Origin: Diphasiastrum complanatum
Lineage: Eukaryota > Streptophyta > Lycopodiopsida > Lycopodiales > Lycopodiaceae
Reading direction: 5' to 3'
Assembly: GCA_029204225.1 (NCBI GenBank)
Contig: CM055109.1
Location: forward strand, 3,238,147-3,302,146
Length of the DNA stretch: 64,000 nt
Each line of letters begins with the position of its first letter. Position 1 is the first letter of the stretch. The notes beneath the pieces were generated by a model. That model ran no database searches. It was given only the letters and a program-made list of their open reading frames with translations, and was not told where the DNA came from. The translations under genes and the position numbers were made by a program. This document shows, in pieces, positions 1 to 64,000 of the stretch.

Positions 1-1
1 T

Positions 2-424
2 CAAACACCTTTTCAACTAGTATATGGTCAGGATGTTGTAATGTAAGTAGAGTTTCAAGTTCCTTCATTAATGATTGCTACAACACAATGTCTTAATGAG
101 TTCAAATCTGTGCAACTACACCACGAAGCTCTACATAAACTCTATGAAACACACTGACTAGCTGTGCATGCCCTGGTAGTTGAAAAGAAAAGATGCAAAG
201 CATGGCACGATCGTAGGTTACAAAAGAAGGATCTTCGTTCCAGAGATCTGGTCCTGATGTATAACACCAAGGCGATCAAGAAAAAATTAAAATTCACAGG
301 CGAAGGTCCTTATCGGATCAAGGAAATTCTTAATCATGGAGCCGTGAATCTAGAAAAGCTAGATGGGACACCATTCAATACACCCATCAACGGAAGCCGG
401 TTGCACAAATACTGGCCACCATAG
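2..424 (+). pseudogene. Ty3/gypsy integrase C-terminal remnant
   Basis: One frame from the window edge to the stop at 422-424 reads as the end of a gypsy integrase. It holds a QTPFQLVYG-type motif, a basic helix (around CKAWHDRR), then the chromatin-binding GPY/F-like module seen as GEGPYRIKEI and the usual end NGSRLHKYW. In-frame stops at 44-46 (TAA) and 155-157 (TGA) show it is dead. In living elements this domain inserts element cDNA into the chromosome. The rest of the polyprotein would lie to the left of the window. Family assignment is firm; lineage is not. Confidence 0.88.
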
Positions 425-1601
425 TGAGATAGATCCAGATTGGTGGTGGCACGTTATGAAAAGCTATTCTGATAGACCATCACCACTAGATCTAGGAAGA
501 TCAAGCCAAATCAAGCTAGATCCATCAAGATTCGGCCGGATCTGGCAAGATCGGAAAAATCCAGTAGGATCCAAGGGGATCCAGATCCAGAAGGGATCAA
601 GAAGGAAGCAGGTCATCAGATTATGCCAATAAGTCCACTAAATTTGCAGATCAGAGACCTCGATCTCAATAACTATGGCAAATTAAGACAAAATTTACCA
701 AAAACTGATGGATCTGTTATCAGATGTCCCTAAGAACTTCCATAGCATTACCAACAGTCAGATCAAGCATGGATGAATCTGATTACCAGTTTGCAAAAGT
801 TAAAAATTAGAGAATCTCAAGATCTCGTCCAAAAATACTCTAAAAGAGCACTTTTTTCATGATTTTTGAAGATCCCTAAGGAGATAGCTCTTGAAACTTG
901 GACAATCACTAGATTTGACTTAGATGCATTCATAAAAATCTCTGCAAGAGTTTCTAATGGAGGAATCCTCATTTTTTAGTGTGTGCGAGGGTTCCTAGAA
1001 GTTGAATCGTCAGAACCCTCGCAGAGCATCAAGATCATCCTACCAATCCTCACAAGGTGCTTAAATGAAATCAGAGCTGTAAAACTAGCCTACCTACATG
1101 GTCTGATCTTGAAAATCCAATCACAAGAATATGTTGTGCGAGAGATGACTTCCTGCAAGAGTTGAACCCTCGCAAACAGTCTGAACCCTCATAGAACCTT
1201 TGCAGGGCAGTCAAATCACCTTCTAAACTCTCAAAGACTTCCCTAAGGTCTTAGAATTTTTTGAAGAAGGTCTCTGCCAAAATTTGGGTGGAAATGAACA
1301 AGGAAAAGTGGATTCTACCTAATACGCACTCTAAATTCCGTTATATAAGGGCTGAATTCGAGTCATTTCTCACCTTTCTTGGCGAAGCTCTGCTGAAATT
1401 TACACTGAAATTTCCAAGTTCTCAGTTTGTCACCAAAATTCCTACAAGCTATCATCTACTCATACTAAACACAGATCTACATTCTGAACTACAGTTCTCG
1501 CCATCCGACACTCGTTATACACAATTTTTTGTCATTTCCACACCTTTTTACCTTTTCCACCATTTTTCCTACTTTTTTGCCCTTTAACCATCACTTCTAA
1601 C
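425..1601 (+). other. Non-coding stretch, LTR-like with a TATA box
   Basis: No convincing coding sequence. It follows a gypsy integrase end, as a 3' LTR would, and has a good TATA box at 1342-1349 (TATATAAG) about 250 bases before the ATG at 1602. LTR ends and a second copy were not found, so LTR status is an inference from position and promoter only. Confidence 0.35.
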
Positions 1602-2295
1602 ATGGCCTCCTCATCCTCTGAGGACTCTGGCACCAAACAGGTGATCTAGCGTGAAATCCCCTCAGCCACACAGATTTGACCCTTACCCTCTATCGCTCTG
1701 ATTCAACCATGGATTCAGATAGCTGGCCCACTTCTTGAGGCAATGGGGTTTTACCCGACGTTTTTCAATTCTGACATAAACACGGGCCGTGCCCTTCATG
1801 CTTACACCACCTGGGAAGCGCCGAATGCAGAAGGAGGAGGGCCTCAATCTATACATCCAAAGCCTCTCCAAACCGCTGACAGAGGCCTCCACGAAGGTGC
1901 GGGAGCTTCAATCCAAAGCATCCCAATGGCTTGCTCCCCTCCAAGCGCAACTACAAATTTACGAAGTAGAGAATACATGCCTGGGGGCAGAAGTCAAAGC
2001 CCTACAAAGTGAAAAGCTCGTTTGGTTACCTCAATCTGCACCAGACTCAAGGTCGCTATCTAAATCAAAGATGAATCTCTTTCGACATTAGGTGCAGGTC
2101 TATAGCCAAACATTAAACAGCTACCAAACAGAGTTTGATAAATATCAGACAAGTGCATCTCACGAGCTCGGCCAGGTCAAACAAGCCCTCAAGGCTTGCC
2201 AACAGTACATAGACAAGAAGGCCCAGCCCGCTCCCATGGTGATTCCACTGCCACCCATTTTTTACGCTGCACAACTCCATGAAAGCTATAGGTAG
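1602..2295 (+). pseudogene. Coiled-coil ORF remnant
   Basis: An ATG at 1602 opens a Ser/Glu-rich start (MASSSSEDSG). The frame has two early stops, then a frameshift near 1810 into a frame that runs from about 1789 to 2295 with one TAG at 2089-2091. That part is rich in Q, E, K and L with heptad-like spacing (for example TEASTKVRELQSKASQ and SASHELGQVKQALKACQQY), which suggests a coiled coil of over 100 residues. I do not recognise the family. Its position just after a TATA-bearing LTR-like stretch suggests an extra ORF or gag-like protein of a retroelement. It is not functional as it stands. Confidence 0.45.
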
Positions 2296-4589
2296 CCTAT
2301 CCACGCCCATGATGGTAGATGCCTCTCCATCAATGCCAATGTCCAAAACTGGCCCCTTGACATAATGCTAACCTGTACTTCCAAATGAGCACACCATGAA
2401 GTCCTCGCCATCGGTGTCCCCTCTAGTAGATCGCTAGCAAAATACTCACCACAATGTTTGCCCTTTGACCACATCTCGTGCGATCTCCATCAGCTCTCCG
2501 ACCTAGAGCTGGCTCCCAAAGCTTCACGCTTTGCCCATTTGCATTTGCAGTGTTCTGATTCCATCATGAATCCCACATGTAAGTCTTGTCCATGCCAATG
2601 ACTCAAGCCCAATATGAAATAGGTGTCCCCTGATGATCATCCCATGTCATCCTGCAGTGCTATCCCTACCAGGTATCCCAATGCCATCCCTAATCACAAA
2701 TATCTGAGTATCTACCCTATAGTGCCCACCTGTATTGCCCCAAGCTAGCTCCAAGCTGCTCCTGTGAATGGTTCCAAACCACTCCTTGAGAATACACTGA
2801 GATGTGAACTCCAAATATACCATCAAGTCCCTCACATGACTGTGCATGCCAATATCCCTTCAAGTGAACTTGTGAGATCTTCCATGGCCCAAACCAAACG
2901 ATCTGCACTCAGTCATCACTGGAATCTGCATCCCTGATGCAATCATGATATGGCAAATTGACTTGACTTACCTAGAATAGGCAGTTGAAGTGTATCTCCT
3001 CGATGACAAGCCTGATACACTTCTCCACAACTAAAAATGGCCTAATCAAAATTGACTTACCGACTGCAAAACTGCAAAATCATCACACTCACCACTCTCC
3101 AGGAGCATCCAAAGTGTGATTAGTGACCCATTCTTCATCCTCTGTGTGTCCCACACTCAGCTCGTCCAATGCAAGTCTGCTATCTTGTCCAATGGCTTCC
3201 AACTGGCACCACCTTGCACTTCCATCACCTATGACTGCCAAAATGTGTGTACTTCCAAGCTAGCCCATATTTCCCTCCAAATGAGAAATTTCCAAGCTAA
3301 AGATGCGTGTGTCAATGCAGCTATCACCTGACTCGACAATGCCACTGTCGATCATGCCTGTGAGAGCGATATCCCAATATGCCACCTGACATTGGTCGGT
3401 TTTGACCCCAAGAGTTGAACCTGATCACAAGAATTTTTTACCTGTACACAGCATACCATGCCTAACTCTCACCTGTGATTGCTTGCTCTCTCAAAATTGT
3501 CGCCAATGATGAGTAGTCATGCCGACGAACTGCACTTTCATCGCCTAGTTTTCTCCACACAATTTTGCTACCATTCCCCCCCATATATCATTTATTGCTT
3601 CCAAACACCCTGTTACCCTATTAGAAATAAGCAATAAAGATTTTGAAGTGATAATGCCTCATTGTACTGCCCTGTAGCAGGTTTCACCAGCCAAAAATTG
3701 CTCCGAATTTGGCCCTACGGTACCCAAATAGCGAATGTAGCCCATCACTAGGTCACCCGCACTTCGCTCTATGGAATGGTGATGACAACATCCCAAAATG
3801 CATTTCTCCCTGCTCTGTGATGTCGCTCTGTCCACTGGTGTGAGCAGCCAGTTTTAGAAGTCATTTTGGCCCAAGGATGGCCAAAAAAGGTGCCCTCTAG
3901 CCAAAGATAGGCCCAAAACCAATTTGCTTGCAAAAAATACACTGAAACTTCATCCTGAAGTTTTTTAATGAAGAAATGCCCTTTTGGCATGTCGATTCCA
4001 ATCTCCATTTCAATATGAAGATTTTTAATGAGGTTTAAGGCCCAATTGCCCTTCAATCTTTCACAGCCCCTTTACTTGTCATCCAATGGCTAATTCCCAT
4101 CCAATGGTTCGCACTGCTTTTCAAAAGCACAATATCTACCATTGACCTTCATAGAAACTCATCCTACGATCCTAGATGCTTTTGTGTGCTGATCCACGCG
4201 CCTGCAACCACGATTCACTCCGGAACGCTAGGGACCCAACTCTTTTCACCGCGCGCGATTCTTCGCGGGTCTTCCATCTCCTTTCTTCTTCTCTAGCTTT
4301 GCAAAATAGCTATGGCTTTCAAAGCCCTAATAGCCACTCCTTCAGCTCGATCATGCACACAAACCAGGAAATGGCAGTCCACGGCCTCTTACAGGCAGAC
4401 TTGCTGTAGCAAATCACTGAACTGTAGATTTTTACTGTGCCCAAAATAGCCTCCTGTAGTGCAAGATCCTTGGTTTTTTTGTATGAAACCCTACTTGTGC
4501 TATTTCTTGACCTCTAAGAAGAATGTATAATTGCTCCTCTCCTGCTTCTTGGCTATCCTTGACAGTTTACCACAAGCTTGGCCCCTATT
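2290..4589 (-). repeat. Repeat family E, copy 1
   Basis: This segment is the reverse complement of 49340-50915 plus 42640-43478, and of about 9240-10960, with only scattered differences. It has no credible protein: the short ORFs shared between copies (for example 3116-3331 here and 49946-50161 minus) follow from DNA similarity. At about 3930-3960 it carries the uninterrupted version of the site where copia element D sits in copy 3. Probably a non-autonomous retroelement or a long decayed element; class unresolved. Confidence 0.7.
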
Positions 4590-5102
4590 GTAAGATATTG
4601 GGTAGCAATTTATAGTGCCCACTTTTGTGAAGCAGTGTGGAGTCTTATGATCTCACATTATCCAAATTTTGTCATATATTGTAAAAATTTTCAATTTCCA
4701 TATATATAAAATGTGCTATAGTGCCTAAATATATGTAAAGGCCTATTTTGCACTTTGTAAATTCATGTTTTGAATAGAAGTTGCAACGTTCTAAAGAGAC
4801 GCAATAGAAGTTCAGAACTGACATTTGACGGTTCGTAGGCGACATTGAGACTGAAGAACATTCCTATAAGGATAGCACTATGTGTCATTGTACATATGCA
4901 TTTCTACGCAGAGCTGAGTATCAATAGAGAGCGAAGAGCAAGTTCTTATAGCTTGAACATTCTTTCCTTCTGTTATCTCTCACAGAATTACTTCTTATCA
5001 TTTGTGCGAACACACTCTATATGATCTGTGATTGATTGTGATACTGTTCTGTTTGTGTCACACACATTTCTTAAGTTATACTGAATTTCAGTTACTCTAA
5101 CA
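4590..5102. repeat. Candidate LTR at the end of repeat E1
   Basis: The segment begins TGTAAGATATTGGG and ends CTCTAACA, so it is bounded by TG and CA. It has a TATA-rich core near 4696. Its first 200 bases or so reappear inverted at 42640-42841, again abutting repeat E. The ends are guesses from TG/CA and the family match; orientation is undecided because the TATA core is nearly palindromic. Confidence 0.45.
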
Positions 5103-5657
5103 CGGATTTTCAGGCGACACCAGCAAGTAATAATTCTGACTAATGTGCGCAGGGAATTAGCCGAAGCGGTTAAACATGACTTTTAGCAGAAATTCCTTCA
5201 ACTCTGAATGAGCTATGTGTTCAGATAATGGGATTGATTGAGGCTCTGTCTTGTTTTGCTTCTTGTGATAAAAATTAATTCTCTGTGTTTGATTAAGAAG
5301 AACTTTTAGCTAATGTGATTTTGCTTGATGAATCTAATTGCTAGTTGCTGTCAGTTCTGACTGTTTTCTTGATGCCAGAAGAGCTTGAAAGATAAAGTAA
5401 TTCTTACAACTACAGACCTTGACCAAATCGTTTCATCATTGGTGTTCCTGGATGCCAATTTACCCAAATATCTTTGGATAACTAGTTATGTCGCTTTAGT
5501 ATTCATTGTGAACTTTATACACTCTAGTCTGTTTATAATCATACATACATTTACTATGCAAAAGATGAGATTATTCTCTCTCTTGGAGAACGATCAAACC
5601 TTTAATACTACGTAATTTATTGATTTTGTGGAAATCTATAACAACTAGGCCTCCACA
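5103..5657 (+). other. Upstream region of gypsy H, probable LTR remainder
   Basis: No gene is supported. The stretch ends CCTCCACA at 5657, five bases before an Asp-tRNA-type primer site, so its right part is probably the end of the 5' LTR of element H. A short frame around 5385-5530 faintly resembles a copia integrase segment (ANLPKYLW); too weak to call. Confidence 0.35.
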
Positions 5658-5662
5658 TAATT

Positions 5663-5680
5663 TGGCGTCGTTGTTGGAGA
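5663..5680 (+). other. Primer binding site of gypsy element H
   Basis: TGGCGTCGTTGTTGGAGA resembles the Asp-tRNA-type primer site common in plant gypsy elements (TGGCGCCGTTG core), with a few changes. It lies 5 bases after a CA-ending LTR-like stretch and about 65 bases before the gag start. Confidence 0.6.
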
Positions 5681-5745
5681 GATGAATTTCACCTTTTGCA
5701 ATATTTTTAAGTGCAATACATCTACGAATCTTTCTCATGTGATGC

Positions 5746-7182
5746 ATGCCAAGAACATACTCTCAAGAAATTATTGAACAGAAACATTTAGAACGTGCAC
5801 AACGTTTAGAAGCATATAGGAAGTCTAGAGATTTGTATTTGCAGAATTTGCAAAACTCACCAGTTAGAGCAAGATTAACACCTGAAGCGTTTAATGATCT
5901 TTTACACGCTACTACAACATTTGTAGATTCATTTGAGGAAAGATCCATTGAAACACCAAGTTCTACAGATTCATCTGAATCAGATTCGTCTGATTCCACT
6001 TCCGAACCAAGTTCAGACTCTTTGTCCGAGCGAAGTTTAGATTCAGATCCTCCAAGTTCATCTAGTTCACCACCATATGTTAATATGGCTAATCCAGCGC
6101 CACCCACATCTACAAAAATCAGATAGATGCGGATAGTTATATGTCGCAATTTGAATCCATTACCATAGCAAACAAAGAGCAGACGGACGAGGATAAAGTT
6201 AGAATTTTGCCAAGTCTTTTGCGGACGCAGGCTAGGATTTGGTACAATCAATAAGTTCCGAAAACAGTTAATACTTGGAGCGTCTTAAAAGCAACATTTC
6301 TTAAACAGTTTAGGGAGATAGGATATTCCACTAGATTGTTGGCTCGACTTAACTCTGTTGAAAAAAAAAAGCCAAAGGAATCAATTAGAAAATATACTCG
6401 TAGGGCTAAGAATTTAATAGGAAAGTTAGGAGCCCAGTATCCAGTTCCTATGCTAAATGAATGGTTCTTGGGTGGTTTGCCTAAGAAAATGGATTGTTAT
6501 TGTCAACAGGGTTTGATGACTTATTTGAAAGATGTCATTGCCTCTGCCGAGAATTACGAAACCTCTCGAATTTCTCGTAGACGGAGAAATGAAAGAAAAA
6601 TTAGTAAAAAACACAAATTTAAATGAACAGAAGAATCTGAAACATCTATTGAGTCTGAATCAGAATCTGATTCAGTGGATATGAAAGAATCTTCTGAGTA
6701 TTTATCTTATTATTCTTCATTGGAAGAAGAATTTTCTTATAGAAAAACTAAGAATAGGAATTCAAAAAGAAAGAAAAGAATGGAGAAATCCAAAAAGATG
6801 GATCCATTAAGAAAAAGTGTTGAGTTGTTCACAAGAGAAATGAGTGATCTAAAGGTCCAAATATCTGATGTTAAAGCCAAGCGAAAGAAAGCGAAGCCTA
6901 ACGCCAATGTTTGGTGTACCGCATGTGGGAAGGATGGTCATTCTAAGACCAACTGTCCCAGTTTACAAACTAATTATTTAGAAGAAGAACTATTCCTTTG
7001 TGGGGGAGGAACACGAGATTCCACTCCACCAACCAGAGTAAGGTTCGTGCTACAATTGCGGAGCGCCGGATCACTATTTGCCTGATTGCCCTGAGCCCAG
7101 GAGATCAGCAGGATATGTGCCACTCTGCGCTTACTGTAAAGGCGAAGGACATGTCACTACTGAATGTCCTCAGCCACAATAG
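5746..7182 (+). pseudogene. Gypsy H gag with three zinc knuckles
   Basis: Starts at the ATG at 5746 (MPRTYSQEII). A Ser/Asp/Glu-rich stretch follows at about residues 65-115, then after a frame break at about 6120 a retrotransposon gag domain (for example ARLNSVEKKKPKESIRKY, residues from 6336 on). Lys-rich spacers precede three CX2CX4HX4C zinc knuckles: CTACGKDGHSKTNC (near 6920), CYNCGAPDHYLPDC (near 7048, other frame) and CAYCKGEGHVTTEC (near 7130). Stops at about 6252 and 6624 and frameshifts interrupt it. In life it would package element RNA in virus-like particles. Orientation agrees with the primer site upstream. Confidence 0.8.
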
Positions 7183-8260
7183 CCACGGTCTAAACCAAGA
7201 TTTGTAAACTCGCCTAGGGAAGACGACCTTCGGCCATCTAAGACTAACACTAACATGATAGTTCATAGGATAGAAGTAGAGTCTGAATTATTAGATCAAG
7301 ATCTTCAATGGCCAGATTTAGAGGAAAAAGTAAATAAAGTAACTACAAGAAGTAGTAAAGATTCTTTAACTCTTAAAGATAAGAAGAAAACTAAGATGAA
7401 AATCGTGAAAACCGCAAAAAACGCGACAAAAAAAGCGAAGGTCGCAGAACAGCTAGTAAAAATTCTTAGTAATAAAGAATTAAAGCTTGATAAGTCTAAT
7501 GGAAAACATTATGATGTTGATATTAGTTCAGAAGCTAAGAAGCTTTTAGATGAAGAAACTAGAAAAGTTAAAAAAGTGACATTTTCAGATCCAGTTATAA
7601 GTAGCGAGATACCTAGAGATCTATCGCCACTTAGAAACCATTCTTATAATATTGTCGAAGACCTTGTTTCTAGAATGCCCAATATAACTTTTAAACAGTT
7701 ATTAGACAATAACCAATATTATAAAAAAAAATTAAGCAATTTTTGCAAAATAAAAAGAGAAAAAAAGCTAAGTTACCAATAGTCAACATAGGATTAGTTA
7801 ATTATGGTGATGAAGGCCAACCAGAGATTCAAGTAGTAATTAATGGCTGCATCTTAGATAATGTACCCATAGATTCCGGATCTAGTGTAAATATAATGAC
7901 TGAAGAAACATAATATGAATTAGGCATTCATCATAGAATAGCACCCACTTTAAGACATTTAAGGTTAGCCAATGCAACTAGAAGATCACCAATAGGAGAA
8001 CTATCTCAGGTTACAGTTAATATTGGAGACCATAAGTTTCTTATGGATTTTATAATAGTAAAAACTACGAGACAATCGTCATATAGAGTGTTATTAGGAT
8101 GACCATGGCTCTATCAGGCCGATGTTATAACCCACTGGAAGAAAAAGGAGATTACCTTTAGAGACCAGATGGAGACACCGACAGGAAGAAGTCATAAAAG
8201 AATTTCCATATCATGGGAAAAAGATAAGTATGAAGGTGAGACACCTACATCTTCCTCCAA
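7183..8260 (+). pseudogene. Gypsy H spacer and aspartic protease remnant
   Basis: A Lys-rich spacer (open from 7255 to 7782) is followed by an aspartic protease in another frame. The active-site motif is PIDSGSSVNIM near 7866-7898 and the conserved LLG-PWLYQADV follows near 8090-8125, with a stop replacing one residue of it. A further stop lies near 7911. In intact elements this enzyme matures the Gag-Pol polyprotein. No reverse transcriptase or integrase follows; the sequence passes into repeat E at about 8260. Confidence 0.78.
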
Positions 8261-11200
8261 ATTCACAGAGAATCTTGCAGTTCGGTGGTTTTGGGAAAAT
8301 CATCAGTGTTGGCTACGTTATTCACTGTGTGGACAGCAGTTTGGCACAACGGGGCTTGCACGGAGATGCAAAGAGCAGTGATAGAGAGCCATAACAATTT
8401 ACAGAAAACAATTTGGTTGAAAACGGAGGAAATTTGGAAAATTTCTAGTTTTGTGGGGTGTTGACGGATTTCTTGGAAAATCGGCTTGTTTGTAGTCAAT
8501 ACCGCATCAATTGGAGAACTGTAAATTGGATCAGATCATTGGAGGTAGGGCGACCTCAGTGGTATAGGAAGCTGCAAGAAGAACCACTGAAAAATGCCCA
8601 AGAAATCTCTCTTAGTTATTGAGCTAGGGCTTACAGTCTGGAAATTGGTGGATATCTCTCTATAGAAGATGGAATTCGAAGCTATAAGGGCTTACAGTTG
8701 AGCGCCTTGGTGCTGCCAAGGAGTGGCTAAGTGGCCATGGTCAGCCATGATGCATGAGAAGAGCAGTTTACCCTTGAAGCTATGGAGCTTTCTAATATCA
8801 AGGGTTTCAGATCAAAAATCCTGAAATCTCTCTCATTAGGCAATGCTTTTGGAAGCTGTTAATGGATGTTTTGGCAGTGCGACCTAGGCTGCAATAGGCC
8901 GTGGGCGGCAATAGATTAGAGGAGGAGTTGGATCAATCCAAAGAGAGCGTAGAAACCACCATAGCTTGAAAGCTAAGAAGGAAGATAGATGAATAGCCAC
9001 GAGGAGGCTGTTGCGCGCGTGGAGAGGAGCCAGCACATAGTGTGCTAAGGTTGACGCGGCTGAAAGGGATTAGTTTGGAGCGCGAAATCGTGTGTAGCCG
9101 TAGGATTGAACATCTCATAAATCAATGGTTGTTATTCAAAACTCGGGGAGCTATGTAGGCCATTGGATTTGAATTAGCCATTGGATATGGCTGAAGGGGG
9201 CTTTGAAAGGGCCCAATGGAGTTGAAAGGCAAATTGGGCTTTTGTTTCATTAAAAACTTTCAATGTGAAATTCATTGAAGGGACCCGAAGTCCAGAATTT
9301 ACTTCACTTCATTAAAATTCTTCAAAAGGGCTAACTATAGCTAGAAGGAATCTTTTTTGGCCATCCTTGGGCCAAATTAACCCCTGAAACTGGTTGCTCA
9401 GAGCCAGCGGATAGAGCAACGTCATAAACTTGGGAGAAATGCATTTCGGAGTGTTTTTGTCACCATTCTATCAAGCGGAGTGCAGGTGACCTAGTGATGG
9501 ACTACATTCATCATTTGGGTACCGTAGGGCCAAATTTGGGGCAATTTTTGGCTGGTGAAACCTGCTACATGGTGGTACAATGAGGCATTATCACTTCAAA
9601 ATCATTATTACTTACTCCTAACAGGGTAATAGGGTGTTTGGAAGTGGTAAATGTAGTATGGGAGCGAATGGTAGTGGAATTGTGTGGAGAAAGCTAGTTT
9701 TGACTACGGAAGTGTAGTTTGGTGGTGTGACTACTCATCATTGGCGACAATTTTGAGAGGGCAAGCAATCACAGGTGAGAGATAGGCATGGTATGCCGAT
9801 TCCAGGTAAAAAATTCTTGTGATCAGGTTCAACTCTTGGGGTTCGAACCAACTAACATCAAGTGGCATTTTGGAGAATGCTCTCACAGGCATCATCGGCG
9901 ATGGTATTGTCGAGTCAGGTGATAGTTGCATTGACACACGCATTTGTAGCTTGAAAATTTCTCGTTCGGAGAGAAATATGGGCTAGCTTGGAGGTACACA
10001 CGTATTGGTGGTCACAGGTGATGGAAGTGTCAGTTGGTGCCAGTTGAAAGCCATTGGACAAGATACGGACTTGCATTGGATGAGCTGTGTGTGGGACACG
10101 CAGGAGATGAAGAACGGGTCAATAATCACACTTTGGATGCTCTTGGCGAGTGGTGAGTGTGATGATTTTGTGGTTTTGCAGTTGGTAAGTCAATTTTGAT
10201 CAAGTCATTGTAGTTGTAGAGCAGTGTATCAGGATTGTCATCGAGAGATACACTTCAACTGCCTATTCTGGATAAGTCAAGTCAATTTGCCATATCAGTA
10301 TTGCATCAGGGATGCAGATTCCAGTGATAGTAGGGTACATATTGTTTGGTTTGGGCCATGGAAGATCTCACAGGTTCACTTGGAGGGATATTGTCATGTC
10401 ACATCATGTGAGGGACTTGATGGTGGCTTTGGAGTTCAATCTCAGTGTATTCTTAGGGAGTGGTTTGGAACCATTCACAGGAGCAGCTTGGAGCTATCTT
10501 GGAGGAATATAGGTGGGCACTACAGGGTAGATGCTCAGATCTTTGTGATCAGTGATGGCATTGGGATACCTGGTAGGGATAACATTGCAGGATGACATGG
10601 GATGATCATCAGGGGGTAGCTATTTCATATTGGACTTGAGTCATTGGCATGGACATGACTTGCAGGTGGGATTCATGATGGAATCAAGAGGCTGCAAACG
10701 CAAATGGGCAAAGCGTGAAGCTTTGAGAGCCAACTCTAGGTTGGAGAGCTGATGGAGGTCGCACGGGGTGTGATCGGAGGGCAAACACTATGATGGGTGT
10801 TTTGTTAGCGATCTACTATAGGGGACACTGATGGCAAGGACTTCATGGTGTGCTCATTTGGGAGTACAGGATGGCATTACAGTAGGGGGCCAGTCATTGG
10901 ACATTGGCATCGATGGGGAGACATCTACCATCACAGGCGTGGATAAGCTACCTATAGCTTTCATGCATTTGGCTGTATTTGTAGGAGTATAAGCTTGGCA
11001 CAGGTGTTGGAAGATTCTCAGGTGGTGAGATCATGGATAAGCCTAGAGGGAGTCACTCAGAGCCATATACCTCAATATGATTAGGGAGATAGTAGTCTCC
11101 GGATCCCATGAGCGGCGACTCAGGGATATGCTTGCGTTGGCATGGTGTCAGGTGGCACATAGCTAGGGAGAGCGAGCAGATGCTAGGAGCCAGTGGAGCA

Positions 11201-12837
11201 GGTGATGCTTTAGAGTTTGGCTTGTCTAGCAAGATGGTGACTAGGATCGGAGACATCAGATGAGCATAGTATGTGGATGATGAGTCCATTGGGGTGGCAC
11301 TTAGGGAGATGCTATAGTTGCTCAGGTATGACATGTCATTTGATGTATGGACGATGTTTTTCAGCTGGTGCATCATGTGTGGTGACCTAGGGATGGGTCA
11401 TGCCTACTTGGAGGTAGGTGGCATGGAGTGCATTACGGGGGGATGTGGATCCAGCATGCCCATGGTTATGAGCCAGCAGGGATGGAGATGGTTGCTCAGG
11501 GAGTGACCGCTGATACTTTGGTGAGTGATCATGTGAGCTGCATGATTATATGCATGGTAGTCTCCAGGTTGGTGTCACATGTTATTTCTATCCATCATCT
11601 ATTTGGTAAGTAGGATGCAGCTTTTGGTTAGATCCAATTGGAGTCTAGTTGCACTATAGGTGGACAAATTCTTGGGGAGCTATCAGCAGGTAATGGATAC
11701 TTGGTGATCATATGGCACAGGGTACAGGGTTCTGGAGCTACCCTACCTGATATGCTATGGATCATGGGTGAGTTAATCATCACGATAGTGGATCTAGTTT
11801 GTATTTGCTTTGGTTTGGATTGATATGATGGATGTGCTGGTGAGATAGGCTCCTTGGTGGGAGGCCTATGTACTGGTCAAATCAGAGTTGGCAACGTCAA
11901 GCATGGAAAGTTGAATCTACATGGGATGTAGGACAGGCAGATCATCATCAGTATCTCTGGGAGGTGGGCGAGCTACTCAGGTATATCCTATGGTGAGGTT
12001 TGTGTACATTCATTCATTGAGTCCTTGGTAGACTCTTGTGCTTGGAGCATGGGGAATGGATGGGGATCAGCTTTCAGGACTTATTGGACAGTTGGATATG
12101 CTTGGACGTGAGAGCATCTTGGTACAAGTGCAGGCCATGGTTGAGGACCTGATTTGGTGACCAGTGGTGTAGCAACGGATCTACAGGTGGCATAGGTGTT
12201 GGTACGACAGGATACCACTTATGGGCAGGCCTTGGTCATGTATTTGACACTTTATCATTCATGTTGGTTTGCATGAGTGAGTGTGGGCTTGCATGTTGCC
12301 TTGTCATGGGAGTTTAGATCTGAGTCGAAGTCATATGTGGTTGTGCATTTGCTACAGTAAAACAAGGTAGTCATTTTATGCTCATTGACTTGTCATTGTC
12401 TACTAGCTGTTTATTTGGTGAGGGTGCAATCTTATGGTGGCAGTAAGATTTCCTCAGGTTGAGCCTCAGTCACTCATGTATGTCAGTTTTATAGGTCTGT
12501 GCTTGTAAGTGTCTAATAGGATGTCAGCCTGGTTAGATGGAGGATGTAAGTCTCATGGTGGCAGTGGGATTTCCTCAGTTTGAGCCTTGTTGGTCATGTG
12601 GTCCACTTGTGGTCAAGTTGGATTGGGGACGAGTTAGTTGGTCGAGAGTGTGGTAAACTCTCTATATGAGCATTGTGTTTACATGATACTTTGTGAGTCA
12701 AACCTGGTGGTTTGTTGGTGTGCTTGAGTGTGAGTCAAGTACATAGTAGCTGTGATATGCATAACATCTTTTGGACACTCCAGACACTGCTGCAATATAT
12801 TGTTTTTCACTCTTATAACATTTGAGCTTAAGGGAGA
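8260..12837 (+). repeat. Repeat family E, copy 2
   Basis: From about 9240 to 10960 this matches 49340-50910 on the same strand and 2290-4100 inverted. The flanks (8260-9240 and 10960-12837) are G-rich, stop-rich in all frames and not recognised, but part of 11310-11410 returns inverted at 42180-42300. No coding region is supported. It ends in a purine tract (AAGGGAGAGAG) just before an LTR-like sequence at 12838. Confidence 0.65.
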
Positions 12838-13275
12838 GAGTTAGAAATCAGTTGTGATCTGATTCATTAGTATAAGCTCTAAATGTGATGATGTAATTAG
12901 TGTACAGTTTATTTGGTTTATTGTATATGGTTGTGATCGGGACATGACCAGTTAGAATATATCGATTGGGCACTGATCCCGTAGATGGCTACTTGGGTTA
13001 GCCGGGTAGCCGCACGTAGGAAAAATTAGCCTGTACAGAGTTATATACAGTACTTGCTATACTCAGGGGCATGTCCTGAGTTTGTCGGTCAAATTTGGTC
13101 ATATTGGGCCTGATCTTAGTTTGACAGGTGGTAGGCCAATTTTAGGACACCTGCCTTTTCATGTAGTTTGTGAATACTCTATATGTATAGTGTTTCTTTG
13201 TAATCTAACAACTTTTGTTGTGCCATCTTTGAGAGCTTGTGAGGAGTGGCTATGGTGATTGTGTGATGTGCATAC
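12838..13275 (+). repeat. LTR-like sequence following E2
   Basis: It follows a polypurine tract and begins TTAGAAATCAGTTGTGATC. Near 13176 there is TATA-like ACTCTATATGTATAG. The first 50 bases recur at 58493-58541, where an A-type LTR interrupts them. It stops at about 13275 against the transposase-like fragment. The exact end is uncertain. Confidence 0.5.
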
Positions 13276-13279
13276 TGCA

Positions 13280-14297
13280 CTAGATCCTAACGGAATTTCA
13301 ACTATTAAAATGTATGTTCAATGTATCTCATGGCACTAACTCTAAACACCCTTGTTTGTACTACATGAAAACAACAAAAGACATGACAAGGAGTACAGGA
13401 ATATCAAGAGATCAAGAAGATCCTAATTGAAAATCTGTACTACCGATTATTCTACGAAATGTTCATATCTGTACATTGCATGTGGAGGTGCGTATTATAA
13501 AAAATAATATATCTTCACATCTTGTTTGCATGGAATTCTGAGCCAGAGGCCTCTGCAAAGGAAGCTAATTCCAGATTAGAGGATGTGTTGTCCAAAGCAG
13601 GCTTACATAAAGGCCATGTTAAAATAAAAAAAGATGATAAGTTATCAGGTAAAACAAGAAATATTTCATGCAAGCCGAGCATTGGAGGATCTAAAGCTCG
13701 CAGATTTTTATCAAATTATTATGGCAAACAATCTAAGCTTCAATACATGGTTTGGAAAGAAATTATTGTAGCAACTCAAGATTTCAAAAAAGAAGGTTCT
13801 ACTTATATACACAAAGTAGAAGTTTGGAAAAAGTTAGACAACTTGGTGCAATACTTGAGAAAAGATAAATTTTCAAATACTGATGTTCAAATGATACAGA
13901 AAACAATCAATGAATTTGTGGATGCATGGGGTGTTGATCATATAACACATTATATGGTAAGATTTTGATTTTACACTACGATAGACAAATATGTGCAATT
14001 AAATTAGATACTTTTGGTACTGATTTAGATTATGTTTTTATGACATGCAGCACATATTACGATATCATTCGACATTCTTTGCAAAAAATAGTGGAAGTCT
14101 TAGCATATGGTCATCGCAAGGAACGGAAAAATCTCATTGGCAAGCAAGAGCGGCATTTCATAAAAGTACACAACATGGCGAGACTAGCACAAAAAACAGC
14201 CATATACTGCAACTTTTCCAATGGTTTTACAGAAAAATCCAAATTCGTCATAATACAAAATCGACGGATTATAAAAAATTTCATTTGCTAATGAATG
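13280..14297 (+). pseudogene. Transposase-like gene fragment, copy 1
   Basis: Homologous along its length to 62890-63480. The first part matches the zinc-knuckle region of copy 2 but has a frame break and stops. The best frame runs 13522-13956 (EANSRLEDVLSKAGLHKGHV, SCKPSIGGSKARRFLSNYY), with a splice donor TATATG/GTAAG at 13957 and acceptor GACATGCAG at 14042-14050. The next exon (14051-14297) starts HILRYHS and holds SGSLSIWSSQGTEKSHWQAR. Splicing restores the reading frame between two conserved blocks, so the intron is real for the ancestor. I recognise this only as an uncharacterised eukaryotic family that looks transposon-borne; the DDE residues are not proven. It ends at the copia C junction. 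Confidence 0.6.
13957..14050 (+). other. Intron in the transposase-like fragment
   Basis: 94 bases, GT...AG, AT-rich, with several stops in the reading frame. It separates exon ends whose joined frame continues the conserved protein. An intron argues for descent from a DNA transposon or host-type gene and not from a retrotransposon. Confidence 0.65.
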
Positions 14298-16908
14298 TTT
14301 GAAGAAGCAAAGAGATGAAGGTAGCAAGCAAATCAACTTTACTACTAATGATGAGGATCTAGGTGGTGGTGATTCTCTTTTGATGTGTTGTTCAAGTCCA
14401 ATATCAAGTGAAGGTGACAAGGATTCATGGTGGATTGATAGTGGAGCTAGTTCACACATGACTAGTCACAAGGAGTTCTTTACTTCTTTGGTCACTTATG
14501 ATGGAGCCAAGAAAGCAATTCACATGGCCAATGGTGGTGAGTGTGTGATCGAAGGTATTGGTTCAATTCCTATTTGTCTCTCTACTAATAGGAAAGCAAG
14601 ACTTGATGGTGTTCTTTACATTCCTTCACTTTCAAAGAATTTGCTAAGTGTTGGTCAAATAATAGAGAAAGGATACATGGTAAAGTTTGGTGGTGATGCT
14701 TGTTTCAATACAAAGGAATAGATCTTGGTTGCTAGGGGCAATAGACAAGGTAGACTTTTCAAGAGGATGGAATGGAAAGGAGATTGGTCTCAACTTTCCA
14801 AAGTTCCTTTTAGCATCAATAAGATTGGTGGATCTTATGCAAAGTCTAAAAAGCTTCCTTATGCTAGACCTAGGTCAATATCTAATATGCTTCTTGGAGA
14901 TGTTCATCTTTGTGCTAACTTGGCTAGTCTTGAGGATAATGATGGTGTTTCAATGGTTCTTCATGGCAAGTGCAAGCATGCAAAAGGTAAGGAAAGAGCT
15001 AACTTCATCAATGGAGGTGAAGGTTCTTCCTTGAAAAAGATTGTTGTTAATGATTTCTTTGATCATATGGAAAAAGATGTTGTTAGGTGCATGCATGAAG
15101 GAGATGGTTCTTCTACATTCTTTTTTTATGATTCCAAGAAAGTAATTTTTCCAGCAAATGGAGTCACGTGTCTTCATAAAGAGAGTATATCAAATGTTTC
15201 TATCAAGAGACTTGGTGAGGGAGATAGTCACAAGTCAAGAAGAAGAGAAGTATGTGAAAAGTTCAAAGTAGGATGTACTTTGATTGATGTCATTGTGAAT
15301 GATAGTGAGGAAGAATCATTATCATATGAGTCATTACCTAAAACATTGAGTAGAAGTTCTTGTTTCAAAAGAGAGAGTACTTCAATCATCCTTATGTTGA
15401 AGGTACTAATAATTTTTTTCATGGCTTCTAATGTTTTTGAGGTTTCTACTTCTTATGATGCAATCATTAAGAGGGAGTCTTACGAAGGAAAGAACAATGG
15501 AAGATTGGTTCTTGGGAAGATCCAAGGCATGGATCTCACATCTCTTCATCAACTCAAAGGATTCTATGATTGTGAATTGATCACTCATGGTCGAGATGGC
15601 AAAAGGTTGGTTGGAGAAGACTACATGGAACAAATCGAGAGGCAATTTTTTCAAGACAAGGGAGATCTCATTGGTGAGCTTATTGAGGTTTGTTATGGAC
15701 TCAAGAAGGCTGGATTTATTAGGTTTAATACTCATCTTCACCTACTCTACTTCATGCTGGATGGAAAGTTTGGAATCTATCTTTTGATTTATGATGGTGA
15801 CATTGGTGACATTGTATTCACTAACCTTTGTGGAAATTCAAGATCAAGCATTGATGAGATCTTGTTGGATCTAGATTATATGTTTGAGAGAGAGTATTTC
15901 CAGAGGTTCAGGTCTAAAGATATTCATATCTTTGATATCTCTGATGATCGAGAGAAAGGTAAGCAGGTGGAAGCGACTCATTTTGCTTTACTCACATGTT
16001 TTGGAGAATTTTCTTGTGTAGATGATGCTATGCAAGTGGATATTGGTTCTCATGGTTTTCATACTGGAAAAGAAAGTAATGGATTTGAAAAAAAAAGTTT
16101 GTTCCATAACTTTGATGGTCAAGAGGAAGATCAAGAGGTTGGTCTCAAAGGGCTTCAATAACACAAAAGGAAATGTGGCAATTTGGAGCTAGTCAAGAGC
16201 ATCAAAGGAGAGGTAATTGGCAAAGATGTTATGGATCTATTTTTGTAGCTTATTAAAAACTCAATTAAGTTCAAAGGAGAAGCAAGGAAGTGTTATTCAA
16301 GTTTACTTTACTTGTTCTATCTCATGTTTGAACTATTTCATGTGGATGTGTGCAAATTGTCAAGATATGGACAAACTAGCTACATTGTCTTGCAATATCT
16401 TATTGTTGGAGTTGTACTAGCATTCTTGGCTGGTTTTGCTGATGGAAATGAAGCTATTAGAGGTTCATTATTTCACTCATTCATGGCCAAGTCATCAAGT
16501 GTTGATGATATCTTGTGGAAAGATGGAGATGGAGGCTCATTCATAGAGTTTTATGGTGGAGACATATCAAGAAAGGACAAAGTTGGAGGAGACAAGCAAG
16601 CAAATGGCCATCACTCACATTTATTGTTTGGTTGCTGTAATTTTCCAGAGAGTTCAAAGTTTGAAACATGGAAGAATTATTTCATTCACATTCTATTTGG
16701 TTCTTCATGTTCTAGTTATATCTTGATGTGTAAAATTGATGTAAGAGATGGTGAAGCATCCAATTTGGACACTATTCTCTATATCAATTATGAAAGATAC
16801 TTTAGAACCTTAGAAAGGAGATCTATACTTAGGATCGAGATCATTCTAAAGTTGGATCAAAGTAGTATGGTTAAAACTATGCCAAAACTAGTTGAAGAGA
16901 GAGTGTGA
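14298..16908 (+). pseudogene. Rearranged Ty1/copia element C (protease plus altered pol)
   Basis: The left end enters a copia polyprotein just after the zinc knuckle; gag and the 5' LTR are missing. 14298-14721 carries a good protease (WWIDSGASSHMT) and ends in TAG. A second ORF, 14725-16161, is open for 478 residues but only loosely follows copia integrase and reverse transcriptase: LPYARPRSIS matches the integrase zinc region of element D, and YMEQIERQFF, CYGLKKAGF and IYLLIYDGDI mirror RT blocks, with YVDD changed to YDGD. A third ORF, 16312-16908, ends LVEERV at the LTR like element D. No working RT is left. The long open frames are odd for plain decay. Confidence 0.72.
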
Positions 16909-17520
16909 GAGATTTCAACTAGTTTAGTCTAGTTTAGTCACCATTTTGGTAAATTGTCAATAAGAGGCCAAAACTCATTTTAGACTTATAGATAAATTTT
17001 TTGAAGTTATATTAGTTTAAAATACATTCAATAAACACTTTTTGAAAGTGTGGGAAAGTTGGTAGTCGAGTTTGAGAGAGATTCAAATTTGAACTTTGGG
17101 TACATTGAATCTAGACCCAAAAATAGTAGGGTTTACATTTTGGAGGAAAAGCCAAGTGGCAAAATAGGGTCTGGACACTCTATAAAAGGATGTAACTCAT
17201 GGAGAGACACATCTTCTCTCTTCTCTCTCTCAATTCATTATTATACATGGTTCTCTTTGGGTTCTACTACTCATTGGTGCACTATCTTGGTGATATCTTG
17301 CAATCTTGTGTGTAGAATGCTTATTTATTGCTATTTTCGGTTCCACACGTGTGAAATATAGTAGGGTACTATAATTTTATGGATAACAAACATATTTTAT
17401 GTTTTGGTTCATGTTTGATCAATATCTCTTAGAGTTTGCATCTCATTTTGTATGTAGATGCTGTTTTTTCTACATTGGCAGGATTGTTGGTTTGCTCCTT
17501 ATTGTAACCAAAGATCAGGG
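16904..17520 (+). repeat. 3' LTR of copia element C
   Basis: Begins TGTGAGAGATTTCAACTAG, overlapping the stop of the last ORF as in element D. TATA box CTATAAAAG at 17180-17188, pyrimidine-rich leader at 17216-17240, and palindrome CACACGTGTG at 17344-17353 shared with the D LTR. The right end is set by alignment with 32061-32794 and is approximate. Confidence 0.65.
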
Positions 17521-17734
17521 ACATGGATTGGATCTTGAATGATCTAAAATCCTTCAAACAATATTGCTTTCGAGCGTGCATCTCTTTTCTGCAAACAATC
17601 TCTGTAGATATTGCGTTCGAAACCGATATTCAGTGTTGGTATCGATCTCAAGCGTCCTTTCATCGCAAATTTTTTTGTTTTGATCCACTTTTGTTTTGTT
17701 CAAACTTCTTTTTGTTAATTTTCTTCTTCCAAGA

Positions 17735-19834
17735 ATGATGGCCAGTACCAAATCCACGGCCCATGCCATCACCACTGTACAGCCATCCCATTCTCGTGTT
17801 CCCCCTGGTACTAGCCGTAGGCATGGCAAGAAGCAGGTCTGGCTGAGGGAGATCAGAAAACTCCAGAGATCAACTGAATTGTTGACCCCTAGAGCTTCTT
17901 TTGGCCGATCTGTACAGAATGTCACTCTGTCACTTGGGCTGGATGTTCGTTTTGCCGTGACAACCATGCAGGCCTTGCAGGGTGCTGCAAAAGTTTTTCT
18001 GTCTCATTTTTTTGAGGATACTTGTCTTTTGGTAGTGCATGGTAAGTGTGTCACCATCATGCCAAAGGATTTTGTCATTCTCAAAAGGCTTCGGGACAGA
18101 TATTCTGGTCTGCATGTTGATAATGTCAGCACCTCCAGAGACCTGCCTCTGGATAGAACCAACATGCCTACTACCTCTAGGAGGAAGAGAAAGCAGGCTG
18201 TCCTCAAGAAGGCTAAATCTCGAAGGCCAACTGCTTCTCTTCCTCCTAGACGTATCCCAGCCAAGAGACCCCGTGTTTTCCTGAGCTCTGAGTCAGATGC
18301 TGGAGAATGACTCAGATCGAGAATCTTCACCCAGTCCTCCTCCTGTTATTCGTCTACCTCCTCTGTAGGTTTCATCACCAAAAGTGTTGATTACCCAAGA
18401 GGAGCTAGACAGAATAACAGAGAAATCTGTAAATATTCTTTCCACTTCTATTTCTGCTCATGTACATAATGTTTTTGTGAGACTTCCATACGATCCAGCC
18501 CAGGTTTTTTTTTATTCTGACCATTATAATCAATACGAGGCCTACCTAGCTAACAAAATTGATCTTCTCGGCAACTTCTTTGATTTTTTTCTTTCAGATA
18601 CACGTAGAAGCTTTAGATTAGGTCCCAAATTTTGTGCCGAGCTAAAAGATAAGACCTCAAAAATTTCAAATGCAATAGTAGAGCTGGAGTTTCTTTTTTG
18701 CAGAATAGTATTAGTTTCGATTCCCATGGTATAGTTTTTGTAGTTAGTCCATTTTTCATGGGAGCGGTAAAGGCGAAAGAAGCCAATTTTGAGAAGGCTG
18801 TCCATTTTATCGAGTGCAGTCCTATGGCAAAATTTTATTTGATTCCATATGAAAATAAGTAAGGATTGCTCTTTTCTTTTTGTTGCTTTAATTTGGATTG
18901 TTGCATGCCTCATTGCTTTAATAAGAACGGATTTTTTTCATAAATATGAATTTAACGATATTTGTATCTTGGTTGTTGCAGTCGGCATTGGAGCCTAAAC
19001 ATTCTTTTTGTAAAGATAAATAAGGAGGGAGTATCATATTTTCTATGTGTAAAATTAAACTCAACTGCAAATACACATAGAGAATTTAATTCTCTACTTC
19101 ATGATGTCGTTCGGGAAATACCGACAACAACAACTTCGATTGGAGATATAACCATTAAATCTCACAAGGTATATTCAATTTATCTCTGATATGCATGTAT
19201 TTCTTTTTTTAATTCAAATGTATCGTCATAGCATAAATAAAATTTCTATCCAAATATTACTAATTTTCATTCTATATATGCAGTGTGTACAACAAAATGA
19301 CACACTTTTAGTCGTGCATGGTTCGTCCTGTACAATACGAAGCTATTTTTTGAATGGTATAATTTACAAACGGATGTAGATATTGAAAAGATAATATTCT
19401 ATTTATTTGTAGTTCATTTCATATTTTATTACTATCATTGTTTATAATTTGCTGATTCTCGTGTTTTGTGATGACAGTTCACTCTTGAGCCGTATACTCC
19501 TGATGATATATATAGATTTCGGCAAGAGTTGATCAGAACCTTTGCCCAGTACGGTGTAAGCGTTGCACCTGCAATCGAGGGCCCTCAAAGAAAAGCTGCT
19601 CCTGCCTTAACAGCCTTTCAGGTTGTTCAGGATGCAGATCTTATTTTATATGATCAAAAAGGAATAAAAGTCCTTTCCAATACAGAGGAAGGCAATTTTG
19701 TAGCAGATATTCCTCTTGTCTTAAAAGGCATTGAGGCCCTTCCTGAAACAGAGGAGGGCGAGATTATAGAAGGAGCTGTTGCTTTATTAGTTCCTAATAC
19801 TAATATAGAAAATATAGAAAAATTGATTGAATAG
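17735..19834 (+). pseudogene. Histone H3-like domain fused to a Ulp1/C48-like protease
   Basis: Residues 1-120 are an H3 histone: start MMASTKSTAHA echoes ARTKQTARKS, LREIRKLQRSTELL (residues about 36-49) is the alpha-N helix, DVRF and MQALQGAA follow alpha-1/alpha-2, and FFEDTCLLVVHGKCVTIMPK is the alpha-2/alpha-3 signature. The tail is about 12 residues short and lacks the K9 context; loop 1 has no CENH3-type insertion. A basic region follows (RRKRKQAVLKKAKSRR), then a Ser/Asp/Glu/Pro linker, a helical region (18384-18700) and a C48 fold: FYLIPYEN, then RHWSLNILF with the catalytic His, then VQQND. Introns at 18859-18981 and 19169-19283, another ending at 19477; last exon 19478-19834. Breaks: frameshift at about 18305, TAG at 18366-18368, frameshift near the T-run at 18690-18700, frameshift near 19305, and Arg (19313-19315) where Cys is expected. 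Start at 17735 or 17738. Confidence 0.8.
18859..18981 (+). other. Intron in the H3/C48 gene
   Basis: Donor AATAA/GTAAGG, acceptor GTTGCAG. Removing it joins the segment ending LIPYEN to RHWSLNIL in frame, exactly the place where C48 proteases have the core strand and catalytic His. A second intron, 19169-19283 (CACAAG/GTATAT to TATGCAG), joins IKSHK to CVQQND in frame. Confidence 0.7.
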
Positions 19835-20198
19835 AGATCTATTTGTAAATAGAGACATAAAACAAAAAAGATACAATCATTTTACTTGTAAACAACCCGT
19901 TTATGGGTTTTTTTTAATTGATATCACAATAGATTCTTACAATCAGCTTGTGTCCATAGTCTAATAATGAAATGCAATTTTTCTATAATGATAAAAAGAC
20001 ATTGGCATGTATTTGTTGATAGTGAATCTCAATGTTCTTCCATAAGTTGGATTGTTTCGCCAATATCTCTGCATTTGATCTCAGCTCATTTCTTTTACAT
20101 ACCTGCATAAAATTAATACAAAGTTAGTTAGAATTAGTCCAGAGTTTGTATTAGAAAGTTTTGATTGAAACTATTCATAAAAGATCGAGTGTTTACAG
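19835..20198. other. AT-rich spacer between two convergent gene remnants
   Basis: No ORF or repeat recognised. It separates the H3/C48 gene end (plus) from the minus-strand remnant at 20199 and probably holds both 3' ends. Confidence 0.5.
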
Positions 20199-20936
20199 TT
20201 ACTTTACGAGTTTACCATTGAAAATGAATCTGAAGTCTGAAAGTACATCATCTTGTAGGAGCAATAGTTCCCACCGGATGTAGTTTAGACACCAATCTTC
20301 TTCCGCCTCAACACGTGTCAAAACGGCATCATTGTATATAATTTCAATATTTTTTCGTTTTGAATGTCCACTGGCTTCCAAGTCTTGATCAAGTGGCACC
20401 CATTTACCTTTATTTTTTTTCCATCTTTGATAATGGAAGCATAAGCTCAACATTTGTTTTTCAATTTGATAACGGAAGCACATGGAAGACATTTTAATTC
20501 TGCATTCTATTTCTCCATCTGATCTTTTGTCCTAGCCTTCATCCATAAGTTCAGATAATAAACTATCTGATAAATTTTTGCATACAAATATCGTTGGGGT
20601 TTTGTGTATATTGACATTTGAAAAGAAATCCACAAATATATTCAAGGAAATAAACCAACTCAATCTGACTGTTTTTTATCTCGTGCTCATTTTTAATGAA
20701 TTTTTTACATCATTATATATCTTGCAACGAAATCATTTTGAAACTATAGCATCTAGTGCAATCCATTCATCACTTTCAAAGCTAGATAATGGAATTGGTA
20801 CTATTTGTCCAAAATTTTCTTTTGTATCAGGAATGTACATTGATTCATAAAAAAAAATTCCACCATCAGCTAGATCTTTTGCAGTTCTACCTCGATATTG
20901 CAGCTGTCCAATATCAGTGTGAATAACATCTAACAC
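20199..20936 (-). pseudogene. Unrecognised protein remnant, part of a transposon-like gene
   Basis: Two minus-strand frames look coding. 20936-20733 reads IGQLQYRGRTAKDLADGGIF and goes on to YMYIPDTKENFGQIVPIPL-like text (actual residues ESMYIPDTKENFGQ). 20492-20199 reads WVPLDQDLEASGHSKRKNIE and ends with DVLSDFRFIFNGKLVK. Between them lie stops and frame breaks, so it is dead or has an intron there. Amino-acid composition and lack of low complexity suggest a real former protein. I cannot name it. It faces the H3/C48 remnant tail to tail, an arrangement repeated at 63.7 kb, where the transposase-like copy 2 faces another minus-strand ORF. Confidence 0.45.
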
Positions 20937-20945
20937 ACCTGCTAA

Positions 20946-21221
20946 AGATCCAATCGGCTCTCATTCTTTTTTCAACCAGATCGACTAAACAAAGATTGGT
21001 GGTATATTGTTCAAATTAAGCCATGCTCAAGACATGTACTCAAAAATGCATTTGTTGAAAATGAAATGGAAGATATAAATTTGGACAACACAAGTATATA
21101 TGATGAAGATGTACATATATCTTTGAGTTCTATAAATAGTGAAAAGCAGAGAATTGATTCTCATGATTCCGACGACTCAGATGATGAAGAGAACAACAAT
21201 GATTCTTTGCATGAGGACAAT
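20946..21221 (+). pseudogene. Acidic ORF fragment cut by element B
   Basis: An open frame holds DRLNKDWWYIVQIKPCSRHV, then an acidic Asp/Ser/Asn tail, and is cut at the ACAAT target duplication of element B. On the far side (31067) the frame would run 13 more codons to TGA. The WWYIVQIKP segment resembles the tail regions of plant CACTA-type transposon proteins (DUF4216-like); that is a guess from pattern only. Confidence 0.35.
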
Positions 21222-21693
21222 TGTAAAGAACCTGAAGGAATAACCCCTAAGATGAGGAACACAATAGGAGAGACTATGGAGCCAAACTGCCCAACCAATC
21301 CTAGATCAAACCTGGATCTGGCTCCCAAACTATGCCATGTGAAGCAAGAGGAGAAGAGAGAATCTGGTAACCTAAACCCAATATGTCGACGAGAGAATCC
21401 CTACCTCATTATATAGAGAGTAGAGTCATGTGCATGAAACCATGCAACCCCCATGCAGGTCAACTATAAATAGGTCACATCTCTTCATGCAGTCCTCCTG
21501 CCTATATCCATTACACAGGCATGCAATGCTCCATATGACTCAATTAGAGTGTCTGGGTCCTCTCAAGGTAATTAGTCACAAACAGGCCTCAACATGAAAT
21601 TAAATTTCGGCGTGACCAATAATCTCGAACACTGGAGGGCCGGTCTACCATATTAAGACTATTTCAGGTCCTTAACCGAATATGGCCATAACA
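21222..21693 (-). repeat. 3' LTR of element B
   Basis: In element sense it runs TGTTATGGCCATATTCGG...TCTTTACA, 472 bases, matching 30586-31061 closely with scattered substitutions and a short indel near the start of the plus-strand copy. Confidence 0.88.
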
Positions 21694-21706
21694 TTCTTCC
21701 CTCCTT
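21694..21706 (-). other. Polypurine tract of element B
   Basis: AAGGAGGGAAGAA in element sense directly abuts the 3' LTR. It primes plus-strand DNA synthesis in LTR elements. The same tract and neighbouring sequence occur at 62485-62497. Confidence 0.8.
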
Positions 21707-23725
21707 AAACTGCTTCTATCCTTAGAAGCTCCTCAGACAAGAAAGAATTATAAGAATAGTTTCTTTGACTTTAGATATTAACCAAAAAAATCATTGTCTT
21801 TAGTCTGACTTCCATATCAAACAAGTACTCAGAGATAAATCCATTTTCAATCGTTAATGTTTTTTCTGGAGTACAAACTCTAGTTTGAAAAGTACACTAA
21901 GAGATACATTTTCTCCACTGGGTTACATTCAACACAAGTTAGTAATATCACCTTCATGTAAATCATGTACATGAACCACTGAGTGAAATATTTTCTAACA
22001 TAGGAGATTTAAGTTAAAGAAAATAATAATTACAGGTTGAAATCATCCACAAATCTGGCAGAAAAAATTTTCAAGTACAGCTATCCTTAGAATTCAATTC
22101 TAAGATATGATAATTCATTCAACTAGAATCTCTAAAATCATTAAGATATAAAACGATTAAAACTCAACTCTGAGCATCCCAAATACTCTTTTGAGTTAAA
22201 TGCTCCTATTTCTAACACCAAATGCAAGAAAATAGCATTCATTCATCTTAATAGACTTGTCTGTCTCCTATGATAACTGGAGATCCAATCAAATGAAAAA
22301 TTGTACTCAAGCATCTGCAGACCATAAACTATAGTAGAATAGCATCCGCTAGATAAATAAGATAATGTCCATGAGATCCATAGGTTCTCAATCAAAATAC
22401 TGGAGTAGAGAGATTCAAAAACACTGATCTAAATTCTTACTCAAATAATAGACCAAGAAATAATCATCACACTTAAGAACCATTACAATTCCTTATGGAT
22501 TTGTGGTATCCATCTAATAGGCTAACAACCATCCAAATAAATGGATTCTCCAGTATTTGGGAACAAGAGATAATATCCTATAGTGATTATAGGATAGCTA
22601 GAAGATCAGTGGATCTCTAGAATATCAAACAAGGCAGTTAAGAATTTTCTGGAAGGAAAAGCTGATGGTATGGGATATCAGTAATTTTGGAAAGGGAACT
22701 CTAGGACTGTAAAAATCTGATGGTCAATGGTGTGGTTTAGTACCTAGTTGTGATATGGGAAAAAAGAAAACCGTTCGATCAACTGTGGGATATTTTTGGA
22801 AATTTATTTTAGTTTAGTACTAGGATCAGAGAGGGGTTGATTGAGTGGAATAAATTATGTAATTAGAGGTAAACTGGATTGGAACACTGTTGAGACTGAA
22901 TTTTATTTGTCTCAGAGATTTTCTGAATATGTTATTTACTCATGAGAAATAGAAAATATTTTGTAGCTGAGTTACAAGATCTCAGTGAGATATGTGAGTA
23001 ACATATGTGGGTTCTGGAGGAATCTACAAGATAAAAATGTGTTTATGTACTAGGTCATAGTGAGATTATTCACATATGTGCACAATTAATCTTGTATGAA
23101 TCTACTATGTATTCCTAGTTACTAGGGTTATTTGGTGCACTTAACCTAGTCGGTGAATATAAAAATGTGATCAAGTATTGTTTTGACAGATACTTGCAGA
23201 GTTAACAAATCTTTGGATTGGAGGTTTATGGATTAACTTATAAATGGTTTGGATGAGGATCTAAATGTGGTGTCATACTAGTATAATTGAGATCTGCACC
23301 TAGACATTTGAAATTTTTGAATCATTGGCAATTAACTTGAGTAGTTGATTACTCCAAGATGAAGTTAATTGGTAAAACGATCAGTGTGATGTGGATTCAC
23401 TGGGAACTGATGGTTTTGAATTATATTGCTTGTAAGATGCATGATTAGTGAATCATTTGTGTTCATCAGTTAAAATTGTGTGCATTGGATATACAGTATT
23501 CTTGGAATAGAGTATTCCTTAGTTAAGGAACAGACTTAGCTCATTAGTGATTGTATACCAAGGCACTCAATTGGATAACAAATCATAATGAATCCAAGAA
23601 TAATATCAGAATTGATATTCAGTAGGACTTTGGGTATCTAGATTTGATTCTAGATTGTAATGTAAAGTTTTTGTAGTTGAAGATGATTGTCATTTTGGTA
23701 TGCGTTCATTCTTTAATTACCAGTG
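21707..23725 (-). other. Internal region of element B, 3' part
   Basis: AT-rich, no coding frame of note on either strand. The part next to the polypurine tract (to about 22030) matches 62160-62484 inverted, so it is family sequence and not captured host DNA. Confidence 0.65.
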
Positions 23726-23730
23726 GTTAA

Positions 23731-24546
<816 letters not shown>

Positions 24547-24727
24547 GGGTCCACGGCCCAAAGTAGTGCCGGTCCCTCGTCACTAGGCTGCAACTGTCGT
24601 GAAGGGGTGCTATTGTCGGTTCGTTTATTGCTGGGACATGGGTGCTTCAAGAAAAGCGTGGATTCGGTTACATAAAACCTGAGGCTTATTGATTGTTGAT
24701 CAGCAAGAATCTAGACTTGCCAGATTT

Positions 24728-25525
24728 TCAATAATACACATAAGGGTCTAGTGGCCATATTAGATAACCTTGTTCATTGACAATTAGGTAGTCAAGGCAT
24801 TCCATCGGAGGATCCCAAGATAAATCTTGCTGACATAATGGATCTTCATAGGTCGGCGCAACTGGTTCCAATGTCATAGATTCCCCCAAATCATAATGTG
24901 GATTTGACATGTTTGCTTGATGCTCTTGTCTATCTAGGTATTCGAAGTATGCATCAGCTTGACGACTTTCCTCAGCAGTCAATATCATAGATTTAGGACA
25001 AGGCTTTATCATTGTAGGTTTTGGTTCTTGCCGTACAATTGGCCATTTTGGGCTTGGATTCCCTGGATTTGGCCTTTGAAGAATGGATATACCCCGAATT
25101 GGCATTGATTTGGGGGTCTGTTGAATTGTGGAACAATTAGAATTTGGTTGAATCTTGGTCGTTGAGGGGAAATCATCAACTTTAGTCTTCTCTTGGTCAT
25201 TGCACTTTTCCGTTGAAGGCTGCGTGATGACACTTTTTCTTGGATCTTGTGCTGAATTGCCTTCAAGTTGCCCTGTTGATGCTAGTCCCCTTTGTAATTC
25301 ATCCCTAAGAATTCTTCGCATTGAGTGCAAAAAAAGCCCTGACAGAATCTGCTGGAGTTCCTCGGTTGCCTGTGTCTTGATTTCCTCAACAGTCGTTGGC
25401 TTGATGAATTCTACCATTTTTGTCTTCTGTGATGGTTCTACTTGTTTGTCCGAGGGTATCTTTGCGTACCTTGGGACTTTTGTGAGATTTTCTTCTTCGT
25501 CACTCGTTTCATAACCCGGTGGCAC
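24728..25525 (-). pseudogene. Element A gag, C-terminal part
   Basis: Open for 265 residues, starting near PPGYETSDEEENLTKVPRY. Polar, rich in Pro, Gln, Lys and Glu, with no enzyme motif. It matches 60098-60300 in copy A' in its first part. It follows the zinc-knuckle region in element sense, after a frame break near 25530. The function would be part of Gag or a spacer; the lack of a DSG or DTG protease motif is notable. Confidence 0.6.
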
Positions 25526-26049
25526 TAAGATTTTTCTTTTGTAGTACGTTCAAGGTGGAAGGGTTACCACAAGTGCATGTCGGTCTACATAGACCAAATG
25601 CCTCCTGGCTATTTGTGAATTTCTCATCGGGCAATCTCAGCATGGATGATTAACTCTGCATTGTGAACACAAGGGATCAAATGTTGACGGATCCTCTCAG
25701 TGTAGATATTCAGCACGTCAGTGTTTTCCTCCGCATCCATAGCACCTAACTGAGTGCAGTATGCCATCACCTGTAAGTTGATAGGCATACACCGGTAACA
25801 GATTCCCCTTAGGATCTTCCACAAAATAGACTAGTAGACTGTTATGGTCCTCCATTGAATTCGGTGACATGCAAGAGGATATAACCAAAACTTCTATTTT
25901 GCCACTGTTTGTTGAAGAAACTCGTGATTTAGATGAATCAATCTAACATCCACCCTTCTGGTGAGCTCCTTGTTGGCTTGATTATGCTTCTGATCATTGA
26001 ACCGCTGGATCTTGCTGTCGACAAGCCTGTTGCTCTGTATTTTGTCCTT
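25526..26049 (-). pseudogene. Element A gag, zinc-knuckle region (broken)
   Basis: The segment corresponds to 60300-60800 in copy A', where the knuckles CYGCGEKHRRAEC and CSQCGVNHPCRDC are readable in one frame. Here the frame is shifted and the Cys/His positions are lost (the 25824-25624 frame starts MWKILRGICYRC like A' and then goes out of frame). Confidence 0.6.
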
Positions 26050-26559
26050 TTAACAAGCGCGGATTCTTGATTGGACACCTGGTACTTGGATGATCTCCAA
26101 AGTAGAAGGTACATTCGTCCTTTTCAAGAAAATAGAGCGAGCATAAACTTGCTGATAGCTTAAAGTGCAAGGTTCTGGGTCTTCTGCTACACTTGTTCTG
26201 CTTGACCTTGCTGCACTTTGTTGCCTTGCATGGGATTCCATTCTTGTTGGATCATTGCTCGTCGTCGACCTTTGTTCCTCTGATTCCCCATCTAGATAGA
26301 AAAAATCCTTCTTCCCGAGTGAGATTTCCATCTTGGCAGCATCCTTACAGAGTTGTACAGGTGACGCATAGGATGCTAATTCTGCCATACCAGATCTGAT
26401 CCATTTGGACAGTCCAGCATAGTATTTTTCCATGATGATCTGTTCAGGAATCGGTGGATGACAATCCTTCACTAGATGATAGATCCAATAGGTGTAGTCT
26501 GGGACTGTTTCAACAGTGAACTTTTTAAATTTCGATAATCCTACAAGGGTGGTCTCCAT
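26050..26559 (-). pseudogene. Element A gag, N-terminal domain
   Basis: 169 residues, start METTLVGLSKFKKFT. It has the look of a retrotransposon gag domain (YTYWIYHLVKDCHPPIPEQI, YYAGLSKWIRSGM). Copy A' has the same at 61283-61101 and onward with a stop. The frame ends RIRAC because the following zinc knuckle is out of frame. An upstream part of gag before this Met may exist in another frame. Confidence 0.7.
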
Positions 26560-27879
26560 AGTTCAGCACTAGAATGTCGCAAAGTAGCTGGTTGGTGAAT
26601 TGCTTCAAGATTTGCTCAATGACTCTGGTGTTCCAACCTTTTTTTTTTTTTTTAAGTGGAAGAAGAAAAAGAAGAGGAGAAAGGAACCAAGAAAAGAGGG
26701 ATCCATATGGATGTGAACAGAAACAGAAATGGATTTAACAAATAATCGCAATTAAAGTTACATTGTCAAGAGAATATGGAGATGGACAGAAGAGTGTGGA
26801 CAGAAGAGTGATGAATGGTTGGTATGGATGGTGGTGGAAACTGATTTTTCTTGGTATTAATCAACTTGATCTGAGGTTAGATTCAACTGCTCACCAAGCT
26901 GCGAGAGTTACTTCCCTAGGAAGCACAAAAAATCTTGAAAAAATTGCATTTTTTTGTGGTTTTTTGGCCAAATTTTGAGATTTTTTGGGAACTAATCTTT
27001 GCAGGCTAGTATGTGCTTGTATCTGAGTCAGATCCACTTGCTTACCAAGCTGCGAGAGTTACTTCCCAGAGAAACTAAAAAATTTGTTGTCTGAGAAGGT
27101 TCTAGGCCACTTTTTGCTCTTGGGAACCTTCATAGGGGCACTTTTTTTGAGATCTAACTCTCGCAGACTTCTCTGTGTCCTTGTCTCAGTGAGATAAAAC
27201 TTCAGAGAGCTCTACGAAGGTTACTTCCCAAGGAAACTCAAAAATTTGTTGTTTGAGAAGGTTCAAGGCCATTTTTTGCTCTTGGGAACCTTCACAAGGG
27301 CACTTTTTTTGGGATCTAACTCTTGCAGACTTCTCTGTGTCCTTGTCTCAGTGAGATGGAACTTCAGAGAGCTCTGCAAAGGTTAGTTTTGATTTTTGAA
27401 ATTTTTTTTCATTTTTACAAGGGACTTTTGAATTTTTATGGGTTTTTCTCTATTTTTTCAAAATCTATTGGGAAGTAGCCTTCACAGGCTTCTATGCAGG
27501 TCTGGGATAGTACCCTAGAGCTGCTGTCAGTCATGCGAAGGTTAGTTCTTGCTGGTTTTTGAGAAATCAAAATCTGATGGGATTTTGGCTCTTTTTTTCC
27601 CTCCAAAAACAGATTTTGAGCTTTTTTTTTTTGATTTTTATGGATTTTATGGATTAACGAAGGGATTGGGTGCTTGGATCGATTCTACCACCCCACAATC
27701 TCTCCCTACAATGCAAACAAACAAAAAAATCACAAAAAAACGGCAAAAACTAACACTACTCACACTATTCTACCCTTGAAATTTGATTTTTTTGATGAAA
27801 AAGAATGATGAGAGAGAAGAAAGAGAGAGATAGAGGAAAAGAGGAAGAGAGTAAGAAAGCTATGCGGCAAAATGAGTGT
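26560..27879 (-). other. Leader of element A
   Basis: Non-coding 1.3 kb between the 5' LTR and gag in element sense. It holds two imperfect direct repeats of about 170 bases (27040-27200 and 27210-27370, both with ACTTCTCTGTGTCCTTGTCT) and T-rich runs. The A' copy matches to 62136. Confidence 0.65.
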
Positions 27880-27905
27880 GTGGCGCTCCCCGACAACAGC
27901 GCCAC
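27880..27905 (-). other. Primer binding site of element A in a perfect inverted repeat
   Basis: Directly beside the 5' LTR; in element sense TGGCGCTGTTGTCGGGGA, close to the Asp-tRNA type. The 8-base arms GTGGCGCT and AGCGCCAC pair perfectly around a 10-base loop, so the primer site can fold into a hairpin. Confidence 0.8.
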
Positions 27906-28123
27906 TGTTGTGTCGTTAATGTAGCATAGGGGTCCGTCTCTGGGAGCGGCAACCTCGCCTTCACCTGCATAGCAAGAAGAGAGAGGGGGAGGAGAGAGAG
28001 GAGAAAGAGAGTGGAGAGAGGGAGAGAGAGAACACCTAGGTTGAGAAAGGCTTCGGGGGCTCATGCGCCTACCCAAAGCTATTCTATCCCAACGTAGGGA
28101 GAGAGGGAGAAGAGAGAGGGAGA

Positions 28124-28156
<33 letters not shown>

Positions 28157-28648
28157 ATGGAGATGGAGAAACCAAGAGAGTTTTATTAGAATGAGAATGG
28201 AAGATAATGCAATACAAAGGAAATGGCTCCCTCTTATAGATTTTAGAGGTGAGCCTCCTTCACTCTCATTGGCCACTTTATTGGGGCAAGGATTCTAATC
28301 CAAGCCTTTAAAATAAACACAACTTAAATCTATTGGTGCTAAGAAAGCACAAGGGCACTCACATGATTCATGTGAGTTTTAAGTTGGACCCTTTTAGCTT
28401 TTTATTTGCAACTTGATTTAGGGCCTCTAATGTCATTTTAGAGTTTTAAGCCCCTAGTCTCTTATTTCTAGGAATTACAACTTGCTACTTGTGCGCATTG
28501 GTGGCTGGGCTTATACACACAGGATGCCAGTGCCTTGCACTTATTATTCTACTGTACTGTGGCGGGGCCCACTAGGCAAGGCTTGGCCAACAATATTTTA
28601 AGTGGTGGGACCCACTTATTTATTTGTATACATGAAATACCCACAACA
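27906..28648 (-). repeat. 5' LTR of element A
   Basis: 743 bases, TGTTGTG...CACAACA, with the GTTAA duplication at 28649-28653 and the primer site at 27880-27905. The GA tract is short and broken here. Confidence 0.88.
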
Positions 28649-28653
28649 GTTAA

Positions 28654-30568
28654 TAAACCTTGAATCTTGCACTTCAGTTAAAGAATCTTGTTTGAAGAAT
28701 ATTCCTAAATCCAATATTTTACTTTTCCTAAGTTATGTGGACATATATCCAGTATCCTATAAATGATTATGGTGGGATTCCAGAAAATTATGATTGACGA
28801 ATCATATGAATCTAAATATTTATGATTGACGGATCATAAAGGGATACTTAATTATTGTCAGAGGACTATAAGGGATTGTAATGGTTCTTAAGTGTGATGA
28901 TTAATTTGAGGGAAGAAGAGTGGACATCAGAGATAGTAAGTGTGATCGAGAAATGTATTTCGCAATTAAGATTTTGTTAATCTCAGCAAATGATTGCTTA
29001 ATACCAGTTATTAATTGCTTGGATAGAATTCATCTAGTTGAATTCATAACTTATATCTTTGTAACCATTGAGTTATCCGCAGTTTTGGATGTCAATTATA
29101 ATGTTTAGAAGTAGAATCTGATAAAGATGCTTTCCGCCCGATTGAGGAGTCCTCACAGAGTTAATATGTGTGAGTTAGAGCCGTGGGTAAAGCATTAGAG
29201 GTTTCAGAGGCAAGATTTGCTTCTTTTCAAGCCATTGAAAAGTGCGTGAACAATGAAGACTCCGTTTAGGTTGTGAATGAAACACTCAGATCTGGAAATG
29301 CTCGATTCCTGCATGCAGAGTGGCGTGAAGAATGAGGGAGGGATGGCAGATGACCCAGGGAGGGGCGCGATCCTGCTTGAACTCCTTCTCTCTCTTGAAT
29401 AGGTCGCAGCTATAGGTCTTCTCTACCTCGATGGTGGCAGCTGTAGAAGTAGGCTATCCCTCCTTTAAAAGAAGTAACCCTATTTTTTGTTAAAAAAATC
29501 GAAGTAGGGGTCACAGTTCTGCTAGCCAAACCATTGAGGATAGAAAGTCGCTTGATATGAGATTCAAACAAGAATCTGAACACCTTGAGAATCTCTGTTC
29601 GCTGGTCACCAGTGTAGTAAAGCCATCTGTGAAATGAGCAGAGCACTGATATGAAAAACTTTGTATTCATTGGTTTTGTTGTGATGCTGTGATTTAGACA
29701 AAAGAATTAACATGTTTCAACACTACATTCTGATTCTTATAGGTTAATGATAAGCTTCAAATCCCCCGGGATCCAAGAGCATCAACTCTAGGGACAAGCT
29801 TCTATCAACTAACAGATCCAATATAATCTATATATCAATGTAAAGATCCAATAAAAAAAACATGCTACCCACAAGGGCTTCTCATGACCCATTGCAAAGT
29901 CTAAAAATAGGGTTTTTCTTTCTCTCAAGCACTGACTCTCATGCATGCTTCGGCTAATTATTACCCAGACCAGATTGCTACTATCATGGAGTTATACATG
30001 CACCTCCTATTCCAATCATTCATAATCATTTCTACTGTTCAGTATCTCAAGTCTGTATAAAGTAGAATATAAATGATTTTTTGGAAAGAGTTATCCATAC
30101 ATATTAACAAGAGTGTCAACAACAAGTCTCGGTTCTCACCAGCATATCATTAAATAATCATAACATTAGTTCCATAATTGTTTGTTACAGTTTATTTTCC
30201 AGGATAAATTGTATACACACAATCTATCAATAAACACAAACTAGTCCTGCATGTTACCAATCTTTAATGACATGAGAAACAAGCTACTAAATTCATACCC
30301 AAACCATGCTACACCCAATAGAAATCATCTCCAAAAAAAATTAGAATTGAATCACTCCACTTAGAGGCAATATTAACAAAAAAATAATCTGGTGGAAGTG
30401 CACTTTACCACCCTTCTTGCCAATATGCTTCAAACTAGAATTAGAGAATCTAAAACTCGATTTTCTCATTGAGAGTTCAGCACATCAATCTGGGACATAA
30501 ATCCATGTCCATCCGACTTCCAATCCGATGTAGAGCTTGTCTTCTTCCCTATCCAAGACCGATCTTAT
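28654..30568 (-). other. Internal region of element B, 5' part
   Basis: Continues B beyond nested A. No coding frame supported; a 29410-29670 minus ORF shows no family motif. AT-rich. Confidence 0.6.
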
Positions 30569-30584
30569 CCAGGCTCTAATACCA
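30569..30584 (-). other. Primer binding site of element B
   Basis: TGGTATTAGAGCCTGG in element sense, one base from the LTR end, one mismatch from the initiator Met-tRNA type TGGTATCAGAGC. Confidence 0.85.
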
Positions 30585-30585
30585 A

Positions 30586-31061
30586 TGTAAAGATCATGAA
30601 GGAACCCCTAAGATGAGGATATAAGAACACAATAGGAGAGACTATGGAGCCAAACCGCCCAACCAATCCTAGATCAAATTTGGATCTAGCCCCCAAGCCA
30701 TGCCATGTGAAGCAAGAGGAGAAGAGATGATCTGGTATCCTAAGCCCAATATGTTGACAGGAGAATCCCTACCTCATTATATAGAGAGTAGAGTCCTATG
30801 CATGAAACCATGCAATCTCCATGCAGGTCAACTATAAATAGGTCACATCTCTTCATGTAGTCTTCTTGCCTATATCCGTCACACAGGCATGCAATACTCC
30901 ATATGTCTCAGTTAGAGTGTCTGGGTCCTCTCAAGGTAATTAGTCACAAACAGGCCTCAACATGGAATTAAATCTCGGCGTGACCAATAATCTCGAACAC
31001 TGGAGGGCCGGTCTACCATATTAGGACTATTCCAGGTCCTTAACCAAATATGGCCATAACA
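30586..31061 (-). repeat. 5' LTR of element B
   Basis: 476 bases, TGTTATGGCCATATTTGG...CTTTACA in element sense; the ACAAT duplication follows at 31062-31066. Confidence 0.88.
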
Positions 31062-31066
31062 ACAAT

Positions 31067-32060
31067 ATTGAGAGAGGTTTTGATTTCGATAGATTCTTTG
31101 GATGGTGATGGTGGAGATGGATCTCCAAGCCAACTTCTAAGAAGATCCTCAAGGGAAATACAAAAGCCATCTAGGATTACATATGATGAGAATTGTAAGC
31201 AAGTTGAAGGTAATGCTATGCAAGTGGATGATGGTTTTCAAGGATTGGAAGATGGATATGGAAAAGAGGTCTTAATCAATGAATTTGATGGTCAACTGGA
31301 AAATCAAGAAGTTGATCTCAAAAGGCTTCAACAACACAAAAGGAAAGGTGGCAATTTGGAGCTAGTCAAGAGCATCAAAGAGAAATCAAGTGGCAAAGAT
31401 ACTTTGGATCTGATTTTACAGGTTATTGAAGATTTAAGTAAGGTCAAAGGAGCACCAAGGAAGTATTGTTCAAGTTACTTTACTTGTTTTATCTCATGTT
31501 TGAGCAATTTCATGTGAATGTGTGCAAATTGTCAAGATATGATAAAGCTAGCTACATTGTTTTGCATCATTTTGATGTTGGAGTTGTGCTAGCATTATTG
31601 GTTGGCTTTGTTGATGGAGATGAAGCTAAAGGAGACTCATTATATCACTCAATCATGATCAAGTCATCAAGTGATGATGATATCTTCTGGCAAGATGGAG
31701 ATGGAGGCTCATTCATGGAGTTTTATTGGAGGATACATATCAAGAAAGGACAAAGATGGAGGAGACAAGCAAGCAAGTGGTCATCACTCACATTTATTGT
31801 TTGGTTGCTACTATTTTCTAGAGATTTCAAAGATGGAAGCATGGACGAATCATTGCATTTACATTCTATTTGATTTTTCATCTTCTAGTTACATCTTGGC
31901 ATGTAAAATTGATGTAAGAAATAGTGAAGGATCCAATGTGGACACTATTTTCTATATCAATTATGCAAATTACTAGAAAACTATAGAAAGGAGGTCTATT
32001 CTTAGAATGAAGATCATTTTTTAGATCAAAGTTCGATGCTAAACCTAGTTGAAGAGGGAA
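31067..32060 (+). pseudogene. Copia element C', 3' coding part
   Basis: Homologous to 15940-16903. It starts in the linker before the RT region (RRSSREIQKPSRITYDE, matching RTPRHKVKPSRLTYDG in element D). A 155-residue frame ends at 31515-31517, then a second frame gives DVCKLSRYDKASYIVL and later DVRNSEGSNVDTIFYINY, as in C. A frame break lies near 31740 and a stop near 31974. Both C copies skip the reverse transcriptase core, so the deletion is ancestral. The left part is lost at the B insertion. Confidence 0.68.
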
Positions 32061-32380
32061 TGTGAGAAATTGTCAACTAGTTTGAGATTTATCATGTCTA
32101 GTTTAAAATGGCAATTTTGGCCAATATGCATTTTAAACTTAGAGATAAATTGTATATTGTTTATAAGGCCTAAGAATAGTTGATTTATTATTTTTAGCAT
32201 GTTAGGCAAGTTGATAAGGTCACATATAGACCTATTGCTATTGGTTGGTTTAGGTGCATTGAATCTAGTCCATTGTTTGGAATAGATCTAGAACCTTCCA
32301 AATGTTGATAAGCTAGGGCAAGCCCATCCAAATAGGTCAAGGACCTGTTATATATAGTGTACAAGCATGGGAAGAGTTCA

Positions 32381-32472
<92 letters not shown>

Positions 32473-32794
32473 GCTTATGGAAGTGATCTCTTTGGGTTTC
32501 CGATCCATATCCATTTTTGCATTGTTTTGGTCATATCTTGAATTTGTGTGTGTAGAATGCTATTGTGACTTATGTATTGGATCCACAGGTGTGAAATGTG
32601 TTGTGGTACAGCCATTGTACAGATAGAAACAACAACTTATTATACTTATGCTATTTTGTCAATATCTTGTTGAGTTTACATCTTCTATGTGTAATAGATG
32701 TCAGATTTCTACATTGTAAATTATGCTTAATGTGCTATCTTTTGTAACCAAAGATCAAAGGGCTTAATTAGTTCTTAGTGATATTTTCTTCACA
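32061..32794 (+). repeat. 3' LTR of copia element C'
   Basis: Begins TGTGAGAAATTGTCAACTAG, ends TTTTCTTCACA, which are mutually inverted ends. TATA-like GTTATATATAGTG at 32347-32359, followed 30 bases on by a TC microsatellite. CACAGGTGTG at 32584-32593 corresponds to the palindrome in C and D LTRs. Confidence 0.7.
32389..32470 (+). repeat. (TC)n microsatellite, about 41 units
   Basis: Uninterrupted TC in the transcript-leader position of the C' LTR; the C LTR has only a short pyrimidine run here (17216-17240). Confidence 0.96.
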
Positions 32795-33785
32795 GTAAGC
32801 ATCCAATCAGAGGTTACAAGCATTCTTCTAAGGTTCATTAAAGAGGCATAGAGGATTCTATCAAGTCCAACAAGCAATCATAAGCTCAGATCATGCAAAA
32901 ATTGCATTTTATGAAGTCCCTCAATAAGCAAAACTTCAAGATTTTGGTGTCTGAGCCTCCTAACTTCAACTTGGGTGCATGATGTCTCAAATCAGAGGAA
33001 TCCATCACATCTTTCAGCTTGTAAAAAGATCCAGCAGGTTTAGACCACCTATTTAGAGTTATTCAAACTCAAAAAACCTCAAAAATACATTATTTTTTGA
33101 CTTTTTGACAGTCTTAATGGTGCTCAATCCTAACCAAACTTTATGAAAGCCTTAGGAAAGCATCATTACACCTCTAAAAATGTGCATGCAAAATATTAGT
33201 CATGGATTTTATGAATATCTTAAAAATAGTGAAAAAATCAACCAAAAAGACCATGTTTTTTTTATCATTTTTGCAAACATTTGTGGATCAAAACTACATG
33301 AAAGTGAAATTAGGCCAGATCTATTATAAATAAATCACATGCAAGAACTTAAAGTCTTTATTTTAGTCAATCATGGTTCATATAGCCCATATATAGTCCA
33401 AAAACCTCAATTTTTGGCTAAAAACCACTATCTAAACCCCATTTTGACTTTTCAACTAGCATGCAATCATTAGAATCAATTATAATGACTGTAAAACAGC
33501 AAGTACAATTCTGGAAAATGTTCAAGATCAGTAGTTTTGATGAATTTGAAGCAAAAATTTTGAATTCTAGTTGAAAAATCTCAAAAAGCCGTAAAAAATC
33601 CATTGATTTCCATCATTTTCTATGGAAAAAGTCCATAATCACGACCAATCGGCTGAAAGTACATCAAGATCTAAGAAGCCAACTACTTGGATGCCAATTC
33701 AACCACCTGTAAGCAAAAAAGTAAAGAGATCCACCAAAAAGCTACAAAAAACAAGAATCTCGACTCCACTTTTGATTGATGTAAT
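32795..33785 (-). other. Interior fragment of element I
   Basis: AT-rich, no coding frame of note. Because the primer site at 33786-33801 points this way, it should be the start of the interior of a B-like element. The rest of that element is absent. Confidence 0.4.
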
Positions 33786-33801
33786 CCTAGCTCTGATACC
33801 A
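33786..33801 (-). other. Primer binding site of element I
   Basis: TGGTATCAGAGCTAGG in minus sense, a perfect initiator Met-tRNA core. Confidence 0.85.
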
Positions 33802-33807
33802 CTAAAA

Positions 33808-34287
33808 TGATCGCCAAGTGAAGATCTTCTCAAATCCTGTTACATGCAACCAAAAGGACACCTATGGAACAAAACCACCCAACCAACATGAAATGGCTAG
33901 TTAAAACCCTAACCGCTTTACTCCCAAGCCAAGGTGATTGAATGCAAGACAGGAGGGGATCCTAGCTTTTGAAATCAAAATAGACAATGAGGAGATGGGC
34001 AAGTTCCACTAGGTTATATAATCTCCAAGAGATAGAGAATATTTTCTCTAGGATCCCTCCATTCCTATCAAAAGCATTTGACCTCCTATTCTTGCACAAA
34101 AGTCGTCAACCACCATGCAAAAGCTCCATAGGTCCAATTAGAGTACCTGGGCCCTCATAAGATTATTAATTACATTACCGGCCAAGCCCGGAATGTCGTG
34201 GCGTGAATAACAACCTTATACACTGGAGTACCGACTATCCATGTCATGAATTATTCCAAATCCCACATACTGGGCATGGACGTAACA
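33808..34287 (-). repeat. 5' LTR of element I (B-like)
   Basis: In minus sense TGTTACGTCCATGCCCAG to CACTTGGCGATCA, about 480 bases. Length, start and several inner blocks (for example CTCCAGTGTATAAGG against CTCCAGTGTTCGAGA) resemble the B LTR, so it is a diverged relative. No second LTR is in the window. Confidence 0.68.
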
Positions 34288-34683
34288 GTAAGTGTTGATC
34301 TCTTATGGCATTCAAGCATTTATTTGGCAATGGATTTTTCACGGCCATTCAAGGGGCATCCTCTGTGCAAGAGATACTTGAGTATCTGATCATATCTATA
34401 GAATATAGGCGGTTTAGGATAGCTTTCTAGGTGGAACGGTGTTTGTATATATCTCTTCCCAGTTGGTCAACTAGAAAAAAAAAATGCTCTATTCACAACC
34501 TTGAAGAGAAGACTTTAATATCAAAGTGGACTGTTTTGATGAGATTTTGGGAAGATCTAACCAACTAGGGATTTATTACGGCCTAAAATTTCAAGAGTAA
34601 AATTGAAGAAGAAGCCACACTGATTTACAATATTATTATCAAATTATTGGCATGTCCTAGTGAATTGAATAAATTTCTCAAAG
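34288..34683. other. Spacer with no feature seen
   Basis: AT-rich, no ORF, repeat or promoter I can support. Lies downstream of the receptor kinase gene. Confidence 0.5.
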
Positions 34684-34819
34684 AATATAAATGAAATGTA
34701 GTGGTCAAAACCATCATTCTCACTAAGAATCTTCACATATTCATGACTGAGAAAATATAAATGAAATGTAGTGGTCAAAACCATCATTCTCACTAAGAAT
34801 CTTCACATATTCATGACTG
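34684..34819. repeat. 70-base tandem duplication
   Basis: Two adjacent copies with period 70 (34684-34753 and 34754-34818), practically identical. It lies 130 bases past the stop of the receptor kinase gene and could be in its 3' UTR. Confidence 0.92.
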
Positions 34820-34950
34820 GAATCATATTGTCTGGACAGAATGTAGAGATGGAAGTTGGATTCAATCTCATGAAATTTTTTCCTTGATATGTAAGAGAAT
34901 GTAAGGTTTACCTTTGTTGTACTTGGCCAGTTTTTTTGCAGCAAGATGCC

Positions 34951-37900
34951 TTATATAGACCGATACAAATTGAGACTGCCACCACTTCGCTTTGAAAAGG
35001 AAGGATTCTTCTTAACAAAATTGCTACTTTTAGGATTGGCTTCCAGCAACATTTGAACTACCTCACGCATTGAAGGACGCTGCACTGGAAGGGTACTGGT
35101 GCAAAGAAGACCTATTCTCAGCACCATCATCGTTTCTTCCTGGAACTCTAATCCAATCCGAGGATCAAGCAGATCTTCAATGCCTCTTTTGGTTTGCAAT
35201 TTGTTGCACACCCACTTGACAAGGTCCTCACCATCACCAAACTCAGCTGAAATAGGCCTCTTCCCTGTCACTAGCTCCAGCAACACTACACCGAAGCTGT
35301 AAACGTCACTCTTCTCACTCACTTTCCACGTATACGCATATTCTGTAAAACAAATAATGTCAGACATCTCATTGTTGGTCAGAATAAATAAGAATAATCA
35401 AGAAAACAGCTCCAAAAAGGATTCATATCCATAAAGCAAGGTCTAATTGAGGTATACGTAGGAAGTCAAGGAACCATGCAAGAAAAGAAAATTAAGAGCT
35501 TTTTCCGAAATGAATGGAAGCAAAGAAACTCTAAGTTCTTAGTTAAACAGAGACGTGGAAGCAGATAGTAAGATTCTACAAATTGGAAAAATTTATTTTT
35601 GTTTAACTTCTACATGTCGCAAGAAGTATGCACTTAGAGTTATTGCTGATAAAGCATGAAATATTAGACAATTCAATCAAATTAACTAAAATTTAAAAAT
35701 GATGGATGTCGTATTTGGCGAACTTATGTCTATGAACATATAACTTTCATATTACGTTCATAAACACCTAGCAAAATGTAAGCAATGGAAATGCACCACA
35801 TATGAATAAACAAAATAAAGATGGCAATGCATGATATAAGATCTGTTACCAGGAGCTATGTATCCATATGTGCCAGCAACACTTGACATTGATACTCCTT
35901 TGGAGCAACTCTGAAGAATCCTTGCAAGACCAAAATCAGCAACATGTGCTTCATAATCTAAATCTAACAAAATATTGTTGGATTTGACATCGCAATGTAA
36001 AATCTGAGGTTTGTAATCATGGTGTAAGTAGGACAATCCCTCAGCTGCCCCCACGGCAATTTTGTGCCTTTTTGCCCAATCCAAAATGCTTGCCTTGGAT
36101 CCATGCAGCAAATCACCCAGGCTACCATTAGGCATGTATTCATACACCAGGAGCTTGGCACTGGGGCTTGAGCCGCAGCACAGGAGCTTCACAACATTTT
36201 TATGGCGCAGGTGGCCAAGCGTTTCTACTTCTGCCTTGAATCCATTGTCATGCTTTGTGCCGCTCTTTCCTTCAGTCCATAGTTTTTTCACAGCTACCAC
36301 TTGCCCATTGCTGAGAGTGCTCTTGTACACCTTGCCTGCACCGCCAGTTCCTATCACATTGTCCTCATCCAGGCTGCCCAATACTTCATATTCATTAAAC
36401 CCTAACTTATGAAAGGACGTGAGGTTCCATAATGCCTTGCACTCCTTTTCTTTTAAGAAGTTGACATGGAAGAAGCTACTTCTGAAATAGAAGCATACTC
36501 CTCCTACAAGGGAGACGAATGCAGCCACCAGGAATGTCCCACCAATCCACCATGCCACATCCTTGTGCTCTGTCTTGCTCATCCCATTTTCAGCTGATCT
36601 GGAACAAGGCATCACTGCCTGCAAATCTCTGCCACACAATCTAGGATTGCCAATAAAACTTGAATAAAAAGCACCATTAATCAGACTCTCAGGTACTGAT
36701 CCAATAAGATTGTTGAATGAAACATTGAACTCTGAGAATCGGATCATTCCCAACTGTGTCGGAATGTTGCCACTCAGCTGATTGTTTGAGAAATCAAGCT
36801 CTGTGAGAACCGTCAAGTTGCCTAGACTAGGAGGGATAGAGCCTGTCAGCCTGTTGTGAGATAGCTGAAGAACAGAAAGCTGATGGCAGTTGCTAAGTTC
36901 AGAAGGAACTGCACCAGAAAAGAGATTGTGATCAAGTAGAAGCTGATTCAAGCCCTCCAAACTCCCTATTTCCGATGGAATGTTTCCAGAAATCTGGTTA
37001 TGACTTGCCCACAATTTGTTCAGCTTTTGGAGATTCTGTATCTCAGAAGGAATGGTACCATTAAATTGGTTTCCTGCAATATACAATGTGGTCAGGTTGC
37101 TGGCAAGACTAATCTCAGAGGTGATGTTTCCTTCAAAATTGTTGTTGGAAAGGTCAAAAATGTAGAGATGGGGCGAGTTCCAAATATGGGCAGGAATTTT
37201 CCCTGAAAGCTTATTGTCACTCAGAAGTATCCGATAAAGGCTAGAACAATTGCCATAGGTTTCAGGAAGATTACCCGAAAAACTGTTATTGAACAAGATT
37301 AATTCCTGAAGCTGGCCATCCCTGCATAGATTTGGAGGAATGGAACCATGCAGATCATTCAGCGAAACATCAAAGTATTCAAAGGGACATGCATCCCCAA
37401 AAGTTTGTGGAAGCTGGCCAGAGAAATGATTGTTGAAAAGCCTCAGCTTGCTCAACCTGGGAAGCATTGCGAGCTCAGGAGGTATCTCTCCACTCAGCTG
37501 ATTTTGCCACAGGTGCAAAAGCACTAAGGTTTTCAGCTTAGTGATGTCTGAAGGAATAGTTCCGGTCAAGGAATTGTTTGAGAGATCCAAATCAGTGATG
37601 GCGAGGAGGTTCTGCATGACTGTGGGAATCTGTCCACTGAGCTGGTTGCTGTAAAGCTCGAGCTTCATCAGCTTCGGAAGGCGCATGATTCCTGCAGGAA
37701 TGTTGCCATGCAGGAAATTACAGGACAGATCAAGAAAGAAAGTTAGCTCGGTTAAATTGCCCAAAGAGTCTGGAATCGATCCGATAAGGTTGGCAGTGGA
37801 AAGATGGAGATTCAGCAGCTGGTGCAAGTTCCCTAGCTTTGCAGGAATCTCTCCTTGTGCAAAGGGATTATATGCAAGATCTAGCCACTTCAAGTTGCTG

Positions 37901-38484
37901 AGATTCCCGAGAAACGCCGGAATGGTCTCATTCAGTAAATTGTTGGTAAGATTAAGACTCTCAAGCTGACTAAGTTCTCCAAACCCAGATGGAATCGGAC
38001 CTGAGAAGTTGTTCCCGTTGAGATCAAGATTCGTCAAACGCTGCAGCTTGGAAATGCCAGTGGGAAGAACGCTTACGATCAAATTTTGACTGAGATTCAA
38101 AAGCATGAGATTATTGCATCCTAGAAGCTCATCCGGAAAGCTTCCGTTTAGAAAATTGTTTCCCAGATTGAGAGATGTGAGGTTGCGTAGCAGACACAGC
38201 CCAGATGGCAGAGGCCCTGCCAGATTCATGTTGGAAAGATCAACTTCAGTGACCACGCCAGTGGTATTGTCGCACGTGACGCCTGTCCAGGAACAAGGCA
38301 TACCGTCCGACGCAATCCAATTGTTGAGAAGCCCTTGTGGATCCTCCAGACCTTTCTTCACCTCAATTAGAATGCTAACCTCCTGAGAGGCTTCACAATA
38401 AACAAGAGAGGCGAGGTCAAAGAGTCCCATGCAGTATACCAAGAGGAATGCCAGGATACACCACGTGTTTTTTTCTCTCGCCAT
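34951..38484 (-). CDS. LRR receptor-like kinase, HAESA-LIKE type (class XI)
   Basis: Two exons: 38484-35850 and 35342-34951, with the intron GT at 35849 and AG at 35343; joined length 3027, giving 1008 residues. Signal peptide at residues about 1-30, LRR cap CSWTGVTC at about 64-71, some 20 LRRs to about residue 600, closing cap with a Cys pair (LCG...MPC), transmembrane helix at about 643-668, then a Ser/Thr kinase with GTGGAGKVY (about 707), VAVKK Lys (about 730), DFG (about 847), and APE spanning the splice site. Family members sit at the plasma membrane and bind small secreted peptides to control abscission, development or defence; which ligand is unknown. Odd point: the catalytic loop reads HCD (codons 35997-35989), not HRD, making it a non-RD kinase. 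The intron within the kinase domain fits the family. Confidence 0.93.
35343..35849 (-). other. Intron of the receptor kinase gene
   Basis: 507 bases, GTAACAG donor and TTTTACAG acceptor, phase 1. Splicing creates the APEYAYTWKVSEKSDVYSFG segment, conserved in the kinase family. Confidence 0.92.
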
Positions 38485-39331
38485 TGCTCTCCTCTATATC
38501 ATCTCATAGTAGAGCCATCCTTAAGAAGCCTCAAGCCATAAAGAATGACAATATCCAGTTCCGTACAAGGAAACAATATTTTGCTGATTCATTCTCTGCT
38601 ATGCTTGCTGCCGAAAGATCTCTCTGTACAGATAAGCAATCTACAAAGTCAGCTCTCTACTCTTAAACTATATTTAATGAAGAAGAAAGTCAATCAACCA
38701 TCAACAAAGAGTTCAGCTTGAAGGGATTTGCCTAAGAAGACAACTTTAGCGATGCTCATTGGAAAATGAAACCAATCAGAATTTCCAATCTGAGCAGCAT
38801 CACTTGCCAATTCTAAGAAGCTCATTTCCAAACTGTAACAGCCAGAAAAACATGTATATTTTTCCAGAACATGGAGTGCTGTGTACCAGTATGAAAGACA
38901 TTCGATACTATAAAACGAGAAGCAGTCATGTTTCAGACTAAAGAGACTGATAACACATGAAAAGAATGCTTGGGATGAAAAAAGTAGCAATGGGGTGAGA
39001 AAGGTGAGAAAGGCAGACCCCTAACTAAGAAAGTCATCGAGCACAATTGAAACACTTTGAGTCAATAATCTATACTTCAATTTCCCGTGATCCTTTCGTA
39101 AATCCGATCCTCAGTTTGCAGCCTAATTGAAGTTCAACATCTCAGAAATCATCTCTTGTGAGCTGCAAACTCGGTTAATCAAAAGCCAAAAAACCAAATT
39201 TATGTGGCAAACCTGGTGTTGGTGATACCTCAGCATCCATAGTCACTAAATCGGCCGAATTGAGAGACGTGAGTATTATCATTCAGTGCCACACGCCAAC
39301 CAAAATCCTATCAGCCTGAGTCCTGAATTCG
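38485..39331 (-). other. Upstream region of the receptor kinase gene
   Basis: Expected to hold the promoter and 5' UTR. No clear TATA box can be assigned. A minus ORF at 38694-38990 (99 codons, ending GKSLQAELFVDG) has no family I recognise; it may be chance. Confidence 0.4.
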
Positions 39332-39510
39332 GAGTGTTTGAGAAAAGATTGTTTAATAAACTGTCGAACCCATTTTCCTTTCATCATTGTTTTTTTAATA
39401 TTTCCAAGCTAAAATCTGAGTGTTTGAGAAAAGGTTGTTTAATAAACTGTCGAACCCATTTTCCTTTCATAAAAATGCATTGTTTTTTTAATATTTCCAA
39501 GCTGAAAGGT
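39332..39510. repeat. 86-base tandem duplication
   Basis: GAGTGTTTGAGAAAAG begins both copies (39332 and 39418). The second has a short insertion (AAAAATG region near 39470). Period 86. Confidence 0.9.
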
Positions 39511-40700
39511 TGCTAATCTAAAAATATCATATAGCACCTTTCAAATTGAGTTAAATCCCTATTAATGAAATGCGCTTCTGTTTTACACCTTTGACTAGTC
39601 ACCTGGATGTAATGCTTTTCAGAGAGAAATGAAGGCATGAGAGTGTAAGGCTGATCCAAAGTAGCTGCCAAACGACTAAGTAGAAACAGTCCACACGCTA
39701 GATTTTGATAGATTTTGTGTGCCTTGCCTCTAAACATTGGAACTCCCAATCAATACTAGAAAATTAATTGTTTGATTGAATTGGTCAACTTTTGTGGAGT
39801 TAGTACCCCAGTCGCAGTCCACCTTAGCTTGTGTGGGAATGAAACATTGCTCTAAAAACTTATTTTGAGTTATTCTAAAAAAACCTACATTTTATAGAAC
39901 TTCTCAGTTTTTTGAAAACTTTTACTTATTAAAAGGTACATATGCTTGTATAAAAAATCGTCAAACATTTTATAATTTCAGTTTTTAAGAAAACTTGTCG
40001 ATTGCATTCTTGTAGTTTTCCAATTTTCCCGAGCATTGGAATGGAACACCCTCCAAAGTTCACGCCTTATGAAAGTGGGAATATAGATGTATTTGCAACA
40101 ATGAAGAGACTTTGTGAACAATAAGTAGATAATTCAACCCATCTTTCACGTTAGCTCAGTCCATTCATCTATGTGAATAGTGAGTGTAAGTGTGCTTGTA
40201 GTCAATTCACATGAGGCTATATGAGTTATAGGTATTTAACCCAACCCTGTCCAATTTCAACTAACTCACAATCCACAAGCAAGGTTCAAATGTTTAGGTT
40301 AGGCCTATCATTTTTAAAAAGTCAAATGGCCTAAAAAATGCCTAATATTTAAATGAGATTGGACATTAACTCTAATCTCTTGCTCACTCAAACATATCCT
40401 TTTTGGTAGCTTTGTGTTTAGGGCGGTGAAGAAAGTTCTTAATAAAGTTCACATTAAAGTATTAAAGAATTATTTTATTTTCTCACATTTGGTTTTTCTT
40501 CCTATAAAACTTCATATGGTGTTTTTTTTTTAAATATAGCATTGCTAGAAATTCTATTGCAAAAATAAGTAGAACATGACAAAGCTTCATCGAAAAATAT
40601 TTAGGGAGACAGGCATCCAACCTAAATCTTTGGCTGGCTCACAACTAGTAATAGCTTCTCCTATTTTGTTGAGTTTTGTAGGAACATGAGAGCTCCTTCT
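39511..40700. other. Intergenic DNA, nothing recognised
   Basis: AT-rich with short ORFs only; no retroelement motif was seen. Confidence 0.5.
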
Positions 40701-40710
40701 TGATGCCCTC

Positions 40711-42170
40711 TTGATCACAATAATCTTTGAATTTGTTGGAGATGTTGTTGGATTTATCTCCTCTACTCTCCTAAATCCCATTTTAATCCATTCATACTGC
40801 ATTTTTACTCTCGTTGTCACACAGTCTGCATATTTACCTGTAAATTCTCACAGGCGAAGTGACAGACAAAAAAGACGACACTGCCGTCAGAGTGACGCAT
40901 TTTTCGCATCTTCACCAATGTTCACTTCAGCAAAAGCTGACGTCGCACCCTTTTCACGCTCACCCCATGCAACTGCGCTAACAGACTTGACAACGAGTGC
41001 AGCCACCCATGATCTCCTACAGACAGCACATCCTGACTCTTTCGAGAGTCACTACTATGTTGCAGGAAGACACGCGGAGAAACAAAGCCTCAAGTTCCTC
41101 AACTGATTCTCACGCTTTATACACCAACAAGAGCATGACTAAGCAGAAGAAGAAGAAAGACCCGAAGCAATCAAAGCTAGACCAAAAACCAGCACAACAC
41201 AAAGAACAGTCGAATCCGCAGACAAAGAAGAAGCTATTTAGTAGATACTGCAAGCAAAACAACCACGAAATTCAAGACTTCTGAATACTACAAGCAAAGA
41301 ACAACAACAAGGGGTAGTTGAATGAAGTGGCAAATGCAGCTGCAGAAGCTCCACAGCCTATTCAAGAAGCGGATCTTGATGCCTTCATGACCAACCATCA
41401 AGGAGCATCCGGTGACAGTTTCTTGGTTCTTGGATTCCGGAGCCACTCAACACATGACCAGTCTCATTGGCTGTTTCGAGTCTTGTACACCTTACAGTAT
41501 CCAGAAATATGTCCACCTTGGCGACAATAGCACACAAGCTATTAAAGGTGAAGGTACTGTAAGATTAAGCTTTGCAAATGATCAGTCTAAGCTACTTTCT
41601 AAAAGCCTATATGTACCAAATTTATCTACGAATCTGCTCCATGTAAGCATAATCACAGATCTAGGACATAGAGTAGAATTCGAATGTGATCAGTGCAAAG
41701 TAGTTGATAGGACAGGCAAGATCCTAGCACTCGGAAAGAGGCATGGATACTTATATAAATTAAGTCATTGCTTTTTTGCCTCTAGTCAGACGCTCAGTAC
41801 CTCTATTCATGCAAATACAAGTTTACTTTGGTATTATAGACTTGGTCACTTGAATCATGTTGCTGTACAACAAATGTCTAGCCAATCTATTGTTCTTGAT
41901 CTCGACTATCCTCGTGATAAAGTCGAGTTACCTGTCTGTCAAGACTGTCTAGTTGGTAAAACAGACTAGGAAACCATTAAAATCAAGCCATCAGCATATT
42001 GCTAGAGGATTGTTAGACATTGTACATTCAGACATTTGTGGCCCGATGAAGAATCCATCGTTGAAGGCAAAGTGTTTTATAGCTTTTATTGATGAATTTT
42101 CCAGAAGGACTACAATGTATTTTATAAAGAAGAAATCATAAGCCTTCAATTGCTTCATAATCTTCACCTA
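40711..42170 (+). pseudogene. Copia remnant F (gag end, protease, integrase start)
   Basis: Degraded gag end with a ruined zinc knuckle (RYCKQNNHEIQD, two Cys lost) near 41240-41282. Then protease FLDSGATQHMT (41427-41460), a run to the GAG-pre-integrase region ending in the zinc-binding CQDCLVGKT (near 41938), and after a stop and frameshift the integrase start IVHSDICGPMKN and FIAFIDEFSRR. It stops at about 42170 at an E fragment. No RT follows, so it is truncated. It differs from elements C, D and G in sequence. Confidence 0.8.
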
Positions 42171-42300
42171 CTTTCAAGTAGGCTTGACCCGTCCCTAGGT
42201 CACCACATGATCCACCAGCTGAAGATCATCGTCCATACATCAATTGACATATCATACTTGAGCAACTGTAACATCTCCCTGAGTGTGTTGACAGATCCCC
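42171..42300 (-). repeat. Short E-family fragment
   Basis: Reverse complement of about 11300-11410 in E2. Joins directly to the truncated copia F. Confidence 0.6.
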
Positions 42301-42639
42301 TGCTCCAGGGATCTGTTGGTTTTCTTTAAATTCTTTTTCTTACTTCTTCCTATCAGCAGAGACAGTGGACTCTTGCTTAATGTTCTTTCTTGTTTTAAGC
42401 CCAAAATCAGGCAGAAGGGACGAGTTCTTATTGTAGTATTATGTCCTGCCTGTCAGAGGACATCCGGATGGGTCACTCTTGAACTGAATGCACATGCATA
42501 ATCAACCAAAATGCAAGCCAATGCGTTCAACAAATGATCTACGTTACTGCTCAGTTGAACAACGATGGATTTCTACTTCTACTTTGCTGCAAAATGAACT
42601 AAAATAAGATCCTACACTATTTTACTTGCATAAATTGAG
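42301..42639. other. Unassigned spacer
   Basis: No gene supported; T-rich, with a GATCCCTGCTCC-like inverted segment at 42294-42312. Confidence 0.4.
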
Positions 42640-43478
42640 CTTCTATTGCGTCTCTTTAGAACGTCGCAACTTCTACTCAAAATATGAATTTACAAAGTGC
42701 AAAATAGGCCTTTACATATATTTAGGCACTATAGCACATTTTATATATATGGAAATTGACAAAATTTGGATAATGTGAGATCATAAGACTCCACACTGCT
42801 TGACGAAAGTGGGCACTGTAAATTTCTACCAAATATCTTACAGTAGGGGCCAAGCTTGTGGTAAATTGTCAAGGACAGCCAAGAAGCAGGAGAGGAGCAA
42901 TTATACATTCTTCTTAGAGGTCAGGAAATAGCACAACTAGGGTTTCATACAGAAAAATCAAGGATCTTGGGCATTGTAAAAATCTACAGTTCAGCGATTT
43001 GCTACTGCAAGCCTGCCTGTAAGAGGCCGTGGACTGCCATTTCCCGATATGTGTGCATGATCGAGCTGAAGGAGCAGTTGTTAGGGATTTGAAAGCCATA
43101 GCTATTTTGCAAAGCTGGAGAAGAAGAAAGGAGATGGAAGACCCGCGAAGAATCGCGTGCGGTGAAAAGAGTTGAGTCCCTAGCGTTTTGGAGTGAACCG
43201 TGCTTGCAGACGCCTGGATCAGCGCACAAAAGCACCTAGGACCGTAGGATGAGTTTCTATGAAGATCAATGGTAGATATCGTGCTTTTGAAAAGCAATGT
43301 GAACCATTGCATCGGAATTAGCCATTGGATGACAAGTAAAAGGGCTGTGAAAGGTTGAAGGGCAATTGGGCCTTCAACCTCATTAAAAATCTTCATATTG
43401 AAATGGAGATTGGACCCGACATGCCAGACGGGCATTTCTTCATTTAAAAACTTGAGGATGAAGTTTTAGTGTATTTTT
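42640..43478 (+). repeat. Repeat family E, copy 3, left part
   Basis: Inverted match to 3990-4800, including the candidate LTR end (42640-42841). It continues at 49340 after copia D. Confidence 0.78.
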
Positions 43479-44131
43479 TGTGAAAAACTCAGATCCAAAA
43501 GATGCTAAAGTTTCATAAAGATCTTGGCCATGGAAGTTATGCACATCTAGATTGAAAAAATGATAGAAATTGTGATGTTAAGCATACTAAACATCAACTA
43601 AACATCAAAATCTGATCATAAGCTTCCACAAACAGAAACTTGCTGTCCCTGTCCGTACTTCAGAGCCTACAACCTGCATTTCACACGTGTGAAGCCATAG
43701 CAACAAAGAAATCACAATTCTAGTGGCTAGAATGCAAGATATGAACAAAAAAGTGAGAGAGAAGAAGATGGACCTTCAAAGAGCATAACATTCATTCAAT
43801 AGAATGAAAATGAGATGTGTACATACTCGTGGAGATGGCTATTTATAGCAGCCATAGTGCCTCTTGGCCACTTGTCTTATGATAGGCTAAAATTGGGGTC
43901 CAATAGGATTCACCCATATACCTAGAAATTTGGTCAAATAGGAATGCACCAAATTATGAGCCAATAGAAGAGCTCCACACTCGACCTCCTCTAATTAATG
44001 TGACCTCAAAAGTAGTGTACACATACTTTGGGCCTCTACATACATGTATGAACCTATCTCTAACTTTTATTTGGCCATAGGCCTACAAAATCTCAAGTTA
44101 GGAAAATACTACTAGTTGACAATTTTTCACA
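43479..44131 (-). repeat. 3' LTR of copia D
   Basis: TGTGAAAAATTGTCAACTAG to CTGAGTTTTTCACA in element sense. Contains CTATAAATAG at 43839-43848 and palindrome CACACGTGTG at 43682-43691. Confidence 0.95.
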
Positions 44132-47100
44132 CTCCCTCTTCAACTAGTTTTAGCATAGATTTAGAAAGTACACCAAGACTTGTTCTATGCTTGAAAAATA
44201 AGTCCTTTCCCAATGCTTTGGTAGAGATATCAGCCACACATTCCTTTGATGGGACATGTTCAAGCTTGATCTCTTTTGCCAACACTTGTTCTCTCACAAA
44301 ATGGTAAGCCACCTCGATATGTTTGCTCCTTGCATGGAAAACCGGATTGCTTGCTAGACTTTGGGCTGAAAGGTTGTCACAAAAGATGATTGGACTCTCT
44401 GAAAAATCCAGCAAATGAAGCTCCATAATCATCCTCTTGATCCACACCATCTCCTTTGTGCATGATGTCAAAGCTTTGTACTCGGCCTCACTAGAAGAAA
44501 GTGATATAGTTGCTTGTTTCTTTGACATCCATGAGATAGCTCCATCACCTATGAAAATAGCATGTGCATTTATGGATTTTCTATCCATAAGGTCTCCTGC
44601 AAAATCTGAATCTGAAAAACCAAATAAGTTAGGTGATGAGCCTCTATAAACAATGCCAAAATCTTTTGTTCCCGAGATGTATCTCAAGATCCTCTTTCCT
44701 AGTTTCCAATGTTCTATGCTAGGATCTTGCATGAATTGGCTTAATCTACCAACACAATAAGATAAATCAGGTCTTGTGATGGTTAGATATATAAGAGAAC
44801 CTATTAGCTTCCTATAGAGAGTAATGTCCTCGAAGGATCTTTCATTACCTCTTATAGTTAGCTTTACATGTGATTCCATAGGTGTATCAATAGGATTTGC
44901 ATCTACCATATGAAATCTATTGAGAATAGAAATAGCATACTTCTCTTGTGAAATAAAAGTGATTTGAGAAGTTCTAATTACTTCTATTCCTAAGATATAG
45001 CTCAAAAGACCAAGATCATGCACTTCAAATTCCTTTTTTAGTGCTTTCTTGATATCTTCTATATCTTCCTTGTTCCCTCCACTTAAAATAATGTCATCCA
45101 CATAAATTAGAAGGATTGTAACATCATTAGCACTAATTCTAAAGTAAAGTGAATGATCATACTCACTCATAGTGAAGTTTTGAGAAAGTAGAAAAGAGTT
45201 AAGCCTAGCATACCAACTCCTTGGTGCTTGCTTAAGACCATACAAACTTTTTTGTAGAAAACACACATGATTAGGCTTGCTATGAGAAACATAGCTCTCG
45301 GGTTGCTCCATGTAGACTTCCTCTTCAAGATCACCATTCAAGAAAGCATTAGAAATGTCTAATTGCCAAAGATCCCATCCATAAAGAGTTGCAAGGGAAA
45401 TGATTACTCTTATGCTCACCATCTTTGCCACGGGTGCAAAGGTTTCCTCATAGTCAATGCCATGCTCTTGAGCATAACCTTTAGCCACCAACCTTGCCTT
45501 CAACTTGTTGATAGATCCATCTTGATTTGTCTTTACCTTGAAGATCCATTTGCATCCAATTGCACTTTTGCCCTTTGGAAGCTCCACCAATCTCCATGTG
45601 TTGTTCTTCATAAGTGCTTCAAACTCAAGATCCATTGCTTGGATCCATTCCTCTTTTTGCCTTGCTTCATCTACACATGAAGGTACATCAAAAGAAGTTA
45701 GGAAAGCATAGTTGGATCCATCCACCACTTGCTTACCTTTGCCATCATAAGTGAGCCTTGAGGGTTTCACTTTATGCCTTGGAGTTCTCCTTGGAATTTG
45801 ACTTGAAGAGGCTTCTTCAACATCCACATCCAATGTGTCATCAACTCCATTGTCATCAAGCACATTAGTTGCAACAACACCATCATCACTTGAAACAACT
45901 TTTGGAATGTTACTTTCATCAAAAATGACATCCCTACTTGTGAACACTTTCTTGATTGAAGGAACATAAATCCTATATGCTTTGCTTACTTCACTATAAC
46001 CAACAAAAATGCCCTTTCTTGAAGATGGATCCTCCTTAGTTCTATCATCAAGAGTAATGTTGAAGTAGCAAATGCATCCAAAAGTTCTTAGAAACTTGAC
46101 ATTAGGCTTCGTACCAAACAAAGCTTCAAAAGGGGTTTTTCCTTCCAATACAACACTTGGCCATCTATTGCATAGGAAATTTGCACACAACAAAGCATCA
46201 CTCCAAAAAGGTTTAGGAAGATTAGCATTCAATCTCATTGCCTTTGCACTCTCACACAAGGTTCTATTCTTCCTCTCGGCCACTCCATTTTGTTGTGGTG
46301 TTCTTGGACATGTGTACTCCCTCTTGATCCCATGCTCATCGCAAAAGGCTTTGAATTTGTTAGAAATGTATTCACCACCATTGTCGCTCCTCAAGCATTT
46401 GATTTTGGTTGTAAATTGAGTCTCAATAGCAACTTTGAACTTGACAAACACATCAAACACCTCATCCTTGCTCTTTAGTAGATAAACCCAACAAAATCTA
46501 CTAAAATCATCAATGAAAGTTACATACATCTTAGCACCTCCATTGCTAATTGTAGTAACACCATGAATATCCGAATGCAAGAGAGAAAAAGGCATCTTAG
46601 ATCTAGATATAGATCTAGTATATGGCAATCTATGTGATTTAGACAAAGCACATTCTTCACAAACATGATTCAAGCAAGTAAGAGACTTGGGAAGTCCCCT
46701 TACTACCTCCTTTTTGGCTATTACCTCCAAGGCCTTGTAGTTGAGATGTCCCATCCTTTTATGCCATACCTCTTGAATTGACATTTGTTCATTTGCCATG
46801 CATCCAACTTGGTTAGCAACAACACATGCATCAAGCTTGAACAATTTCCCTTGCCTTTTCCCTTTTGCAATGATACTACACCCCTTTTTGATCAAGCAAG
46901 CATCACCATCAAACTCAACTTTGAATCCTTTGTCAAGCATTTGGCTTACACTAAGTAAGTTCTTGGTAATGGATGGAATGAGCAAAACATCTTTCAATTC
47001 TATATTCCTATTTGTAGAAAGTGAAATAGGAATTGTGCCAATCCCCTTGATTGCACACTCACCATCATTTGCGGTATAGATTACCTTCCTATCACCATCA

Positions 47101-48077
47101 AATGCCATTAAAGATGAAAAATACTCTTTATGATATGTCATATGAGAAGTGGCTCCACTATCAATCCACCAAGGATCAATGTCTCCATGATTAGCCAACA
47201 AGCAAGATGACATAACAAAAGCATCATTTGAAAGAAGCTCATCCCCACCCTCATCAATAGTTAGATTGGTTTGCTTTTCCCCTTGATCCCTCTTTTTCTT
47301 AAAACAATCACTAGCAAAATGCCCTTTGACTCCACAATAGAAACATTTTAGCTTAGATCTATCCTTCTTTTTGCCAAAAGTAGAGTGCTCACCTTGGTCT
47401 TGCCCTTTAGACCAATTGCTTTTACCTTTGCCCTTGAACTTGCCTTTAGAGAACATTGCCTCCTCTTCTCCTCCTTGAGATGTAGAAGATGCTCCCACTC
47501 TTGCTTGCAACCTGAATTCTTCAGCCAACAAGACCTCTTGCAAGTCTCCAACACTTGGTAAACATTTTTGGATAGCATAACTTTGAACAAGATTAGCATG
47601 ATCATCCAACAAGCCATTGAGAATCACTTGAACAAGCTCCTCATTATTTATGCCATCATTAATGCATGCTAACTCATCATTCAATGCTTTAACTCTCAAA
47701 ACAAAAGCATGTCCATTCTCACTCTTCTTTTGCATACAAGAAAAGATTTGCCTTCTTAAAGTCAACACTCTAGAAGTAGACTTGGATTCATAAACCTTCT
47801 TCAAGGCTTCCCAAGCTTCACTAGATGATGTGCACTTACCAACCTCTTTGATAAGCTCATTTGTCACATTCATCTTGATCATGTGAAGGGCTTTCTTTGC
47901 CCTCTTGTCATACCTCAATTGTTCTTGAGGTGCCAAAGGTCTCTCCTCCACACCTACAACAATATCCATCAACTCATTCATCTCAAGCAAAGACTCCATC
48001 CTTACTTTCCAAGTAGAATAGTTGAGGGAGGTAAGCCTATCATTGCTTTCCAACATGTAGCCTCCATTTGTAGCCAT
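44127..48077 (-). CDS. Copia D Gag-Pol polyprotein
   Basis: 1316 residues without a stop, ending inside the LTR (LVEEGV, stop TGA). Order: gag domain (residues about 10-200), CX2CX4HX4C knuckle CFYCGVKGHFASDC (about 243-256), protease WWIDSGATSHMT (Asp about 305), GAG-pre-integrase with HHCC zinc site (HKRMGHLNY, CEECALSK), integrase with the acidic triad around LLHSDIHG (about 498), LRSDNGGEY (about 561) and NGVAERKN (about 597), reverse transcriptase with LLIYVDDII (about 990) and YGLKQAPRSWY, and RNase H with GFSDSDFAG (about 1155) and LSSSEAEY. Domain order PR-IN-RT-RH is copia type. All catalytic motifs look complete. Start ATG at 48077 is 0.6 kb from the LTR. Lineage within copia not assigned. 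Confidence 0.95.
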   Translation of the reverse strand: MATNGGYMLESNDRLTSLNYSTWKVRMESLLEMNELMDIVVGVEERPLAPQEQLRYDKRAKKALHMIKMNVTNELIKEVGKCTSSSEAWEALKKVYESKSTSRVLTLRRQIFSCMQKKSENGHAFVLRVKALNDELACINDGINNEELVQVILNGLLDDHANLVQSYAIQKCLPSVGDLQEVLLAEEFRLQARVGASSTSQGGEEEAMFSKGKFKGKGKSNWSKGQDQGEHSTFGKKKDRSKLKCFYCGVKGHFASDCFKKKRDQGEKQTNLTIDEGGDELLSNDAFVMSSCLLANHGDIDPWWIDSGATSHMTYHKEYFSSLMAFDGDRKVIYTANDGECAIKGIGTIPISLSTNRNIELKDVLLIPSITKNLLSVSQMLDKGFKVEFDGDACLIKKGCSIIAKGKRQGKLFKLDACVVANQVGCMANEQMSIQEVWHKRMGHLNYKALEVIAKKEVVRGLPKSLTCLNHVCEECALSKSHRLPYTRSISRSKMPFSLLHSDIHGVTTISNGGAKMYVTFIDDFSRFCWVYLLKSKDEVFDVFVKFKVAIETQFTTKIKCLRSDNGGEYISNKFKAFCDEHGIKREYTCPRTPQQNGVAERKNRTLCESAKAMRLNANLPKPFWSDALLCANFLCNRWPSVVLEGKTPFEALFGTKPNVKFLRTFGCICYFNITLDDRTKEDPSSRKGIFVGYSEVSKAYRIYVPSIKKVFTSRDVIFDESNIPKVVSSDDGVVATNVLDDNGVDDTLDVDVEEASSSQIPRRTPRHKVKPSRLTYDGKGKQVVDGSNYAFLTSFDVPSCVDEARQKEEWIQAMDLEFEALMKNNTWRLVELPKGKSAIGCKWIFKVKTNQDGSINKLKARLVAKGYAQEHGIDYEETFAPVAKMVSIRVIISLATLYGWDLWQLDISNAFLNGDLEEEVYMEQPESYVSHSKPNHVCFLQKSLYGLKQAPRSWYARLNSFLLSQNFTMSEYDHSLYFRISANDVTILLIYVDDIILSGGNKEDIEDIKKALKKEFEVHDLGLLSYILGIEVIRTSQITFISQEKYAISILNRFHMVDANPIDTPMESHVKLTIRGNERSFEDITLYRKLIGSLIYLTITRPDLSYCVGRLSQFMQDPSIEHWKLGKRILRYISGTKDFGIVYRGSSPNLFGFSDSDFAGDLMDRKSINAHAIFIGDGAISWMSKKQATISLSSSEAEYKALTSCTKEMVWIKRMIMELHLLDFSESPIIFCDNLSAQSLASNPVFHARSKHIEVAYHFVREQVLAKEIKLEHVPSKECVADISTKALGKDLFFKHRTSLGVLSKSMLKLVEEGV
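44132..44141 (-). other. Polypurine tract of copia D
   Basis: GAAGAGGGAG in element sense, overlapping the last codons of the polyprotein and abutting the 3' LTR. Confidence 0.85.
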
Positions 48078-48668
48078 GTTGCAATGATTGATCTCTGATC
48101 TTTGACCTGTTCCAATGCACTAAGCACTCTCTTGAATCAACAAATGAAACACAAGAAGAAATCACAAAGATTTGGAACCTAAAACCTTACTTTTTCTCTC
48201 TTTTCCTCACTTTTTCCTTAATTTTAGCCACTAGTTTTATGATTTCTTGATCAAACCAAGACCAAACCTCAATATACTTGCTTTTCCCTCACTCCTAAGA
48301 TTGAAATACACTCTTGAATCATTCAGCAAACTGAAAATCAGAGGGTTACATCAATTTTGAAGTTTTTGACATGAAGAAGCAAGAAATTGAATCAAAAAAC
48401 TATATGCTAGAATGGAAAACTAATAGGATCTTGTTGGATCTTGCATCTCCCTCTTTCCAAAACAATTTTTGTCTCCTTATTCTGATAAGTACAGAGGGAA
48501 TTCGCCCTACTTCAATTGAAATGCATACAAATGATGTTTTGATCACAAAGATCCAATTTCTACACATAAATCAACAAGATTTTTAGCTAGAAACTTGATT
48601 GGAATGCTACAAAAGCAAACTCGCCCACAAATCTCTTCTAAATCTGGCAAAACCTGCACATTTGGCCG
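48078..48668 (-). other. Leader of copia D
   Basis: About 590 bases of 5' untranslated RNA between primer site and polyprotein start; no ORF of note in element sense. Confidence 0.75.
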
Positions 48669-48686
48669 CCTAATGCTCTGATACCA
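48669..48686 (-). other. Primer binding site of copia D
   Basis: TGGTATCAGAGCATTAGG in element sense, directly next to the 5' LTR; perfect initiator Met-tRNA type. Confidence 0.95.
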
Positions 48687-49339
48687 TGTGAAAAACTCAG
48701 ATCCAAAAGATGCTAAAGTTTCATAAAGATCTTGGCCATGGAAGTTATGCACATCTAGATTGAAAAAATGATAGAAATTGTGATGTTAAGCATACTAAAC
48801 ATCAACTAAACATCAAAATCTGATCATAAGCTTCCACAAACAGAAACTTGCTGTCCCTGTCCGTACTTCAGAGCCTACAACCTGCATTTCACACGTGTGA
48901 AGCCATAGCAACAAAGAAATCACAATTCTAGTGGCTAGAATGCAAGATATGAACAAAAAAGTGAGAGAGAAGAAGATGGACCTTCAAAGAGCATAACATT
49001 CATTCAATAGAATGAAAATGAGATGTGTACATACTCGTGGAGATGGCTATTTATAGCAGCCATAGTGCCTCTTGGCCACTTGTCTTATGATAGGCTAAAA
49101 TTGGGGTCCAATAGGATTCACCCATATACCTAGAAATTTGGTCAAATAGGAATGCACCAAATTATGAGCCAATAGAAGAGCTCCACACTCGACCTCCTCT
49201 AATTAATGTGACCTCAAAAGTAGTGTACACATACTTTGGGCCTCTACATACATGTATGAACCTATCTCTAACTTTTATTTGGCCATAGGCCTACAAAATC
49301 TCAAGTTAGGAAAATACTACTAGTTGACAATTTTTCACA
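48687..49339 (-). repeat. 5' LTR of copia D
   Basis: 653 bases. TATA box CTATAAATAG at 49047-49056 would drive the element transcript; palindrome CACACGTGTG at 48890-48899 is a G-box/E-box-like site. Confidence 0.95.
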
Positions 49340-50915
49340 TTTTTTGCAAGCAAGTTGGTTTTGGGCCTATCTTTGGCTAGAGGGCACCTTTTTTGGCCAT
49401 CCTTGGGCCAAAATGACTCCTAAAATTGGCTGCTCACACCAGCGGATAGAGCGACGTCACAAAGCAGGGAGAAATGCATTTCGGAATGTTTTCATAACCA
49501 TTCCATCAAGCGGAGTGCGGGTGACCTAGTGATGGGCTACATTTGCTATTTGGGTACCGTAGGGCCAAATTTGGGGCAATTTTTGGCTGGTGAAACCTAC
49601 TACAGGGCGGTACAATGAGGCATTATCACTTTCAAATCTTTATTGCTTATTTCTAATAGGGTAACAGGGTGTTTGGAAGCAGTAAATGCAATATGGGGAC
49701 GAATGGTAGCAAAATTGTGTGGAGAAAACTAGGCGACGGAAGTGCAGTTTGTCGGCATGACTACTCATCATTGGCGACCATTTTGAGAGAGCAAGCAATC
49801 ACAGGTGAGAGGTAGGCATGGTATGCTAGGTACAGGTAAAAACTTCTTGTGATCAGATTCAACTCTTGGGGTCAGAACCGACCAATGTCAGGTGGCATGT
49901 TGGGGGAATGCTCTCACAGGCATGATCGGCAATGACATTGTTGAGTCAGGTGATAGTTGCATTGACACACGCATTTGTGGCTTGGAAATTTCTCATTTGG
50001 AGGGAAATATGGGCTAGCTTGGAAGTACACACATTTTGGCAGTCATAGGTGATGGAAGTGCAAGGTGGTGCCAGTTGGAAGCCATTGGACAAGATAGCAG
50101 ACTTGCATTGGACGAGCTGAGTGTGGGACACACAGAGGATGAAGAATGGGTCACTAATCACACTTTGGATGCTCTTGGAGAGTGGTGAGTGTGATGATTT
50201 TGTAGTTTTGCAGTCGGTAAGTCAATTTTGATCAAGCCGGTTTTAGTTATGGAGTAGTGTATCAGGTTTGTCATCGAGGAGATACACTTCAACTGCCTAT
50301 TCTGGGTAAGTCAAGTCAATTTGCCATATCATGATTGCATCAGGGATGCAGATTCCAGTGATCGGATCGTTTGGTTTGGGCCATGGAAGATCTCACAAGT
50401 TCACTTGGAGGGATATTGGCATGCACAGTCATGTGAGGGACTTGATGGTATCTTTGGAGTTCACATCTCAGTGTATTCTCAAGGAGTGGTTTGGAACCAG
50501 TCACAGGAGCAGCTTGGACCTAGCTTGGGGCAATACAGGTGGGCACTATAGGGTAGATGCTTAGATCTTTGTGATTAGGGATGGCATTGGGATACCTAGT
50601 AGGGATAACACTGCAGGATGACGTGGGATGATCATCAAGGGACACCTATTTCATATTGGGCTTGAGTCATTGGCATGGACAAGACTTACAGGTGGGATTC
50701 ATGATGGAATCAGAACACTGCAAACGCAAATCGGCAAAGCGTGAAGCTTTAAGAGCCAGCTCTAGGTTGGAGAGCTGATTGAGATCACACGAGGTGTGGT
50801 CGAAGGGCAAACATTGTGGTGAGTGTTTTGCTAGCGATCTACTAAAGGGGACACCGATAGTGAGGACTTCATGGTGTTCTCATTTGGGAGTACAGGTTAG
50901 CATTACAGCAAGGGG
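49340..50915 (+). repeat. Repeat family E, copy 3, right part
   Basis: Same strand match to about 9330-10880 and inverted match to 2370-3930. Only short shared ORFs; no protein motif. Confidence 0.78.
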
Positions 50916-52066
50916 ACGACTGGGGTACTTCTTCTGATTCAGTCTCTTTGGATTACCCATCTGTCTTCTTTAGCCTTGTCTTTTTCATATTAGGCTTGTG
51001 ACCTTGGCTGTCGATCTTGCTGATGTTGTTGCTGGCAGCGCAACTAGTCCAGTGGATCCAAGCAAATCCACTCCCCCCCCCCGCAAAAGCTGTTGGTGGG
51101 GATGTTGTTATTGGTAATTGTTCATGCTCAGGATTGGATCGACGTGTGGAACACGTAGTTGAAACTCGTTTGAACATGCGACTGGACTAAAGGTCGAACA
51201 AATTTTAACTAAATTTGTTTCGATCTTGCTATAGTTGACTCGAAGATGAATATGGCAATGAGATGCAGGAATCAACTCTAATTTGACATGGATTTCTCAT
51301 ATGTCTCAAAAATCCTAAACTGCTATACAAGGTAATCTGAGGATAGATAGATGAATGAAAATGTGTTTGTGAGATGCTCTACAGAAGACTCTCGTGCAAT
51401 AGCTATTCCTCAAGCAAAAATCAATCACACAAAATAGGTGAAGAGAAACAAGGAAATAAACAAACATTATAGAGAGTGATAACTGTATAGCACTTGTTGA
51501 ACAAAACTTGCATTCATCAACATTTATAATGTACCCTGATAGTTGCAATATTTCAGTTGTTTTGTAGAGTAATGTGATTTACTCTGACATGCCCTTGTCA
51601 AAACAAGGTAGGGTTGGTTACACCAAAATCTACCATCATGGATAGCAGATGTTGTAAGATATAGCTTGAGATGCAGGTATTATTGTGACCCTATGTCCTG
51701 AGGACCTCTGTGAACAAGAGATTCAAAACTGAATCTCTATCTGGATTTTCGAATCTGAGAAATATTGTGGATTGGCACACTGGAAATTTTATCAGCATGT
51801 GGAAAGACAAATAGATTTGAAGTTGTAGAAGTGGAGAAAAACTGTCAATTCCCTGTGGAGGTTGCTCTTGGTTGGACATTGTAGCAGATGACAAAATATC
51901 GGTTTCACATTCTTTTGATGAGGACTCATTTCATATTAGTGTCTTTTTGCATTATGGAGCTGGTGTATTGTGCGGTAATGTAGAAGTTTGCAAAAAACTT
52001 CTCGATTGAGCAGCAGGTTTACATGTTGGTTGCTATGGTGCTCATGTGGTTGTCGTGAGAATCCTA
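50916..52066. other. Spacer with no gene supported
   Basis: Contains a C10 run at 51073-51082. Small ORFs on the minus strand lack family motifs. The right part should be the interior of the gypsy element whose gag follows. Confidence 0.45.
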
Positions 52067-53416
52067 TTATGATTTATAACTGACGTGATGGGCAGGTAGG
52101 ATCTTAGTTGGTTGTTTTGGACAGTCTTTGAAACTGTGTTTTCTGATACAGTCAGGACACTCAGCATGGTACTTGGTCTTGACTGGACAATCAACCATGA
52201 AGTGGCCAGTTTCACCACAAATGAAACATCTGGTGTGCAATGGCCCTTGTATAATAGCATAGCCATCTTGTATGGCTAATGGTTCTGGATTTTCTGGTGG
52301 ATATTCGGGATAAGTCAAGGAATGTCGAGAATGTGATGGTTGTGCTTCATATTGTTGGACTGTATGTGCTTCGATAGGCGGATATGAAGGACAAGCATCA
52401 ACAAAATGCATAGCTCGGCAGTGTGGGCACCATATTGTTTTTTTGTCTATAAGGTACCTGTGTAGGGTTTGACTGACCAGGCATGCTGCTTTGGATAGAC
52501 TTCAGGGTAGCTTGAAACTCATTGGTGAGTTTCTCCATCTGTAGTTGATGTTGCTTATTAAGCAACTCCAACTGGGATTTCCAAAGTTGATCTCGGGTGT
52601 CCTCGATCGGCTTCGACTCAAGGACAGGAGCACGTGGTGCTCGCCGTTCCTTAGATTCATCAACATCTGATCTCTCGTCTTCTTCTTTGATGGCCTCAGA
52701 CATAGCTAACTTTAGGCTCGTATATTCGTCATTTGATTTAAGCTCGCGTCTAATCCATCTTGGAAGGCCAACTAAGAACCAGATGATGAGCATCTGTTCG
52801 GAGGGCTATTCTTGTACTTGACTTTTGAGGCGTTTGAAACGCTCGATATAGTCTCGTACACATTCATCTTTTATCATTTTGATGTTACTCAATTTGACAA
52901 AAGGACTCTCTATAAAACGAAAGGGCTTAAAACGATTAATAGAGGACTCTTTCAAAATTGACCAGTCTATCTTTTCGTCACGATCAAGGTTGAAAACCAA
53001 TCATGTGCTTTAGCAATCATGGTCATCAAAAACAGTTGGACCATAGCATCGGGAGATGTTTCGCCATACACATCACATGCTTTCTCAAAGATTTGCAAAA
53101 ATCTTTGAGGGTCCAAACTACCGTCAAACTTTGGTAGATCTAGCTTGGGTGTACGTCTCTCAAGATGAGCATGGTGGGTAGCAGAAACTCCATTAAGGTT
53201 GGTTCTGGCATGAGATGTTTCAACACCATAAACATGGGTTCTGGCTCGTGAGGACTCGGCTCTATCAGGTTCTTGTCCTTCGAATGGGTTTGTGAATGGC
53301 TCATAGGGTTGGGACCACATTCGGTAGAATCTATGACGTCTGATTTGTTCAGCTGTAGGGGACCTTACCTCGTATGGATAATCGTCTGGGATTTCAGGAT
53401 CTGTAAGCTGGTCCAT
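52067..53416 (-). pseudogene. Gypsy gag remnant with two zinc knuckles
   Basis: Reads from 53416 (MDQLTDPEIPDDYPYEVRSP) through a gag domain (LDLPKFDGSLDPQRFLQIFE, AHDWFSTL), then, after frame breaks near 52980 and 52800, ECVRDYIERFKRLKSQVQE, a charged spacer, and finally a knuckle CFICGETGHFMVDC plus a short one CPDCIRKHSFKDC at about 52140-52230. At least two frameshifts and one stop. Protease and pol are absent to the left. The right side is cut at about 53590 by copia G. Confidence 0.82.
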
Positions 53417-53591
53417 TGGGTACTGGGGTATGAGTTTCTAGTATTGATGGTTTTTTAGGGTTTTTAATGTTTTTGAGATTTTCTGGGTTTTTTCAGGAAG
53501 TCAAGGGAAATCTCAGTATGAAAAGAGGTTTCTATTGGTATGGGTGTTGTTTTTTGAAAAAAATTTGGTGTTCATGCCCTTTTTTTTTTTT

Positions 53592-53841
53592 CAACGAGCG
53601 AGACACTGACGATCTTGCTTTAGAAACTAAATTGATAATACAGTCGCTCTATTTTTGTGCATCTCCCTATCTTGTGCTGTCATTTGTCTTGATTGCTAGA
53701 TTAGAATGTGTTATGTGATGTGTAGTCGCATGTCTAGGATCCTGTAAACAGCTTCCGTGCAAAGAGAAAATTCAAAGACACAAAATTGTTCGCGAATAAG
53801 AAGAAGAAGACAAAAAGAGAAATGGTCTCGCTTCCACGACA
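53592..53841 (+). repeat. 5' LTR of copia G, truncated
   Basis: Matches the last 250 bases of the LTR at 57120-57939 with about one change per 12-15 bases; the first 570 bases are missing. Ends CACGACA before the primer site. Confidence 0.82.
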
Positions 53842-53860
53842 TGGTATCAAAGCTAGCAGG
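53842..53860 (+). other. Primer binding site of copia G
   Basis: TGGTATCAAAGCTAGCAGG, initiator Met-tRNA type with one change. Confidence 0.85.
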
Positions 53861-53906
53861 TTGTCACTACTGACATCCCAGCAGTGATTCTTCCAGACAA
53901 CACAAT

Positions 53907-56900
53907 ATGGCTACAACAATCCAGATAAGATTAGCAATCAGTCTCGATGGCGCAAATTACAGAATCTGGAAATTCAAAATCAAAACACTTCTGAAGGGCA
54001 AAGGCATCTGGTTGGTGTCCGAGCTCTCAGAGGTGCAGCTTCCAGAGGGAGACCCGAGGAGAGCTGAATGGATCAAAAAAGATGAGCGCGCAATGGCGAT
54101 CATCGTTTCGTCCATAAATGAAAATCTACTCATGCAGATTGAAGATTGCAAAAGCAGCCATGCAACATGAAAAAGATTAAAACAAAAGTATGAAGTGAGG
54201 ACTGCAGCTTTAGTCATGCACCTTCACAATCAACTGCAATCCATACGGTGGGATGGCAACCAGTTGGATCAGCATGTTGAGAAGATTAGAACGATCTTCG
54301 CTCAACTCACTGCATCAGGACAGGAGCACCAGGTCCCAGCACCACAATAGTTGATGTACTTCATGAAATCTCTACCGACGTCCTATCAGCCGCTGAGAAT
54401 GCTCATACTGAGTATACCACATATGACATTCGACAAAGCAGTCAGTCTTGTCGCTAATGAGAGAATGATGAGAGATGAAGGAGAGAGAAGCAATGATCAA
54501 GAAAAAGCTCTCTTCACAAAAGTGAGCTCGTCCACTCTGATGTTTGTGGACCGATGAAGATGGATTCTATCATGGCCATATTTGGTTAAGGACTTGGAAT
54601 AGTCCTAATATGGTAGACCGGCCTTCCAGTGTTCAAGATTATTGGTCATGCCTAGATTTTATTCCAAGTCGAGGCCTGTTGGTGACTAATAACCTTGAGA
54701 GGACCTAGACACTCTAATTGAGACATATGGAGTAGTGCATGTACTTGTGACTGATATAGGCAGGAGGTATGCATATAGAGTTGTGACCTATTTATAGTTG
54801 ACCTGCATGGGAATTACATGTGCTCATGCATAGGATCCTACTCTCTATATATTGAGGTAGTGATTATTCCGTCGACGACTTGGTCTAGGTTACCTGATGA
54901 GCTCTTCTCCTCTCGCTGTCACATTGGCATGGCTTGGGGGCTAGATCCAGGAGGATTCTTTAGCAGGGATCTAGGATTGGTTGGGTGGTTTTGCTCCATA
55001 GTCTCTCTTGTGTTTTCCTATTCTTATCTTAGGAAATTGTCCCTAGTGGTCTTTACAGATTTGCTCTCAAGTTCGAGATACTTTCTGACGTTCATAGATG
55101 ATTACAACCGGATGACCACGATCTACTACTTGAAGAAGAAATCCGAAGTGTTTGACTCTTTCAAGAAGTTTGTGGCATTTGCAAAGCGACACACCTCAAA
55201 AATGATACAGAACCTTAGATCTGACAATAGAGGTGAATACAAATGCACAGAATTCTCAAGATTCCGCAAAGAACAGGAGATAGAACACCAGTTCACTCCT
55301 GCATACACACTTGAATACAATGGTGTGGTAGAAAGAAGGAATAGAACGCTAGTTGAAGGAGCTAGATGCGAGCAGCATGAAGCAGAGGATCAATCCCACG
55401 AACAAGAAACGTTCGAGAAGCGACGAAACGAACATCAAAGGTCAACAAGACAAAGAAGACCTCCAGACCGCTACTTTTACAATATTCAATGGAGCGAAGA
55501 CATGCAATTTGAATGTTGTAGATTCACAGAAGAGCCAACAACATGTCAAGAAGCTATCCAGAGTCCAGAGTCCAGAGGGAGAATTCTAGAAGCAGGCAAT
55601 GTCAGAAGAGATGGAGTCAATGAGATGAAACGAGGCATGGACATTAGAGCCACTGCCAGAAAACAAAAAAATAGTCGACTACAAGTGGGTATACAAGAAT
55701 AAGATGAAATCAGATGGCACCATTGGCCGCTACAAAGCAAGGCTTGTCACGAAGGGCTACACGCAGAGATATGGTGTTGGTTATTTCAGCACATATTCGC
55801 CCATGGTGAAGATGACAAGAATAAGGCTACTCCTTGCATACGCCACACAGTACAATTTGAAAATTCACCAGATTGACATGAAAACAACCTATCTCCATGG
55901 AGATCTAGAGGAGGAAATCTTCATGAAACAACCTGAAGGCTATGAAGACCCCGACAACAAATAATATGTCTGTCGATTGCAGAGATGCATCTACGGTCTA
56001 AAACAGGCATCACGAGCCTGGTATAAAAATCTTGATGGTCTTCTGAAGTCTCTAGACTTCAATCTTACTCAACCAGACTGTAATGTCTACATTAAAACAG
56101 TAGAAAAGGAATTTGTGATACTGGCCATTTTTGTGGATGATTCGTTGATGATAGAAAATTCCTTGATGTTGATCAAAGACACGAAAAGTTTTTGAAAGCT
56201 ACGAAATCCCAGATCTCGGAGAAGCAACAAAATGCCTAGGGCTAGAGATTAGAAGAGATCGAACAAAGGGCAAAATGCACTTGAGTAGTCAGAATATGCC
56301 AGAAAAGTGCTAAGGCTACAGTACCACATGATGGATTGCAAAGAAAGGGCCACACCAATGATAGCTGGAGCCAAGCTCACGAAGCAGGATTGCCCAAAAA
56401 TGAAAGAAGAAGAACAGAGGATGGCAGGTATACCCTACCAAAACTTAATCAGTAGTTTGATGTACTTGACAATCTATACCAGACCCGATGTGGCTTTCTT
56501 AGTTTATGCCTTGAGCCAATTCTCTTCCAATCCTGGCATGGCACATTGGCAAATGGCAAAACGAATCCTACAATATCTATAGGGTACCTAGAATATTGGA
56601 TCAGAGCTGAAAACAAAAAAAAAGGATTCGAGCTGCACCAATACAGTGATGCAAGCTGGGAAAGCTAGAAAGATGACAGCAAGTCCATTACTGGAGGATG
56701 TACAATAGCGTGCAAAGCTGCAATCAGCTGGATATGCAAAAAGCAAACCTTGGTGGCTCAATCCTCTTGCGAAGTTGAACATATTGTAGCTTCAAAGGAT
56801 GCGAATGATGTAGTGTGGCTATAGATGATGCTGGAGGAAATCGGGATACCATGAGAGGGGCCAAGCACGATGATGATGGACTCTCAAAGTGCCATCTATC

Positions 56901-57119
56901 TATCCGAGGATCCTATCTTCCATTCAAAGACAAAGCACATACCGTTGAAGTACCATCACATTCGAGATTTGATCTCGAAAGGAGAGCTCCAGGTCCAGTA
57001 TATAGAATAAAAAAATATGATTGCAGAGCTACTCACAAAACCACTCAACAAGCCACTCTTTGCCAAGCAAAGAAAGACAATTGGATTAAACGTACAAAGC
57101 TGCAAGGTTCAAGAGGGAG
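53907..57119 (+). pseudogene. Decayed copia element G polyprotein
   Basis: Gag from 53907 (MATTIQIRLAISLDGANYRI) to about 54530, with stops near 54170 and 54348. The zinc knuckle, protease and GAG-pre-integrase are missing: gag passes straight to VHSDVCGPMKM of the integrase. A B-type LTR then interrupts (54571-55057), and integrase resumes with FIDDYNRMTTIYYLKKKSE and LRSDNRGEY, where the usual SDNGGE is changed. A further deletion joins integrase to the IN-RT linker. RT at 55704-56200 (KARLVTKGYTQRYG, YGLKQASRAWY, IFVDDSLM) and RNase H remnants to 57080 have many stops. It ends at a polypurine tract (CAAGAGGGAG, 57110-57119). Confidence 0.87.
54571..55057 (+). repeat. Solo B-type LTR inside copia G integrase
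   Basis: CATGGCCATATTTGGTTAAG to GTGGTCTTTACA matches the B LTR in plus orientation. The first few bases are altered, no target duplication is clear, and no B interior is attached, so it looks like a solo LTR left by recombination. Confidence 0.82.
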
Positions 57120-57939
57120 TGTCAGAAATGGTGAACTCCTACAACTTTGTCGCAACACGAACAACAAACTAAGGTCAAACGAGAACAATTTGCGATAGTC
57201 AACATCCCTTGACTCAAAGCACGAACGATTCGTGAATCATTTGTGAATCGTAAACACACCTCTGGGACCGCAAATCGCAAAGGGGCGCAAAACGAAAGAA
57301 ACGAAAAGAACAAAAGCAAATGGGAGATTATGAAACAAACGAAGAGGAATCTTTCACGCTGCCAGCTGGCTGCTCAACGGGCTTAGAGTCGTAGACTTCA
57401 TGCCCAACTGAAATGAGTGTCAACGACGGAGACTAACTAACTAGTTGATTAGCGTTAACTAGTCTTGTGATTCTACGTCTAGCCATCTTGTAAATTCCAC
57501 ACTGTGGATGTATAAACGATCCTCTCTAGATCATAAACTAATGTGAAGAAAAATAATCTGAATAAAGAGATCTGTAAGAGACAGAGAGAGAGAGGTAGCG
57601 AGTAGAGCAGAAAAATACTAGAAACTATAGTTGTGCATGAAAGTCTGCCAACGAGCAGAACACAGCGAAAGAGCAAAGTGTCATTCTGCCAACGAGCGAC
57701 ACACTAACAATCTCGCTCTAAAAACTAAACTGATAATACAGTTGCTCTATTTTCATGCATCTCCCTGTCTTGTGCTATCATTTGTCTTGATTGCTAGAAT
57801 AGAATGTGTTCTGTGATGTGTAGTCGCATGTCTGGGATCATGTAAACAACTTCCGCGCAAAGAGAAAATTCAAAGACACAAAATCGTTCGCGAATAAGAA
57901 GAAAAAGACGAAAAGGGAAACAGTCTCACTTCTGCGACA
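57120..57939 (+). repeat. 3' LTR of copia G
   Basis: 820 bases, TGTCAGAAATGG to CTTCTGCGACA. Follows the polypurine tract. Confidence 0.8.
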
Positions 57940-58486
57940 TGGAAGACATACTTATCTAGTTATTAGAGCTTTGTACCTTTGGATCTACAGTAAGAATTGT
58001 TCTTGGCACTATGTGGATTAGAGAGGAGTATCATTTGAGTCCTAAGGAGACATTAAATATGCAAACCTATCCTTTTGGGTGCACAAGTGAATGCTTCTTA
58101 GACAATAGGCTGAGCTAGAATCCAAATATCTTCTTGGTCAATGTTGTCCGTCGCAACCAAAAGTAAAAGTTTGGGCACACCTAGGATCTGATCCACCTAA
58201 GTTCAATGAGTTCAATGAGTTGAAAGACAAGGAAATAATGAGATCATCAAGAATTTGATGTTGTTAAAATTGTTTATGTAAAAGAGTCCCTAGTCTTTTG
58301 AGCATAGATGCTAATCTTTTTAAAAGAAGAAGTGGCCAAATCACCACAACTATTTCTATATCGGTTATCAGATGTTGCTGAGATGCTATTAAGTTTAAGA
58401 TCAAGTGCTTTAAAAAAAAGCTCTCTATGAGATCGAGAGCCTTTGTTACAACTATATCCATGGGCTAGAAGTGAGTGCATTATTGT
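57940..58486. other. Unassigned spacer
   Basis: No coding frame or repeat family recognised. Confidence 0.45.
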
Positions 58487-58541
58487 CCTTAGAGTTAGAA
58501 ATCGGTTCTAATCTGATTCATTGGTATAAGCTCTAAATGCG
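58487..58541 (+). repeat. Scrap of the E2-end LTR-like sequence
   Basis: Matches 12832-12890 and is cut by the LTR of element A'. Confidence 0.6.
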
Positions 58542-59319
58542 TGTTGTGTCATCGGTGTAGCATAGGGGTCCATCATTGGGAGCGGCAACCTCGCCTTCAC
58601 CTGCATAGCAAGAAGAGAGAGGGAGAGGAGAGAGAGGATAAAGAGAGTGGATAGAGGGAGAGAGAGAATGCCTAGGCTGAGAAAGGCTTTGGGGGCTCGA
58701 GCGCCTACCGAAAGCTATTCTATCCCAACGTAGGGAGAGAGGGAGAAGAGAGAGAGAGGGGGGGGGAGAGAGAGGGAGAAGAGAGAGGGAGAAGAGAGAG
58801 AGAGGGGGGGGGAGAGAGAGAGGGAGATGGAGATAAAGAAACCAAGAGTGTTTTATTAGAATGAGAATAAAAGATGATCCAATACAAAGGAAATGGCTCC
58901 CTCTTGTAGATTTTAGAGGTGAGTCTCCTTCACTCTCATTGGCCACTTCATTGGGACAAGGATTTTAATTCAATCCTTTAAAATAAACACAACTTAGATC
59001 TATTGGTGCTGAGAAAGCACAAGGGCACTCACATGATTCATGTGAGTTTTAAGTTGGGCCCTTTTAGCTTTTTTATTTGCAACTTGACTTAGGGCCTCTA
59101 ATGTCATTTTAGAGTTTTAAGCCCCTAGTCTCTTATTCCTAGAAATTACAACTTGTTACTTGTGCTCATTGGTGGAGGGGCTTATACACACAAGACGCCA
59201 ATGCCTTGCACTTATTATTCTACTATACTGTGATGGGGCCCACTAGGCAAGGCTTGGCCAACAATAGTTTAAGTGGTGGGACCCACTTATTTATTTGTAT
59301 ACATGAAATACCCACAACA
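58542..59319 (-). repeat. 3' LTR of element A'
   Basis: 778 bases, TGTTGTG...CACAACA on the plus strand. The purine tract at 58733-58827 is GA-rich with interruptions by G runs. Confidence 0.87.
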
Positions 59320-60097
59320 GGGTCCACGACCCAAAGTAGTGCCGGTCCCTCGGCATTAGGCTGCAACTGTCGTGAAGGGCGTTGTTGTCAGTTCTTTTAT
59401 TGCTGGGACATGGCTGCTTTAGGAAAAGCGTGGATAGAATTTGCTTACATAAAACCTGAGACTTTATTAGTGGATGATCAGCAAGGACTGGAACTTGCCA
59501 GATTTTCAATAATGCCCATAAGGGTCTAGTGACCATTCCGGATAACCTTGTTCATCAACAATTGGGTAGTTGAGGCATTCCATCAAAGTATCCCAAGATA
59601 AAACTGGATCCTCATAGATTGGCGCAACTGGTCCCAACATCATGGACTCCCCCAAATCATAATGTGGATATGACATGCTTGCTTGCTCTCTTGTCTGTCC
59701 AGGTATTCATGGTATGCCATAACCTGAAGACTTTCCTCAACAGTCAATATCAAAGATTTTGGACAAGGCTTTGTCATTGTAGGTGCTGGTGCTTGATGTA
59801 CTGGAGACCTATTTGGGCTTGGATTCCTTGGATTTGTCCTTTGAAGAATGGATATACCTGGATTTGGCGTTGGTTTGGGCTACTGCATTACAGAACAATG
59901 AGACTTTGGTTGAATCTTGCTCGTTGAGGGACAATCATCAACTTTAGTCTTCCCTTGGTCAATGCACTTACCCGTTGAAGGCTGCGTGATGGCACTTTTC
60001 CTTGGATCTTGTGTTGAATTGCCTTCAAGTTGCCCTGTTGATGCTAGTCCCCTTTGTAATTCATCACTAAGTGCGCCAAGAGATTTGGTAAAATCCG

Positions 60098-61283
60098 TTA
60101 GACTTCGTCGGATGCCAATTTTTTGACTTCCTCAGTTACCATTGGCATGATGGATTCTACCATCTCTGTCTTCTGTGATGGTTTTACTTGTTTTCCCAAG
60201 GGTATCTTTGCGTACTTTGGGACTTTTGCCAAATTGTTCTCTTCGTCACTCGTTTCATAACCCAATGGCACCAAGATTTTTCTTTTATAGTGCGTTCGAG
60301 GTGGAAGGGTCACCACAGGTGCATGTCGGTCTACATAGGCCAAATGCCTCCTGGCTACTTGTGGATTTCTCATCGGGCAATCTCGACATGGATGATTAAC
60401 TCCACATTGTGAACATGAGGGATCAAATGTTGATGGATCCCCTCGATGTGGACATTCAGCACGGCGGTGTTTCTCTCCGCATCCATAGCATCTTACCAAG
60501 TGCAATACACCATCGCCTCTAAGTTGATACATACACTGGTAATAGATTCCCCTTAGGATCTTCCACAAAGTAGACTGGTAGGTTGTTATGGTCCTCCATG
60601 GAGTTCGGTGACATGCAAGAGGATATAACCAAAACTTCTACCTTGTTGAAGAAATTCTTGATTTAAATGGATTTATCTGACATCCATCCTTCAAATGAGC
60701 TCCTTGTTGGCTTGATTCTGCCATTGAACCGCTGGATCTGGCTGTCGGGCCTTCTGATCCACCTTTGGTCCATTATGTCGAGGATTCTTGATTGGACATC
60801 TTGCACTTGGATGATTTTTAAAACAGTATGTACATTCGTCCTTTTCAAGAAACTTAATAGAGCGAGCATAAGCTTGCTGATAGCTTGAAGTGCAAGGTTC
60901 TTGGTCTTCTGCTGCACTTGATTTGCTTGACCTTGTTGCACTTTGTTGCCTTGCATGGGGTTCCATTCTTGTTGGATCATCACTCGATGTCGACCTTTGT
61001 TGCTATGATTCCCCATCTGGATAGGGAAAATCCTTCTTCCCGAGTGAGATTTCCATCAAGGTAGCATCCTTACAAAGTTGTGCAAGCGACGCATAGGATG
61101 CTAATTCTTCCAACCAGATCTGATCCTTTTGGGCAGTCCGGCATAGTATTTTGCCATGATGATCTGTTGAAAAATCGGGGGATCACAACCATTCACTAGA
61201 TGATAGATCCGATAGGTGTAGTCTCGGATTGTTTCAGCAGAGAACTTTTTTAATTTCGATAATCTTACAAGGGCGGTCTCCAT
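60098..61283 (-). pseudogene. Element A' gag with three short zinc knuckles
   Basis: From 61283 (METALVRLSKLKKFSAET) with a stop near 61101, then SYASLAQLCKDA-type gag, then MEPHARQ (60966) to knuckle 1 CTYCFKNHPSARC (near 60830), a frame break, and from 60568 knuckles 2 and 3, CYGCGEKHRRAEC and CSQCGVNHPCRDC. All three are CX2CX3HX4C, one residue shorter than the standard CX2CX4HX4C. After the knuckles come VTLPPRTHYKRKI and GYETSDEENNLAKVPKY, as in copy A. No protease follows. Confidence 0.72.
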
Positions 61284-62136
61284 AGTTCAGCACTAGAATG
61301 TCACAAAGTAGCTGATTGGTGAATTGCTTCAAGGTTTGCTCAATGAATCCGGTGTTCCACCCTCTTTTTTTTTTTTCTTTTTTTTTGTGGGAGATGGAAA
61401 AGAAAAAAGAGAGAAGAGAATTGGTAAACGGTGGATCAGTATGGATGAGAATAGAGACAGAAATGGATTTATCTAGCAGAGATGGAAATAGAAGATGGAA
61501 TAGAGATGGGACAGAAGAATGATGGATGGATAAAGGTTGGTGTGGAGGGAACTGATCAGCTTGATCTGAGGTTCATTCACTTGATTCAGTCCAGGGATGT
61601 TGGATCTTGATGGATATGTGACTGCAACCTAGATTTGACAAGATCTGATCAGTTTCAGTTGGCTAATAGTGTGATTTTAGCCCTTTTTCTTGGTTTTTTG
61701 TGATTTTTTTTTTTTTCTGAGATTTCTTCAGATCTGAGTGAATCAAACCTTCAATCTTCCTACAGTAGCTATATCTGGACCATTTCTAGACAATGTGAGT
61801 TATGCAAGAGTTCTTGATGGAAAGATTTGTCAAAATCTAGAAAAACCGTAGTTTTTTGGCACTTTAACCATTGGATCATCACAAAATTTTTACAATAGCT
61901 AGATCTAGGTTAGATATATCTATAAAACTTTTTGAAAAGGTTACTTCCCAGCAGATCTTAGAAAAACATGGAAAAAATGCATTTTTGGGGGGTTTTTCTA
62001 CATAATTTTTAGATTTTCTGGGAACAAACCCTCGTAGACTAGTATACACTTGTATCTAAGTTAGATTCACCTACTCACAAAGCTGCAAGAGTTACTTCCT
62101 AAGAAAACTCAAAACATCTTGAAAAAAGTGCATTTA
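61284..62136 (-). other. Leader of element A'
   Basis: Matches 26560-27100 of element A, T-rich and non-coding; truncated on the right. Confidence 0.65.
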
Positions 62137-62625
62137 GAGTTGTAGATAATTTCATACTTTAATTATAATTATTTTATTATTTCTTTAACTTTAATCTTTT
62201 AAGTTAGGTTATTTCACCCAGTATTTTATATAATACTTTACATGAAGGTGATGTTACTAACTTATGGTGAATATAACCCAGTTGGAAAATTTATCGCTTA
62301 GTGTACTTTTCAAACCTGAGTTGTACTCCAGAGTAGAGATTATCGATTTGAAATAGGTTTATCTCTTAGTACCTGTTTGATATGATAGTCAGACTAAGGA
62401 TAATGATTTTCTCGATTATTATGAAAAGTTAAATGAACTGTAATTCTTTCCTGTTTAGAGAGCTTCTAAGGATAGAAGCAGTTTAAGGAGGGAAGAATGT
62501 TATGTCCATGACCAGCAAGTAGGATTCAGTACACTTGTAGTCTTGGAATCTAAAATCATCAAGGGTCAGAAGTTGGAACGAGTGAGTGTCACTTTGATGA
62601 ACAAAATTTCAGATACAAATGATCG
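62137..62625 (+). repeat. 3' end of a B-family element with start of its LTR
   Basis: 62160-62497 is the inverted counterpart of 21694-22030, ending in the polypurine tract AAGGAGGGAAGAA. The LTR starts TGTTATGTCCATGACC at 62498 but diverges from B and is lost by about 62625. Confidence 0.68.
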
Positions 62626-62655
62626 AACGTTCAGTGTTCAATTGGAAAATCACAT

Positions 62656-63690
62656 ATGGTGGTTGGTGGCATTCCAAGTATACATTTCAATTTTCATTTA
62701 GAGTATCTCTATTTACAATTTATACCTTGCCAGTTTTTATTGACATGTCATGCATTACTTGTTTCTCTACAAGTCTTGAAAGAGGACCATAAAATACTTT
62801 CATGGATATTTTCAAGAACAAATTATGGCGAGATTATAAGGAGACATTTGGAGGGTGAGAGATTTACAGTCGAAAACCATGGAAGTTTTCAAATTCAATG
62901 GCACCTTGCAGGGGATTTGAAAACATTAAAATGTATGTATAATGTCTCTCATGGGGCAACATCAAAGCATCCATGTCTTTATTGCATAAAGGATTGCTAC
63001 AATATGAATTTGGGACAATCAACAAACACTGGCTCAACATGAGAAGTTGAAGATCCAAATATGAAAAGTGTTCTGCCAATTCCATTAAAATATGTTCACA
63101 TATGCACATTGCATGCTGAGGTTCGTATTATTGAAAAACTTATTTACCTGCATATTCTACTAGCATGGAATTATAAACCGGAGTCTACCGCTAAAGCAAC
63201 AATTAGGAGGTTGGAAATAGTTCTGTCAAATGCAGGACTACGTAAAGGGAATGTCACGATTGAAAAAAGTGACAGACTCTCAAAAAAATATGGGAGCTTA
63301 AGTATCTGGTCATCACAAGGCATGGAAAAATCTCATTGGCAAGCAAGCGGAGCATTTTAGAGAGCAACAAACCATGGAGGACACAATTCAAGAAATAGAT
63401 ATTTAGTTCAACTTTCTAGTGGTTTTATAGAAGAGCACAATTTAGATATCAAACTAAAAATTCGCCAAGTATTACGGTATTTCGAAAGGCATTCAAATTC
63501 ATTACAAAAGAGAAATCCTTGTAATATATCAAAAATCTATTACAGAAAATTATTTAATTATCATCATCATCCTCTTCAAGATTCAGAGGGATGGTATTGT
63601 CATGAAAGAATAATCTTCTTTCATATGGATCCAAAAATTTTAAATTTTTTCTCTTGCTCATATCAATGTAACCCGAATAAAGGGCCATTG
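62656..63690 (+). pseudogene. Transposase-like gene fragment, copy 2
   Basis: Frame 62656-63040 holds WIFSRTNYGEIIRRHLEGER, then GDLKTLKCMYNVSHG and SKHPCLYC, a Cys/His cluster that may bind zinc. After a TGA the frame goes on (SVLPIPLKYVHICTLHAEV) to SNAGLRKGNVTIEKSDRLS and then directly to YGSLSIWSSQGMEKSHWQAS. Compared with copy 1, about 130 residues including the intron position are deleted at about 63285. A stop lies at 63358-63360 and weaker homology runs to about 63690 (PKILNFFSCSYQC). Function not proven; it resembles an uncharacterised, transposon-borne eukaryotic family. Confidence 0.6.
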
Positions 63691-63710
63691 TAGATGATCT
63701 TTTCGTAGTC

Positions 63711-64000
63711 TCATTGTTGGGAGTATAACCCATTCTTAATAGCCAAATCTCTTTTCACAAAAATTATTTTATGTGTTCTTCTTGCGTACTTATGGCCTCC
63801 TAAACAAACTAATAATGATTTGATGGCCATAATGACAGTGGTTGCATATAGATTAAAAGATGAATGATATATACAAATCTCATTATTTTGAAAGTGTTTC
63901 AAATAATGAGATAGAGACACATCTTTTCTCCCAGCTGATATACCACAAACGCCTCCATGTCTCATACCAAAGGCATCTATTTCAATAGCATCTTGTAAAC
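63711..64000 (-). CDS. Unrecognised ORF, partial at the window edge
   Basis: Open from the window edge (LQDAIEIDAFG before the first Met) to a stop at 63711, giving at least 96 codons. It reads GVCGISAGRKDVSLSHYLKH, then YHSSFNLYATTVIMAIKSLL and GGHKYARRTHKIIFVKRDLA. Balanced composition suggests real coding. It faces the transposase-like copy 2 tail to tail, like the minus-strand remnant at 20.2-20.9 kb faces the H3/C48 gene. Could be a host gene end or part of the same transposon. Confidence 0.45.
   Translation of the reverse strand, partial: LQDAIEIDAFGMRHGGVCGISAGRKDVSLSHYLKHFQNNEICIYHSSFNLYATTVIMAIKSLLVCLGGHKYARRTHKIIFVKRDLAIKNGLYSQQ

Follow-up and report, generated by a model that had tools for sequence, protein, structure and literature searches.

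Histone H3 genes carried by transposons have been described in fungi, where hAT elements of Pyrenophora tritici-repentis (H3L), Pseudocercospora and Cercospora carry histone H3 (PMC6710886, PMC3538342). Judging from the parts of these reports available to us, the fungal elements resemble the one described below in being DNA transposons of ~5.6 or 9.5 kb that are bounded by inverted ends and carry an H3 gene present in many copies (PMC6710886, PMC3538342). They differ from it in having a hAT transposase domain, whereas no Pfam transposase domain was found here, and, in Pseudocercospora and Cercospora, in making an 8-bp target duplication, of which none was seen here. A fusion of H3 to a C48 protease, as found here in two families of the element (A and B), goes unmentioned for the fungal hAT transposons in those parts, and the available text of PMC6710886 never uses the word fusion.

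In plants, Ulp1 domains are carried by KIU (Kaonashi), the Ulp1-carrying VANC genes of non-TIR MULEs, or VANDALs, which belong to an anti-silencing family. As far as the accessible portions of the source go, the likeness to our element consists in a Ulp1/C48 domain on a plant DNA transposon, there within a protein of an anti-silencing family; the differences are that no histone is named there, while here the ends are inverted, the partner genes are others and H3 precedes the protease. Capture of H3 by transposons (fungal hAT) and of Ulp1 by plant MULEs is thus already published. A first-pass annotation of the present DNA had been aware of no description of H3 in one protein with Ulp1/C48. Transposon-borne H3 in itself is known, but no description of the H3–C48 fusion, or of the element itself, was found in the open-licence PMC literature. 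The word histone is also absent from the main text of a review on plant gene capture published in 2026.

The stretch of DNA analyzed here, referred to in the following as the window, comprises 64,000 nucleotides from Diphasiastrum complanatum. We consider it probable that it holds the decayed remains of one copy of a DNA transposon, and that in families A and B of this transposon H3 and a protease of the Ulp1/C48 type form one protein with a role directed at chromatin.

The histone H3 domain and the remains of the element in the window

The H3 domain is encoded at 17738–18307 (+) of the window in an open frame of 190 codons, the product of which matched the Pfam Histone model (PF00125) with 73.2 bits (E 2.9e-20). 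Frame length alone is not decisive, since 9 of the 7067 stop-to-stop runs in the window are at least 190 codons long. The first-pass annotation had named an H3 fold with two blocks, LREIR...STELL and FEDT...VTIMPKD, and had regarded a poor score against H3 models as contrary evidence; both blocks were found in the window reading, and the Histone score, far from poor here, is 97.3 bits in L025, a copy elsewhere in the genome. By phmmer, H3 and CENP-A chains in the PDB matched the window ORF with E ~1e-18. The product starts with MASTKSTAH, followed by a short tail, the H3 fold and a basic/acidic linker. A prediction from 33 sequences gave, with moderate confidence (mean pLDDT 62.5), helices of the fold at residues 31–44, 55–66, 70–104 and 109–123, and the best Foldseek match of this model was nucleosomal H3, although weak (E 0.13); the window ORF folded poorly from its single sequence (pLDDT 42). 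A protein search gave 66 matches from 209 candidates, each with a Histone domain, at 34–52% identity. The element's H3s share the H3 fold and an ARTKQTAR-like tail start with H3 and CENH3, but are set apart by this level of identity of the window ORF, by a residue 9 that is not lysine, by a tail that is short or replaced and, in families A and B, by a C-terminal extension.

Running the histone model against the plant's own genome (1.74 Gb) yielded 6325 first-look candidates, of which 150 were scored, giving 153 matches. Among the matches listed, 13 scored 163.7–165 bits and the rest lower; L001 and L004, both of which were read, are canonical H3. Twenty loci chosen for long open frames were examined: one of family A (the window's kind), six of family B and 13 of family C, to which two further family A loci, L029 and L030, were added. 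The sample includes near duplicates, L014 and L015 being 99% identical over 10 kb and the pairs L016/L026 and L017/L027 each sharing a flank. One locus, L038 (G000:C13:7457200-7459199), carries a further divergent H3 type (RAPFMRIIKKMM...) with a long branch in the tree, perhaps from another family.

A translated comparison of L022 and L029 showed four conserved coding regions: G1 (+), G2 (−), G3 (+), which is the H3–C48 gene, and G4 (−). Remains of the element cover window positions ~13293 to 20970. The features are as follows, the last line being a separate piece:

13293–14281 (+): fragment of G1, the putative transposase; residues ~435–703 of the L022 reading (tblastn E 1.5e-83)
14282–17558 (+): Copia-related DNA, foreign to the element, sitting where other copies carry element DNA
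17559–17737 (+): 5′ leader of the H3–C48 gene; homology with L029 and L020 from 17559
17738–18307 (+): exon 1, first part, with tail start, H3 fold and linker; ends past the frameshift at ~18300
18308–18858 (+): exon 1, second part, with linker and N-terminal part of the protease; its start is in the H3 frame in L020
18982–19168 (+): exon 2, HW box; Asp position is Asn (KLNS); homologous exon in L022, L025 and L029
19284–19390 (+): exon 3, with the QQND box; the frame is interrupted and the catalytic Cys replaced by Arg
19478–19834 (+): exon 4, C-terminal part; a gene model of Diphasiastrum complanatum matches it with 81% identity across 70 aa
20205–20966 (−): G4, residues ~127–378 of the L022 reading, convergent to the H3–C48 gene (tblastn E 5.8e-93)
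62546–63929: part of another such element, separate from the main copy, with G1 (+) at 62546–63426 and G2 (−) at 63593–63929 (tblastn)

The limits of the H3–C48 gene, 17738–19834, agree with those given before. The G1 fragment matched in three pieces (13293–13526, 13501–13956 and 14048–14281), and its DNA is 89.5% identical to L029 over 13338–14281. Homology to L029 breaks off at 14281 and restarts at 17559, with ~2.96 kb of L029 absent in between. The intervening Copia-related stretch ends in an LTR of ~650 bp that starts at ~16906 (limits set by eye against the window's Copia copies), and the stretch 16259–17559 was also found next to L021. On the G4 side, DNA homology to L029 and family B ends at 20970. 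The window contained no element ends matching a 22-base end pattern, and no convincing repeat pair was found around the gene. A CACTA DUF4216 remnant considered at ~20945–21240 was rejected, no Pfam match being found there. Directly beyond the truncated end lies, at 21222–21693, one of three copies of a ~470 bp repeat that are 82–91% identical (the others at 30586–31061 and 54572–55026).

The window gene has five defects: two frameshifts, at ~18300 (junction SSESDAGE / NDSDRESS) and ~18700; a TAG at 18366–18368; the broken frame of the QQND exon, with Arg for Cys; and an AT instead of GT donor in the last intron, which is also AT in L029 and is GT in L030. Read through these, the protease part comprises a segment to FYLIPYEN, a GT–AG intron, NRHWSLNI..., another GT–AG intron, CVQQND... 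and a last exon, FTLEPYTPDD.... When the protease part was used in a protein search, the 1407 candidates yielded a single relative, a gene model of Diphasiastrum complanatum that matches the last exon and no other part. The C-terminus of P0086 (Diphasiastrum complanatum O6H91_Y440400) is like the element's last exon, and this gene model is apparently an annotation or exonisation chimera. An 18-bp direct repeat (89%) between the H3 CLLVVHG stretch (18026–18043) and the QQND exon (19305–19322) is perhaps due to chance.

Fusion of histone H3 to a C48-type protease

In families A and B, the H3 and Ulp1/C48-type protease domains are fused in one protein. The spliced product of L025 (470 aa) settles this, as it matched both Histone, with 97.3 bits, and Peptidase_C48 (PF02902), the latter with 42.1 bits (E 1.1e-10) against a cut-off of 20.7 bits. 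In L020, the H3, the linker and the start of the protease lie together in a single 332-codon stop-to-stop frame. The order H3, linker, protease within one gene, as read by the first-pass annotation, is therefore borne out, and the profile check of a spliced product that it had proposed gave matches to both models.

Further evidence for the identity of the protease came from the PDB, where the protease part of L025 matched a Ulp1-like SUMO protease (E 3.9e-4), and from a profile–profile comparison of the less broken relatives with SENP/Ulp1 (probability 89.9%, E 1.7e-6 in a single comparison, 187 columns). Against a small SENP/Ulp1 profile, L022 scored 21.9, L025 21.8, L012 13.6, L028 10.8 and L029 8.8 bits, and the best of 5000 shuffles of L022 reached 9.6 bits; L029, or the window copy with its 6.3 bits, would thus be unconvincing as C48 if taken alone. 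The score of the window copy, obtained with a three-sequence profile, was reached by 4 of 5000 shuffles. Its read-through protease part had no Pfam match at E ≤ 10 and matched only one unrelated chain in the PDB (E 0.17); in pairwise alignments with SENP/Ulp1, 22–60 of 1000 shuffles aligned equally well, and the hhalign probability was 0.8%.

All four exons of the gene are open in the family B copies L022 and L025. Stops or gaps occur in at least one exon in L012, L013 and L028, also of family B, and no match to exons 2–4 was found in L021. Families A and B have their introns at matching positions. The active-site order in the H3–C48 copies is HW ... N ... PQQ ... CG, and the QQND exon reads PQQNNSFSCGW in L022, PQQNDSFNCGW in L025 and QQNDTFSCTW in L029. 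Positions of the catalytic His, Gln and Cys are intact in L022 and L025. The Asp position of the triad, however, is Asn in all seven copies read, and the Cys position is occupied by Tyr in L028 and by Arg in the window copy, making protease activity uncertain. Compared with Ulp1/SENP (C48) proteases, the protein thus has the catalytic domain, at the Pfam score given above, and the order HW–Q–CG, but differs in the Asn for Asp, in a CG that follows S or N instead of D, and in the attached histone.

The transposon, its ends and its families

The H3–C48 gene belongs to a DNA transposon of 8.7–9.3 kb, and the earlier proposal of a mobile element carrying H3 joined to a Ulp1/C48 protease is supported: the domains are fused, the units have inverted ends, and the copies are repeated. 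In a DNA search with window positions 17735–19834, 40 of 2758 candidates were scored, giving 40 places of up to 2.1 kb with 100% identity for the window itself and 89–94% for the others. Thirty of the 40 span H3 and protease, beginning at or before query base 87 and reaching at least base 1807, so the two parts mostly travel together. Four places begin at query positions 219–274, inside the H3 fold, and six at 486 or beyond; of the six, two are accompanied by a separate piece of H3 and four show none. By eye, the scored copies are scattered in position over many chromosomes.

The inverted ends are ~35 bp long and of the form CATTAG...CTAATG. In family B they read CATTAGAGGAGTTCTCAATATCAAAAAGAC, with few differences, at both ends of two complete copies of 9305 bp (C2:20439105-20448409) and 8681 bp (C7:71809545-71818225). 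Both ends are present in L022x, L025x and L019x; single ends were seen in L012 and L021, where the 3′ end is precise, and in five more loci of family C. The ends of family C elements read CATTAGGGCCCTTTTTGGACTC..., and the outer end was found in six loci that represent four distinct sites, since L016/L026 and L017/L027, with their shared flanks, count as two. The complete family C copy, L019, is 8955 bp long and likewise ends in CATTAG/CTAATG. No target-site duplication was seen in any of the three complete copies, two of family B and one of family C. Behind an inverted element end in L020, coordinates ~6100–10000 hold a second like element with its own H3 (~8134) and G1.

These observations bear on two other origins for the gene. 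The H3–C48 gene might be a normal plant gene family, with unrelated transposons making up the surrounding repeats, and its introns and purifying signature do look gene-like. Set against this, however, are the 40 scored places with 89–100% identity, the units with inverted ends and three more coding regions in common, and the complete copies, which contradict it by having precise ends at sites unrelated to one another; we consider this origin highly improbable. Histones and proteases resembling Ulp1 occur in some giant viruses, and both kinds of protein could on that account be the relic of a large DNA virus. The ~9 kb size of the units, their inverted ends and their introns of spliceosomal type speak against such a relic, and two scans of viral contigs, of a kind that detects close relatives only, gave no relative, so that a viral source seems very doubtful.

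The other coding regions gave no match above a Pfam cut-off in G1, G2 or G4. G1, which includes the stretches EWHLAGDLKTL, HPCLYC and SQGxEKxH, is the putative transposase. Membership in the hAT superfamily was not supported, as no hAT domain was found in G1, G2 or G4 and no 8-bp target duplication was seen in the three complete copies. Membership among MULEs or KIU-MULEs was likewise unsupported, with no MULE match at E ≤ 10 in the same three regions, although a divergent MULE domain in G1 could escape because its exon limits were guessed. One exon of G4 had a match below cut-off that was TnsA-like (E 0.003), but it did not recur once the exons were joined.

Family C is more distant and has G1, G4 and an H3 protein in common with families A and B. 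Among six family C loci tested, G4 was found in all six (26–32% identical in pieces) and G1 in five (31–52%), the exception being L010, where it was not found in the stretch examined. G2 was found in none of the six, and a 323-codon minus-strand frame of family C showed no likeness to it. The protease profile found nothing in nine family C loci, from which it follows that the protease is not essential to this type of element. The possibility, raised earlier, that H3 and protease are always separate genes in relatives thus does not hold in families A and B, given the fusion, while in family C H3 occurs without a detectable protease at those nine loci. In the literature that could be searched, no description of a superfamily with CATTAG...CTAATG ends was found. 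The element adds a type of transposon whose proteins other than H3–C48 have no match above a Pfam cut-off.

Selection on the histone and its possible role in chromatin

When L012 and L013 were compared with L021, L022, L025 and L028, the other group of family B, the H3 fold had dN/dS values of 0.07–0.19 at dS 0.45–0.58 in all eight pairs, and the rest of exon 1 had 0.30–0.53 in the same between-group comparisons. The H3 fold is thus under purifying selection between the family B groups. Within the group of L021, L022, L025 and L028, which are young copies, six pairs gave looser values of 0.29–1.53, as expected if many copies are dead. The pair L012–L013 gave 0.21 and three family A pairs 0.36–0.65; between families A and B, dS was saturated. 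For family C, the pooled pN/pS was 0.42 (78 pairs from 13 copies). In the comparisons of L012 and L013 with the other B copies, dS of the H3 fold exceeded that of the remainder of exon 1 by a factor of more than two; one guess is that the excess comes from recombination between subfamilies.

A recognisable H3 tail start was present in all 23 copies (13 of family C, six of B and four of A, including the window), for example MARTKQTARD, MDRRKQTRRD and MARTKSTARA. Residue 4 is Lys in 22 of them and Glu in L020, residue 9 is Ala, Asp or Gly and never Lys in all 23, and ARKS was found in none of the 23 between the tail start and the fold (six were read in the tail frame only). Nine copies have the tail and the fold in a single open frame: three of four in family A, five of six in B and one of 13 in C, L009, so that in family C it is this copy that links tail to fold.

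One reading of the gene is that host H3 and C48 genes were captured by chance and have no role for the element. Captures of both kinds are known, at least from the available parts of the reports on fungal transposons and plant MULEs discussed above, many of the present copies are broken, and the family A pairs have H3 dN/dS values of at least 0.36. The low values in all eight between-group pairs of family B nevertheless make such a passenger unlikely, and the H3-like tail start in every copy and the presence of H3 across families whose G1 proteins are only ~31–52% identical in pieces also speak against it; we rate chance capture as improbable.

In the tree, the H3s of families A and B group together (98/96), and the transposon H3s split from the rows of host H3 and CENH3, weakly (78/88) in a short alignment with provisional CENH3 letters. 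Compared with the same provisional letters, CENH3-like features are an IPxAPF stretch and, in family B, one extra residue in loop 1. An origin from CENH3, suggested by IPxAPF, was unsupported by the tree with its weak split.

The silencing of transposons works through histone marks and also involves SUMO pathways; in plants, H3K9 methylation is used. An action of the H3–C48 protein on chromatin, for which the first-pass annotation had named integration, evasion of silencing or packaging as possible purposes, would fit the conservation of the fold, the form of the tail and the selection on the histone. Together with a residue 9 that leaves no K9 mark possible, and with the presence of Ulp1 in anti-silencing genes of the VANC type, these features make an anti-silencing factor the likeliest role, which we propose tentatively, as a function that is quite possible. 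By means of its H3 fold, which would pair with H4, the H3–C48 protein would enter chromatin or dock on it, and the transposon H3 would be unable to receive the methylation at H3K9 and H3K27 that goes with silencing. The domain resembling a SUMO protease might then strip SUMO, or a relative of it, from silencing proteins bound to chromatin, with the result that copies of the element would remain expressed and mobile. It would in this way work like the VANC/KIU proteins of plant MULEs, with the histone in place of their DNA-recognising part.

The main rival to anti-silencing is guidance of integration, in which the H3 part, with or without H4, would sit in the transposition complex and steer insertion to particular chromatin, for example regions with H3K4-type marks or centromeric chromatin. 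The occurrence of H3 in all three families alongside the transposase-like G1 would suit such a factor, as would, more provisionally, the CENH3-like features described above. However, the scored copies are scattered over many chromosomes, as judged by eye, and the tree, weakly, keeps the transposon H3s apart from CENH3; we regard a targeting function as unlikely, if less so than chance capture.

Returning to anti-silencing, a broader and more speculative proposal is that the elements with CATTAG...CTAATG ends form a plant DNA-transposon superfamily with a standing H3 variant of its own, free of K9 and K27 marks and joined in some families by a deSUMOylase, which would build element-specific chromatin resistant to silencing. 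An H3 of the element's own, under purifying selection and lacking Lys 9, would amount to a counter-move made at the nucleosome itself, and would make it testable whether a selfish element can alter the chromatin it lies in through a histone variant that it supplies.

Some other features were seen in passing. P0084 (763 aa, source ena), from a group of six member sequences, has a C-terminal H3 domain and no other Pfam match above cut-off, and is possibly viral. An open frame of 908 codons at 35758–38484 (−) of the window looks like a leucine-rich-repeat receptor kinase. A Copia retrotransposon at 43479–49339 (−) has an open frame of 1316 codons and two identical 653-bp LTRs, and was therefore probably inserted recently.
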